A stretch of DNA of 49,126 bases from an uncultured Bacillota bacterium. GTDB taxonomy: Bacteria; Bacillota_I; Bacilli_A; RF39; UBA660. The notes beneath the pieces were generated by a model that saw nothing but the letters and a program-made list of their open reading frames with translations, was not told the origin of the DNA and did not search any database. The position numbers were made by a program, and so were the translations under genes. Below are positions 1 to 49,126 of this stretch, piece by piece. The stretch is taken from the NCBI GenBank assembly GCA_947650795.1, contig CANSWR010000005.1, positions 1 to 49,126 of the forward strand, written 5' to 3'. The first letter of the stretch is position 1. The number at the start of each line of letters is the position of its first letter.

Positions 1-8
1 AAAAAAAT

Positions 9-26
9 GAATCTAGTTATAGATTC
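9..26 (-). terminator. Hairpin with T-run on the - strand
   Basis: GAATCTA (9-15) pairs perfectly with TAGATTC (20-26) around a 4-base loop. Seven A residues at 1-7 become a T-run on the - strand, so this fits an intrinsic terminator for a - strand transcript, although no - strand gene is visible directly upstream of it here. Confidence 0.4.
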
Positions 27-28
27 TT

Positions 29-50
29 ATGAAAACTTGTTTTCATTTTT
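29..50 (+). terminator. Intrinsic terminator of an upstream + strand gene
   Basis: ATGAAAA (29-35), loop CTTG, TTTTCAT (40-46), then a T-run to 50. It would end a gene lying before the window. The stem is short and AT-rich. Confidence 0.45.
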
Positions 51-98
51 CTTGTTATAGTATATTATATGTGTGAATATTTAATTTGTGACTCCAAC

Positions 99-127
99 TT
101 GAAATTGTTATTTTATTGTGTTAAACT
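99..127 (+). promoter_or_regulatory. Promoter of the thioredoxin-fold gene
   Basis: TTGAAA at 99-104 and TAAACT at 122-127 with a 17-base spacer fit a sigma-A-type promoter. Transcription would begin near 134, about 20 bases before the preferred start codon. Confidence 0.45.
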
Positions 128-155
128 AAGTTTATGAAAAGGTATGGTGATACTT

Positions 156-656
156 GTGAAGAAAGTGCCCGTAAAAAATTATTTAATTTTATTGTTAATT
201 AGTGTTATAACTGTTATTTTGGTTTTATATATTAATGCTTGGGCTAAAACATATAAGCAAGATAAACTAAGTTTAAGTCCTTTTAGTGGTGTACTTGATG
301 AAATAGGGCCTGAAGAAATAACTCAAACAATGTCAGAAACAAATGAAATAATTTTGTATGTAGGTTATAACAATAATCAAAAGTTATATGATTCTGAAGT
401 TATTCTGTTAGACTATATAAAAAAACATGATTTAGCTGATAAAGTAATTTATGTAAATGTTAGTAATTCTATGGAAGATAATAAATATGTAAATATTTTA
501 AAAGAAGCATTTGATAATGTGCAGAAAGAAATAAAAAAGGCACCAATGTTAATATATGTTAAAAATGGAAAAGCTATAGAGGTTATAAGTTCAACTGGTG
601 GTATTGTAAGAAAAAAAGATATTTCAATTTTGAATAAGACTTATGAATTAGAATAA
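156..656 (+). CDS. Membrane-anchored, cysteine-free thioredoxin-fold protein
   Basis: I prefer the GTG at 156 over the ATG at 144: GGTGAT at 145-150 matches the anti-Shine-Dalgarno sequence and lies at the right distance from 156, and the resulting N-terminus MKKVPVKNY is typical. The 166-residue product has one N-terminal membrane segment (about residues 8-27) and then a domain with thioredoxin-like order: a strand (EIILYVGY), a helix, a second strand (KVIYVNV), and a cis-Pro-like KAPMLIYVKNGK near the end. The place where CxxC should follow the first strand reads GYNNNQKL, and the whole protein contains no cysteine, so it cannot be a disulfide oxidoreductase by the usual mechanism. The fold assignment is my inference. 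The gene is monocistronic with its own promoter and terminator. Confidence 0.7.
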   Translation: MKKVPVKNYLILLLISVITVILVLYINAWAKTYKQDKLSLSPFSGVLDEIGPEEITQTMSETNEIILYVGYNNNQKLYDSEVILLDYIKKHDLADKVIYVNVSNSMEDNKYVNILKEAFDNVQKEIKKAPMLIYVKNGKAIEVISSTGGIVRKKDISILNKTYELE

Positions 657-675
657 AATAATTTCATAAGTTTTT
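639..675 (+). terminator. Terminator overlapping the end of the thioredoxin-fold gene
   Basis: ACTTATGAA (639-647) pairs perfectly over 9 bp with TTCATAAGT (663-671), followed by TTTTT. The left arm lies inside the last codons and the stop codon sits in the loop. Confidence 0.65.
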
Positions 676-688
676 ATTTATAAAAAAA

Positions 689-710
689 ATACCAATTTAT
701 GGCATTTTTT
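689..710. terminator. Small bidirectional terminator between convergent genes
   Basis: ATACCA (689-694) and TGGCAT (700-705) form a 6-bp stem with one wobble pair. It has a run of eight A on the left and six T on the right, so it can act on both strands between the two converging genes. Confidence 0.5.
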
Positions 711-1944
711 ATATTCTATTAAATTGATTTTTTCTATTTAACACTAATAATGTAATAGCGCCTACAGCAATCATGCAAATTCCAGCAATCATGAAGTTTT
801 CAATACCAGTTTTTGGATTATCAACTGCTTCTCTTAGTATTCTAATAGTAGGACTACATATTTCATCATCTACAGTTTGATCTTTAGGATAACTGTCATC
901 AAATGTTACACCATTACCAGTTCCACTAATTTTAATTTGTCTGTTAGTTCTTAAATTAAGTTTGTCAACAATGCTTTCATCAACAACACTTTTAAGTGAT
1001 AGGGTATAAGTCAATTTTTCAACTTGGTTAATACCTATACTTCCAGGTGTCCAATTGATTTGATTAGTAGCTTTGTCGTAATTAGCAGTTCCTACAGTAG
1101 TCGCAACATTTTTTATTTCAAAGTTGTTTAGTATGTAACTATCAAATGTTATGCTTCCATTAACATTTTGCTTAGCACTTGGTAAATAAGCAGCTAAATT
1201 AGTTGTAAAATTTAATCCTGTTGATATATTAGCTGTTGCAACTTCATATTTAACTCCGCTTTCAAAAATTGTATTAAAGTTTGCACTAGCTGTACCTAAG
1301 TTAATTCCATAAGCTATAACTTTTATACCATTAGCTTTTAATCCTTCCATTTTAGTTTTTAATGCTGACACTTGTTCAGTTGATAGTGTTCCTAAAGAAC
1401 CTGCAAATACAACTAAAACTTTGTTATCAACGTTACTACTAGAAAACTTTTCAGCAGCATGATCTATAGCGTCAAATATTGCTCCATCATTTCCGGCAGT
1501 AGCTGTTTTAACATTTTCTAATGCAGTTTCTATTCCAACAGTATCTAATTCCACTATAGATATAGCTGATTCACTACCATTTTTAGTAGTATATGCTACA
1601 CCTTGCTTAAGATTATCCATTGCACTTATAGTACTAGCATTGCTTTTGATTGAGTCTATAACATTATTTTTGATACTAGCTACAGCAGCACCATTATCAA
1701 TAGCGTACATTATTTCAGTATTTTTAGAGTTGTTTAATATAATTTCAATATTAACTTCACCATTTACTAAGTCGCTTGTAGAAGTATTAATAGTATTTAA
1801 AATACTAGCACCATCTGAACTTAGAGTTTTTACTGAATCATTTTCGCTAACGATTTGTATTCTGTTGTTAGCAGCATTTAATGATAAGACTCCTAATAGA
1901 CCAACACTCAATAAAAGTGTTCCTATTAAAAATTTCTTTTTCAT
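709..1944 (-). CDS. VWA-like surface protein with NPKTG sortase anchor
   Basis: This 411-residue protein has a signal peptide (MKKKFLIGTLLLSVGLLGV, cleavage probably near residue 25) and a von Willebrand A-like region about residues 60-250 with the sequence order of a Rossmann-type VWA. A beta-sandwich-like region follows at about 255-365. The C-terminus is a full cell-wall sorting signal: NPKTG at 376-380, a hydrophobic stretch, and a basic tail (LNRKNQFNRI). NPKTG resembles the NPQTN/NPKxx signals used by class B sortases, and such a sortase is the divergent neighbour. The metal-binding DxSxS motif is degenerate (LNNSKNT), so metal-dependent adhesion is doubtful. A strong AAGGAGG site precedes the start. 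Confidence 0.85.
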   Translation of the reverse strand: MKKKFLIGTLLLSVGLLGVLSLNAANNRIQIVSENDSVKTLSSDGASILNTINTSTSDLVNGEVNIEIILNNSKNTEIMYAIDNGAAVASIKNNVIDSIKSNASTISAMDNLKQGVAYTTKNGSESAISIVELDTVGIETALENVKTATAGNDGAIFDAIDHAAEKFSSSNVDNKVLVVFAGSLGTLSTEQVSALKTKMEGLKANGIKVIAYGINLGTASANFNTIFESGVKYEVATANISTGLNFTTNLAAYLPSAKQNVNGSITFDSYILNNFEIKNVATTVGTANYDKATNQINWTPGSIGINQVEKLTYTLSLKSVVDESIVDKLNLRTNRQIKISGTGNGVTFDDSYPKDQTVDDEICSPTIRILREAVDNPKTGIENFMIAGICMIAVGAITLLVLNRKNQFNRI

Positions 1945-1972
1945 TTTATCCTCCTTCTATTATTATACCCAT

Positions 1973-2000
1973 ATTATAACATGCAAAACATAAAAATCAA
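1973..2000 (-). promoter_or_regulatory. Promoter of the NPKTG surface protein gene
   Basis: On the - strand TTGATT (2000-1995) and TATAAT (1978-1973) are separated by 16 bases. A second TATAAT lies at 1967-1962. The 123-base region 1945-2067 also has to hold the start signals of the divergent sortase gene. Confidence 0.5.
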
Positions 2001-2067
2001 ATAAAAAGAAACTTTATTAACATAAAAATATGTGGTAAGATAATATTAACAATAGGAGAAGAGATAT

Positions 2068-3663
2068 ATGAAGGTAATTAGCATAGTAATAGATAATGAT
2101 GCTTTTCTTGTGGAAAAAGTTAAAATTAGAAGTAGAAATAATGTTGATAATAATCAAGTTGTTAACAATACTTTTTATTATACAGAAAAATATATAAAGA
2201 AAAATAATGATATTGTTAAAGAAATTTTAAGTACTAAAAGTATTAAACGTGTTATTTATAAAGATTTTGATTCTTTTTTAACATTATTTTCTTTAATAAA
2301 TGTTAGTAATATAAGATTTGATGTTAATAAAGCTTTGACAAATAAGGTTATGGATACTTTAATACAGGATAATTATTTAGAATATTTGGAATGTTATTTT
2401 ATGCCAAGTGATTATGTTCATCAATTTGCTATAAAAAATATTTCTATAAAATTTAATAATGATATGTTATTTAGTAGTGAATTTGTTAGAGATAATGAAC
2501 TTAAAAATATGAAACATATATATTATAAAAAACATGTTAAGTTTCATAGTGAAAAAGATGTTATGGATAACTTAGAAGGTTTTTTAAGTGTTAATAGTCA
2601 TTTAGAGATAATACACTTATATTGTTATTCTTCAAATATGATATCATTTATTATAGAAAAATTAAATGATAGTAATTTTTATGATGTGAGTATTTATATA
2701 CATCAGAATGAAACAAATATTAATGATATTTCAAAAGAAACTAATTTTTTAAAAAAGATTAATAAGAAATTTAGTGAAAATGGTAAAAGAGAAATTAAAA
2801 TTATTTATTCAGAGGAATTTTTTAAGGAAAATATTTTTAAACAATTAACAATTAATGGTATAAAAATGTGTATGGTTTTTCTGCTATATTTGGGAGTAGT
2901 TTTTACTGTTAGTCAAAAATATCATGAATATTTAGCTATACTTAACATAAGAAAATTAGAAAGTGCGATTGCTACTGATTTTAATAAGATAGTTATTGAT
3001 GAAATAGATGATACTGAGATAAATGTTATAGTACCTACCAATCCAGAACCTGTTGTGCCAAGTGAAGAAGAACCACCCAAAGAGTATATAAATTATTATG
3101 CTAACATCCCAACAACTTATGATAAACTACTAGAAATAAATAGTGATGTTGTAGGATGGTTACAAGTTAATAATACTAAGGTTAATTATCCTGTTACAAA
3201 ATCTAAAGATAATACTTATTATTTGGAGCATGATATATATAATAAAGAAATTATTACAGGCTGGATATATATGGACTACAGGAATGATTCAACTACATTA
3301 GACCATAATACTATAATTTATGGACATAATTTAATAAGTGGATATATGTTCGGAGATTTGACTTTTGCTACTAGTAGATGGTGGTATACAAATCCACAAA
3401 ATCAAATTATTACTTTTAATACTTTGGATAAAGAGATGAAATGGAGAATCTTTTCTGTCTATAGAACTGATTATACTACTGATTATTTGAAAACTAATTT
3501 TTATAATGATGAACAATTTATGGAATTTGTTAATTTAATAAAAGGTAGAAGTATAAATGATTTTAATGTAAATGTTAAGCCTGGAGATAAAATTCTTACT
3601 TTAAGTACTTGTACGGGAAGTAACAATAGGCGACTTGTTATACATGCTGTTTTAATTGGATAA
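2068..3663 (+). CDS. Class B-like sortase with a large cytoplasmic N-terminal domain
   Basis: The C-terminal about 190 residues are a sortase of class B type. They contain a VVGWLQV/VNYPV opening, the catalytic His420 in YGHN, Cys515 in LSTC and Arg522 in NNRRLVIHA. One membrane segment lies at about 265-282, followed by a proline- and glutamate-rich linker (about 325-345). Sortases usually have only a short N-terminal tail. Here 264 residues precede the membrane segment and carry no export signal, so they should be cytoplasmic; I recognise no domain there. The gene starts with ATG after AGGAGAAGAG. Its divergent neighbour carries NPKTG and is the obvious substrate. Confidence 0.88.
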   Translation: MKVISIVIDNDAFLVEKVKIRSRNNVDNNQVVNNTFYYTEKYIKKNNDIVKEILSTKSIKRVIYKDFDSFLTLFSLINVSNIRFDVNKALTNKVMDTLIQDNYLEYLECYFMPSDYVHQFAIKNISIKFNNDMLFSSEFVRDNELKNMKHIYYKKHVKFHSEKDVMDNLEGFLSVNSHLEIIHLYCYSSNMISFIIEKLNDSNFYDVSIYIHQNETNINDISKETNFLKKINKKFSENGKREIKIIYSEEFFKENIFKQLTINGIKMCMVFLLYLGVVFTVSQKYHEYLAILNIRKLESAIATDFNKIVIDEIDDTEINVIVPTNPEPVVPSEEEPPKEYINYYANIPTTYDKLLEINSDVVGWLQVNNTKVNYPVTKSKDNTYYLEHDIYNKEIITGWIYMDYRNDSTTLDHNTIIYGHNLISGYMFGDLTFATSRWWYTNPQNQIITFNTLDKEMKWRIFSVYRTDYTTDYLKTNFYNDEQFMEFVNLIKGRSINDFNVNVKPGDKILTLSTCTGSNNRRLVIHAVLIG

Positions 3664-3700
3664 GTATGTTATAATTACAATAAAAAGGAGTTGAGTTTGT

Positions 3701-4351
3701 GTGAGGAAATTTATAGTTGTTAGTTTTATATTCTTTTTTAGTATGATAGTTGTAGATGCTGAGTGTGAATACAAAGAACTTAGAGAATTAAATACTTTAG
3801 CTAGTTATATTCAAAGTAATTATGAGTATAATGAGAGTACCAGAAAATTTGATATTACAATTACTAATTTAACTGATAAATTTTATATTTTTTATGAAGG
3901 AAATAGATATGATCCTAGTAGTGGAACAGTTATTATAAGTGGAGTAGAAGAGGGAACTCGTGTTTCTGCTGAGGTTATTGTTTCTATAGCAAGTGAATGT
4001 TTTAATGAAAAGCCCAGAATGATTTATGTTAATATTCCATATATAAATCATTATTATAAATCAAATTTATGTAATGGTCATACGTCACTTAATGTGTGTA
4101 ATTCCAGATTTTTAGATTATAAGTTGTCTGAAAGTACTTTTATAAAATTAATCGAGCAAGATAAAATTGATCAGGATAATAATAAAAAACCGAGTGAGAA
4201 TAAACCTTATCAAGAAAAGCCAGGTTTTATCGAAAAAACTGTAGAAGTTGTTAAAGATTATTCTATACCTCTTATTGTAGTAATAGTTGTTTCAGGAATT
4301 ACTATTTCAATTTATAGTGTTGTTATTAGAAAGATTAAACATGGATTGTAG
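3701..4351 (+). CDS. Exported single-pass protein, paralogue of the 5925 gene
   Basis: The 216-residue product starts with GTG at 3701, ten bases after AAGGAG; no other start fits. It has a signal peptide (about residues 1-20), a beta-rich extracellular domain (about 25-115), a cysteine pair in the segment NHYYKSNLCNGH...NVCN, a charged linker, and a C-terminal membrane helix (about 186-208) with a short basic tail (RKIKHGL). The cysteine-pair region and its helix match the 225-residue protein at 5925, so the two are paralogues. Function unknown. It sits 37 bases after the sortase gene and may be cotranscribed with it. Confidence 0.75.
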   Translation: MRKFIVVSFIFFFSMIVVDAECEYKELRELNTLASYIQSNYEYNESTRKFDITITNLTDKFYIFYEGNRYDPSSGTVIISGVEEGTRVSAEVIVSIASECFNEKPRMIYVNIPYINHYYKSNLCNGHTSLNVCNSRFLDYKLSESTFIKLIEQDKIDQDNNKKPSENKPYQEKPGFIEKTVEVVKDYSIPLIVVIVVSGITISIYSVVIRKIKHGL

Positions 4352-4366
4352 TAAATTTTGCAAGAC

Positions 4367-4395
4367 TTGTTTTTTCTTTTTTTTCTATTTATAAT
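4367..4395 (+). promoter_or_regulatory. Promoter of the transglutaminase-like gene
   Basis: TTGTTT at 4367-4372 and TATAAT at 4390-4395 have a 17-base, T-rich spacer. A second TATAAT is at 4401-4406. AGAAAGGA follows as ribosome site. Confidence 0.5.
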
Positions 4396-4422
4396 GAATT
4401 TATAATAGAAAGGACAATAGAT

Positions 4423-5850
4423 ATGAGAAAAGATTTAAGTTGTGGAAAAAGAGTAAAAGAATTATTGACTAGGAGGACATTGCCTACTTTGTTAGCAGGT
4501 ACTTTATTATTTGGTAGTAGTGCAATTTTAAGTGAGGCAGAAGCTTATTCTTTAGATAAGCCAGAACAAACTTATGAGGATTATTTGAGTTATGATGGTA
4601 TAAAAGTATTTATAAATGGTAGAGTTACTCAATTTAGTGATTTGACAGGGTATCCATTTGTTAGTGAGAATACTGTTATGTTACCTTTAAATGCAGTAGC
4701 TGAAGCTTTTGGCGCAGTTGTAAATTTTGATAGTGAAAAAAATGTTATTAGTTTAAAAAAATATGATTATGAAATTAAAGTTGTTACCAATTCTAAGGAA
4801 ATAGAGTTTATAGATTTGGAATCAGGTGAAAAGAAAATTAATTCTATAAATAATAATATATTAGTTATAGATGGAAAAACATATATTCCAATAAATGGGT
4901 TATTTGAGTGTTTTGATTTAAATGTTAGACAAGATGAATTAAATAATATTATACATATAGAGACTGTTAGTTTAGAAAATTTAGAAAATATAGATTTTAA
5001 AGAAGAAAGAATATATTCTATTTCAGATTTATTAACTATGAAAAATATAAAAAGTTATAATTATGATGGAGAGCATATAGATAAAGATTATTTGAATGTT
5101 TTAAATAATAGTAATCAATATGCAGTAATTGTTAAAGAAAATGAAGCCATGATATTTTCTTATCAGTATTTATCAAATTTAGATTATTTTTATGGTAAAG
5201 AAAAATTACTTAATGATGCTTCAAGAGCAAGTGAGAATGGTTATGCAAAGGTAACTGTTAGAAATGGAGATTATTTAACTAGATTATTTTTTTCAAGGAT
5301 ATTTCAAGCTTGTTCTTTTGAAAATGATTTAGGTGGTAAAGCTTTTAAAAAAGATTCTACTGATATAACAGATTTTACTGTCAGTACACCATTATATAAA
5401 GATGATATGTTTTCTAAAATCATTAAAGAAGCTAATAAAATTATAGAAGAAATTAAAAGTAAGACTAGTGATAAGAAGGAACAAGCAATTTTATTAACTG
5501 ATATTTTATTTAAAAGAATAGAATATGATAAGGATAATAATTCTAGAAATTCAATTTATGGAGCATTAGTTAAATATGATACTAAATGTGAGGGATATGC
5601 TTTTGCTTATAATTATATCGCTAGAGAGTTAGGAATACCTTGCGTATTTTCTTCTGGTTTTTCAAAGAATAAAACATCTCATGCTTGGAATCAAGTTTAT
5701 ATAAATGGAGAATGGGTAATTTGTGATCCAACTCATGGTGTTAAAATGGTTTCTTTAGATGATTTTAGATATGCTATATATGATAATACAGACGCTCAAT
5801 ATTTAGAGGAAAATGAACTAATAAAATTGACTTATAAATTTGAAAATTAG
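4423..5850 (+). CDS. Secreted transglutaminase-like protein with copper-amine-oxidase-N-type domain
   Basis: The 475-residue protein has a long, twin-basic N-terminus followed by a hydrophobic export segment (about residues 22-42). Residues about 55-175 resemble the copper amine oxidase N-terminal domain common in Bacillota wall proteins (IKVFINGR, MLPLNAVAEAFGA, KTYIPINGL). The C-terminal domain (about 335-460) is transglutaminase-like with an intact triad: Cys389 in TKCEGYA, His420 in SHAWN and Asp435 in VICDPTHG. Family members act as wall-associated proteases or amide-bond crosslinkers; the substrate cannot be told from sequence. It has its own promoter and terminator and lies between two paralogous exported proteins. 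Confidence 0.85.
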   Translation: MRKDLSCGKRVKELLTRRTLPTLLAGTLLFGSSAILSEAEAYSLDKPEQTYEDYLSYDGIKVFINGRVTQFSDLTGYPFVSENTVMLPLNAVAEAFGAVVNFDSEKNVISLKKYDYEIKVVTNSKEIEFIDLESGEKKINSINNNILVIDGKTYIPINGLFECFDLNVRQDELNNIIHIETVSLENLENIDFKEERIYSISDLLTMKNIKSYNYDGEHIDKDYLNVLNNSNQYAVIVKENEAMIFSYQYLSNLDYFYGKEKLLNDASRASENGYAKVTVRNGDYLTRLFFSRIFQACSFENDLGGKAFKKDSTDITDFTVSTPLYKDDMFSKIIKEANKIIEEIKSKTSDKKEQAILLTDILFKRIEYDKDNNSRNSIYGALVKYDTKCEGYAFAYNYIARELGIPCVFSSGFSKNKTSHAWNQVYINGEWVICDPTHGVKMVSLDDFRYAIYDNTDAQYLEENELIKLTYKFEN

Positions 5851-5858
5851 TTTTTAAG

Positions 5859-5884
5859 AAAGTTTGATGTGTACAAACTTTTTT
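5859..5884 (+). terminator. Terminator of the transglutaminase-like gene
   Basis: AAAGTTTG (5859-5866) and CAAACTTT (5874-5881) form a perfect 8-bp stem with a 7-base loop and T-run. Its right arm overlaps the -35 region of the next promoter. Confidence 0.75.
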
Positions 5885-5898
5885 CTTTATGTTACAAT
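5870..5898 (+). promoter_or_regulatory. Promoter of the 5925-11028 operon
   Basis: TGTACA (5870-5875) and TACAAT (5893-5898) are spaced by 17 bases. It overlaps the preceding terminator hairpin and would start transcription near 5905, just before GAGGTG. Confidence 0.4.
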
Positions 5899-5924
5899 GT
5901 ATTTATTATAGAAGTGAGGTGCTT

Positions 5925-6602
5925 ATGAAAAGATATTTTGTATTGTTATTGTCACTTATTTTTTCATTGTTTTTTGTAAATATGCAGTTATTATCTGCTG
6001 ATTGCGAAGATATGATTAAAGAAGCTGATAAGATAAAAGTTTTTAAAATGACTAGGATACCAAAATATGAGGAAATTGAAGGCGAAGGAACTGAAAACGA
6101 TTTTCTTATTGGTGTTAGAATTGAAGGATTAAATGAGAGAATATATGCTAAAGTTAGTAATGATTATGATGATAAAATTGTTACTCTTAATCAAGATAAT
6201 CTTAAAGATGGCGTAGCTGAGGTAAGTAGTCCTTATATTTATAAAAGTGTTAAAATGACAGTAAGTTTATATTCTAGTGATGAAAGTTGTAATGTAACAG
6301 ATGCTTTAAAAGTTATAAATATAGATACTGATATTTTTAATGAATTTTATTATTATAAGGTATGTAATGAAAATCCTGATTTAGAAGTATGTGCACCAAC
6401 TTATGATAATTCTAAATATAATGAAGATACTTTTAAAGAAATGGTTGATGAGTTGATAGAGGAAAGAGATAAAACTATACTTGATAAGACTTTAGATTTT
6501 TTTAAAGAATATTATTTATTTATATTGATACCAATTTTGCTAATTAGTGTGATTTTTATTGTAAGAATAGTTTTATTAAAGAGGGGTATGAAAAATGAAT
6601 AG
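5925..6602 (+). CDS. Exported single-pass protein, paralogue of the 3701 gene
   Basis: The start is ATG 5925, placed just after GTGAGGTG; the longer frame from 5889 would begin inside the promoter. The 225-residue product has a signal peptide (about 1-25), a beta-rich extracellular domain, a cysteine pair (YYYKVCNENPDLEVCAP) followed by the same short helical segment as in the 3701 protein, and a C-terminal membrane helix (about 195-217). Overall order and the cysteine-pair block match the paralogue, although the first domain has diverged. It overlaps the giant cysteine-rich gene by 8 bases, which implies translational coupling and a shared role. Function unknown. Confidence 0.75.
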   Translation: MKRYFVLLLSLIFSLFFVNMQLLSADCEDMIKEADKIKVFKMTRIPKYEEIEGEGTENDFLIGVRIEGLNERIYAKVSNDYDDKIVTLNQDNLKDGVAEVSSPYIYKSVKMTVSLYSSDESCNVTDALKVINIDTDIFNEFYYYKVCNENPDLEVCAPTYDNSKYNEDTFKEMVDELIEERDKTILDKTLDFFKEYYLFILIPILLISVIFIVRIVLLKRGMKNE

Positions 6603-9600
6603 AAGTAAAATACTTAAAATTAGTTTAGCTTGTTTAGTTGTTATTTGTTTTCCTAGTTCTTTGTTTGCTGCTTATTCTGATCAATGTAGTTTGCAGAATT
6701 TGACTAATATTACTGTTTCTTCTACACAAAATAATTTTGCTGGTATAACAACATCTAATGGAAATCATACAGCTAATTTAACGTATAAATATGATGCTCC
6801 ATCTGGATGCGAAAATTCTGCAATATTTTGTATTACTCCAAGTATGTCTAGTCAATCTAATATGAGTTATACTTTGGCAAGTGACGATTTATATAATGTA
6901 AGTAATTGTACTAGTTCTAAAGATACAACTACTAAATATTGTGGAATGGCGGGAATACTTCAAGAAGCTTATGGAATGCAATCTCAAGTAGGTGATTATG
7001 CAAAATTAAATGGTGCTATAACTTTGTCTTTAAGATTATGGGCAGCAACTGAGAGAAAAGATGGCGGTCAAAATGGTCTTTTTGATGATTCTAAGTATGA
7101 TGGGGATATTACTAAAGCTTCTAATTATATTTGGGATACTGTTAATTCTGGAGGACAAGTTAGTACAGATGTTTTAAGAAAATACTTTCCAGAGATTAAA
7201 GATGAGTCAGATGATGTGATTCAATTAGCAGTTCAGTGGTATGCTAGTGCTGCTAAAGGTGTAGATATTCAAAGAGCAGATGATTTTATTAATGATGATT
7301 ATACGACTGTTAAAGGAGAAGGTTCAGATTCTGTAGAATTTAATATTAATGGCACTTTTCAAGAAGTATTAGGAGTTACTATAGATGGAGTAGAATCAGA
7401 TCAAATAGTGTATTCTAAGAAGCCATGTAGTAATGGAGAAGGAGAATGTTTGAGTTTTGATGTTACTGATGAAATGAAAGCGCAACTTTGTGAAGGTAAA
7501 CCTAATAATACAGAAATTCCGATTACAGTTAAAACTGTAAGTTCATCTGCAGTTGATAAGATGAGAGTTTATAAGCCTTCTACAAATGGTAGTAATCAAT
7601 ATTTTGTAGGATTTGATGCTTATGATCAACCTAAAGAGGTACCTTTTAATATAACATGTGAAGTTTTTACTGAAAAATGCGAAGTAGAAAATGGTGTGTG
7701 TAAGATAGGTGATGAGGTTGTTCAATGTGCTAATAGCAAGGAGGAAGCAGCAGAGTTATATCCTGAAAGTGATTGTTATTGTGAGTATGATGAAACAACT
7801 CAAGAATGTAAAGTAGGAGGAACACCAGTAAATTGTGAAGAGTATCCTGGTTGTGGACAAAGTGATTGTGAAGTAGAAAATGGTGTGTGTAAAATAGGCG
7901 ATGAAGTAGTACCATGCGCTAATACTAAAGAAGAAGGTGCTGTTTTATATCCTAATACTGAGTGTTATTGTGAATATGATGAAGATACTCAACAATGTAC
8001 AATAGATGGAACACCAGTAAACTGTGATGAATATCCTGGATGTAAGAAAGAAAAATGTGAAGTAGAAAATGGTGTGTGTAAAATAGGCGATGAAGTAGTA
8101 CCTTGTGCTAACAATAAAGAAGCAGCTGAGGTTTTGTATCCAGATAGTGATTGTTATTGTGAATATGATGAAAGTACTAAGCAATGTACTGTTGATGGAA
8201 CTCCAGTAAATTGTGATGATTATCCAGATTGTAAAGATGATGTATGTGTGCCAGTAAATGGAAAATGTTATATAGGAGACCAAGAAGTTTCTTGTGACAT
8301 TCCAGAGTGTGAGTGTGAAAGAGTTGGAGACGATTGCTTTATAGGTGAGTCTTCTGTAGATTGTGGTAAATATGAAAATTGTCCTAAATGTGAAAAAGTG
8401 GGAGATATTTGTAAAATAGGAGATAAAATTGTGAACTGTGGAACACATGCTGATTGTCCAAAAGATGATGATCCAGGTACTTGTCCTATAAGGAAACAAG
8501 ATGAGTTACCATATGACACTTGTAAAGATGGTCAAACAGATGGTTTACTTGCAGATCCACCAATGTGTTCAATATTAAAGAATAATATTAAAGCTGCTTA
8601 TGAAATAGAGCAGTATGGGGATTCAAAATATTGTGATGTTTTCTGTAGAGAAACATATGTGTTTAAGTTTATGGATAAAGAAGCAGTCCAATCTGGTAGA
8701 TATTTTAGACATGATGTTGAGAAAAAATATGTTAATGTATCTAATTTAAGTACTGTAGTAACTTCTACTCAGCAATGTACATCACTTATTGATTATGATA
8801 CTTGGAAACAAGATTATATAAATGCTAACAGAAGTGTTAGAGAAGCGTTTAATGAAGTTAAATACTGGGAGTCACTTTATAATTTGAATGGTGGTATGCC
8901 AACTAAGATTGATAATTGTGGCGGAGGCGCTAGTGGATGTGATGGTTGTTATTGGCCTGATGCTTGTGGAGACTGGGGGCTTCATTGGAATACAGGTTAT
9001 TATGGTAAGACTGATGCTTTCGGAAATAATCCAACTACATCTGCAAATGAAGATCATTTAGGTCGTGCTGCTCAGTGTCCTCAATTGGTATGTACAGGAG
9101 GGTATGACTTAAAAGGTAATTGTCTAGCTTACTCTTGTGTTGGTGCTTCTGTTGGGCCTGCATTAACTGTACAACAAGCTAGTGGTATAGATAGAGATTA
9201 TGTTATTAAACAACATGCTGCTGCAGTTTCTTCTTACAGATCTACTTTAAATACAAGAAATGATTTAATTAATAGAATATTTAATTGTAATTTCTTTGAT
9301 CCAAGTGAAGTTAGTCAATATTTTAATGATCCTGGTAGTTATTTTGTTTCAATGTTTGCTGGTAATCATACAGCTTCACCTAAAGTTACTTCTGAAACTT
9401 ATGGAGAGATTAGAGATAATTATGAACCTAATTCTGAAATAGAAAGATTGTCTTATGATGAACAAGGAAGATTAAAAGAAGAAGGCAGTGCTAGCAATGT
9501 TCAATTTGATAAATTGTTAAGTGATGAGAGAATAGTTGAAAACAAAGGTTACGTAACTAGTGCTGAAAGTAATAATCCAGAAGACAATACAGTTTGTGGT

Positions 9601-10578
9601 GGATGTGATGATCCTATTAATAATAAGTTATCATCAGTACCTAGACAAGATGATGAATATGGTCAACTTGATGGTAGAGATTTTACTTTCTGGGTATGTA
9701 CTGGAAGTTTAGCTGGAGCAAAATGTAATAATGAAAGTGGAAGATTAAAGATTCCTAAGAACTATGTTGCTAATATGGAGGTTACTCGAGAAACTGGTTA
9801 TTGGCAAAGAACAAATTTTGCTACTGAAATATTTACTGGTAAAGTAGTAGAAGGTAGTGGAGGATTACAGTTGCCTGAAAAATCTTGGCCAGTTGCTATT
9901 AGTACATTGACAGGAGATTATAATATATTCTTGAAATTTACTAAATTTGGTGATTTGAAGAGAAAGAATGGAACTCTTAAATTAGAATTTGATACAGATG
10001 TTAATTGTGGATATACAGTTATAAATGAAATGACTAAATATGATTGTGATGATGGATATCATGAATGTTATGATTGTGATGATCCAAGTACACCTGAAAA
10101 TGAATGTTTTCCACCAGGTGGAGGAGATCCAAGTGATCCTAAAAAATTAGATTTGGGCTTCTATTTTAGAAGTATTGATTTAACTGATATATTCCCTAAT
10201 TCTGTATATAGTCCTAATCAGACATTATTAAATCCTAATAGACCTATAGGTTCTAACTGGAATACTCCGAATGCTATTCAAGCTATAAATAAAATTCAAG
10301 ATTTAGGAAATGGTGTATGGGGAGTAGATCAAAAACCAGAATATGTGATAACTTTAACTCCAGCAATGAGAAAAGCTATTACTAAAAATAATAGAGAAAT
10401 ATATAAGGCAGATTATTTGACTGCAAGTACACTTTCATGTAATCAAAGTACAGCAATATGTAGTAGTACTTGGTTACAAAGAGACTTAAGAAATATTTTA
10501 CAAGATTTTAATCATGGAGACTATTTTGTTCAAAATGATAATTCAGGAAATAATTTGTATGTAGTTGGGAGGAATTAA
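6595..10578 (+). CDS. Giant cysteine-rich secreted protein with tandem repeats
   Basis: The 1327-residue protein begins with a signal peptide (cleavage probably after SLFAA, about residue 25). Residues about 30-250 form an N-terminal domain that weakly resembles Gram-positive thioester domains, with Cys79 in IFCITP. Three near-identical 63-residue cysteine-rich repeats and a degenerate fourth follow (nucleotides 7678-8470). The middle has many further cysteines (CGGGASGCDGCYW, CPQLVC). There is no C-terminal membrane helix and no sortase motif, so it must be released or held by partners. It is coupled to the 5925 gene and followed after 3 bases by a small TadE/F-like gene. My guess is a large adhesin or tip protein of the adjacent appendage; the sequence does not prove it. 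Confidence 0.85.
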   Translation: MNRSKILKISLACLVVICFPSSLFAAYSDQCSLQNLTNITVSSTQNNFAGITTSNGNHTANLTYKYDAPSGCENSAIFCITPSMSSQSNMSYTLASDDLYNVSNCTSSKDTTTKYCGMAGILQEAYGMQSQVGDYAKLNGAITLSLRLWAATERKDGGQNGLFDDSKYDGDITKASNYIWDTVNSGGQVSTDVLRKYFPEIKDESDDVIQLAVQWYASAAKGVDIQRADDFINDDYTTVKGEGSDSVEFNINGTFQEVLGVTIDGVESDQIVYSKKPCSNGEGECLSFDVTDEMKAQLCEGKPNNTEIPITVKTVSSSAVDKMRVYKPSTNGSNQYFVGFDAYDQPKEVPFNITCEVFTEKCEVENGVCKIGDEVVQCANSKEEAAELYPESDCYCEYDETTQECKVGGTPVNCEEYPGCGQSDCEVENGVCKIGDEVVPCANTKEEGAVLYPNTECYCEYDEDTQQCTIDGTPVNCDEYPGCKKEKCEVENGVCKIGDEVVPCANNKEAAEVLYPDSDCYCEYDESTKQCTVDGTPVNCDDYPDCKDDVCVPVNGKCYIGDQEVSCDIPECECERVGDDCFIGESSVDCGKYENCPKCEKVGDICKIGDKIVNCGTHADCPKDDDPGTCPIRKQDELPYDTCKDGQTDGLLADPPMCSILKNNIKAAYEIEQYGDSKYCDVFCRETYVFKFMDKEAVQSGRYFRHDVEKKYVNVSNLSTVVTSTQQCTSLIDYDTWKQDYINANRSVREAFNEVKYWESLYNLNGGMPTKIDNCGGGASGCDGCYWPDACGDWGLHWNTGYYGKTDAFGNNPTTSANEDHLGRAAQCPQLVCTGGYDLKGNCLAYSCVGASVGPALTVQQASGIDRDYVIKQHAAAVSSYRSTLNTRNDLINRIFNCNFFDPSEVSQYFNDPGSYFVSMFAGNHTASPKVTSETYGEIRDNYEPNSEIERLSYDEQGRLKEEGSASNVQFDKLLSDERIVENKGYVTSAESNNPEDNTVCGGCDDPINNKLSSVPRQDDEYGQLDGRDFTFWVCTGSLAGAKCNNESGRLKIPKNYVANMEVTRETGYWQRTNFATEIFTGKVVEGSGGLQLPEKSWPVAISTLTGDYNIFLKFTKFGDLKRKNGTLKLEFDTDVNCGYTVINEMTKYDCDDGYHECYDCDDPSTPENECFPPGGGDPSDPKKLDLGFYFRSIDLTDIFPNSVYSPNQTLLNPNRPIGSNWNTPNAIQAINKIQDLGNGVWGVDQKPEYVITLTPAMRKAITKNNREIYKADYLTASTLSCNQSTAICSSTWLQRDLRNILQDFNHGDYFVQNDNSGNNLYVVGRN
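7678..8470 (+). repeat. 189-bp in-frame tandem repeats (3 full copies plus degenerate)
   Basis: Units start at 7678, 7867, 8056 and 8245, exactly 189 bases (63 codons) apart. Each opens with a Cys followed by EVENGVCKIGDEVV and later contains CYCEYDE and a GTPVNC block. Copies 2 and 3 are nearly identical over their first about 45 bases, which suggests recent duplication. The fourth unit is shortened and diverged, with CKIGDKIVNC still visible. Confidence 0.95.
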
Positions 10579-10581
10579 TAA

Positions 10582-11028
10582 ATGAAATATACTTTTTGGG
10601 CTTATGGATTAATAGCGCTAGGGGTTGCAATATTAGTAGGTCTTAGATTTGTTAATGATTTAACAACTACTTCTGAAGCAGATTATTATCTTACTAAAGA
10701 AGTAATGCAAGCATCGATGTTAGATTCTATAGATTATGGTGTTTATAGAAGATATGGAGATGTTAGAATTATAAAAGATAAGTTTATAGAAAACTTTATT
10801 AAAAGATTTAGTGAAGGAGTTGGGGGGTCTAAAACTTATTCTATAGAATTTTATGAAATATATGAAGAGCCTGTTAAAGCTACAGTTATTGTTAAAACAG
10901 GTACTGGAAGTTTTCAAGTTACTAGTGATCAAGTATTGGATAGTGGAATATTGACAACATTAAGTGGAATAGTTGAAACTAAGTATCAAGAAGATTGTGT
11001 ACAAAAAGGTATATGTAATGAATATTAA
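10582..11028 (+). CDS. Small single-pass protein, TadE/F-like minor pilin candidate
   Basis: The 148-residue product has one N-terminal membrane segment (about residues 5-23) and an extracellular part with an early helix (TTTSEADYYLTKEVMQAS) and later beta-rich sequence. Cysteines occur only near the C-terminus. This layout resembles TadE/TadF pseudopilins; from memory it may correspond to the DUF5411 family. It starts 3 bases after the giant cysteine-rich gene, after GGGAGGAATTAATA, and ends in a terminator, so it closes that operon. Confidence 0.7.
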   Translation: MKYTFWAYGLIALGVAILVGLRFVNDLTTTSEADYYLTKEVMQASMLDSIDYGVYRRYGDVRIIKDKFIENFIKRFSEGVGGSKTYSIEFYEIYEEPVKATVIVKTGTGSFQVTSDQVLDSGILTTLSGIVETKYQEDCVQKGICNEY

Positions 11029-11060
11029 AGGGATATCTGAAAAGATATTCTTTTTCTTTT
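11027..11060 (+). terminator. Terminator of the 5925-11028 operon
   Basis: AAAGGGATATCT (11027-11038) pairs with AGATATTCTTTT around GAAA with two wobble pairs, then runs into a T-rich tract. It starts inside the stop codon. Confidence 0.75.
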
Positions 11061-11097
11061 TTCTTATGATTATTTGTATAATTTTTGCAACTCAAGA

Positions 11098-11127
11098 TTG
11101 ACTATTGTACTTTGGTTGTTATATAAT
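11098..11127 (+). promoter_or_regulatory. Promoter of the cpaB-tadABC operon
   Basis: TTGACT (11098-11103) and TATAAT (11122-11127) with an 18-base spacer form a near-consensus sigma-A promoter. TAGGAGGAG follows before the start codon. Confidence 0.75.
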
Positions 11128-11152
11128 GATATAGTAAGGATAGGAGGAGTTT

Positions 11153-11971
11153 ATGAATAATTTGATTATTTCTTTAAAGAGGTTTTTTGGAAACAAAAAT
11201 ACAATAACAATTATATGTGTTTTAGCTATTGTTCTTATTTTGTATTTTGCATACAATTATAGAATTAAACAAGCTACTGAACCTTTAAGGGTTCCTTATG
11301 CAAGACAGGAAATTCAACCAAGAGAACAAATTACAGAAGATATGATAGGGTATGTGGAAATTCCTAAAAAGATGATTACTAGTAATACTGTAACTAATAT
11401 TAACAATATAATTGGTATGTTTGCGAATTATAATACAGTTATTCCATCTGGTAGTTTATTTTATCAAAGTACTTTAGTAACTTGGGAACAAATGCCTGAT
11501 TCTGCTTGGGCTGATATACCAGATAAATATACTGTTGTTAGTTTAAATGTTAATACTGAAACTACTTATGGTAATTCAATATTTCCTGGAAATTATATAG
11601 ATCTTTATTATGCTGCTCATGATAGTACTGGAAAACTGTTATTAGGTAAATTAATTGAAAGTATTGAAGTTTTAGCTGTAAAAGATGGCTCAGGTAATCA
11701 TGTTTTTGAAAATAGTGCAGAACTTAGTGCACCATCTTCATTAATATTTGCTGTTCCAGAAGATATGCATTTATTACTTAGAAAGGCAGGATATTTAAGT
11801 GGAGAGATTATTCCAGTTCCAAGAAATGCAAGTTATAGTGATAATCCAGGTGCTACTATTGTTAGTAGTGAATATATAGAAGACTTTATTTTGAGTCAAA
11901 CAGTTATATTACCTGAACAAGGTGGTAGTTCAAATGGTGGAAACAACGGAAGACCTGGAACAGTTAATTAA
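11153..11971 (+). CDS. cpaB: CpaB/RcpC-like SAF-domain protein
   Basis: The 272-residue protein has a cytoplasmic N-terminus, a membrane helix (about 18-37), then a SAF-type region (VPYARQEIQPREQITEDMI; ...GMFANYNTVIPSGSLFYQ) and the characteristic C-terminal CpaB half (NIFPGNY-like SIFPGNYIDLYY, VLAVKDGSG, FAVPEDMHLLLRKA). A Gly/Asn-rich tail ends it. CpaB/RcpC proteins assist Tad pilus assembly outside the inner membrane; in this monoderm it would act at the wall side. It is first in an operon with tadA, tadB and tadC. Confidence 0.85.
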   Translation: MNNLIISLKRFFGNKNTITIICVLAIVLILYFAYNYRIKQATEPLRVPYARQEIQPREQITEDMIGYVEIPKKMITSNTVTNINNIIGMFANYNTVIPSGSLFYQSTLVTWEQMPDSAWADIPDKYTVVSLNVNTETTYGNSIFPGNYIDLYYAAHDSTGKLLLGKLIESIEVLAVKDGSGNHVFENSAELSAPSSLIFAVPEDMHLLLRKAGYLSGEIIPVPRNASYSDNPGATIVSSEYIEDFILSQTVILPEQGGSSNGGNNGRPGTVN

Positions 11972-11990
11972 ATAAAAAGTGGGTGAAATT

Positions 11991-13094
11991 ATGAATAATT
12001 CTATATTTGATCAAATTGATTTTGGTCCTTTAAAAGATTTGCTTGATAACGATGACATAACAGATATATCTTTTTCGAATGGAGCTCAAGTTCATGTGAA
12101 AACACTTAGTAAAGGTGTTTTTCAAATAAATAGGCCAGAAATTAGTAATCAACTTATGGAAAAAATAGCGTTTCAATGTTCAAATGTTATGGGTAAGACG
12201 TTTAACATGGCTCATCCTATGTTGGATGCTGAGAGTGCTGAACTCAGACTTAACTTTGTTCATGAAAGTATAGCGACTAATGGAATTGCTTGTGTTATTC
12301 GTAAGACTCCTGCAAAAATAAGACTTAATAAAGAGAAACTTCTTAATGAAGATTATGTTTCTTTACCTCTTCATGATTTTCTGTTTAAGTGTGTTGAGGG
12401 TCACTGCAATATTATTGTTAGTGGAGAAACTGGTAGTGGTAAAACAGAGTTTGTTAAATATTTAGCAAGTCATATTGCTGAAAATGAAAAAATTATAACT
12501 ATAGAAGATACATTGGAACTTCATCTAGATAGAATATTTCCACATAGAGATATTGTAGCTATGAAAACTAATAATATTGCAAGTTATAGTGATATACTTG
12601 TTGCTTGTATGAGACAGAATCCAAAATGGATTTTATTGTCAGAGGTTCGTAGTGCAGAAGCTGTTACAGCTGTCAGAAACTCTATAAGTAGTGGACATAA
12701 TATTTTGTCTACTATTCACTCAGAAAAGGCAAGTGGAATACCTATGCGTTTATACAGTTTACTTGAGACTAATTTGGATGTAGAACAGTTTCTAAAAACT
12801 ATGCATAGATATATCCATTTAGGTGTTCATATTAAAGGTTATATGTCTAAGAAATATGAAAGATTTCAAAGAGAGATAGTAGAAGTAGCTGAGTTTTATG
12901 TAGATAAAGATAATAATGCTTGTACTAATGTGTTATTTAGTAAGGGTATGGACGGAAATGAGAGTTATCATAATCCTAGTTCATATTTATTGGATTATTT
13001 GGGAGCACAAGGTATTTATTTGCCTAAAGAAACTTTTGTCAGAGAAGGTACACAACTAAGAGAGGCTGTAGTACAAAGTGTTCCAGTAAATTAG
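11991..13094 (+). CDS. tadA: TadA/CpaF-type secretion ATPase
   Basis: ATG 11991 lies after GTGGGTGAA; the GTG at 11979 is part of that ribosome site. The 367-residue protein is a PulE/VirB11-superfamily ATPase: Walker A GETGSGKT at 145-152, an Asp box with ITIEDTLEL, Walker B region WILLSEVRSAEA with Glu218, and a His box STIHSEKA. It is shorter than most CpaF proteins because the N-terminal domain is reduced. In Tad systems it powers pilus extension and retraction. Since VirB11 belongs to the same superfamily and the T4SS genes follow, a dual motor role is conceivable, but the adjacent tadB and tadC favour a Tad role. Confidence 0.93.
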   Translation: MNNSIFDQIDFGPLKDLLDNDDITDISFSNGAQVHVKTLSKGVFQINRPEISNQLMEKIAFQCSNVMGKTFNMAHPMLDAESAELRLNFVHESIATNGIACVIRKTPAKIRLNKEKLLNEDYVSLPLHDFLFKCVEGHCNIIVSGETGSGKTEFVKYLASHIAENEKIITIEDTLELHLDRIFPHRDIVAMKTNNIASYSDILVACMRQNPKWILLSEVRSAEAVTAVRNSISSGHNILSTIHSEKASGIPMRLYSLLETNLDVEQFLKTMHRYIHLGVHIKGYMSKKYERFQREIVEVAEFYVDKDNNACTNVLFSKGMDGNESYHNPSSYLLDYLGAQGIYLPKETFVREGTQLREAVVQSVPVN

Positions 13095-13120
13095 ATTTTT
13101 ATAAAAAGTGAGGTGAGCTT

Positions 13121-14020
13121 ATGTACATAGAAATTTTAGTAATATTTTTTATTCTAGTTTTTATGGTCTTGTATAGACGTAATACTGGTGGTAAATTTTA
13201 TAAATATATTTCTAATGGAGTGAGTGAAGTCTATGATAAGTATGCACCTTATTCATTTAAAATGGTTAGGGAGAAGACTAAAGAGTTGGGTCAAGAATAT
13301 ACTCCAAGACAATACATGATTCAGATTGCTGTGTTTGCTGGAGGTGCTGCTATTGTTACATATTTATATTTTTATAGTATAATAGTATCTATAGTTTATG
13401 CAATTATTGCAGTACTTTTTATTCCTTATTTAGCGTATTTAAGATGTAATAAGGTTTATAGTGAATATTTATTTGAACAGATACAAGTTTATTCAACGAA
13501 CGTTATAATGGAGTTTAATACTACTCAATCTTTTGTTAAATCTTTAGAAGGTGTAAGGGATAGTGGGGTTCTTGAAGATCCTGTGCTTCATGATGTAAGT
13601 GAGATGATATCTATTGCTTATTCTAGTTCATCTATTGATGATGCTATAGATTATTTTAATAGTAAATATGATTATTATATTATAAGAAATATGCATCAAT
13701 TATTTTTACAAATAACTAAAGAAGGTTCTAAGGATTCTGGAGAAGCTTTAGAAGGAATGAGTCAAGATATAGACTCATTAGTAGAGAGTGTATATAGAGA
13801 TAGAATTGATAGAGCTAATTTTCATAAGCAGTTTCTTACATTTGGTGTAGCGTTGTATTTTTTAGTTTCACTAGTGCAATTGCTTTTAGGTAATGATAGT
13901 TATTTGGCTCTTATAAGTCAATGGTATGTTCAAATATTACTTCACCTTGTTGTGATAATTAATTCGTACTTTCTTCTTTCAGGAGAAAAATATTATAATG
14001 AGGATGTGGGCGCAGAATGA
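13121..14020 (+). CDS. tadB: TadB-like platform protein
   Basis: The 299-residue protein has an N-terminal membrane helix, two further helices around 66-110, a cytoplasmic T2SSF-type helical domain (about 120-235, with ...ESVYRDRIDRANFHKQ), and two C-terminal helices. This is the layout of TadB, an inner-membrane platform protein of the Tad pilus. GAGGTGAGC precedes the start. Its stop overlaps the start of the next gene as ATGA. Confidence 0.85.
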   Translation: MYIEILVIFFILVFMVLYRRNTGGKFYKYISNGVSEVYDKYAPYSFKMVREKTKELGQEYTPRQYMIQIAVFAGGAAIVTYLYFYSIIVSIVYAIIAVLFIPYLAYLRCNKVYSEYLFEQIQVYSTNVIMEFNTTQSFVKSLEGVRDSGVLEDPVLHDVSEMISIAYSSSSIDDAIDYFNSKYDYYIIRNMHQLFLQITKEGSKDSGEALEGMSQDIDSLVESVYRDRIDRANFHKQFLTFGVALYFLVSLVQLLLGNDSYLALISQWYVQILLHLVVIINSYFLLSGEKYYNEDVGAE

Positions 14021-14808
14021 TGATTGAAATAGGGATTATAGGTTTATTATTAGTTGTTATTTTGTTTGTTCAGGGTAAGATAGATGGTAATAAGTTTATA
14101 AAAGATAATGAAAAAATATTTAAGTTACTTAGAGAAGACGATTATAATTTTTTGGTTGCAGCTAGGTATGGAGATGGGGTAAACCCAGATGTTTTATTCG
14201 AAAAAAGAGTTAAGGATGGACTTTTAGTACTTGTTCTTTTAGTTGTTATATTTATAGCTAATTTGAACTTTTTGAGTTTGATTATTTGCTTTATAATTTC
14301 ATATATAGTTTTTAAAAACGGTTATTCAAAATTAAAAAGTTATTATAAAAAACATTTACATGAAATAGATATGTTACTTCCATATTATTTAAAAAGTTTA
14401 GAAATTTTGATTCAACATTATACAGTACCAGTTGCACTTTCAAAAAGTATTGATCAAGCTCCACCAATTTTTAAAGATGGGCTTAGAGAATTAATTGGAA
14501 GTATTAATGCAGGTGATTCAACAATAGATCCATACATGGCGTTTGCTATAAGATATCCTGTAAGAGATTCTATGAGAATGATGAGACTTCTTTATAGATT
14601 GGGTCTTGGTAATCAAGAGAGAAAACAAGAACAGTTGATTATGTTTTCTAGAACTATTTCTAGTTTGCAATCAAAAAGTAGAGATATGAAATATAAAGAG
14701 CGTCTTGATAAGATGGAAAGAAAGACAATGGTTATGCTTTCAACTACTGGTGCAGGAGTCATGGTAATATTAGTTATAGCTATTTTACAGATGTTTGCTG
14801 CGGTATAA
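14017..14808 (+). CDS. tadC: TadC-like platform protein
   Basis: The 263-residue protein pairs with TadB: an N-terminal helix, a hydrophobic hairpin at about 70-100, a cytoplasmic T2SSF-type domain (LPYYLKSLEILIQHYTVPVA... GDSTIDPYMAFAIRYP), and a C-terminal membrane helix (about 240-260). The 4-base ATGA overlap with tadB indicates coupled translation. A large terminator follows, so the operon cpaB-tadA-tadB-tadC ends here. Confidence 0.85.
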   Translation: MMIEIGIIGLLLVVILFVQGKIDGNKFIKDNEKIFKLLREDDYNFLVAARYGDGVNPDVLFEKRVKDGLLVLVLLVVIFIANLNFLSLIICFIISYIVFKNGYSKLKSYYKKHLHEIDMLLPYYLKSLEILIQHYTVPVALSKSIDQAPPIFKDGLRELIGSINAGDSTIDPYMAFAIRYPVRDSMRMMRLLYRLGLGNQERKQEQLIMFSRTISSLQSKSRDMKYKERLDKMERKTMVMLSTTGAGVMVILVIAILQMFAAV

Positions 14809-14832
14809 GTTTATTGAAAATAATATTATTGT

Positions 14833-14890
14833 AAAGTAAATTGTTAATATATGTAAATATGTATAAAATAATTTACTTTTCTTTTTATAT
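14833..14890 (+). terminator. Terminator between tadC and the pilin gene
   Basis: AAAGTAAATT (14833-14842) and AATTTACTTT (14870-14879) form a perfect 10-bp stem closing a loop of 27 bases that can itself pair weakly. A T-rich tract follows. Confidence 0.65.
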
Positions 14891-14894
14891 TTTC

Positions 14895-14923
14895 TTGATA
14901 ATTATTTAGGTTTAAAGTATAAT
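14895..14923 (+). promoter_or_regulatory. Promoter of the Flp-like pilin gene
   Basis: TTGATA (14895-14900), 17 bases, TATAAT (14918-14923). This near-consensus promoter, directly after a terminator and before GAGGAGGTAATTG, suggests strong independent expression of the pilin. Confidence 0.8.
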
Positions 14924-14958
14924 AAATATTGTAATAATAAAATAGAGGAGGTAATTGA

Positions 14959-15231
14959 ATGAAAGATGCAGTAGGTGAATTAAACATGACAGTTATCACT
15001 GTTATAGCTATAGCAGCAATCGCGGCTTTATTCTATGTATTCGTTTGGCCTATGATTCAAAGAGTAATAGTTCAACAAACTTGTAATACTTTAGGAACTG
15101 GTTATACAGCTACTAAGATGGAGGCGTCAGATACAACTTTATGTAATACTTCTAGTGATAGAACTGATTGTTGGGTATGTAAATGTGATCCATCAAAAGG
15201 TGACTGTAAGACTGATGTTAAAGCTGATTAA
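14959..15231 (+). CDS. Flp-like major pilin candidate
   Basis: The 90-residue product starts MKDAVGELN and continues with a hydrophobic helix (about residues 10-31), as in class III/Flp-type prepilins in which a short charged leader with Gly and Glu precedes the helix. The C-terminal half is hydrophilic and has six cysteines, including DCWVCKC. Position after tadABC, size and its own strong promoter support a major pilin. No prepilin peptidase gene lies in the window, and the cleavage site (probably after Gly6) is a guess. Confidence 0.75.
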   Translation: MKDAVGELNMTVITVIAIAAIAALFYVFVWPMIQRVIVQQTCNTLGTGYTATKMEASDTTLCNTSSDRTDCWVCKCDPSKGDCKTDVKAD

Positions 15232-15255
15232 GTGAGTAGAAGGAGTCTGGTGTAA

Positions 15256-15783
15256 ATGAAAGAGTCAATAGGTGGTACTTGGTTACTTGGATTTGTTTTA
15301 GTGTTTATTGTAATTTTTTCTGCTTATTTGGCTGTTTCTATAAATTACACTAAAGCTTTTAAAGTAAAAAATAGAATAATCAATATAATAGAGGAAAATG
15401 AAGGATATACTATGTATCAACAATCTATGGGTGGGCATGGTTATAATTTTGAAACTATGCCAGATGAACAGTTAATGAGTATTAATAGTACAGATGCAAA
15501 AATATTCTATTATTTAAAAGATATTGGATATTCTAGAGATAATGTGACAGAGCAAAATGCTGATAAGTGTTTTGATGGAGATTCTGATTCATACCGTGTT
15601 GGTGGATATTGTGTACAAAAAGTTTGTAGTGGTCAAGGAGCTTATTATAAGGTTATGAGTTTTATTAAGTTTCAACTTCCACTTATTAATTTTAAACTTA
15701 TGATACCGATTAGTGGTGAAACAAAAACAATATTTCATACACAAGATAATGACTATTTTAAATGTCGTAGATTAGATAATTAA
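15256..15783 (+). CDS. TadE/F-like pseudopilin
   Basis: The 175-residue protein begins MKESIGGTW, then one hydrophobic helix (about 9-30), the segment NYTKAFKVKNRIINIIEENEG typical of TadE/F-like minor pilins, and an extracellular domain with cysteines (ADKCFDG, GGYCVQKVCSGQG). The start is 24 bases after the pilin gene, which suggests cotranscription. It probably forms a minor or assembly-initiating subunit of the Tad-type pilus. Confidence 0.7.
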   Translation: MKESIGGTWLLGFVLVFIVIFSAYLAVSINYTKAFKVKNRIINIIEENEGYTMYQQSMGGHGYNFETMPDEQLMSINSTDAKIFYYLKDIGYSRDNVTEQNADKCFDGDSDSYRVGGYCVQKVCSGQGAYYKVMSFIKFQLPLINFKLMIPISGETKTIFHTQDNDYFKCRRLDN

Positions 15784-15795
15784 AGGAAGGTTTTT

Positions 15796-16785
15796 ATGAA
15801 TGTTATAATAGCAAATAAGTATAAAGAGATGTTAAGCGGTTTGGATATTGAAATAATTAAGTCTTTAGAAGGTGTTTATGATATAGACTATGTTATAAAT
15901 GAATTTTCTAATTTCTATTTTGATAGAATGATTTTAGATATCACTGCTCTTAGAGATTATGAAAATATTGATACTTTACAAAAATTAAGTATTAGTTTAG
16001 ATATGGGAAAAGTAATACTTTTGCTTGCAGATTCTGATGAAAGTTCTACTAGTGGATATTTATCTAAATTAATATCTATGGGAATTTATAATTTTACTAG
16101 AAATCTTGAAGGAGTTAAGTATTTATTACAGAATCCTAATAGTTATAGAGATGTCGCTCATATACATAATGTAAATGCTAGTAGTTCTTATATAGATGAG
16201 AGTTTATCTAATAAGACAAGAGTAATAGGAATTAAAAACCTTACGGATGGCGCAGGTGCTACGACGTTATGTTATATTATAAAAAAGCATTTAGAAGATA
16301 ATTATAGCGTATGTGCTTTAGAGGTAGATAAGAGGGATTTCTTCTATTTTGATGAAAAAGAAATGTATTCTACTTCATCAATGGATTTACCTAAAGAGAT
16401 TATGAAAAGAAGAGAATATAATATCATTTTGATAGATTTAAATAATTATAGTGATCCTGCTATATGTAACGATGTAATTTATTTAATTGAACCATCTATA
16501 CTTAAATTAAATAAATTGATGAAGAGGGATAGAAGAGTATTTGAAAAACATGCAAATGATAAAATAGTTCTTAATAAGAGTAATATATCTCAAAGCGACT
16601 TAAATGTTTTTGAATATGAAGCTAAAGCTAAAATATTTTATAATATACCAGCTTTAGATGAGAGAAGAAATACAAATAGAGAAGTTAATGGATTTTTGTC
16701 TAAATTAGGTTTTGCTAAACAGAGTATTGGAGCAGACGATGATGATAGTGCAAAAAATAAATTACTTGGAATGTTTAAATTTTAG
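15796..16785 (+). CDS. TadZ/CpaE-like protein with degenerate P-loop
   Basis: The 329-residue protein has an N-terminal receiver-like half (residues about 1-110: FYFDRMILDITALRDY, VILLLADSDE) and a MinD/ParA-like half, as in TadZ/CpaE, which place Tad systems in the cell. The expected deviant Walker A motif KGGxGKTT reads NLTDGAGATT (148-157), so the conserved lysines are missing. The later strand NIILIDLNNY and YLIEPSI fit the MinD fold. It follows the pseudopilin after 12 bases. ATP hydrolysis is doubtful; a structural or localisation role is likely. Confidence 0.72.
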   Translation: MNVIIANKYKEMLSGLDIEIIKSLEGVYDIDYVINEFSNFYFDRMILDITALRDYENIDTLQKLSISLDMGKVILLLADSDESSTSGYLSKLISMGIYNFTRNLEGVKYLLQNPNSYRDVAHIHNVNASSSYIDESLSNKTRVIGIKNLTDGAGATTLCYIIKKHLEDNYSVCALEVDKRDFFYFDEKEMYSTSSMDLPKEIMKRREYNIILIDLNNYSDPAICNDVIYLIEPSILKLNKLMKRDRRVFEKHANDKIVLNKSNISQSDLNVFEYEAKAKIFYNIPALDERRNTNREVNGFLSKLGFAKQSIGADDDDSAKNKLLGMFKF

Positions 16786-16806
16786 TGTAAATATAGTGTA
16801 TTATGT

Positions 16807-16835
16807 TTGACATTGAAGCTAAGTTATATTAAAAT
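16807..16835 (+). promoter_or_regulatory. Promoter of the VirB2-like pilin gene
   Basis: TTGACA (16807-16812), 17 bases, TAAAAT (16830-16835): perfect -35 and near-perfect -10. AAGGAGAG follows before the start. No terminator is visible between the TadZ-like gene and this promoter. Confidence 0.8.
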
Positions 16836-16864
16836 TTAGTTATATAGAAGAAGGAGAGAAATTT

Positions 16865-17302
16865 ATGAATTTAGGGAATATGTTTAGTTTTATGGAAACT
16901 GCTGAGGGATTATGTGGTACTTTAGCTCCTGTTTGGACAATATTTGGATATATAATTTTTGCGATTAAGGTCGTAGTACCATTGTTATTGATTGTTACTG
17001 GTATGATAGCGTTGGCTCAGGCAGTAATGAAACAAGATGAAAAAGACATAAAGAAAGCTCAAGGAATTTTGATTCAAAAGCTTATTGCAGCAGTACTTGT
17101 TTATTTAGTTATTACTATTACAGGAGTTGTAGTAGGATTAGTTATGGGTGGTAATGCTGATTGGAAAGGCTGCGCAAAATGTGCATTTCATCCATTTGAT
17201 ACTTCATGTGGAATAACTGGTGGATCAACTGGGGATACTAGCGATTACGGTCAAGGAACGCCTTCTGGTGGACAAGATCAAAATCCTGCTGGTGGTAATT
17301 AG
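16865..17302 (+). CDS. VirB2-like T4SS pilin candidate
   Basis: The 145-residue protein has two hydrophobic helices (about 24-47 and 68-94) joined by a short charged cytoplasmic loop (KQDEKDIKKAQ), the layout of VirB2/TrbC-type pilins. An extracellular tail carries four cysteines (GCAKCAF...TSCG... plus LCGT before the first helix) and a Gly/Gln/Ser-rich end. It has its own promoter and terminator, as expected of an abundant subunit. The two-helix block resembles the C-terminus of the next gene. Assignment rests on topology and context, not on a diagnostic motif. Confidence 0.68.
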   Translation: MNLGNMFSFMETAEGLCGTLAPVWTIFGYIIFAIKVVVPLLLIVTGMIALAQAVMKQDEKDIKKAQGILIQKLIAAVLVYLVITITGVVVGLVMGGNADWKGCAKCAFHPFDTSCGITGGSTGDTSDYGQGTPSGGQDQNPAGGN

Positions 17303-17313
17303 TAATATATATT

Positions 17314-17347
17314 AAAAGTTGTAGGGATATCTTATAGCTTTTATTTT
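17314..17347 (+). terminator. Terminator of the VirB2-like gene
   Basis: AAAAGTTGTA (17314-17323) pairs with TATAGCTTTT (17333-17342) with two wobble pairs, then ATTTTT. Confidence 0.6.
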
Positions 17348-17374
17348 TATCTTATAATTTTAATTGATACAAAT

Positions 17375-17399
17375 AAGTACTTTAATAAGTGCTTTTTTT
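17375..17399 (+). terminator. Second terminator before the 17433 gene
   Basis: AAGTACTT (17375-17382), loop TAAT, AAGTGCTT (17387-17394) with one wobble pair, then TTTTT. It is placed in tandem with the hairpin at 17314. Confidence 0.65.
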
Positions 17400-17403
17400 A
17401 TGT

Positions 17404-17409
17404 TATAAT
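17404..17409 (+). promoter_or_regulatory. -10 box before the 17433 gene
   Basis: TATAAT at 17404-17409 lies right after the tandem terminators; no good -35 is visible (T-rich). GAGGTG precedes the start codon at 17433. Confidence 0.4.
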
Positions 17410-17432
17410 GTATTCAACTAATGAGGTGTTAT

Positions 17433-18689
17433 ATGAAAAAATCTTTTGTTATTGTTTTTATGTTTTTATTTAGTTTATTCGTCTTTTCTTTAGAGCTTAA
17501 AGCAGAATCTAAAACTTGTAAATACAAGAATCCTTTTGGAGAAGAAGATTTAATTTTAGTATTTACTGATACACCTTATGATTATTATTACTATTTAACT
17601 GGTAATCATGCTCCAAGAGAAGAAATAGCAAGTGGAATGTATATAGATCCTACTAAAAGCACTTTTAGTAAGTTTTATGTTGGTACACGTGCTCTTAGAT
17701 CGCCACATACATATTATCAGTCTTCTGGTTCTGTAAATCTTTATAATGCTAATTGGATTTTTTCAAATTCTATGGTAGGTAATAAACTTTCAAGTGATGA
17801 TTCATGTCCTTCGATTACATATAGTAAATATACTATAAATGATGGGGCTCCAACAGTTGTTTTGCATGCTGGTAGAGATAATGATTGTTCCAGTGGTTAT
17901 GCTAGTTGTAGTGCTTTAGAATTAGTTCAGTCAGGCGAGGGAGAAACGGTAGGATCTTGTATTATACCTGTTACTTATAAAGATGTATCTCAAACTATAA
18001 CTTTAACATCGTATACTGATGGCTCAGTTATGTATTCTTTTTCTTCAGGAGGTTCAGGAAAAGTTGATTTTGATGCTGAATATCCTATTTATTATTCTAA
18101 TTCTTCTCAAAGTGGAAATATTATGACATCTACAATTATTTATATTAAAAAAGATGATTTTAAAAATTTAGTTAGTCTTAGCAACTCTAATGTTTTGACA
18201 TGTATGAAACCAGTTGTTTGTTCTGAAACTTACAATCAATATAGAAAATCATTTTATTTATCTGACAATAGTTCGAATTGTCCAAAAGATGTTATGGGAA
18301 ATCCAAATTATAATGATGTAGATATATCTGGTAGTGGAGATTCTAATATAAATTCGGGATCAAGTGGAGGAAGTAATGTTAGTAAACCAGGTACTAATGT
18401 AGGAACCTGTGTTTCATATATTGGTCTAGTAGGAGCAGGAGATAATATTGCATCATTTCTTGATAATATATGGGATATTATTAAAGTTGGAAGTGTTATT
18501 TTAGTTATAGTGTTTGGAATGTTTGATTTTTCTAAAGCTGTAGCTAATGATAAAGAAAAAGTACCAGAAGTAGTCAAAAAAATAGCTTTAAGACTTCTTT
18601 TATTAGTAGCTTTATTGTTATTGCCTACAATAATAGATGCGATTGGAAAGCTTGCTGGTGTTAATGATGTATTATGTGGAATTAAATAA
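17433..18689 (+). CDS. Exported ectodomain fused to a VirB2-like two-helix domain
   Basis: ATG 17433 follows GAGGTGTTAT and starts a clear signal peptide (MKKSFVIVFMFLFSLFVFS). The 418-residue protein has a large beta-rich, cysteine-containing extracellular part (about 25-310), a Gly/Ser linker, then two hydrophobic helices (about 350-372 and 388-410) separated by a charged loop (KAVANDKEKVPEVVKK). This C-terminal block resembles the complete VirB2-like protein at 16865. The arrangement suggests a pilin-like subunit or channel component that displays a large domain outside. It heads the run 17433-27534, which lacks internal terminators. Confidence 0.68.
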   Translation: MKKSFVIVFMFLFSLFVFSLELKAESKTCKYKNPFGEEDLILVFTDTPYDYYYYLTGNHAPREEIASGMYIDPTKSTFSKFYVGTRALRSPHTYYQSSGSVNLYNANWIFSNSMVGNKLSSDDSCPSITYSKYTINDGAPTVVLHAGRDNDCSSGYASCSALELVQSGEGETVGSCIIPVTYKDVSQTITLTSYTDGSVMYSFSSGGSGKVDFDAEYPIYYSNSSQSGNIMTSTIIYIKKDDFKNLVSLSNSNVLTCMKPVVCSETYNQYRKSFYLSDNSSNCPKDVMGNPNYNDVDISGSGDSNINSGSSGGSNVSKPGTNVGTCVSYIGLVGAGDNIASFLDNIWDIIKVGSVILVIVFGMFDFSKAVANDKEKVPEVVKKIALRLLLLVALLLLPTIIDAIGKLAGVNDVLCGIK

Positions 18690-18702
18690 ATAGGGAGGTC
18701 TT

Positions 18703-20892
18703 ATGAAATATAGATTACTAAAAAATGTTACTAGTATAATGGGCTTTTCTATTCCTATTATATCTGAATTATGTATATTTATAGATTGGGCTATATATGC
18801 GGTTGCTAGTATGGCCTTACAAACTTTTTATAAAATGGCAGAGATATCAGCTAATATGTTTAGTGCAACAGCTCAAAGTAATGCAGTTGCTACAATGGAA
18901 AGTATTTTGAGTAGAGTTATGGTACTTGCTGGAGTTTTTGCGTTGTTTAGATTAGGAATAATGTTAATAAATTATATGATATCTCCAGAAAATACTAAAA
19001 AACTAGGTCAAACTGGTACAGATTTTGTTAAAAGTGTTATTATTGCTGTTGTTTTGTTAGCAGCTAGTAAGACTATTTTTACTCAGTTAGGTAAGTTTCA
19101 ATGGTTAGTTATAAATAATGATAAGCTTATACCAAAGTTGGTTTATGGAACTGACGAGAATCCAGTGACATATTCTGATAAGAAAGAAGCAGATATGTTT
19201 ACTAATAAAGTTTGGTCAGTATTTTTTCAACCAAATAATAAAGCAACATCAGGTGGTAAACAATCTTGGGAAAAAGTGAGAAACGCAGATGCAAATATAG
19301 CGTCTATGATAGGTAGAAATTATAATGAATTTGATTATTATCCATTTATTTCTGGTTTAGTTGGAATGATGCTTGTATATTATTTTGTTATTTTTTCTGT
19401 AGAATTAGGTTCTAGAGTTATAAAATTAGTAGTGTTACAGGTTTTATCTCCTATTCCAATCATTATGTCAGTAGATCCTAGTCAAAAAAATAAATTAACT
19501 AATTTTTGGAAAGCATATTTTGCTATTTATATTCAAATTTTTGTAAGAGTATTAACATTATATATAGCATTTATAGTTTTAGATATGCTTCAAGAAGCTT
19601 TGAAGGAATTTGGTAGTGGCTTAATTGCATCTACTAGGTTAATGGCAGGAAATTTTGTTATAGATGTAATTATGGTATTTGCTGTTTTTCAAGCTGCTAA
19701 GGAATTACCTAAAGTTGTTGAAGATGCCTTAGGTCTTAAATTAGGACTTCAAACTAGTGGAAAAGGTGGTTTTGCTAATTTAGTAGGAGGATTGATTGGT
19801 GGTTCTGTTGGACTTATAGGAGGCGGAATTGCTGGAGCAGTAGGTGCTTATGGGGGAAGCTTAGGAACAAGAATAAGTGCTGGATTAGTAGGTGGTGTAA
19901 CTGGATTATATCATGGTGCTAATGGGGGTAGTCGTGGAAAAGGCGTAGCAGATAGAGTTATGAAAGTAACTGGAGCTGTAAGAAAATCTAATGCATTAGG
20001 TGGTGCTATTAGGGCGACTGATGGAGCGTTTAATTATTTTAGAGGCGGAATAGAAAATGTATTTGGTGCGCAGAGAAGAGATCAAGCTACTTTGGAATCA
20101 TATGACAAACAAATAAAAGAACAAGATGATTATAAGAAAATGTATGAAAGTAAAAATGAGGGAAGAAGAAAAGAAATTTCAGATAGAGAAAAACAAATTC
20201 AAATTATTAATAGAGGAGAGCAGTTAAGAAATAATATTTTAAATGTGGCTAATAATTCATTTGTTCAAGATCATGGAAGTTTGGAAGCTTTTATGTCAAG
20301 GGATGCTGAATTAAGTAGATTAAAAGAGACAATAAGAATTAATAATGAAAATGGTTTCTATTTACGAGATGATAATGAAGATTATAGACAATTAGATTTA
20401 GATAGAGTAACACAAAGACAGAGTCAGTTAACTAGTCAATATGAAGGAATGAAAGAAACATATTTTGAGAATTTATTTAATGGCTCTACAGCTTCACAGA
20501 ATACGGATATTAGTACTGCTATGAATGAATATAATAATTATTTATCTGATAATGGATTACAAAATAGAGGAATTAGTTCTTATAGAGCTGTTCCAGGAGA
20601 TATAAATTCTGTTAAGAGATTTGATCAAATTAGAGATTTAGATAAGTTAGAAGTTAGAAATTTAGAAGCTGATATTAATAAGTATCAGAAAGAAATTCAA
20701 TTCTCTCAAACTAAATCTAATATGAGAGATGGTAGAAAGAAAGATATTGAAGCACAGAAAGAAAAATTTAAAAATGATCCAAGAACAAGAAGTCATGATA
20801 AAGATGTTAGAGCTACAGCACCTTTAGTGCCACCAAGACCAATAGGTGGACGACCACCTAGAGGACCTCACGGTCCTGGGCCAAGACCTTAG
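18703..20892 (+). CDS. VirB6/TrbL-like polytopic channel protein
   Basis: The 729-residue protein has about six membrane helices in residues 15-345 (for example MVLAGVFALFRLGIMLINYM, AIYIQIFVRVLTLYIAFIVL), typical of TrbL/VirB6-type T4SS core proteins. A glycine-zipper stretch (about 352-410, GGLIGGSVGLIGGGIAGAVG) follows, and then a long charged cytoplasmic tail with predicted coiled coil (about 455-690) that ends in a Pro/Gly/Arg tail. The tail is unusual for the family. The gene starts 13 bases after its predecessor, behind GGGAGG. Confidence 0.75.
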   Translation: MKYRLLKNVTSIMGFSIPIISELCIFIDWAIYAVASMALQTFYKMAEISANMFSATAQSNAVATMESILSRVMVLAGVFALFRLGIMLINYMISPENTKKLGQTGTDFVKSVIIAVVLLAASKTIFTQLGKFQWLVINNDKLIPKLVYGTDENPVTYSDKKEADMFTNKVWSVFFQPNNKATSGGKQSWEKVRNADANIASMIGRNYNEFDYYPFISGLVGMMLVYYFVIFSVELGSRVIKLVVLQVLSPIPIIMSVDPSQKNKLTNFWKAYFAIYIQIFVRVLTLYIAFIVLDMLQEALKEFGSGLIASTRLMAGNFVIDVIMVFAVFQAAKELPKVVEDALGLKLGLQTSGKGGFANLVGGLIGGSVGLIGGGIAGAVGAYGGSLGTRISAGLVGGVTGLYHGANGGSRGKGVADRVMKVTGAVRKSNALGGAIRATDGAFNYFRGGIENVFGAQRRDQATLESYDKQIKEQDDYKKMYESKNEGRRKEISDREKQIQIINRGEQLRNNILNVANNSFVQDHGSLEAFMSRDAELSRLKETIRINNENGFYLRDDNEDYRQLDLDRVTQRQSQLTSQYEGMKETYFENLFNGSTASQNTDISTAMNEYNNYLSDNGLQNRGISSYRAVPGDINSVKRFDQIRDLDKLEVRNLEADINKYQKEIQFSQTKSNMRDGRKKDIEAQKEKFKNDPRTRSHDKDVRATAPLVPPRPIGGRPPRGPHGPGPRP

Positions 20893-20909
20893 AAAGGAGA
20901 AAAGAATAA

Positions 20910-21233
20910 ATGAGAAATGATATATATTTAATACCAGCTAATAGTAAAAAAGGGCAGTTAATATTTAATTTATTTAGAGGAATAGATTTAGCAATATTTG
21001 CACTAGGCTTAGGCTTATCTATAATATTCTTTATAGTATTGCAAGACTTCAATGATTTAGTTACTTCTCTTCTAAAAATATTACCTGCTTGTTTAGGGGG
21101 GTTCTTGGTAGTTCCTATTCCTAATTATCATAATGTTTTAGAATTTACAAAAGATATGTTTAAATTCTTCTTTAACAGAAGGGTATATAAATGGAAAGGA
21201 TGGTGTGTTAGAAATGAGTACGGCGAAGATTAA
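20910..21233 (+). CDS. VirB3/PrgI-like small membrane protein
   Basis: The 107-residue protein has two membrane helices (about 27-46 and 53-73) flanked by short polar ends (MRNDIYLIPANSKKG..., FNRRVYKWKGWC). Size, topology and position immediately before VirB4 match VirB3 and the Gram-positive PrgI/TcpE type. Its end overlaps the VirB4 N-terminal ORF by 20 bases, so translation is probably coupled. Confidence 0.72.
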   Translation: MRNDIYLIPANSKKGQLIFNLFRGIDLAIFALGLGLSIIFFIVLQDFNDLVTSLLKILPACLGGFLVVPIPNYHNVLEFTKDMFKFFFNRRVYKWKGWCVRNEYGED

Positions 21234-21780
21234 TAAAAAAAGTCAAAGATATGCTGAGAATTGGGTTCCTGTTAAATCAATCTTAAATGGTTGTATTCAG
21301 TTAGATGATGGAATGCAAGTTACAGGTGTTAAAATACAACCTAAAAATATATTTATAATGGATTATGATAGTCAGAAAAATGTCATTTATAATCTTAGAA
21401 ATTTCTATAATACTTTAGATTATGAATTTTGGATTATATGTGCTGATAGACCTGTAGATATAAACATTTATTTAAGTCAACTCCAGCTTTTATATAATAA
21501 TGTTACTACTCCAGTTATGAAAAAATTGATAATGCAAGATATAAATAAAGCTAATTTGTTTATGAGTAAAGAAATTGGCGTAGCTGATACAGAGTATTTT
21601 ATATTATTTAGAGAGAAAAGACCTGAGATTATTCATAAAAGAATACAGAATATTATTAGTGGTTTGGCATCTTGTGGACTTAATTCTTCACAAACTAGTA
21701 ATGATGATTTGCGAGTATTACTAGATGGTTTCTTCAATGATGGACGTAGAACTGAGTTTGGGACGGTGATTAGCGAATGA
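21214..21780 (+). CDS. VirB4 N-terminal part, encoded as a separate ORF
   Basis: ATG 21214 is preferred over the GTG at 21205. The 188-residue product (MSTAKINKK..., WVPVKSILNGCIQLDDG, VTGVKIQPKNIF) matches the start of Gram-positive VirB4/TraC-like ATPases, which carry this domain before the P-loop part. Its stop overlaps the ATG of the next ORF as ATGA. The clean overlap argues for a real split gene rather than decay; the two proteins would assemble as one ATPase. Confidence 0.72.
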   Translation: MSTAKINKKSQRYAENWVPVKSILNGCIQLDDGMQVTGVKIQPKNIFIMDYDSQKNVIYNLRNFYNTLDYEFWIICADRPVDINIYLSQLQLLYNNVTTPVMKKLIMQDINKANLFMSKEIGVADTEYFILFREKRPEIIHKRIQNIISGLASCGLNSSQTSNDDLRVLLDGFFNDGRRTEFGTVISE

Positions 21781-23561
21781 ATTTAAAAAGTCAGTTAGCT
21801 CCTAAAGGGTTAGAATTTAGAGCTGGGGATATGGTTATTGGAGATAAATATTGTTGTTTTCTTACAATAATAAGTTATCCTAAAATGATTAATGAAGGGT
21901 ATTTAGCTAATTTAACTCAATATTCTGGTATTAAGGTTATTATTAAACATATTCCTATACAATTTTCTGTTCTTAGTAAAATGCTTAATAAAGAAATTGC
22001 AGATATGAAAGTAAAATATCAAAGCGAACATGATAGAACTATGCAAGAAAAGATTAGACAAGATTATGAAAGTATAGAGAATTTTATAAGTATGCTTACA
22101 GCAACACAGGCTAGAATATTTGATTTTCAGATGCATATAATGGTTCTTGCTGATAGTCAGGAAGAATTAGAAAATAAGAAATTACAAGTTAAAAATTATT
22201 TGGATGCTATGGGAATGAGAGGAGTAGTATTAAGATTTGAGCAAGAAAAAATATTAAAATCTTGTTTACCGATATTCCCTTATAATGATTTGGAAGAGAG
22301 AATAGGTACACCGATTCCAAGTGTTACTATGTCAGCTATGTATCCTTTTGTATTTGATAGTATTAAGGATCCTGGGCTTTCATGTTTACTTGGTGTAGAT
22401 TTCTCTGGTGGTATTATTCTTTTTAATCAATTTTTGTATCAAATTAAAAAAGAGTTTAATAGAAATAATGCAAATATTATTATGTTAGGTACTTCTGGTA
22501 GTGGTAAATCTACTGCTGCAAAACTTTTACTTAGAACTAATATTAGAAACGGTCATAAGATAGTTGCTATAGATCCAGAAGGAGAACTCGGTGATATGAC
22601 TAGACTTTATGGTGGTGACTTTATAGATTTAGGACGTGGTGGAGAATTCGGTATGATAAATCCGCTTGAGGTAATTGTTGATACAGATGAAGAAGAGATT
22701 GCTCAAGGTCTTGGATATACTATTTTAACTAGAACTCTTCAAACTTTAAAGGCATTTATGAAATATTACAGTCCTGATATACCAGAAGATGTTTTAACTT
22801 TGTTTAGTGAAGTGGTACAAGATACTTATAAACGTTATAAGATAGATTATGATACTGATTTTAGTAAGTTTACAAGTGAGGATTATCCTACTTTTGATGA
22901 TGTTTATGCTACTATTAAAGGTAGACTTATAAGTATGACAGAAAAGACACATGAAAGAGAAATAATGGAAAGACTTGAATTAAAAATTAGACCTCTTACT
23001 AAAGAGTTACGTTACTACTTTACTGGTCATACTACTGTACAACCTGATAGTGACTTTATTGTATTTAATATAAAAGAATTAATGAATAGTGATGTTAATA
23101 TTAAAAATGCACTTTTCTTTAATATCTTAAAACATGCTTGGGGATTATGTCTTGATAAATCAACTAATACTGTTTTGATGGTTGATGAAGCACATACACT
23201 TTTAGCTGATAAGAATACACTTGGTGCTGAATTTTTGGCCCAAGTTCAAAGAAGAAGTCGTAAGTATAATACAGGTACTATTATAATAACGCAGCAACCT
23301 ACAGATTTTGCTAGTCCTGAAGTAATCGTTCATGGTAAAGCAATATTTGATAATGCAGCTTATTATTTAGTAATGGGACTTAAAAAACAGGCAGTAGAAG
23401 ATTTAAGTAGATTAGTTGATCTTAATGATCAAGAAATGGATTCTATTAAAAGATATAATCAAGGAGAAGCTCTCTTTATATGTGGTAGTAGAAGAATGAG
23501 AATTAATGTTATAGTTACTCAGGAGGAATTAGATTCTTTTGGAAGTGGTGGAGGACTATAA
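21777..23561 (+). CDS. virB4: VirB4-type T4SS ATPase, catalytic part
   Basis: The 594-residue protein has Walker A GTSGSGKST at 238-246, Walker B VLMVDEAH with Asp470/Glu471, and the family segments DPEGELGDMTRLYGGDFIDLG, RRSRKYNTG and ITQQPTDF. VirB4 ATPases energise assembly and transport in type IV secretion. The first about 200 residues continue the N-terminal domain begun by the upstream ORF. Translation is coupled by the ATGA overlap. Confidence 0.93.
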   Translation: MNLKSQLAPKGLEFRAGDMVIGDKYCCFLTIISYPKMINEGYLANLTQYSGIKVIIKHIPIQFSVLSKMLNKEIADMKVKYQSEHDRTMQEKIRQDYESIENFISMLTATQARIFDFQMHIMVLADSQEELENKKLQVKNYLDAMGMRGVVLRFEQEKILKSCLPIFPYNDLEERIGTPIPSVTMSAMYPFVFDSIKDPGLSCLLGVDFSGGIILFNQFLYQIKKEFNRNNANIIMLGTSGSGKSTAAKLLLRTNIRNGHKIVAIDPEGELGDMTRLYGGDFIDLGRGGEFGMINPLEVIVDTDEEEIAQGLGYTILTRTLQTLKAFMKYYSPDIPEDVLTLFSEVVQDTYKRYKIDYDTDFSKFTSEDYPTFDDVYATIKGRLISMTEKTHEREIMERLELKIRPLTKELRYYFTGHTTVQPDSDFIVFNIKELMNSDVNIKNALFFNILKHAWGLCLDKSTNTVLMVDEAHTLLADKNTLGAEFLAQVQRRSRKYNTGTIIITQQPTDFASPEVIVHGKAIFDNAAYYLVMGLKKQAVEDLSRLVDLNDQEMDSIKRYNQGEALFICGSRRMRINVIVTQEELDSFGSGGGL

Positions 23562-23581
23562 GCCAAAAAATGGTGGTGTAG

Positions 23582-26500
23582 ATGGAGAACGAGAATAAAA
23601 ATAATGTTAATCCACATGACAAACAAAAAGAAAATATTAAAGATGTGGTTAAAACAAATAAGAATCGTACTCATAATGAGGCAACATTTGGTTCACAGAA
23701 TTATTCTGTGAATCGTTTTGGCGTTCAGAGAAATAATAAAGATATAGATGAAGATAAAAGTAATATAAGAAAGAAAATAGATGCTACTAAGGCAAAAAAC
23801 TTGCAAGAAAGTGGAAATGCTCAGTATATCCCTAATGCTGGAGAGTCTTTGAATAGTGATTATGATAATTCGTATGTTACTGATGACGAAAAAGATCCAA
23901 TAGCAAAAGCGGTGGATGGTGCTTCCAAGATTGGAAATACAGCTAATAGTTTAAAAACAGGTGTAGATAAAACCGTAGAAGGTGCATCAAAACTTTATGA
24001 TAAATTTAAAGAGAAGGCAGGAGAAAAAAGTTTAGAGACAATTGGTGGAGGACTTAAACCAGGAGGAAAAAATACTTTAAAAGGACTAGAGTCAGCTAGT
24101 AAGTTAGCGACAGATGGTGTTAAAGGTGCTACTAAAGCGGTACAAGCAGGTGCTAAAGCGGCTGAGACAGTAGGTAAAGCTATTATTGATGTTGTGTCAA
24201 AAGCAATCGCGTTTTTAGTTTCTGCTTTTGGTTTACCTACAATTATAATTACTGGATTAATAGCTTTAATAATTTTTATAATAGTAATTATTCAAATTAT
24301 GATAAGTGGTTATGGGCAAAAATTTGGAATTGATAGTACTAATATTGAGGAAGTTCTTAGAAATGAAGAATATATGGAAGGTCTTTCTAGAGAAGAAATA
24401 GAAGATATTTTGAATGAAGCTGAGACCTGTAAACTTAGATGGTGGGATTATATTAGAAACTTTTTTGGTATGCCAGATTTAGAAAATCCTTGTGTAATTA
24501 GAAATATAATAAAAAAAGAAATAGAAGATAGAGAGAAAAATGGAGATAGTCAAACTAGACATAGTCATAGTGTTAGAGTTAAGACGGAAGATGAAATAGC
24601 ACCTGGATATTTATTTGCAACACTTTATTATGCTTTTGATACTCAAAATTATGATGAAAATGGAGACTTGTATATTCCAGTAGTTACTTCTGGTCATACT
24701 AATTATAATGATGATGGTGAAATAATTGATACTGTAGTCATATCAGATGTCGATGCTATTACTACATTACTTAATACTAAGAAACCTAATACTTGTAAAA
24801 GTGTTGATATAAATGGTAATCCAAGTGACTGTGAACCAATTTATGAAATGGAAGATATAATGAAACTTTTAGATAATTATATTTTCTTTGAAGATCATCA
24901 TAATGATGATGCTAATCATGGATCTGGCCCATATTCTTATAAAGGGTACAAATATGGAAAACCTTATTGGCTTTATCAATATATAATAGTTTATTATGAT
25001 GAAAATGATAATCCAGTTTGGGATTGGGCTTGTGTACAACAGACTCCAGAAACTTTTTACACTGATGCTGAGAAGTTTAAATTATATCTTAGATATGGTG
25101 AAGATGTAATGGATGCTTATGAAAATGATAAAAACTGGAATTTACAATGGCAAAAAACCGATGATGTTTGTAAGAGTTGGAGTGGTTGGACTAAGTGGGC
25201 TAACGGAGATATTGAAGAGTTTGGAAGTGTAAGTTTAGAACCACCTCCTTCTATGAGTAAATATAATACTAAAGCTGATCCAGATAGCGAGGGGGATGAT
25301 GGTGCTAAGATAACTATTGACAGTGGTACTTATGGATATGATAGTGGATTTATTTATAAGACTTTTCCTAGGTATGATGAAAACTTTATAACTGTTCCAA
25401 GAGATTATGATTATAAAATAGATAAAGAAATTGAAAAAATTATTCAAACTATTGATTCAAGACAAGATTATACTAATTATGTTTTAGGTTATGATAGTAC
25501 AGTTTCTAAGTATATTTCAGGTATTGGAAATGGGTCATATAATTTTAATGCGGGCGCTAATTGTACTTTTGATATTGGAGGCGCAGAAGTAAGTGATATT
25601 AAAGTAAGGCTTAAACATGCTAGAAAAAATGATGCTATTCCTAGTGAATTAGCAGGAAAACCTATAGAAGGACAAGAATTAGTTGATTTTGAAAAATATA
25701 TAATGGGTGTTGTTTATGCAGAGAGTGGAAATAGTTCACCTGAAGCTTTGAAAGCACAAGCAATCGCAGCAGCAAGTTATGTTTTAAGTTCTTATAAAAT
25801 TGTTAATGAAAATGGAGTTAATATAATTGAAATATCTAATAGTACATTTGAACAAACTTATTGTGATCCAGATAAAGGATGTTATACATGTTTAGATTCA
25901 AATTATAGTCAAAATCACATAGTAACTCTTTTAACACAAGGTACTGTTCCAGCTGGAGCTAAATGTAATTCTAATCCTAGAGGACCTCTTTCAAGTGATT
26001 CTCCTATAAGAAGTGCAGTTAAAGCTGTTAGTGGTCAAGTTTTAAAAGATTCTAATGGTAATATTATTAGAACAGGTTATGGTCAAAGTGAACAAAATAA
26101 GTGGAATGATTTAGCAAATAGTGGAATGGATTATGTAGAAATAATTAGAGATACTTATGGTTCACAATATCAATTGAGTGATCCAAATTGTACTTATGGC
26201 GTCACTGGAGAATGGTCAGAATGGAAACAATGGAGTGACCCATGGAAGAATATTATTATTGGTGGTGGAAGTACTGTAGGCAAGATAGGATGTTACATGA
26301 CTTGTCATGCTATGGTAATAGCGCAGGGAGCTAAAAATATACTTATTCCTAACTTTAATCCTGGAACTTTTGCAGAGTATTTAAAAGCTAATGGAGGCTT
26401 TGATTCAGGTGGTAATTTATATTCTTCTAAAGCGCTTGATTTAGCAGTAGGTGCAGGTAACTGGGAAGAAAAACCTATTTATTTGCGGGGATCTATGGAT

Positions 26501-26734
26501 GTTAAAGCAGGAATGATAGCAAGTCTATTAGAAGAAGGATATCAAGTAATTTTAAGAGTAAAATCTCCAGCAAGTAATTCTATTAATGGACAGGGAGATC
26601 AACATTATGTTGTAGTTACTGGTGTAAGTGGAAGTGAAATTTATATAGCTGATCCAGGTTATAATGTGAATAAAATTTCAGATAAGTATATAAATGAAGG
26701 ATTAACTTGGGCGAAAGGAATAAAATTTAAGTGA
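23582..26734 (+). CDS. Membrane-anchored SpoIID-domain and C39-like peptidase fusion
   Basis: The 1050-residue protein has a long, charged, Ala/Gly/Lys-rich cytoplasmic part (about 1-205), one membrane helix (about 208-238), and an extracellular region. Residues about 690-850 form a SpoIID/LytB-like domain (EKYIMGVVYAESGN, EALKAQAIAAASYVL), a family that acts on peptidoglycan. Residues about 895-1040 form a C39/papain-like peptidase domain with Cys904 in GCYMTCHAMV, His1008 in QHYVVV and Asp1024 in IADPG. It takes the place that wall-hydrolase proteins such as VirB1/CwlT-type subunits hold in T4SS loci, so local wall opening is the likely role. The middle part (about 250-690) is unrecognised. 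Confidence 0.8.
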   Translation: MENENKNNVNPHDKQKENIKDVVKTNKNRTHNEATFGSQNYSVNRFGVQRNNKDIDEDKSNIRKKIDATKAKNLQESGNAQYIPNAGESLNSDYDNSYVTDDEKDPIAKAVDGASKIGNTANSLKTGVDKTVEGASKLYDKFKEKAGEKSLETIGGGLKPGGKNTLKGLESASKLATDGVKGATKAVQAGAKAAETVGKAIIDVVSKAIAFLVSAFGLPTIIITGLIALIIFIIVIIQIMISGYGQKFGIDSTNIEEVLRNEEYMEGLSREEIEDILNEAETCKLRWWDYIRNFFGMPDLENPCVIRNIIKKEIEDREKNGDSQTRHSHSVRVKTEDEIAPGYLFATLYYAFDTQNYDENGDLYIPVVTSGHTNYNDDGEIIDTVVISDVDAITTLLNTKKPNTCKSVDINGNPSDCEPIYEMEDIMKLLDNYIFFEDHHNDDANHGSGPYSYKGYKYGKPYWLYQYIIVYYDENDNPVWDWACVQQTPETFYTDAEKFKLYLRYGEDVMDAYENDKNWNLQWQKTDDVCKSWSGWTKWANGDIEEFGSVSLEPPPSMSKYNTKADPDSEGDDGAKITIDSGTYGYDSGFIYKTFPRYDENFITVPRDYDYKIDKEIEKIIQTIDSRQDYTNYVLGYDSTVSKYISGIGNGSYNFNAGANCTFDIGGAEVSDIKVRLKHARKNDAIPSELAGKPIEGQELVDFEKYIMGVVYAESGNSSPEALKAQAIAAASYVLSSYKIVNENGVNIIEISNSTFEQTYCDPDKGCYTCLDSNYSQNHIVTLLTQGTVPAGAKCNSNPRGPLSSDSPIRSAVKAVSGQVLKDSNGNIIRTGYGQSEQNKWNDLANSGMDYVEIIRDTYGSQYQLSDPNCTYGVTGEWSEWKQWSDPWKNIIIGGGSTVGKIGCYMTCHAMVIAQGAKNILIPNFNPGTFAEYLKANGGFDSGGNLYSSKALDLAVGAGNWEEKPIYLRGSMDVKAGMIASLLEEGYQVILRVKSPASNSINGQGDQHYVVVTGVSGSEIYIADPGYNVNKISDKYINEGLTWAKGIKFK

Positions 26735-27534
26735 TGAAAAAAAGTGATAAAACATTTGAAATAGGGGTTATTATAGTTATGGTTTCTGTATCTTTTGTTA
26801 TACTTGGTATATATTTGATTGTAAATTTTATTAATTCGAAGAAAACTTATACACTTTTTATGAGACCTTATCAAATACTTGAATGTAAAAAGTGGAAATG
26901 TGAAGATAAGTCTGATAAGTTATTTGAATATAATAATAAACCTTATAAAATTTATACTAATGGAGAATATTTTGGTCTTTATGATTTGTATTATAATAAA
27001 GCAAATTTAAAATATTATGTTTTTGACCAAGGAAGTAAGAATTTATATAATAATACAGATTTACTTTTTGCTTATAATGGAAAAGCAAGTATTAGTCAAA
27101 AAAGATTAATGGAAATTACACCAAGTTCTAATGACTTAAATGCTATTAAATCAAAGGTGTCATTTGATTTTCCTGTAGATTCTATATTTAGTAGAGGGGT
27201 TAAAATGGATTATGATAGTGATGATGAAGAAGAAACTTTGATTTATATTCATGATGAAAATCAGTTAGAAGGAGATAATATTTATTTTACAGTTCTTGCT
27301 TATATTGATGGGAATAATATTAAGATACTTCATGAAGATAGTTCTGATAATCCTTATGATATAGCATATGATTATGTTTCTAATGTTATAGATATTTTTG
27401 ATGATGGCAAGTATGAGTTTATAAATCTTAGGAGTTATTCTGATATGTTAGGAAGTTGTAATGTTATTTATAGACTAAAAGGTAAAAAATTTGTTCAAGT
27501 AAATGAGTGTAAAATAGTTGAAAATAGAGGGTAG
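26734..27534 (+). CDS. Single-pass protein of the T4SS operon, unknown function
   Basis: The start is ATG 26734, sharing one base with the TGA of the preceding gene (TGATG), which implies coupling. The 266-residue product has one N-terminal membrane helix (about 10-33) and a beta-rich extracellular domain with several cysteines (LECKKWKCE, GSCNVIY, NECK). Position and topology recall VirB8-type subunits, but I see no sequence signature of that family. A terminator follows. Confidence 0.65.
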   Translation: MKKSDKTFEIGVIIVMVSVSFVILGIYLIVNFINSKKTYTLFMRPYQILECKKWKCEDKSDKLFEYNNKPYKIYTNGEYFGLYDLYYNKANLKYYVFDQGSKNLYNNTDLLFAYNGKASISQKRLMEITPSSNDLNAIKSKVSFDFPVDSIFSRGVKMDYDSDDEEETLIYIHDENQLEGDNIYFTVLAYIDGNNIKILHEDSSDNPYDIAYDYVSNVIDIFDDGKYEFINLRSYSDMLGSCNVIYRLKGKKFVQVNECKIVENRG

Positions 27535-27552
27535 CATGCGTTATCCTTTTTT
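27528..27552 (+). terminator. Terminator after the 17433-27534 run
   Basis: AGGGTA (27528-27533) pairs with TATCCT (27542-27547) with one wobble pair, then TTTTT. The stem overlaps the last codons. Confidence 0.5.
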
Positions 27553-27589
27553 CAATTAATTATTAGTAGTATTTTTTTATTTTTTTTGA

Positions 27590-27595
27590 TATAAT
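27590..27595 (+). promoter_or_regulatory. -10 box of the virD4-like gene
   Basis: TATAAT at 27590-27595 lies between the terminator and GTGGAGG; the -35 is not recognisable in the T-rich stretch. Confidence 0.4.
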
Positions 27596-27619
27596 TTGTG
27601 TTAGTGGAGGTTGTAATTC

Positions 27620-30571
27620 ATGGAAAAACCTAAATTGAAATTTACGGCAAAACCTAAAGATGCAATCATTTTTTTAATATTTTGCATATTTTTATTGTAT
27701 CTTGTAGCAATTGGTGTTTTAAATTTATATTATTTGGCAAATAAAAATACATTGTGGGGACTTAATCCATTTCCAGCTTTTGGTAAGAAATTTTTAGTTT
27801 CAACACTGTTTTTGTATTTGTGTGCATTAATAGCATTGTTTATGAGTTCTTCTGGATATTTTTTTGACAGAGAAAAAGGATTTGGATTTGGAAAGAAGAA
27901 AGATAAAGATGAAGCTGGATGGTCTCGTTGGATGAAAGATGATGAGATGAAGAAAGCTTATAATGTTAAGAAGATTAAGTTAATGGATGAAGATTATGAG
28001 CATTCTGGTATTCCAATTATAATAAATGAAAAAGAGGCATATGTAGATGATGGAGAAAATCATAGTCTTATTATAGGTGCTTCTGGTTCAGGTAAAACTT
28101 GGACAATTATAGATCCGCTTGTTAAGATTTTAGGTAAGGGTGGAGAAAGTATGGTCATAACAGACCCTAAGGGGGAGATTTATGAACATAATGCTAATCT
28201 ACTTAAAGAACGTGGTTATAAGGTTGTTTTAGTAAATTTCCGTGATCCTGAAATGGGAAGTGCATGGAATCCATTAAGTTTACCTTATAGATATTATAAA
28301 GATGGTAAAGAAGATAAAGCAATGGAGCTTTTAGAAGACTTGGGTCTTAATATTCTAGTTGACGCTAATAATCAAGATCCATTTTGGCAAAAAAGTGCAG
28401 CGGATTATTTTACTGGTCTTGCTTTAGGTCTTTTTGAAGACGCTAAGAGTGAGGATGAAGTTAACTTAAATAGTATAAATGCAATGAGTACTTTTGGTGA
28501 AGAGAGAAGAGGCGCTAGTAAATATGATAAAGAGTACTTTAAGATTAAAGGTGAACTTAGTAGTGCGTATATAAGTGCAGCTGCTACAATTACTGCTCCT
28601 GCTGATACTAAAGGTGGTATTACTTCTACTTTTAGGCAAAAAATAAGAATATTTTCTTCTCGTATTAAGTTAGCAGAGATGTTAAGTTATACTGATTTTG
28701 ATGTTAGACAAATTGGACGTGAAAAAACAGCTGTATTTCTTAAAATACACGATGAAAAAACTACTTATCATGCTCTTGCGACTATTTTTGTTAAGCAAGT
28801 TTATGAATGTTTAATAGATGAGGCACAAAAAGAAGAGAATTTAAAGTTAAAGATTAGAACTAATTTTATATTAGATGAATTTGCTAATATGCCAGCATTA
28901 AAAGATGTAGAGTCTATGATTACTGCATCTCGTTCAAGAAATATGAGATTTAATTTTGTTATTCAAAACTTTAGTCAATTAAATAAAGTTTATGGAAAAG
29001 AAGTATCAGAGACTATTAAAGGTAACTGTGGTAATATGTTTTATCTTATTACTACTGAGTATACTGCTCTTGAAGAGATTAGTAAGCTTTTAGGAGATAT
29101 AAAACCTAAAAAACCTAAAGATGGTGAACCACAACCTCCTATAAGACCTTTAGCTACTGTAAGTGATTTACAACAAATGAAACAGTTTGAGATGATTATT
29201 AAAAGATGGAGAAATCAACCTTATAAGACTAAACATACACCTAGTTTTAAAATAACTAAAGCAGGTGGATGGGGATATGAAGAGAAAATGGCTAATTATA
29301 TTAAAAGAGAAGAAAGACCTATTAAAACTTTTGATATGAAAGCTTTTGTGGATGAAAAGTTAAAAGATAGTCCTATGGGAGGTATTCCTGGTATGGGTGC
29401 TAATCCGTTTATGCCATCTTTTGGAGGCCCTCAAGCTGGTAGGACACCAATGGGTGGTAATCCATTTGGGGCAGGTGCTCCTAGTCCGTTTGGTGTTCCA
29501 GGAAATATGCCTTTAAATCCTGGTATGGGAGGTGTTAATCCTAGTTCTAATGTTGATGATTTAGTGAAAAAGATAGACGCTCAGATTGCTAAGTTAGAGG
29601 AAGAGGAAAGACTTGAGAAAGAAAAATTGAAAGAACAAGGAGCTAAACCGCCAGTAGAAGGTAGTAATGATTTTGAAAAGTTAATTAATAAAAAATATGA
29701 GGATTTTAAAAATAGTGGTAATCTAATTGATTCTCAAAATAGTTTGCCAGTAGGGAAAATTTCTGGTGGTATGCCTTTAAATCCTAGTATGGGAGGTATT
29801 AATCCTAATTCAAATGTGAATCCTGGAATTATGGGAGGTATGCCAAGCAATCCTGATAAAATGGGTATGCCAAATCCTTCTATTAATGTAGATGATTTAA
29901 TTAAGAAAATAGACGCCCAAATTGCTAAGTTAGAACAAGAAGAAGAGGAAGAGAGAAAAGCTAAGGAAGCTGCTTTAAGTAAACCAGAAAAGGTAGAAAA
30001 AGATCCAGAAGATTTAAGTGATTTCTTTAATTTTGTTAATAGTTTAAATAAAAATGATAATGTAATTAATAGTAATGAAAAGGTTGATAATACATCAGAT
30101 TTGTTTAAAAATATGAATGATATAAATAATATTAGACCTGCAAATAAAATTAATGAAATTAATAATATAAATGATATTAAACCTGTAACTAAAATTAATG
30201 AAATAAATGATAAAAAATCTATGATTAATCCAGATGTTACTAGTATAAATTCTAATGTTAATCCTAATATTAAGGAAGCTACTATTGTAAAAGAAAAACC
30301 ACAAGAAAGAAAAGAGGAGTTGTCTTCTATGGATAAATTAAAGTTTAGTACTCCATTTGGAAATAATATTGATAGTCTTATGCAAACTAATAGTGAAAAA
30401 GTTAACTTTAATGAAAGTAATAATATTATTAAAGAAAATAAAGAGTTAAAAGAAGAAATTAGAAATGAAGAGATTGAAAAACCTAAAATTAATGTAGATG
30501 CTGATAGTATTATAATTAATCAAAATGTTACTGATGATCAATTTTTTGATGATTTCTTTGGGGATGATTAA
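27620..30571 (+). CDS. virD4: VirD4/TraG-type coupling ATPase with long repetitive tail
   Basis: The 983-residue protein has two N-terminal membrane helices (about 15-36 and 55-76). Its VirD4-type ATPase core has Walker A GASGSGKT at 153-160, VITDPKGEIYE, Walker B FILDEFANMPA with Asp419/Glu420, and SRSRNMRFNFVIQNFSQL. Such coupling proteins bring substrates to the T4SS. From about residue 583 an unusual 400-residue tail follows: a Gly/Pro/Met/Asn-rich stretch, two copies of a NVDDLhKKIDAQIAKLE coiled-coil element (starting at 644 and 756), an Asn/Ile-rich repeat, and acidic residues to the end (FFDDFFGDD). No relaxase accompanies it in the window. Confidence 0.93.
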   Translation: MEKPKLKFTAKPKDAIIFLIFCIFLLYLVAIGVLNLYYLANKNTLWGLNPFPAFGKKFLVSTLFLYLCALIALFMSSSGYFFDREKGFGFGKKKDKDEAGWSRWMKDDEMKKAYNVKKIKLMDEDYEHSGIPIIINEKEAYVDDGENHSLIIGASGSGKTWTIIDPLVKILGKGGESMVITDPKGEIYEHNANLLKERGYKVVLVNFRDPEMGSAWNPLSLPYRYYKDGKEDKAMELLEDLGLNILVDANNQDPFWQKSAADYFTGLALGLFEDAKSEDEVNLNSINAMSTFGEERRGASKYDKEYFKIKGELSSAYISAAATITAPADTKGGITSTFRQKIRIFSSRIKLAEMLSYTDFDVRQIGREKTAVFLKIHDEKTTYHALATIFVKQVYECLIDEAQKEENLKLKIRTNFILDEFANMPALKDVESMITASRSRNMRFNFVIQNFSQLNKVYGKEVSETIKGNCGNMFYLITTEYTALEEISKLLGDIKPKKPKDGEPQPPIRPLATVSDLQQMKQFEMIIKRWRNQPYKTKHTPSFKITKAGGWGYEEKMANYIKREERPIKTFDMKAFVDEKLKDSPMGGIPGMGANPFMPSFGGPQAGRTPMGGNPFGAGAPSPFGVPGNMPLNPGMGGVNPSSNVDDLVKKIDAQIAKLEEEERLEKEKLKEQGAKPPVEGSNDFEKLINKKYEDFKNSGNLIDSQNSLPVGKISGGMPLNPSMGGINPNSNVNPGIMGGMPSNPDKMGMPNPSINVDDLIKKIDAQIAKLEQEEEEERKAKEAALSKPEKVEKDPEDLSDFFNFVNSLNKNDNVINSNEKVDNTSDLFKNMNDINNIRPANKINEINNINDIKPVTKINEINDKKSMINPDVTSINSNVNPNIKEATIVKEKPQERKEELSSMDKLKFSTPFGNNIDSLMQTNSEKVNFNESNNIIKENKELKEEIRNEEIEKPKINVDADSIIINQNVTDDQFFDDFFGDD
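29549..29960 (+). repeat. Two copies of a coiled-coil element in the VirD4 tail
   Basis: The element NVDDLhKKIDAQIAKLE occurs at 29549 and again at 29885, each preceded by an Asn/Pro/Gly/Met-rich stretch and followed by a Glu-rich helix. The copies are in frame, 336 bases apart. Confidence 0.85.
30118..30210 (+). repeat. Asn/Ile-rich tandem repeat in the VirD4 tail
   Basis: Two successive units of the type INNIRPANKINEINN and INDIKPVTKINEIND are encoded here, with matching AATGAAATTAAT-type DNA. Confidence 0.75.
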
Positions 30572-30595
30572 GATCTTAAATGATCTTTTTCTTTT
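30570..30595 (+). terminator. Terminator of the virD4-like gene
   Basis: AAGATC (30570-30575), loop TTAAAT, GATCTT (30582-30587), then T-rich sequence. It starts at the stop codon. Confidence 0.6.
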
Positions 30596-30640
30596 AGTTG
30601 CATTTAGTAAAAGTATTCATAAAATATAATGGGTGAAATT

Positions 30641-30886
30641 ATGAATAATGGTATAAATTTTAAAAGAGGTGCAAAAATAATAGATATACAGGATAAATAC
30701 AATTATCAGTTATATCATGTTCCAGGTGCTGTTAATATTCCTTATGATGAATTAATGAATAATTATAGAAATTATCTTAATAAAAATGAAACATATTATA
30801 TTTATTGTAAGAGTGGTAAGTTAAGCAAGCGAGTAGTTATGGTTCTTAGTTATTTAGGGTATAGTGTTGTTAGTCTTGAAAAATAA
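30641..30886 (+). CDS. Small rhodanese-domain protein
   Basis: ATG 30641 follows GGGTGAAATT; the ATG at 30629 precedes the ribosome site. The 81-residue protein is a minimal rhodanese domain: IIDIQDKYNYQLYHVPGAVNIPYDEL, then the active loop with Cys56 in YIYCKSGKLS, then a final helix-strand (MVLSYLGYSVVSLE). Rhodanese proteins carry persulfide sulfur; the partner is unknown. Confidence 0.85.
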   Translation: MNNGINFKRGAKIIDIQDKYNYQLYHVPGAVNIPYDELMNNYRNYLNKNETYYIYCKSGKLSKRVVMVLSYLGYSVVSLEK

Positions 30887-30922
30887 TATTTAAGCTTTAT
30901 AATATTAGTAGGAGAAATTTTT

Positions 30923-31504
30923 ATGGAAATATTTGAAACAATTAACCAATTTATAGATAATTTAATTAATGTTCTTGGTAGTGCAGGTGCTATACTTGGT
31001 TGTTTATTTATTTTAGTTGAGAGTATATTGCCTGTTTTACCTTTATCTGTGTTTATTACTCTTAATTTTATGACTTTTGGAAATTTATTAGGCTTTATTA
31101 TTTCATGGGTTTGTACTATTATGGGTTGTATGCTTTCGTTTTATATTTTTAAAAATGGACTTTCAATAAGACTTTATAATAAATTTAAGAATAATAAGAA
31201 ATTAGTTAAAGTTATGAGTAGTATAGAAAAAATGAGTTTTAGAAAATTAGTTGTTTTAATTGCTATTCCTTTTACTCCTGCTTTTCTTGTTAATATAGCT
31301 GCTGGAATTTCTAGAATAGATACTAAGAAATTTTTTTGGGCTATTGTTATTGGCAAGATCTCTTTAGTTTATTTCTGGGGTTATATAGGTGTAAGTTTAA
31401 TAGACAGTATTAGTAATCCTATAATTCTTGTAAAAGTTTTTAGTATTGTGATTTTAATGTATGCTATTAGTTTTGTTTTTAGTAAAAAAACTAATGTTAG
31501 ATAA
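30923..31504 (+). CDS. VTT/DedA-superfamily membrane protein
   Basis: The 193-residue polytopic protein has the family blocks ESILPVLPLSVFITLNFMTFG near the N-terminus and IPFTPAFLVNIAAGISRI in the middle, plus hydrophobic helices to the end. VTT (TVP38/TMEM64, DedA) proteins are linked to lipid-carrier or phospholipid scrambling in membranes. TAGGAGA precedes the start; it follows the rhodanese gene by 36 bases and ends in a terminator. Confidence 0.75.
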   Translation: MEIFETINQFIDNLINVLGSAGAILGCLFILVESILPVLPLSVFITLNFMTFGNLLGFIISWVCTIMGCMLSFYIFKNGLSIRLYNKFKNNKKLVKVMSSIEKMSFRKLVVLIAIPFTPAFLVNIAAGISRIDTKKFFWAIVIGKISLVYFWGYIGVSLIDSISNPIILVKVFSIVILMYAISFVFSKKTNVR

Positions 31505-31507
31505 AAT

Positions 31508-31535
31508 ATTTCTAATGTATATTAGGAATTTTTTA
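31508..31535 (+). terminator. Terminator of the rhodanese-VTT pair
   Basis: TTTCTAAT (31509-31516), loop GTAT, ATTAGGAA (31521-31528) with one wobble pair, then TTTTTT. Confidence 0.65.
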
Positions 31536-31655
31536 TTTGATGTTTGACTTGTAAACTTATAGTAGAAGGTAAAATAAAATGGAGTATGTAATAATAAGTT
31601 TGATAGTTATTTTAAGAATGGAAGTGAACTTATAAAGTAAGAATAATGGTAATGA

Positions 31656-32301
31656 TTTAGAAAAAAATGTTTATTTTGTAATAATTGTGGTATGAAAGTA
31701 GTACAAAATTTTGATAATAATAAAAATCAGATTAAAAATAAATTAGTGATTGTTGCTTTATTAATGTTAATTTTTCCTCTCTTTTTTTCTTTTTTTCATT
31801 TTAAATATAATTGGATTTCTAATACAATATTTTATTGTTTTAGTTTAGGGAGTATTATATGTTATTTAGTAATACTTTTATTATGTAAAATTTTTTTTGA
31901 TAAGAATAAATCTTTTGATAATATTAGTAATATCTTGAGAATAATTGTATCTATTCTAACACCAAACTACTGATTTAATTGAAATTGAACACTTACAATT
32001 CGCTAAAAAATTAATAAGTGATAATAATTTGTATTGTATAATTTTTTTATCATGTATTTATATAGAATATAATCAAAAGTTTTTAATAAATTATTTTATA
32101 AAATACAAAGATACTTATTTATTAGTTGATTTTCTAAATGCTTGTAATGATTTTTGGAAAAGATTAGATCAACATTATATTGTTGATATTATATTATCAA
32201 TAAATGATAAAAAATATGTTAAAAATTTATTAGATACGAGATGCTTATACTTTTTAACTTATAAGAATGAAAGAAAAAGATTAGAAAATTTTATTAAATG
32301 A
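31656..32301 (+). pseudogene. Decayed zinc-ribbon membrane protein gene
   Basis: A frame without start codon opens after a TGA at 31653-31655 and encodes a zinc-ribbon start (KKCLFCNNCGMK), then two membrane helices (to about 31910), and stops at 31973. From 31960 a second frame opens (TTDLIEIEHLQFAKKL) and runs to 32301 with helical, hydrophobic sequence but no start codon with ribosome site. Joining the frames by one shift near 31960-31970 gives one protein of about 210 residues: zinc ribbon, two helices, soluble domain. Lost start plus frameshift indicate a pseudogene; a sequencing error could explain only the shift. The rest of 31536-32362 holds nothing else I can identify. Confidence 0.6.
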
Positions 32302-32362
32302 TGAGGTTGCAATGAAATTATTTCATTATAGCCATTATAGAATAGATAAAAATTTAGTTTGT

Positions 32363-32391
32363 TTGTATAAAATTGTTATTTATGCTAAAAT
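32363..32391 (+). promoter_or_regulatory. Promoter of rmuC
   Basis: TTGTAT (32363-32368), 17 bases, TAAAAT (32386-32391) with a TG one base before the -10. AGGTGAT follows before the start. Confidence 0.45.
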
Positions 32392-32412
32392 TGTTTTTAG
32401 TAGGTGATTGTA

Positions 32413-33507
32413 ATGGAGATTTTAATTATTGTTTTGTTAGTTGTTTTGATTCTTTTAGTTGTTTATGCAATTTCTAAGATAAAGCGTGTTGATGAGTCTG
32501 ATATTACTTTGAAACTTTCAAAGATTGAAACTGATATAGTTAAGGAAATAGGAGATTTTAAGCTAGATTTTTCAAGAGTTCTTACAAATGACTTTAATGA
32601 AATGAATGATAGAATAGAGTCAAGACTTAATAAAATAGATAATAGGGTAAATGAAAGATTAGATCAGAATTTTGATAAGACTAATAAAACTTTCCAAAGT
32701 GTTTTAGAGAGACTTGCTAGAATAGATGAAGCTCAGAAAAAAATTGACAGTTTGTCAAATGATATTGTAAGTTTACAAACAGTACTTACAGATAAAAAGA
32801 GTAGAGGTATCTTTGGAGAAGTTAATTTGAATCAAATACTTTCAAGTGTATTTGGGGAGAAAAATGATAAGATTTATAAGATACAACATAGTCTTAGTAG
32901 TGGGGTTATAGTAGATGCTATAGTGTTTGCACCTTCTCCTTTAGGAAATGTTTGTATTGATAGTAAATTTCCATTAGAAAATTATAGATACATGTTAGAG
33001 AGAGGTGTTTCTGATGAGGAGAGAAAGAAACGAGAAAAGTTATTTGAATTAGATGTTAAGAAGCATATTGATGCGATTTCTAATAAGTATATTATTAATG
33101 GAGAGACTAGCATGCAAGCTATTATGTTTTTGCCTGCTGAAGCAATTTTTGCAGAGATTAACGCATATCATTCTAGTTTAATTAATTATGCCTATGAAAA
33201 GCAAGTGTATATTGCAAGTCCAACTACGCTTATGTCTCTTTTGACTATAATACAGGCAATTTTAGTTGGAATGGAAAGAGATAAATATGCTAATGTTATA
33301 CATACTGAACTTAATAAGCTTGGAGAAGAATTCATGAGATATAAAGATAGATGGGATAAACTAAGTAGTCATATTGAAACTGTTAGTAAAGATGTTAGAG
33401 ATATTCATATTACTACTGATAAAATAACAAAGAGATTTGATTCAATAAGTAATGTTAATATTCAAAATAAAGTAGAAACTGATACGAGAGAATTAGTGGG
33501 TGAGTAA
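32413..33507 (+). CDS. rmuC: RmuC-family DNA recombination protein
   Basis: ATG 32413 lies after TAGGTGAT; the GTG at 32404 is within that site. The 364-residue protein has an N-terminal membrane helix (about 2-22), a coiled coil (about 30-120), and the RmuC nuclease-like domain (about 130-335: SRGIFGEVNLNQIL, VDAIVFAP, VCIDSKFPLENYRYM, QAIMFLPAEAIFAEI, YIASPTTLMSLL). RmuC is tied to limiting DNA rearrangements in bacteria. Monocistronic. Confidence 0.93.
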   Translation: MEILIIVLLVVLILLVVYAISKIKRVDESDITLKLSKIETDIVKEIGDFKLDFSRVLTNDFNEMNDRIESRLNKIDNRVNERLDQNFDKTNKTFQSVLERLARIDEAQKKIDSLSNDIVSLQTVLTDKKSRGIFGEVNLNQILSSVFGEKNDKIYKIQHSLSSGVIVDAIVFAPSPLGNVCIDSKFPLENYRYMLERGVSDEERKKREKLFELDVKKHIDAISNKYIINGETSMQAIMFLPAEAIFAEINAYHSSLINYAYEKQVYIASPTTLMSLLTIIQAILVGMERDKYANVIHTELNKLGEEFMRYKDRWDKLSSHIETVSKDVRDIHITTDKITKRFDSISNVNIQNKVETDTRELVGE

Positions 33508-33528
33508 TTATTTATTCACTTTTATTTT
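33500..33528 (+). terminator. Terminator of rmuC
   Basis: GTGAGTAA (33500-33507), loop TTAT, TTATTCAC (33512-33519) with one wobble pair, then TTTTATTTT. The left arm contains the stop codon. Confidence 0.7.
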
Positions 33529-33565
33529 GAACTTTTACGTAAAGTGTATGTTAATTAATAGTTAA

Positions 33566-33594
33566 TTGATACTTGTTTAACTTTATGTTAGACT
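33566..33594 (+). promoter_or_regulatory. Promoter of the coiled-coil gene pair
   Basis: TTGATA (33566-33571), 17 bases, TAGACT (33589-33594), followed by AAGGTGG and the start at 33621. Confidence 0.55.
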
Positions 33595-33620
33595 ATATAT
33601 AGAAGAATAAGGTGGTTGGA

Positions 33621-35003
33621 ATGAATTCGAATTATGAGGCGGTTTCTAGTCTTATAGAGCTTTTAGTTAAAAAAGCTGGTTTTGATTTAACTAATGATTA
33701 TAGTGAAATTGAATTAAAAAAGACTAGAGATACTATTGAAACACTTTTAAATAAAAAAACTACTGCTGGTAATAAGAAAGCTGTTGCACAGATAATTGAT
33801 GATCTTAAGGTTAGAGAGTCTAACTGGGAAAATAATGCAGAGATAGTAGGTAAGGAATTACTTAAAGCTTATAAAGAAGGTAAAAGTTATGAAAGTGTTA
33901 GAGATAAAATAGATTTTTTAGGTAAGTTAGCTTTAGAGGGAACTGCTTCTATAAGTGTTGGTTCTGTTTATGATAAACTTAAAACAATAGAAAATGAATA
34001 TAATGACTTGATGGAAAAAATTAATACTTTTGATTATAGTAATAAAGAAGAAAGAGAGATGGATGAGCGGTATAAAACTTATCTGGAAAATAAAATAGTT
34101 TCTTTAGATAGTGAGATTAATTCTTTAGATAATGAGCTTGATAGTTTAAGAGAAGTTGAAATTAAAGATGAATCTATTGTAAGTGAATTAAAAGAATATT
34201 TATTAAAGTTAAGCAGTGATAAAGAAAGAATAAATAAAGCGTCAAGTATGGCAATGAATAGTGATGTTGCTTTTGATATATGGGAACGCTTGGAGAAAGC
34301 TAAAACTGCTACTAAAGAAAAACTTTTTAAATCTCAAGAGTTACTTAAAAGAACTGAGGACATGCTAGAGGATGTTAAGAATACTAGAAATGGTATTAAT
34401 GACAGAAAAATGGCACTTAATGCTGAGAAAACTAGATGTACTAATAAATTAAATACTATAACAAATAAATTATCTGATGGTAAGTATGAGAATTCTCCAG
34501 AGAGAATGATAGATATCAATAATAGTGAGATTATGAAACTTGAGATTAACAACTTGTCTAATAAGAAAGATGTAGTATATGTAGATGCTAATAAAGTTAA
34601 GGAAGAGTTAATTAGAGAGTGGACAAATGTAAAACAACCATCAAGAGTGTCAAGTACTGTAAAAGTTGAAAAGACTATTCCAACTGTAAAAAAAGAGGAA
34701 TTAGTAGTTGAACATAAAAGTAAATTAGATAAAATTGAAGAAGATTTGAAAGAGATAATTGACAAATCTCAAATAATTCGAGATAATATAGTAGATAATA
34801 CTTCTCATACTAGTGTAAGTGTGTCAAATGAGATGGATGTTCAGAAGCCAGTAGTTGAAACTATAGTGTCAAGTCCTATAGAAATTAAAACTGATGAACC
34901 TGAAATTTTAGAGGTTATTGAAGATATAGCTGGTGAAGTGACAACTGAAAGTGTAGAAGAAGTAAAGCAAGAGAAAAAGAATAAAATTGAATTGGATTGG
35001 TGA
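33621..35003 (+). CDS. Cytoplasmic coiled-coil protein, first of a paralogous pair
   Basis: ATG 33621 follows AAGGTGGTTGGA; the GTG at 33612 is inside the ribosome site. The 460-residue protein has no export signal. It starts with a short hydrophobic helix (LIELLVKKAGFDL), is mostly coiled coil (about 100-300), has a conserved-looking block YVDANKVKEELIREW near 315, and ends in an acidic, Val/Glu/Ser-rich tail. The next gene shares the N-terminal LVKKAG motif, the coiled coil and the block near the tail. Family not recognised; a structural or scaffold role is a guess. Confidence 0.75.
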   Translation: MNSNYEAVSSLIELLVKKAGFDLTNDYSEIELKKTRDTIETLLNKKTTAGNKKAVAQIIDDLKVRESNWENNAEIVGKELLKAYKEGKSYESVRDKIDFLGKLALEGTASISVGSVYDKLKTIENEYNDLMEKINTFDYSNKEEREMDERYKTYLENKIVSLDSEINSLDNELDSLREVEIKDESIVSELKEYLLKLSSDKERINKASSMAMNSDVAFDIWERLEKAKTATKEKLFKSQELLKRTEDMLEDVKNTRNGINDRKMALNAEKTRCTNKLNTITNKLSDGKYENSPERMIDINNSEIMKLEINNLSNKKDVVYVDANKVKEELIREWTNVKQPSRVSSTVKVEKTIPTVKKEELVVEHKSKLDKIEEDLKEIIDKSQIIRDNIVDNTSHTSVSVSNEMDVQKPVVETIVSSPIEIKTDEPEILEVIEDIAGEVTTESVEEVKQEKKNKIELDW

Positions 35004-35009
35004 TGAGAA

Positions 35010-36542
35010 ATGAATTACAGAGCATTAGAGGACTTAATAGGAATATTAGTCAAGAAAGCAGGTAGCAAGTTAAGTAATCTTGCAGTAGAGGAAGATATAG
35101 ACTTCTTAAAGGAAAGAGAAGCATATTTATTAGGAGAGATATCTACACTTAAATCAAAGTTAGAAGCTAATGAATATGTTAATAATTATGATCGTCAAAG
35201 AGACGAAGAAGAAAATAAGTATTTGTCTGAGTCTTTAAATTCTCTTAATAATAGTTTAGCTGATTTAGATGCTAAGTTAAGTGATAAGAGTATTAAGATG
35301 GGTCCTAAGCGCAAGCTTATGGGAGAAAAGACTTTACTTCTTAATGAAATAACTGAAGTAAAGGAACTTTTAGAACTATCTAATTTGAAACTTCAAAATA
35401 AAGCATATTTTGATGAAAGTTCTAGGTCTAAAGATGAAGTTACTCTTGCTGTCTTAGAACAAGAACTAGTTGAAGTTAGAAAAAGTTTAGAAGAAAAGAA
35501 TATTAATCCAGTATTAATAGGACACAGATTATTAGAAGCTTTTAAAGATGATAAACCATTTTCAACAGTAAGTGAAATGTTTGAAATTTTAACTAGTAAA
35601 GCTCGCAATGAATATGAGAGAACTACTAAAGAAGTTAAGGATAGTAATATATTTGAATTGATGGATAAATATACTACTATGAAAAGAGATTCTTCATCTA
35701 GTTTAGAAGCTAATAATTATTCAAGTGATGTTATTAGACAAGGATTATTTGAAAAAGAAAAATATCATAATAGTAGAATAGAGACATTTAAGTCAACTTT
35801 AGAAGGAATAGAAAAGAGAAAAGCAGAGCTTAATACTTTGATAGATGAGTCTAAAAAGTTATATGAGAATGTTCATAAAGAAAGACAAGCTAAAGAAGAT
35901 AAGTTGAATTCTTTAGTAAATGTATTATATAACGAATTAAATCTTGTAGTTGAAGAAGAGAGTTATAAGAAGACTGTTAACGATTTAAGAAACGAGATTG
36001 CAGATGATAAATATTTAGAAAATAAATATGATAATGATGTTCAAAGTTTTAAAGATGAAGTTAAGAATTTAGATATAAATTATTCTAATGTGAATGCTGA
36101 AATTTCTCGTGAAGAGAGAAGTTTAGAGATTATTCATGATAAACTAAGCGCTAATGCAGTAGATAGTTTAGCTAAATTTGAAGATAAAGTTAATTTCTTA
36201 GTTTATTCTAATAGAATTGATAGTTTAGTTAATGAACAACAATATTTATATGTTAATGTTGATGTTATTAAAGATGAAATCATAAGTATATGGAATAAAG
36301 GAGAAGAGGGTCCTAATTCAGGGTCTAGAAGTTCTAATACAGTTAAATTTGGAAAGAATAATCCGGTTGTAGAAGATATAGATATTGAAGAAGAGCCTGA
36401 AATTGATGAGGAATCAGTTTTAAATGAAGTAACTTCTATGTATGATGAAGTTCCAGAGACTCCAGCAGTAACTGAAACTCCACAAATGCCAAGTATGGAT
36501 GATGATGATGAACCAGTAGAAGTAATAGATTATTTAGAATAA
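35010..36542 (+). CDS. Cytoplasmic coiled-coil protein, second of a paralogous pair
   Basis: The 510-residue protein begins MNYRALEDLIGILVKKAG, parallel to its upstream neighbour, and continues as coiled coil (about 30-390). The block YVNVDVIKDEIISIW (about 414-428) matches the neighbour's YVDANKVKEELIREW. A low-complexity acidic C-terminus follows (EEEPEIDEESV, DDDDEPVEVIDYLE). It starts 6 bases after the first gene, behind GATGAGAA, so they form an operon by tandem duplication and divergence. Function unknown. Confidence 0.75.
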   Translation: MNYRALEDLIGILVKKAGSKLSNLAVEEDIDFLKEREAYLLGEISTLKSKLEANEYVNNYDRQRDEEENKYLSESLNSLNNSLADLDAKLSDKSIKMGPKRKLMGEKTLLLNEITEVKELLELSNLKLQNKAYFDESSRSKDEVTLAVLEQELVEVRKSLEEKNINPVLIGHRLLEAFKDDKPFSTVSEMFEILTSKARNEYERTTKEVKDSNIFELMDKYTTMKRDSSSSLEANNYSSDVIRQGLFEKEKYHNSRIETFKSTLEGIEKRKAELNTLIDESKKLYENVHKERQAKEDKLNSLVNVLYNELNLVVEEESYKKTVNDLRNEIADDKYLENKYDNDVQSFKDEVKNLDINYSNVNAEISREERSLEIIHDKLSANAVDSLAKFEDKVNFLVYSNRIDSLVNEQQYLYVNVDVIKDEIISIWNKGEEGPNSGSRSSNTVKFGKNNPVVEDIDIEEEPEIDEESVLNEVTSMYDEVPETPAVTETPQMPSMDDDDEPVEVIDYLE

Positions 36543-36549
36543 GTTATAG

Positions 36550-36580
36550 ACTTTCATGAATGTGTTTCATGGAAGTTTTT
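36550..36580 (+). terminator. Terminator of the coiled-coil pair
   Basis: ACTTTCATGAA (36550-36560) pairs with TTCATGGAAGT (36566-36576) over 11 bp with one wobble pair, then TTTTT. Confidence 0.85.
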
Positions 36581-36600
36581 ATATGTATTTAAGTAAAGAC

Positions 36601-36630
36601 AAAATAAAAGATATGAATTTTCTCATATCT
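36601..36630 (-). terminator. Terminator of uppP
   Basis: AGATATGA (36609-36616) and TCATATCT (36623-36630) form a perfect 8-bp stem. On the - strand it is followed by TTTTATTTT (36608-36600). Confidence 0.8.
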
Positions 36631-36638
36631 AAAATATT

Positions 36639-37442
36639 TTACATAAATATTAAAATAGTTATACCTAATAGAAGCGTGTAAATGCTAAAGTATTTAAGGT
36701 TTCCATTTTTCACTACACCCATAAACCATCTTAATGTAAAGAATGAAACAACAAATGAAGCAATAAATCCTAATCCGTATGGGAGTATAAGATCATGTAT
36801 ATTATTCATTTCTAATAAGTCTCTAAATCCTAATAAAGTTGTGCCTAAACTTACAGGTATATATAGCATAAATGAATATTTTAATGCTGATTTACTATCT
36901 AAGTTTCTAAATAATCCACCTATAAGTGTCGATCCACTTCTACTTATTCCAGGAATAACTGCTATTATTTGTGTTAGTCCAATTACAATACTGTCTAATA
37001 TACTTAAATCTTTATCTGTCTTTTTTCCTTTTATATTTCTTACTAAAAATAAGAATAATGAAGTTATTAAAAATGCTATACCAATTATTTTAACGTTGTT
37101 TAGTTTGTTTTCTATTATGTCCTTACAAGTAAATCCAACTATTCCTATTGGAATTGAACCTAGCACTATAAGCCAACAATATTTAAAATCATTTTTTGTT
37201 TCTTCTGTTTTATTTTTAAAATATAGGAAGAAATTTTTAATTAGTCTCATTATGTCATCTTTATATATTAACAGTATAGCTAATAAACTTCCAAAGTTGA
37301 CAATTATTTCAAAGTTTAAATCAGTAGTACCTAAGTCCATTATTTTTTTTAAAATAAATACGTGTCCACTTGAAGAAATTGGCAATGGTTCTGTAAGTCC
37401 TTGTATTATTCCTAAGAATATGTATTTTATTATTTCTATCAT
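36639..37442 (-). CDS. uppP: Undecaprenyl-diphosphatase UppP
   Basis: The 267-residue polytopic protein carries both BacA/UppP signatures: QGLTEPLPISSSGH near the N-terminus and IPGISRSGSTLIGG in the middle, at normal family length. It recycles the undecaprenyl carrier for cell-wall synthesis, which supports a walled organism. The usual QGLTEFLP reads QGLTEPLP. AGGTGAT precedes the start. A perfect 16-bp AT palindrome (37485-37500) lies between it and the divergent 37511 gene. Confidence 0.95.
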   Translation of the reverse strand: MIEIIKYIFLGIIQGLTEPLPISSSGHVFILKKIMDLGTTDLNFEIIVNFGSLLAILLIYKDDIMRLIKNFFLYFKNKTEETKNDFKYCWLIVLGSIPIGIVGFTCKDIIENKLNNVKIIGIAFLITSLFLFLVRNIKGKKTDKDLSILDSIVIGLTQIIAVIPGISRSGSTLIGGLFRNLDSKSALKYSFMLYIPVSLGTTLLGFRDLLEMNNIHDLILPYGLGFIASFVVSFFTLRWFMGVVKNGNLKYFSIYTLLLGITILIFM

Positions 37443-37510
37443 TTATTATCACCTATATAATTATATAATAAAAATCAAATAAAATAAATAATATTATTTA
37501 GAGGGGTATT

Positions 37511-37732
37511 ATGTTATTTAGATTGATACTTTATTTAAGTGGTATTATGTTTTGTAGTTTTGGAGTTGTTTTTATAGTTATTTATTTGAATTTATTAAAT
37601 ATGGGGTATAATTTTATGGAATATGTACATTTTATAATTGTTAAGCCAGAGTGTCTTATAATTTTTATAGGTATGTTCAATATATTTTTAGCTTTGAAAA
37701 GGAAGGGGAATAAAAATGGTTTACGTATATGA
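37511..37732 (+). CDS. Small two-helix membrane protein
   Basis: The 73-residue protein has two hydrophobic segments (about 3-27 and 44-62) and a basic end (KRKGNKNGLRI). GAGGGG precedes the ATG. It overlaps the next gene by 17 bases, so the two are probably coupled. No family recognised. Confidence 0.6.
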   Translation: MLFRLILYLSGIMFCSFGVVFIVIYLNLLNMGYNFMEYVHFIIVKPECLIIFIGMFNIFLALKRKGNKNGLRI

Positions 37733-38354
37733 TACGTTAGTTAATTTAAATGAGGAGTTATTAGATTTTTATGATTGGGATGAAATTGATAATTATGTTC
37801 ATATAAGAAGAATTCCATTATTTAAAATAAACGAGTTAGATTATTATGATTTTGTTACTAAAAAAATTAGATTAGTAGAAGAAGAATTATTGAGAATTAA
37901 TGACAAAACACAAATTTTTTCAAATAGAGGTATAGATAATATTAAATATGCTTTAGTAGTTACTGATGGAAGTGGTGCGCTTGTTTTAGAATTTAATGAT
38001 AAAGGATATGTAATAAGAAAAAGTAAGTTTATAATTAATGAGGAAATGGAAATTTTAGGAATAGCAAAAGAAATAAAAGAAGAAAAGATTAAGTATAATG
38101 TTATTTCTAAAAAAATAGATAGGAATAGTATGATAAGAAGTGAAAAGAAAATTTTAGCTGAAATTTTGGAAGAACTTGATACTATTAAAGATGATAGTGA
38201 AAAAATAGATTATTTGTATTATGAATGGTTTGATACAAATGATGGAGATGATAAGTATATTACATTAATTAAAGATTTGAAGAATAAATTTACAGACAAA
38301 CATATGAATTTTTTAGAACTTCTTAATTTATTAACTATAAAAAATAATGTATAA
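37716..38354 (+). CDS. UPF0736/DUF3603 (YjbA-like) protein
   Basis: The 212-residue cytoplasmic protein opens MVYVYDTLVNLNEELLDFYDWDEID, then RIPLFKINE, and later YALVVTDGSGALVLEF...YVIRKSKFI, which follow the order of Bacillus YjbA (UPF0736). The middle and end contain the KILAEILEEL...YYEWF segment of that family. The function is not known. GGAAGGGG lies before the ATG. Confidence 0.72.
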   Translation: MVYVYDTLVNLNEELLDFYDWDEIDNYVHIRRIPLFKINELDYYDFVTKKIRLVEEELLRINDKTQIFSNRGIDNIKYALVVTDGSGALVLEFNDKGYVIRKSKFIINEEMEILGIAKEIKEEKIKYNVISKKIDRNSMIRSEKKILAEILEELDTIKDDSEKIDYLYYEWFDTNDGDDKYITLIKDLKNKFTDKHMNFLELLNLLTIKNNV

Positions 38355-38393
38355 TTAGTAAATTTTAGTAAATTATAATATTAGGAGGCAGAT

Positions 38394-38939
38394 ATGAGGA
38401 AATTTATTTTAATAGTTTCTATGGCATTTTTATTAGTTGGTTGTTCTTTATCAAATACACCTTCTAAAAGAGTTGAAGATGTATTAAAAAAGTATCAGAC
38501 ATTAGATAATGGAGTTATTGATAATTTAGAATTAATTACAGAAGGTATGGAAGATTTAAAGGATTCTAAAGATAAAGAAAAATATATTAAGATTATGAAA
38601 AATCAATATTCTGAATTAAAATATACTATAAAAGATGAAAGAATAGAAGGCGATGAAGCTACAGTAACAGTTGATATTTCTGTTTATGATTATTATAAGA
38701 TACAAAAAGATGCTAAAGAATATGCAGATAGTCATCCAGATGAATTTATGAGTGATGATGAATATGATGAATCTAAGTTTTTAAATTATAAACTTGATAA
38801 AATGAAAGATGCTAGTGAAAGAGTAGAATATACTTTAGATATTAAATTATTAAAAGAGAATGATAAATGGGAAGTAATGGAATTTGATAAGGATACTTTA
38901 GAGAAAATTCATGGAACTTATAATTATAAGAGAGATTAG
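38394..38939 (+). CDS. Lipoprotein of unknown function
   Basis: The 181-residue protein has a lipoprotein signal (hydrophobic stretch and lipobox LLVGC, Cys17). The mature part is alpha-beta, with a DUF4878/NTF2-like order (helix RVEDVLKKYQTL, then YTIKDERIEGDEATVTVDI strands and a late DIKLLKENDKWEVMEFD strand pair). That fold assignment is tentative. AGGAGGCAG precedes the start; a strong terminator follows. Confidence 0.75.
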   Translation: MRKFILIVSMAFLLVGCSLSNTPSKRVEDVLKKYQTLDNGVIDNLELITEGMEDLKDSKDKEKYIKIMKNQYSELKYTIKDERIEGDEATVTVDISVYDYYKIQKDAKEYADSHPDEFMSDDEYDESKFLNYKLDKMKDASERVEYTLDIKLLKENDKWEVMEFDKDTLEKIHGTYNYKRD

Positions 38940-38956
38940 TAAAAACTTGTATTAAT

Positions 38957-38989
38957 AAGGTACTATTTTTAAATGAATAGTACCTTTTT
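38957..38989 (+). terminator. Terminator of the lipoprotein gene
   Basis: AAGGTACTATT (38957-38967) and AATAGTACCTT (38976-38986) form a perfect 11-bp stem with an 8-base loop and T-run. Confidence 0.92.
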
Positions 38990-39080
38990 CTTTCGTAATA
39001 ATAAATTAACTAAGTATTCAAATAAAAAATACTAGCATTTTGTGCATAACTTTAGTACAATTAGTACTAGGGGGAACAGT

Positions 39081-39620
39081 ATGACTAATAAAGATATTAA
39101 GAAGAAAACTATTTTTAGTGAATGGCAAATAAATATGATTAATATTTTTGCTCTTATAATTTCGTATATTATTATGGGACTTCTTTTAAATTATAATAGT
39201 AATCTTTTTGGAGTTTATACAAGAACTATTATTATTTCTTTAGTTAGTTTTGGAATTTTTGGTCTTTTAACAGAAATTAGAAGAATAAATTGTTTGTATG
39301 GAATTAGAGGCCTTGCTGAGGAAGTTATAGGAATTTTTATGTTTTTAGTTTATAATTTTACTGATGAGTTTTTAAGTCCAGTAGGGCAGGGGAAGTTTGC
39401 TTCATTTGCATATGATGTGTTGTTATGTATTTCTTTATTTATTGTTCTTTTTTGTATAGTTAGAGGATTTATTAAAATTTTTTGGTCTACATATATTAGT
39501 TATAGTAGAAAGTTTAAAAGTAAAAGAAAAGACATACTTGTTACAAGAATTTTGTTCTCATTGGTTGAGTGTATAGGTGTTTTACTTATTTATATCTTAT
39601 TATATAGAATTTTATTTTGA
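39081..39620 (+). CDS. Four-helix membrane protein upstream of pspC
   Basis: ATG 39081 lies 5 bases after AGGGGGAA; the longer frame from 39042 lacks a ribosome site. The 179-residue protein has about four membrane helices (around 17-37, 45-65, 107-135, 155-178) and a basic cytoplasmic loop (SRKFKSKRKD). Unrecognised. It is followed after 14 bases by pspC, so the two may act together in envelope stress; that is inference from position. Confidence 0.65.
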   Translation: MTNKDIKKKTIFSEWQINMINIFALIISYIIMGLLLNYNSNLFGVYTRTIIISLVSFGIFGLLTEIRRINCLYGIRGLAEEVIGIFMFLVYNFTDEFLSPVGQGKFASFAYDVLLCISLFIVLFCIVRGFIKIFWSTYISYSRKFKSKRKDILVTRILFSLVECIGVLLIYILLYRILF

Positions 39621-39634
39621 TTTTAGGAGGAATA

Positions 39635-39850
39635 ATGCAAAAGAGATTATATAAAATAGAAGAAGGAAAAATAATAGATGGTGTATGTGGAGGTATAGCT
39701 GAATATTTCAATTTAGATCCTACCTTTGTTAGAATTTTGTGGATTATATTTGCCTGTAGTGTAGGTAGTGGTGTAGTAGCATATATTATTTGTATGTTAA
39801 TAATGCCAAAGAAAAGTGATGTTATAAAAGGACCTAAAAGAGTAAATTAA
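39635..39850 (+). CDS. pspC: PspC-domain membrane protein
   Basis: ATG 39635 follows TTAGGAGGAATA. The 71-residue protein is a bare PspC domain: KRLYKIEEGKIIDGVCGGIAEYF-type start (YR/LYK...GVCGGIAEYFNLDPTFVRI) and one hydrophobic helix (about 35-55) ending in MPKK. PspC proteins take part in phage-shock-type envelope stress responses; this short form has no other domain. Confidence 0.9.
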   Translation: MQKRLYKIEEGKIIDGVCGGIAEYFNLDPTFVRILWIIFACSVGSGVVAYIICMLIMPKKSDVIKGPKRVN

Positions 39851-39878
39851 ATTTAAGTCTTTTTTTTTCTTTTTTTCA

Positions 39879-39884
39879 TATAAT
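39879..39884 (+). promoter_or_regulatory. -10 box placing the transcript start at the carboxypeptidase ATG
   Basis: TATAAT at 39879-39884 is only 9 bases before the ATG at 39894, and no Shine-Dalgarno sequence lies between. The transcript would start about 3 bases before the ATG or at it. T-rich sequence replaces a clear -35. Confidence 0.5.
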
Positions 39885-39893
39885 ATCAATGAA

Positions 39894-40961
39894 ATGAAAA
39901 AGATAATTATAATAGTATTTACAATTTTTATTAGTGTATGTAGTATTCAAAGACTTTCTGCCATAGAGAGTTATGTTATTATGGATAGTGAAAGTTTACG
40001 TGTTCTTGGTGATAAGAATATGGATAAAAAGATGCTTATTGCCAGTACAACTAAGATTATGACAGCTATTGTCGCTTTAGAAAATTCTGAGACTACTAAG
40101 CTTATATGTGCAGGTGATGAGATATCTAAAGTTTATGGGTCAATGATATATGTTGATAAGGGAGAGTGTATGACTCTTTATGATTATTTAGTTGGGTTAA
40201 TGCTTAGAAGTGGGAATGATGCAGCCATGGTTATAGCTGAGAATACATTAGGATATGATAAGTTTATAGAGAAGATGAATGAGACAGCTAGTAGAATAGG
40301 TATGAAAAATACTATATTTACTAATCCACATGGTTTGGATGAAGAGACAAAGAATTATAGTACTGCATATGATATGGCACTTCTAATGAGTTATGCTACT
40401 AAAAATAAAGTTTTTATGGAACTTGATAGTTTAAATAAATATACTGTCACTACTAATGTTGAAACACATCTTTGGCACAACAAGAATAAACTTCTTAATA
40501 ATTATAAGTTTGCTACTGGTGGTAAAATAGGTTATACTACAAGTAGTGGACATATTTTTGCTAGTAGTGCGTCTAAAGGTAGAGAAGATTTAGTAGTTGT
40601 CACTATGAAAGATGAAGATCAATTTAAAAATCATGAGAAATTTTATGAAGAGTATTTTGAAAACTATCATAAATATAAAGTTATAGATAAGTATACATTT
40701 GTTATTAAGGAAGATTATTATAAAAAGTATCATTTGTATGTTAAAGAAGATGTTCAGGTTATGCTTAAAGATAGTGAATTAGACAAAGTGAGTGTTGATA
40801 TTCAGCTTATAAAGAAAGAGAAAGTACAGGATGATGAAATAGTTGGTAAAGTTAATATTAGTGTAGGTGGTAAATTCGTTCAAAGTGTTAATATATATGC
40901 TTTAGGTCAAAAAAGTAAATTTAATAAGGTTAAGAATTGGTTGTTTTTCTGGAAAAAGTAA
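39894..40961 (+). CDS. D-alanyl-D-alanine carboxypeptidase (peptidase S11)
   Basis: The 355-residue protein has a signal peptide (about 1-22) and the three penicillin-binding motifs: SxxK at Ser51-Lys54 (IASTTKIM), SGN at 106-108 and KTG-type KIG at 211-213 (GGKIGYT). The C-terminal part (about 260-345) is the beta-rich PBP5-like domain. It trims the terminal D-Ala of peptidoglycan stem peptides. The end is basic and aromatic (FNKVKNWLFFWKK), perhaps a membrane-binding amphipathic helix. It appears to be translated from a leaderless or nearly leaderless message. Confidence 0.92.
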   Translation: MKKIIIIVFTIFISVCSIQRLSAIESYVIMDSESLRVLGDKNMDKKMLIASTTKIMTAIVALENSETTKLICAGDEISKVYGSMIYVDKGECMTLYDYLVGLMLRSGNDAAMVIAENTLGYDKFIEKMNETASRIGMKNTIFTNPHGLDEETKNYSTAYDMALLMSYATKNKVFMELDSLNKYTVTTNVETHLWHNKNKLLNNYKFATGGKIGYTTSSGHIFASSASKGREDLVVVTMKDEDQFKNHEKFYEEYFENYHKYKVIDKYTFVIKEDYYKKYHLYVKEDVQVMLKDSELDKVSVDIQLIKKEKVQDDEIVGKVNISVGGKFVQSVNIYALGQKSKFNKVKNWLFFWKK

Positions 40962-40992
40962 TATATAATGTACTTGTGAAAGGAAAATTCTT

Positions 40993-41703
40993 ATGGAGAG
41001 GTTACAAAAATTTATAAGTAATGCTGGGGTTTGTAGTAGGAGAAAAGCAGAAGATTTAATTTTAAATGGTAAAGTAAGCGTTAATGGAGAAGTTATAAGA
41101 GAACTTGGTACTAAGGTTAATGGAAATGATACAGTTATTGTTAATGGAGAAATATTAAAACATGAGCTTAAGGAATATTATTTATTATATAAACCTAGAG
41201 AAGTAATAAGTTCAGTAAGTGATGATAAAGGTAGAAAGACAGTTATAGATTTAATTGATACTAAAGCTAGAATTTATCCTATTGGTAGATTAGATTATGA
41301 TACTACAGGAATTATATTATTAACTAATGACGGGGAATTATCTAATATTCTAATGCATCCTAGTAGAAATGTGACTAAAGAATATTATGCTAAGATTAAA
41401 GGTTTTTTTAGGAAAGAAGATGCTATTAAACTTAGTAGTGGTGTAAATCTGGATGGTGTTAAAACAAAGCCAGCTAAGTTTAAATTAGATAAATATGATA
41501 AAAAAAGTGATACTAGTTATGTTAAAGTAATTATAACAGAAGGAAGAAATCATCAAGTTAGAAATATGTTTATGTCATTAGGTTATGATACAATTAAATT
41601 AAAGAGAGAAAGATATGCTTTTTTAGATTTAAAAGGACTTAAAAGTGGAGAGTATAGAGAACTTTCTACACATGAAGTTAAACAATTATATAGTTTGAAA
41701 TAA
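40993..41703 (+). CDS. rluB: RsuA/RluB-family rRNA pseudouridine synthase
   Basis: The 236-residue protein has an N-terminal S4 RNA-binding domain (MERLQKFISNAGVCSRRKAEDLI) and the pseudouridine-synthase domain with GRLDYDTTGIILLTNDGE, catalytic Asp101. The C-terminal EGRNHQVRNMF block is also present. The family modifies rRNA; RluB (23S) is the usual Bacillota member, so the symbol is by family. AAAGGAA precedes the start. Confidence 0.92.
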   Translation: MERLQKFISNAGVCSRRKAEDLILNGKVSVNGEVIRELGTKVNGNDTVIVNGEILKHELKEYYLLYKPREVISSVSDDKGRKTVIDLIDTKARIYPIGRLDYDTTGIILLTNDGELSNILMHPSRNVTKEYYAKIKGFFRKEDAIKLSSGVNLDGVKTKPAKFKLDKYDKKSDTSYVKVIITEGRNHQVRNMFMSLGYDTIKLKRERYAFLDLKGLKSGEYRELSTHEVKQLYSLK

Positions 41704-41707
41704 ATAA

Positions 41708-41735
41708 AAAAAGTCGTAGGTTTAATCGACTTTTT
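41708..41735. terminator. Bidirectional terminator between rluB and the ferredoxin gene
   Basis: AAAAAGTCG (41708-41716) and CGACTTTTT (41727-41735) form a perfect 9-bp stem with A and T runs in the arms, serving both converging genes. It overlaps the ferredoxin stop codon. Confidence 0.85.
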
Positions 41736-41955
41736 AATTTTGGTTTTCTTCAATAGTTTTTATTTCTTCTATAGAAAATGCGTCAGTAGGACATTGCTCT
41801 ACTGTTTTTAAAAAATTAGGTTTATCTTCGGCAGGAATTTCTTTGCCTATAGCATCAGCTAATCCCATTTCGTCAAATACAAGATATTCTGGATGGTTAT
41901 GTACACAAAGGCCACATCCTATACATTTACTTTTATCAATAACTATTTTTTCCAT
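41734..41955 (-). CDS. [4Fe-4S] ferredoxin
   Basis: The 73-residue protein has CIGCGLC (Cys11, 14, 17) and a fourth cysteine in EQCPTDAF, the pattern of Bacillus-type single-cluster ferredoxins, in which the second motif is Cys-Pro near the end. It is a small soluble electron carrier. AAGGAGGAC precedes the start; promoter at 42001-41973 on the - strand. Confidence 0.92.
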   Translation of the reverse strand: MEKIVIDKSKCIGCGLCVHNHPEYLVFDEMGLADAIGKEIPAEDKPNFLKTVEQCPTDAFSIEEIKTIEENQN

Positions 41956-41972
41956 TTTGTCCTCCTTGTTTT

Positions 41973-42001
41973 ATTATATTATTAAATATAAGATAAATCA
42001 A
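41973..42001 (-). promoter_or_regulatory. Promoter of the ferredoxin gene
   Basis: TTGATT (42001-41996) and TATAAT (41978-41973) on the - strand, 17-base spacer. The -35 box lies 5 bases from that of the divergent promoter. Confidence 0.7.
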
Positions 42002-42006
42002 TGTTT

Positions 42007-42036
42007 TTGATGTGGAAAAACTTTAAGATATATGAT
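42007..42036 (+). promoter_or_regulatory. Promoter of the tail-anchored protein gene
   Basis: TTGATG (42007-42012), 18 bases, TATGAT (42031-42036). This places transcription near 42043 and rules out the start codons at 42001 and 42010. Confidence 0.55.
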
Positions 42037-42057
42037 ATTATATATATGGTGAATAAT

Positions 42058-43071
42058 ATGAATTCTAGGATGGAAAGGTACAATTTTAATTATGAAGATG
42101 ATACTCCTTCAGTAGATTCTCCTAGTAGGGTGCAAAGGAACAATCCTCTTTATCAAGATATTAAAAATAGCGATTTATCTAGGGTTAGAAGTGACGATAA
42201 TGTTAGAGTTATAGATAATGCTGGTAAGACTATAGATATTGATAAGATAAGAAGATATGTTACTGAAATAAGCGAGCAACCTAGGAGTAGAAGAAAGAGT
42301 GTTTTTGTGCCTGTCCAAGAAAATGTTAGGCATGATGAAAGTGAATTAAAACCTAAAGATTATGATTTGAATTCTGTATTAGAAAAAGCTAAACAATCAA
42401 GAGAAATAGATTATGATAGAGAAAGATATAAGAAACTTAGAGATACTCAGTATGATATATTAAGTAAACTAGATATGTATCAGACAAATGAAGAACAAGA
42501 AGAAGATGTTCTTACTATGGAAGATTTTAATACAGAAGAGAAAACACTTATAGATTTGATAAATACTGTTACTATACATAATGGTGATGTTAATTTGTTA
42601 GAAGAATTAATGGCAGAAGATGGAGAAGAGACTACACTTCCTATAAAAGAAGAAGCAAAAAGAGATGATTTTAGAAGTGAGTTTAATGAGAAACATGAAG
42701 ATTATGGAAATACTACAGTTTCTAATTTACTTGAGAGCATTAGTAATGATCCAGAAATAGCAAATAGTCCTTTAATTAGTACTAAACCTATAAAAAAGGA
42801 AGACTCAAATATTCAATTTGATAATAATATTGGTGTATCTCAAACTCAAGAGTTAGTTAATCTTAAAGGAAAAGAAGTTAAAGCAGATAATTCTTTTTAT
42901 ACTAGTTCTATGAGTTTTAGTAAAGAAGATTTTGAAGGGTTCGATGAACTTGAGAAAAGTGTAAAAAAGAATGGTGTTATTACTACTATTATAGTTGTAT
43001 TTTTTGTAATACTTATTATAGTTTCTTTAGTTGTTATACTTAATTATGTTTTAAAGTTAGGGTTATTTTAA
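42058..43071 (+). CDS. Tail-anchored acidic cytoplasmic protein
   Basis: ATG 42058 follows GGTGAATAAT and lies downstream of the promoter; the frame open from 42001 runs through the promoter. The 337-residue protein is charged and mostly low in order (RNNPLYQDI, SRVRSDDNVRVID, EEQEEDVLTMED) and ends with one membrane helix (about 306-330), so it is tail-anchored with the bulk in the cytoplasm. No family recognised. It precedes yunB. Confidence 0.7.
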   Translation: MNSRMERYNFNYEDDTPSVDSPSRVQRNNPLYQDIKNSDLSRVRSDDNVRVIDNAGKTIDIDKIRRYVTEISEQPRSRRKSVFVPVQENVRHDESELKPKDYDLNSVLEKAKQSREIDYDRERYKKLRDTQYDILSKLDMYQTNEEQEEDVLTMEDFNTEEKTLIDLINTVTIHNGDVNLLEELMAEDGEETTLPIKEEAKRDDFRSEFNEKHEDYGNTTVSNLLESISNDPEIANSPLISTKPIKKEDSNIQFDNNIGVSQTQELVNLKGKEVKADNSFYTSSMSFSKEDFEGFDELEKSVKKNGVITTIIVVFFVILIIVSLVVILNYVLKLGLF

Positions 43072-43095
43072 GGGAATATTTTTTCTCTTTTTTTC

Positions 43096-43101
43096 TATAA
43101 T
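43096..43101 (+). promoter_or_regulatory. -10 box placing the transcript start at the yunB ATG
   Basis: TATAAT at 43096-43101 ends 5 bases before the ATG at 43107, so a leaderless transcript is predicted; no ribosome site precedes the ATG. Confidence 0.5.
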
Positions 43102-43106
43102 TTAAT

Positions 43107-43868
43107 ATGAAGAGACGCATGAATTTAAAAACTAGTAGTAAGCATTTTTTTAATAAAAAAGATATTTATGTTATTACTTTTATTTTAGTTTTGTGTTTTA
43201 CTTTTTTTCTATTTCATTTACTTGGTAAGTATATTAGTCCAATTCTTTTAGATTATGCAGAGATGGAAACTACTAAATTATCTACTTTAATAATTAATAA
43301 AGCAGTTGAAAATCAGATTAGTAATAATTTTAAACCTGATGATATGATTAAAACAGTTATTAATAAGAATGGTGAGATTGTCAGTGTTGATTTTGATACT
43401 AATGTAGTTAATCAAAGTTTAGTTTCTATTAATAATACTATATCTGTTAATCTTAAATATTTAGAAGAGGGTAAGTTAGATCTTTTAGATATTGCAGATG
43501 TTAATAATGTATATACTTATAAAAGTGATAATAATATTATTTATCAGATTCCGCTTGGTGTTATAACAGATATGCCAATAATTGCTGATATAGGTCCTAA
43601 GATACCAGTAAAAACTAATACTATAGGGAGTGTAATTAGTAATGTTAGAACTGATTTAACTCCTTATGGTATTAATAATGCTCTTGTTAAAATATATATT
43701 GAAGTGACAGTTACTGAACAAGTTATTTTGCCTTTTGTGTCTAAAAAGATTAATATTAGTTTAGAGGTACCTGTTTTGGTTAAGATAATTAATGGAAGTA
43801 TACCTAATGTTTATGGTGGAGGATATAGTGTAAGTAGTCCTTTAAATTCTAATACTAATATTGAATAA
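43107..43868 (+). CDS. yunB: YunB-family sporulation-associated protein
   Basis: The 253-residue protein has one N-terminal membrane helix (about 20-42) and the YunB order: LIINKAVENQI, an NGEIVSVDFDTNVVNQ strand, IPLGVITDMPIIADIGPKIPVKTNTIGSV, LTPYGINNALVKIYIEV and a final PFVSKKINI...EVPVLVKIINGSIPNVYGGG. In Bacillus yunB is expressed in sporulation, but its mechanism is unknown. Here the gene seems to have a leaderless message. Confidence 0.88.
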   Translation: MKRRMNLKTSSKHFFNKKDIYVITFILVLCFTFFLFHLLGKYISPILLDYAEMETTKLSTLIINKAVENQISNNFKPDDMIKTVINKNGEIVSVDFDTNVVNQSLVSINNTISVNLKYLEEGKLDLLDIADVNNVYTYKSDNNIIYQIPLGVITDMPIIADIGPKIPVKTNTIGSVISNVRTDLTPYGINNALVKIYIEVTVTEQVILPFVSKKINISLEVPVLVKIINGSIPNVYGGGYSVSSPLNSNTNIE

Positions 43869-43911
43869 CTTTTCTTCATGTGTTAAGATGTTAGTAGAAT
43901 GTGAGGGAAAT

Positions 43912-45165
43912 ATGGAGAAGGATAATTTTTCTGTTTTAGTCGGGGCAGTGGTTGTGATAATCGTTTCTTTAACTACTTTTTTTGTTTTTAAAGATGATAA
44001 AGTTAAAGAAGATGATAAAAAAATAGATGAAGGAAATATACAGAATGTTGATGGGAAAAATCAAGATGATGTTGTTTTTAATTATTTAAAGTTAGAAAAT
44101 AATGGAAGTAATATTATTTATAGTCCATTATCTATGCAATATTCATTTAAGATGTTAATTGAAGGTGCACAGGGTGAGACTAGGAAGCAGTTAGAAAAAA
44201 TTGTAGTTAAAGAAAATTTGAATAACTATAAAAGTATAAATAATAAATTATCTTTAGCTAATGGTATTTTTTTAAGTGATGAATATAAAGATATGATAAA
44301 TATTGATTATATAAATAAAATACAAAATCAATTTAATGCTGAGTTAATGTATGATGATTTTTCTGATGTTGGTAAAATAAACAATTGGATTTCTAATAAA
44401 ACGCTTGGTATTTTAGAAGATATTTTTAAAAATGAGGAAATTAATTCAGAAACTAAAATGTTACTTGTAAATGCACTTGCTATTAATATGAATTGGAAGA
44501 ATACTTTTTCTGAGGGTAGTACTAATGGTAGTGATTTTAATGGTTTAATAGCTACAACAATGAAAATGGTATCTAAAGATAATAGTATATCTTATTATAA
44601 GGATAATGAAGTTACTGTGTTAAATATGGATTTAGAAGAATTAGATGATAATAAATTTATGTTTAGTGCAGTTATGCCTCAAGGGGATTTAAGTGAATAT
44701 ATTAATAAATTTAGTGTAAGTAAGTTTAGTGAATTATTAAGTAAATCTATAAAAGCGAGTGATACTCTAAATGGTATATATTTGAATATTCCTAAGTTCT
44801 CTTTTGTTTATGATTTAAAGTTAAAAGATGATATGATATCTTTAGGTGTGACAGATTTATTTGATTATGAAAAAGCTGATTTATCATTAATAAATCCAGG
44901 ATTATTTGTGAGTGATATTATACAGAAAGCTAAAATTGATTTTACCGAAAAAGGTGTTAAAGCATCAGCTGTTAGTGGCACTGTTATTTCTGAGAGTTCT
45001 ATACCAGATTATTCTGATTATGAAGAAGTACATATTAACAGGCCATTTTTATTTGTTATTTCAGATAAAAATAATAATGATATTTGGTTTGTTGGTACAA
45101 TTTATAATCCTAATTTATGGGAAAATGATAAAGAAAATTATATTAGTAATTCTTCTGATAATTAA
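43912..45165 (+). CDS. Membrane-anchored serpin
   Basis: ATG 43912 lies behind GTGAGGG; the frame open from 43861 overlaps the yunB end. The 417-residue protein has an N-terminal membrane helix (about 7-25) and a full serpin domain: NIIYSPLSMQYSFKMLIEGAQGETRKQL, LLVNALAINMNWKNTF, IYLNIPKFSF, then hinge TEKGVKASAV (345-354) and the closing NRPFLFVISDKNNNDIWFVGTIYNP-type strand. By spacing to alpha-1-antitrypsin, P1-P1' is about Ser362-Ser363 (ESSIP). The small residues at P12-P9 are compatible with inhibition. It probably inhibits serine proteases at the cell surface; the target is unknown. Confidence 0.93.
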   Translation: MEKDNFSVLVGAVVVIIVSLTTFFVFKDDKVKEDDKKIDEGNIQNVDGKNQDDVVFNYLKLENNGSNIIYSPLSMQYSFKMLIEGAQGETRKQLEKIVVKENLNNYKSINNKLSLANGIFLSDEYKDMINIDYINKIQNQFNAELMYDDFSDVGKINNWISNKTLGILEDIFKNEEINSETKMLLVNALAINMNWKNTFSEGSTNGSDFNGLIATTMKMVSKDNSISYYKDNEVTVLNMDLEELDDNKFMFSAVMPQGDLSEYINKFSVSKFSELLSKSIKASDTLNGIYLNIPKFSFVYDLKLKDDMISLGVTDLFDYEKADLSLINPGLFVSDIIQKAKIDFTEKGVKASAVSGTVISESSIPDYSDYEEVHINRPFLFVISDKNNNDIWFVGTIYNPNLWENDKENYISNSSDN

Positions 45166-45177
45166 TCAGAGGTTTTT
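45152..45177 (+). terminator. Terminator of the serpin gene
   Basis: CTTCTGAT (45152-45159) pairs with ATCAGAGG (45165-45172) with one wobble pair, then TTTTT. The stop codon lies in the loop. Confidence 0.75.
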
Positions 45178-45189
45178 CTTTTTTATTGT

Positions 45190-45218
45190 TTGATTTTATT
45201 TCTTTCTTATTGTAAAAT
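45190..45218 (+). promoter_or_regulatory. Promoter of the dCMP deaminase gene
   Basis: TTGATT (45190-45195), 17 bases, TAAAAT (45213-45218), followed by TAGGAGGTAATG. Confidence 0.6.
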
Positions 45219-45239
45219 GAACGTAGGAGGTAATGATAA

Positions 45240-46223
45240 ATGTTAGAAAAGTTTGGAGTATTTAAAGATGGTAATGAAATAAAGGTTATTTATAAAGATG
45301 ATAATGGGTATATAGATGTAAGTTTTGTAGAAAAAGATAAAACTGATGTTATAGTAGTGCCATCATATTATGATATAGAGTGTAAAAATGAAATTTCTGT
45401 AAATGATGTTTGTTATATTATAAAAAAATGTTTTGGTTATGTAATGTTAACTAATGGTGAGAGATTTAATAATGATAAGAAAGTAGAAATTTTTGTTAGA
45501 AATACTAATGGAAATTATTCTGATACTTGGCTTAAGATGTTAAGGGATAAGTCAAAATTTTTAGAAGATTTTGGTTATAAACAGATTTTTGTTCTTAATG
45601 GTTTACCTGGTTTTTTAGGTGGAAATTTAGATAATTTATTTGTTCATAAAGTTTTACATGGTAATGATTATAATAATGGAGAAAAATTAAATTTTTTAAA
45701 GTGGGTTAAAAAGTATAAGTTAGAAGAAAAGCAAAGACAAGATTATATTTCTTGGGAAGAGTATTTTATGGCTGTAAGTAAGTTGTCTGCTATGAGGAGT
45801 AAAGATCCGAGTACTCAGGTTGGTGCTTGCATAGTTAGCGAAGATAATAGACTTTTATCAGTTGGTTATAATGGAGCTCCTAGAGGATATAAAGATTATA
45901 GATTTCCTTGGGATAGAGAAGGTGGAAATTTAGATACTAAATATTTTTTTGTTGTTCATGCTGAAAAGAATGCTATTTTAAATTATGGTGGAAGTAGGCA
46001 AGATTTTAAAGGTGCTAGTATTTATGTGGATTTATTTCCTTGTAATGAATGTGCTAAAGAAATTATACAAGTCGGAATAAAGGAAGTAATTTATTTATCT
46101 GATAAGTATGCAGATACTGATAGTGTTATTGCTAGTAAGATTTTATTTGATGAATGCGGAGTTAAATATAGACAATTAGATGAGGAATATAGAAAAGTTT
46201 TAACTTTAGATTTGAGGAAATAG
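45240..46223 (+). CDS. dCMP deaminase fused to an unknown N-terminal domain
   Basis: The C-terminal half (about 172-315) is a deoxycytidylate deaminase: MRSKDPSTQVGACIV, VGYNGAPRG, zinc ligand and proton shuttle His240-Ala-Glu242, and PCNEC with Cys268/Cys271. It makes dUMP for dTMP synthesis. The family is normally about 150-180 residues; here about 165 residues precede it (FGVFKDGNEIKVIYKDD..., FLEDFGYKQIFVLNGLPGFLGG) that I do not recognise. The ATG follows AGGAGGTAATGATA. Confidence 0.88.
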   Translation: MLEKFGVFKDGNEIKVIYKDDNGYIDVSFVEKDKTDVIVVPSYYDIECKNEISVNDVCYIIKKCFGYVMLTNGERFNNDKKVEIFVRNTNGNYSDTWLKMLRDKSKFLEDFGYKQIFVLNGLPGFLGGNLDNLFVHKVLHGNDYNNGEKLNFLKWVKKYKLEEKQRQDYISWEEYFMAVSKLSAMRSKDPSTQVGACIVSEDNRLLSVGYNGAPRGYKDYRFPWDREGGNLDTKYFFVVHAEKNAILNYGGSRQDFKGASIYVDLFPCNECAKEIIQVGIKEVIYLSDKYADTDSVIASKILFDECGVKYRQLDEEYRKVLTLDLRK

Positions 46224-46232
46224 TATATTGAT

Positions 46233-46254
46233 AAAGTAAATTTTTGCTTACTTT
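46233..46254 (+). terminator. Weak terminator after the dCMP deaminase gene
   Basis: AAAGTAA (46233-46239) and TTACTTT (46248-46254) form a perfect 7-bp stem, but the following sequence is only moderately T-rich. The remaining intergenic stretch to 46490 shows nothing further that I can identify. Confidence 0.4.
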
Positions 46255-46466
46255 AGGTTTTGATTTTAAAATTGAGTAAATTTATTAATAAGGTATTTGT
46301 AGTATAACGAATTAAGTTATGATAAAGTTTGTGCAATCTGATTTTAGAATAAATAAACCTACTTTGTTTTAGGATTAACAATTTTTTATTAGAAAATATA
46401 AAATATGCTTTTATTAATGTTAATTTTTAGGATAAATTAGTTATTTAATTTGTTCTTTTTTTCTTG

Positions 46467-46472
46467 TATAAT
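46467..46472 (+). promoter_or_regulatory. -10 box of the yutD-like gene
   Basis: TATAAT at 46467-46472, then GGGTGAT before ATG 46491. No clear -35. Confidence 0.45.
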
Positions 46473-46490
46473 GAGTTTGGGTGATAAATT

Positions 46491-46763
46491 ATGAAGATAT
46501 TTGATAGAGAATATAAATTAGTAAAAAATTATAATGAAGCTTTTAATGAAAATGAATTCATAGATAAGTGTACTGATTATTTTAAAGATTTTGATTATAT
46601 TGTAGGTGATATTGCTTATGGTAAGTTAAGGCTTAAAGGATTTAATAAAAAGTCTAATAAATCGTTTAAAAGTATCAATGATTATAATAATGTTGATAAG
46701 TATATTTCTGAGAATTGTGCTTATGGTTGTAAATATTTTATATTAGAGAGAGAAAATGTTTGA
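46491..46763 (+). CDS. yutD: YutD-family protein (DUF1027)
   Basis: The 90-residue protein shows the YutD order: EYKLVKNYNEAFNENEF, DYIVGDIAYGKLRLKGF, a linker, then INDYNNVDKYISENCAYGCKYFIL. It is a small conserved Bacillota cytoplasmic protein of unknown function. In Bacillus the gene lies in the same yut/yun chromosomal region as yunB and yutH, as it does here. Confidence 0.85.
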   Translation: MKIFDREYKLVKNYNEAFNENEFIDKCTDYFKDFDYIVGDIAYGKLRLKGFNKKSNKSFKSINDYNNVDKYISENCAYGCKYFILERENV

Positions 46764-46788
46764 TAAAGTAATTATTTTGTGGTATCCT
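46760..46788 (+). promoter_or_regulatory. Promoter of the DUF1292-like gene
   Basis: TTGATA (46760-46765), 17 bases, TATCCT (46783-46788), followed by TAGGAGAG. The -35 overlaps the yutD stop codon. Confidence 0.45.
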
Positions 46789-46812
46789 ATTTATATAGTA
46801 GGAGAGTGAGAT

Positions 46813-47070
46813 ATGAAAAAGATTACTGTACAAAATATGGATGGTACTATGGATGAAGTGGATTTAGTAAGTTCTTTTCCTGTAAAGGATATAAACAGAA
46901 ATTTTGTTATACTCTCTAAGGGTGAGTCTTTGAGTGAGGGAATGAGCAAGGTTTATATTTCTGAAGTTATAGAGGAAAATCCTGGAGTTTATAAGTTAGT
47001 AGGAATAAGTGATGAAAGTATTTGGGATAGAGTTAAACAAGCTATGAAGGAAATAGTACAAGGAGGATAG
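46813..47070 (+). CDS. DUF1292-like small protein
   Basis: The 85-residue protein resembles DUF1292 members in order: a first strand pair (VDLVSSFPVKDINRNFVILSKGE), KVYISEVIEE, and a closing helix (ESIWDRVKQAMKEIVQ). Function unknown. The next gene starts 2 bases after its stop, and the GGAGG of its own last codons serves as ribosome site for it. Confidence 0.65.
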   Translation: MKKITVQNMDGTMDEVDLVSSFPVKDINRNFVILSKGESLSEGMSKVYISEVIEENPGVYKLVGISDESIWDRVKQAMKEIVQGG

Positions 47071-47072
47071 TT

Positions 47073-48110
47073 ATGAATTTAGAGAATGCAACACAAATAA
47101 TTTTAGAGGGTCAAAGAATTATCGGTTTAAAGACTCAAGATGTTGAAAAATTAAGTATTAGTCAAGCAGCTACATCATCTTTTTCTGTAGGAAATATTAA
47201 TCCACAAGATGAAGTCAATGGTGGAGTAGCTTTAGAAGATCATACAATAAATACAGCTGTTATAGATAATGGAGTTTTACCTCAAAGTCAAGTTCAAACA
47301 GAAATTCCTTCTACAGAAACAGTTAGTACAGTAAATAGTGCAGAAGAGAGTGTGCCTTTTACTGAAGTTCAAAGTAATATTTTTGATGTTCCTCAAAGTG
47401 ATGTCGTTAATTCTGGTGTTTTGCAACCAGAAATTGTTCCTGATGTTAGTCAAACTATGCCTGCATATGTTCCTCAAAAATCAACTGTTCCTCAAGTAGA
47501 GGCAATTCCAAATGATAGTGTTAATATGTTTGATACTAATAATTTGTTTGAACAACAAGCTCCTATGGTTGAAACTGTACAAGAGCAAATTCCTGAATAT
47601 TCGTATTATCAAGAACAACCAGCACAAATGGCACAACAGAGTGAGTTTGTAGAACCATTACAAACTTCAAATATACCTTTGGATACTCCTCAAACTTTTT
47701 ATGAAAAGCAATCTGATCAAGAAGCTCAAGGTGGATTTACAACAGTACCTATGGCAGGAGAAATACAAGATAAACCTAACTTTAATACAGATCCAGTAGT
47801 TATTATGCTCGATGAAGTTATTAGAACTGTAGGTGAAAGAAGTAAAGTTACAAGTGCTATAGATAATGAAAACCAAATTTTAAGAGCACAAAATGCTGAG
47901 TTAAGAAGTGAGAATGAAGTTTTAAAACAACAAATCATAGAATTAAATAATAAAGTGTTGATTGCTGAAGCACAAAGACAAGCTGCTGAACAAACATTAG
48001 CAGGTGCTAGAATGGCAGAAACAGGTATGATTAATAATAATCCACAAGTTAGGACTTATCAACCAATGCCTCAACAACCACAAACAGCATATTATCAACA
48101 AGCGGCATAG
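47073..48110 (+). CDS. Gln/Pro/Val-rich low-complexity protein with C-terminal coiled coil
   Basis: The 345-residue protein has a short ordered start (MNLENATQIILEGQRIIGL), a long disordered region rich in Gln, Pro, Val and Ser (about 30-245), a short coiled coil (about 270-315, NENQILRAQNAELRSENEVLK), and a Gln/Pro-rich end. No export signal or membrane helix, so cytoplasmic. Unrecognised; coupled to the DUF1292-like gene. Confidence 0.65.
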   Translation: MNLENATQIILEGQRIIGLKTQDVEKLSISQAATSSFSVGNINPQDEVNGGVALEDHTINTAVIDNGVLPQSQVQTEIPSTETVSTVNSAEESVPFTEVQSNIFDVPQSDVVNSGVLQPEIVPDVSQTMPAYVPQKSTVPQVEAIPNDSVNMFDTNNLFEQQAPMVETVQEQIPEYSYYQEQPAQMAQQSEFVEPLQTSNIPLDTPQTFYEKQSDQEAQGGFTTVPMAGEIQDKPNFNTDPVVIMLDEVIRTVGERSKVTSAIDNENQILRAQNAELRSENEVLKQQIIELNNKVLIAEAQRQAAEQTLAGARMAETGMINNNPQVRTYQPMPQQPQTAYYQQAA

Positions 48111-48129
48111 AAATATGTTGTTTTTTTTT
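48096..48129 (+). terminator. Weak terminator after the low-complexity gene
   Basis: CAACA (48096-48100) and TGTTG (48116-48120) with a 15-base loop, followed by nine T. The T-run overlaps the -35 of the next promoter. Confidence 0.35.
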
Positions 48130-48145
48130 GCTTTCTTCATATAAT
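48118..48145 (+). promoter_or_regulatory. Promoter of the yutH-like gene
   Basis: TTGTTT (48118-48123), 16 bases, TATAAT (48140-48145), then AAGAGGAAAT before ATG 48163. Confidence 0.45.
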
Positions 48146-48162
48146 TTATTAAGAGGAAATAT

Positions 48163-49086
48163 ATGAAAGAAGCTATTAATTATTTTTATAATATTTATCC
48201 AAGTAAGTTAGAAAAAATAGAAAATGGGGTCTATTTTTATTATCATGATTTTAAATATTATTTTATAAAGTATGAAAGAGATGTTAAGGAAATAGAAATG
48301 TTAGTAAAAATAAGCAATGATTTATATTCTAAAAATATTTATGTAACAACATTTATTCTTTCTAATAAAAAGACTTTTTATGTTAATTTGAATGAGAGTA
48401 TTTTTGTGATGTTAAGAGTAAATACTTATGAAGATGATATTTTAAAATTAAAGGATGTTGTAAAGTTTAATAATTTGCTTATAAGTAATAATTTAATGAT
48501 GAATGAAGATTGGGCAAGTTTATGGTCTAGGAAAGTTGATGAGTTTGAAACGGAAATGACAGATTTGAATAATGATTATCCAATTATTCAAGAAAGTTCA
48601 CATTATTATGTTGGTTTGGCGGAGAATGCAATTTCGTATTTTAGAGATACTTTGGTAGAGGATGATATAAAAACGGTTAAAGTTAATTTGAATCATAAAA
48701 GAATTAGTTCTAATGTTTATAGTGGGGTTATTAATAATCCGTTAACTTTTACTTTTGATTATGATGTTAGAGATTTAAGTGAGTATATAAAGTCTAAGTT
48801 TTTTGCTTCTAATTTAGATTATTTTGAGATAGAAGATTTGTTAAGCAATTATGAATTTTCAAGGTGTAGTTTAAGATTTTTATTTTCAAGATTATTGTAT
48901 CCTTCTTATTATTTTGATTTAGTAGAAGATATTTTAAATGATATTTATGATGAAAAAGAGATTGTTAAGTTTATAAGTAGGATAGAGGAGTATGAAGATT
49001 TTTTAATGGATATTTATACTATTTTGAATAAAAGAGTTAATATTCCTCCAATTCCTTGGATTATAAATAAGTTTGAGTTTAGGTAA
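48163..49086 (+). CDS. YutH/CotS-like kinase-fold protein
   Basis: The 307-residue protein has the order of CotS/YutH spore-coat-associated proteins of the aminoglycoside-phosphotransferase fold. It has an N-lobe with FYYHDFKYYFIKYER, a linker with WASLWSRKVDEFETEM, then YYVGLAENAISYFRDTL, and a C-lobe with LNHKRISSNVYSG where LCHRD-like catalytic residues would lie. The canonical HxD is not obvious, so kinase activity is uncertain. Linkage with yunB and yutD supports YutH. Confidence 0.6.
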   Translation: MKEAINYFYNIYPSKLEKIENGVYFYYHDFKYYFIKYERDVKEIEMLVKISNDLYSKNIYVTTFILSNKKTFYVNLNESIFVMLRVNTYEDDILKLKDVVKFNNLLISNNLMMNEDWASLWSRKVDEFETEMTDLNNDYPIIQESSHYYVGLAENAISYFRDTLVEDDIKTVKVNLNHKRISSNVYSGVINNPLTFTFDYDVRDLSEYIKSKFFASNLDYFEIEDLLSNYEFSRCSLRFLFSRLLYPSYYFDLVEDILNDIYDEKEIVKFISRIEEYEDFLMDIYTILNKRVNIPPIPWIINKFEFR

Positions 49087-49095
49087 AAATAAAAC

Positions 49096-49124
49096 TTGAC
49101 ATAAAAAAATCAGAATTGTGAATA
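49096..49124 (+). promoter_or_regulatory. Possible promoter of the next gene beyond the window
   Basis: TTGACA at 49096-49101 is a perfect -35; TGAATA at 49119-49124 sits at 17 bases as a poor -10. The window ends here. Confidence 0.35.
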
Positions 49125-49126
49125 AC

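Follow-up and report, generated by a model that had tools for sequence, protein, structure and literature searches.

A secreted cysteine-rich protein with a thioester-domain-like head, encoded beside Tad and type IV secretion genes in a family of uncultured Bacillota

We describe a putative secreted cysteine-rich adhesin, here called CYS, that is encoded next to Tad and type IV secretion system (T4SS) genes in an uncultured Bacillota bacterium. Its gene occupies positions 6595-10578 on the forward strand of the window, by which we mean the whole stretch of 49,126 nucleotides that was analyzed. The protein has 1327 residues, 73 of which are cysteines. With a probability of roughly 0.6, we read CYS as a sortase-independent, probably covalent contact adhesin made for the neighboring Tad/T4SS machine. 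So far, thioester domains (TEDs) have been known from sortase-anchored surface proteins and from one conjugative-plasmid adhesin studied in detail. Here, the probable contact end of a secretion or pilus machine is a TED-like head, and this machine is common across a large family of uncultured gut bacteria. The head sits on a new base domain and an unusual Cys stalk, and close relatives have other heads on a homologous base. If our reading is correct, one Cys and one Gln become a means to test how these bacteria hold their partners, and CYS defines a protein family that is matched by no Pfam entry.

CYS and its locus

An initial sequence-only reading of this DNA had described a secreted, cysteine-rich protein of 1327 residues with neither a membrane anchor nor a sorting signal, and this description was confirmed. 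The N-terminal signal peptide covers residues 1-26 (6595-6672, forward strand; boundary placed by eye). Beyond residue 60, CYS has no hydrophobic segment, the highest 19-residue mean being 1.09, and LPXTG is absent from the window protein. A hydrophobic N-terminal segment was present in 106 of the 117 CYS homologues checked, and none of the 117 combined LPXTG with a C-terminal transmembrane segment (TM), our criterion for a sortase anchor. A Pfam scan of CYS (P0001) gave no family match, and this includes isopeptide or ester (Cna-type) stalk domains. Searching PDB sequences with CYS yielded nothing useful, and the A2 profile retrieved designed helical proteins only. We also considered whether CYS is carried on mobile DNA and rejected this, as searches of plasmid and phage records with P0001 gave no match.

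The gene upstream of CYS (5889-6602) encodes a membrane partner of 237 residues, with a signal peptide, an ectodomain and a C-terminal TM (mean 3.1). The two ORFs overlap by 8 nt, which supports the coupling to a membrane partner that had been proposed. The placement of CYS directly before the Tad genes was equally well founded, because DUF5411, CpaB and TadA follow at once. The DUF5411 gene lies immediately 3' of CYS (10582-11028; PF17424, E=7.7e-45). It is followed by a CpaB/RcpC-like gene (11153-11971; PF16976, 2.1e-5, under the Pfam cut-off) and a gene for a TadA/CpaF-like ATPase (11979-13094; PF00437, 3.4e-27). Genes for two membrane proteins (13121-14808) occupy the place of TadB/TadC; the proteins have no Pfam match and are named by position, and their homologues were found 3' of TadA in 28 of 28 long loci. 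A CpaE/TadZ-like protein (15796-16785) was assigned by reading and position, with no Pfam match, and a possible T4SS pilin (16865-17302) is weak (PF18895, E=0.013). Further downstream are a VirB6-like polytopic protein (18703-20892; position and reading, no Pfam match) and a VirB4/TraG-type ATPase (21777-23561; PF19044, 2.8e-11). These are followed by a SpoIID/C39-like wall enzyme (23582-26734; PF08486, 3.5e-10, with the C39 match under the cut-off) and a VirD4-type coupling protein (27620-30571; PF02534, 2e-50). All of these genes are on the forward strand. Like the minor pilins and tip proteins of Tad pili, CYS is encoded with CpaB/TadA-type genes. Unlike theirs, its N-terminus is not pilin-like, and it has a Sec signal.

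The head of CYS resembles a class II thioester domain

A YC-like motif near the N-terminus of CYS was the first pointer to a thioester domain, prior to any tests. The head comprises about residues 27-352 (6673-7650, forward strand; boundaries approximate). When 23 heads were aligned, the single invariant column was Cys79. In an alignment of 26 heads, the Cys was present in all 26 and one Gln column was filled in 25, the next-best Gln column reaching 6. An iterated head profile, whose seed set was picked by the Cys motif, matched 71 of the 117 homologues, and these 71 heads were admitted on their profile scores, regardless of the Gln. Among them, Cys79 is invariant (71/71) and Gln335 is kept in 67 of 68, compared with 10 of 53 for the next-best Gln column. 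Roughly 40% of the CYS homologues have no detectable TED head.

Cys79 (6829-6831, forward strand), the candidate thioester Cys, lies in FCIT (F78-C79-I-T), which matches the [YFL]C-hydrophobic-hydrophilic motif of TEDs. The candidate bond-forming residue, Gln335 (7597-7599, forward strand), lies in NQYFV. Because a hydrophilic residue precedes Q335, this stretch matches the weak PhiQzetaPhiPhi motif only partly. In the place of the TQxxPhiW helix motif, the window protein has SLRLW (7027-7041, forward strand; LSLRLW with the preceding residue), where the Gln is replaced (S145), and this counts against a TED. The bonding Cys and Gln are the only residues common to all known TEDs, which can do without the TQxxPhiW Gln (PMC4450167, PMC6194298). 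Our first guess, that the TQxxPhiW Gln is the bonding residue, was dropped on the basis of these papers. The Gln of FQEVL (about residue 256) was rejected as well, since relatives have no Gln there. Five heads that appeared class I-like by eye from their C and Q..W motifs (L102, L049, L057, L061 and L081) gave no Pfam TED match and were set aside.

Existing domain models match some of the relatives' heads. The Pfam TED model (PF08341) matches 5 of 23 aligned heads (best 2.3e-5), and TED_2 (PF20610) and the NCBIfam TQXA_dom model (TIGR03934) match 2 of 23 each. The window head itself has no match to the Pfam or NCBIfam TED models, which counts against a TED.

Structure prediction of CYS, put forward earlier as a check, supported the likeness of the head in part. 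The AlphaFold model of the head is of moderate quality (pLDDT 63, pTM 0.58). Strands, helices and a beta region precede the strand bearing the Gln, as in class II TEDs, where a beta-sandwich insert supplies the Gln (PMC6194298). In a Foldseek search of the PDB, the best two matches were to the class II TED 6fwy (chains A and C; E. faecium TIE86), with probabilities of 0.98 and 0.97 and E about 2e-3, and all remaining matches had E values of at least 0.29. However, the model superposes poorly on 6fwy (TM 0.28-0.32, rmsd 15.8), which counts against the TED fold of a barrel and a three-helix bundle.

The class II TEDs BaTIE, SaTIE and EfmTIE86 (PMC6194298) share with CYS the Cys motif and a beta region before a late Gln. 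CYS differs from them in that the TQxxPhiW Gln is replaced, no isopeptide domains were detected and there is no sortase signal. It also differs in the Cys79-Gln335 spacing of 256, which counts against class II; known class II examples have 171-204, as calculated from their residue numbers. From sequence and model together, we conclude that the head is TED-like, with a conserved candidate thioester pair in Cys79 and Gln335, and that it is class II-like by the order of its elements.

We consider it unlikely that CYS is an adhesin whose TED-derived head forms no thioester and binds a receptor non-covalently, Cys79 being then either free or part of a disulfide. Such a head would be consistent with the loss of the TQxxPhiW Gln, the long Cys-Gln spacing, the many further cysteines in CYS and the failure of Pfam TED to match the window head. 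However, the TQxxPhiW Gln is inessential for the bond in the studies cited above, and without some function of a Cys-Gln pair it is difficult to see why one Cys and one late Gln should be conserved together almost perfectly in otherwise very divergent heads.

The stalk consists of old four-cysteine repeats

Residues 362-621 form nine 4-Cys modules with the pattern C..C-x-[IV]-[GD]..V-x-C..C. Six of these are contained in three 63-residue tandem units (362-424, 425-487 and 488-550; 7678-8244, forward strand), each of which equals two 4-Cys mini-modules. Three more single mini-modules follow (551-573, 574-598 and 599-621; 8245-8457, forward strand). TRF detected 3.0 copies of a 189-bp repeat (7672-8234), with an 81% match and a score of 718, far above chance.

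The array had been read as exact 63-codon repeats, nearly identical in DNA between copies 2 and 3, that arose by recent 189-bp duplications and are still expanding. The period is indeed exact, but identity between the copies is only 71-76% at the protein level and 76-83% at the DNA level. Copies 1 and 2 are 73% identical in protein and 77% in DNA (dS 0.87), and copies 1 and 3 are 71% and 76% identical (dS 1.30). For copies 2 and 3 the values are 76% and 83% (dS 0.49), and 25 of 63 codons differ. Between all copies, dN is 0.14-0.18 (dS and dN by the Nei-Gojobori method). Exact DNA identity of copies 2 and 3 is confined to the first 45 nt (15 codons), a patch that may reflect gene conversion. 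The codon divergence of the copies rules out a recent repeat expansion in CYS. Going by these sequence comparisons, the 63-codon duplications are old and constrained, and the array is not visibly expanding.

We also asked how the repeats are distributed. An HMM of the 63-residue unit, run against relatives, matched the window CYS alone, and a unit common to relatives was therefore rejected. Internal repeats occur in 13 of 117 CYS proteins, the window protein included, and their units differ. Together, these results show the stalk to be rebuilt between species. An ORF of the distantly related genome G132 (L076; 7876-11826, reverse strand) contains five 31-residue tandem units. Two of its 93-bp units are 100% identical in DNA, which represents a truly recent stalk expansion in a relative.

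The base is conserved within one family and carries different heads

The C-terminal region of CYS, about residues 643-1327 (~660 residues; 8521-10575, forward strand), is conserved in an alignment of 112 sequences. Cysteines C658, C680, C684, C728, C898, C1001, C1138, C1151, C1161, C1282 and C1289 are kept in most of these sequences, as are N1221 and W1222 of a GSNW motif. An iterated HMM from residues 641-1327 found 57 of 61 large proteins encoded upstream of DUF5411 in other genera. We sampled 145 genomes of the window's family, nearly all from different genera and with one genome per species, and the base profile matched 95 of them; the relatives compared include metagenome assemblies. In a sample of 247 genomes from the class, one genome outside the family matched (E=9e-4), and in a sample of 295 from the phylum there was no match outside the family. 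The base domain thus appears to be almost restricted to this bacterial family. Since the structural model of the base has a pLDDT of 59 and Foldseek gave no significant match, we claim no fold for it.

Compared with near relatives, TadA is 78-84% identical, CpaB 72-81% and DUF5411 52-67%. The corresponding values are 32-40% for the CYS base and 20-32% for the part N-terminal to it. Within the genus of the window, two genomes (G007 and G005) have the TED head and two others (G002 and G003) fail the head profile, while their bases are homologous. When six 'GIRITIVD'-like heads were used to seed a profile, it retrieved those six alone, so the G002 and G003 heads cannot be assigned to that type. 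Because this profile never left its seeds, we rejected a single second head type and conclude instead that there are several unrelated or very divergent head groups. Fast divergence and head exchange are in keeping with a part exposed to a target that varies.

These data also bear on whether CYS is a structural part of an outer assembly, such as a collar or a wall-spanning extension of the Tad/T4SS channel, with a head that serves as a spacer and does not bind a receptor. A structural part could account for the near-obligate synteny, the conserved Cys pattern of the base and the lack of any anchor. We regard it as quite improbable, as divergence is fastest in the heads, which in close relatives are of unrelated types, and extra copies exist, unlike what is expected of an invariant component.

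Gene order is near invariant in relatives

The gene order partner-CYS-DUF5411-CpaB-TadA is near invariant across loci of the family. A Cys-rich gene is found immediately 5' of DUF5411-CpaB/TadA in 48 of 52 and 64 of 70 loci in two genome sets, which have some species in common. Where complete, the gene 5' of CYS encodes a protein of 150-420 residues with a C-terminal TM in 32 of 45 and 50 of 53 cases. In 70 of 82 loci, the partner and CYS genes either overlap or are separated by at most 10 nt. In some genera (L071, L078, L095, L097 and L099), a sortase-like ORF stands in the partner's place. DUF5411 is present in 119 of 145 sampled genomes, and a VirB4 of the type seen in the window in 49 of 58 genera. 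In 22 of these 49 genera VirB4 is on the DUF5411 contig, 21 times within about 10-15 kb (coordinates compared by eye). A literature search for DUF5411 or for a link between TEDs and Tad found nothing direct.

In about a dozen genomes (e.g. G113, G065, G074, G138 and G095), the base domain occurs in additional copies that lie apart from DUF5411/Tad, and most of these copies adjoin an upstream protein of 190-310 residues. The expectation that homologues always neighbor Tad genes was therefore too strong; this neighborhood is usual, not absolute. The extra copies, the lack of an anchor and the place of the gene beside a secretion machine could also be taken to mean that CYS is secreted cargo, an effector-like or released matrix protein and not a fixed adhesin, but this is very improbable given that CYS has its own Sec signal and is translationally coupled to a membrane protein and that known TED heads sit on surface adhesins (PMC4450167).

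Several loci depart from the common arrangement. Two or three CYS genes are in tandem or close together at L094, L175, L151, L197 and L076. At L090 (genome G067, 98% complete), CYS-DUF5411 has no downstream CpaB/TadA and the genome has no VirB4 match, which makes a loss of the machine possible. At L083 (2592-6513, genome G008), a frame change within the head, which may be due to assembly error, decay or phase variation, splits CYS into ORFs of 210 and 1057 residues.

A proposed role for CYS in cell contact

Having computed the architecture, conservation and synteny of CYS, we infer its thioester, target, docking, stalk stiffness and use by the machine. The Sec signal would export CYS, which would fold into head, stalk and base. 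In the class II-like head, Cys79 and Gln335 would form an internal thioester, and this would react with an amine on the target surface (e.g. Lys) to give a covalent bond. The nine tandem 4-Cys modules would serve as a stiff stalk. The ~660-residue base would dock CYS without a sortase or membrane anchor, the most likely site being the coupled TM partner and/or DUF5411, beside the Tad pilus and the VirB4/VirD4 channel. With a covalent head and a docked base, the machine could hold a neighboring cell or a host glycoprotein, comparable to the way mating is aided by the TED adhesin of pLS20, which needs no sortase. The sequence-only reading had cast CYS as a strong candidate for the business end of the system, an adhesin or tip. 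The TED-like head, stalk, conserved base, synteny and coupled partner speak for this, although the repeats are not recent and Tad adjacency is not universal. Instead of a tip, CYS might just as well be an adhesin on the cell surface surrounding the channel.

Covalent amine capture by an N-terminal head on a stalk, as in the class I TED adhesins SfbI and FbaB (PMC4450167), is our model for CYS. SfbI and FbaB have the class I fold and host fibrinogen as ligand, whereas CYS is class II-like and has no sortase anchor. TIEpLS20 (p34), a class II TED adhesin encoded in the conjugation operon of the Bacillus subtilis plasmid pLS20, is the closest precedent; it needs no sortase, and its Cys is required for efficient conjugation (PMC8092201). 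Both TIEpLS20 and CYS have a TED-type head behind a signal peptide, lack an LPXTG/TM anchor and are encoded with a T4SS. They differ in that TIEpLS20 is plasmid-borne and has a Cna stalk, whereas CYS has a stalk of 4-Cys modules, a lineage-specific C-terminal domain and Tad genes beside it. Moreover, TIEpLS20 belongs to a conjugation operon, whereas Pfam recognized no relaxase among the window proteins scanned, and DNA transfer is thus not implied for the window locus. A broader proposal, which we put forward tentatively and hold to be doubtful, is that the family, uncultured gut Bacilli with small genomes, vertically keeps a core hybrid Tad/T4SS contact machine with exchangeable heads, mostly thioester-type and covalently binding, on a Cys-module stalk, by which it attaches to partner cells. 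This would be a dedicated apparatus for cell-to-cell attachment and transfer, not a conjugative element.

Other genes in the source genome and window

The source genome also contains an integrated conjugative element (G000:C1:38000-72000; L209 and L210) with VirD4, VirB4 and M23 peptidase genes and a relaxase-like gene (PF03432 just under the cut-off). This element encodes a TED-SpaA adhesin of 904 residues (L210:485-3199) with a YCIEP motif and a C-terminal TM, and it shows a second instance of a T4SS paired with a TED adhesin. A search of the whole genome (about 93% complete) for DsbA (PF01323) and VKOR (PF07884) gave no match, despite the secreted protein with 73 cysteines.

Within the window, a protein with Cu_amine_oxidN1 and a transglutaminase core is encoded between the two TM genes (4423-5850). 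A protein of 531 residues with a C-terminal sortase domain is encoded at 2068-3663. Beside it, on the reverse strand, lies a gene for a divergent vWA-like protein with an NPKTG-type C-terminus (709-1944; by eye). A serpin (PF00079, E=4.9e-64) is encoded at 43861-45165.
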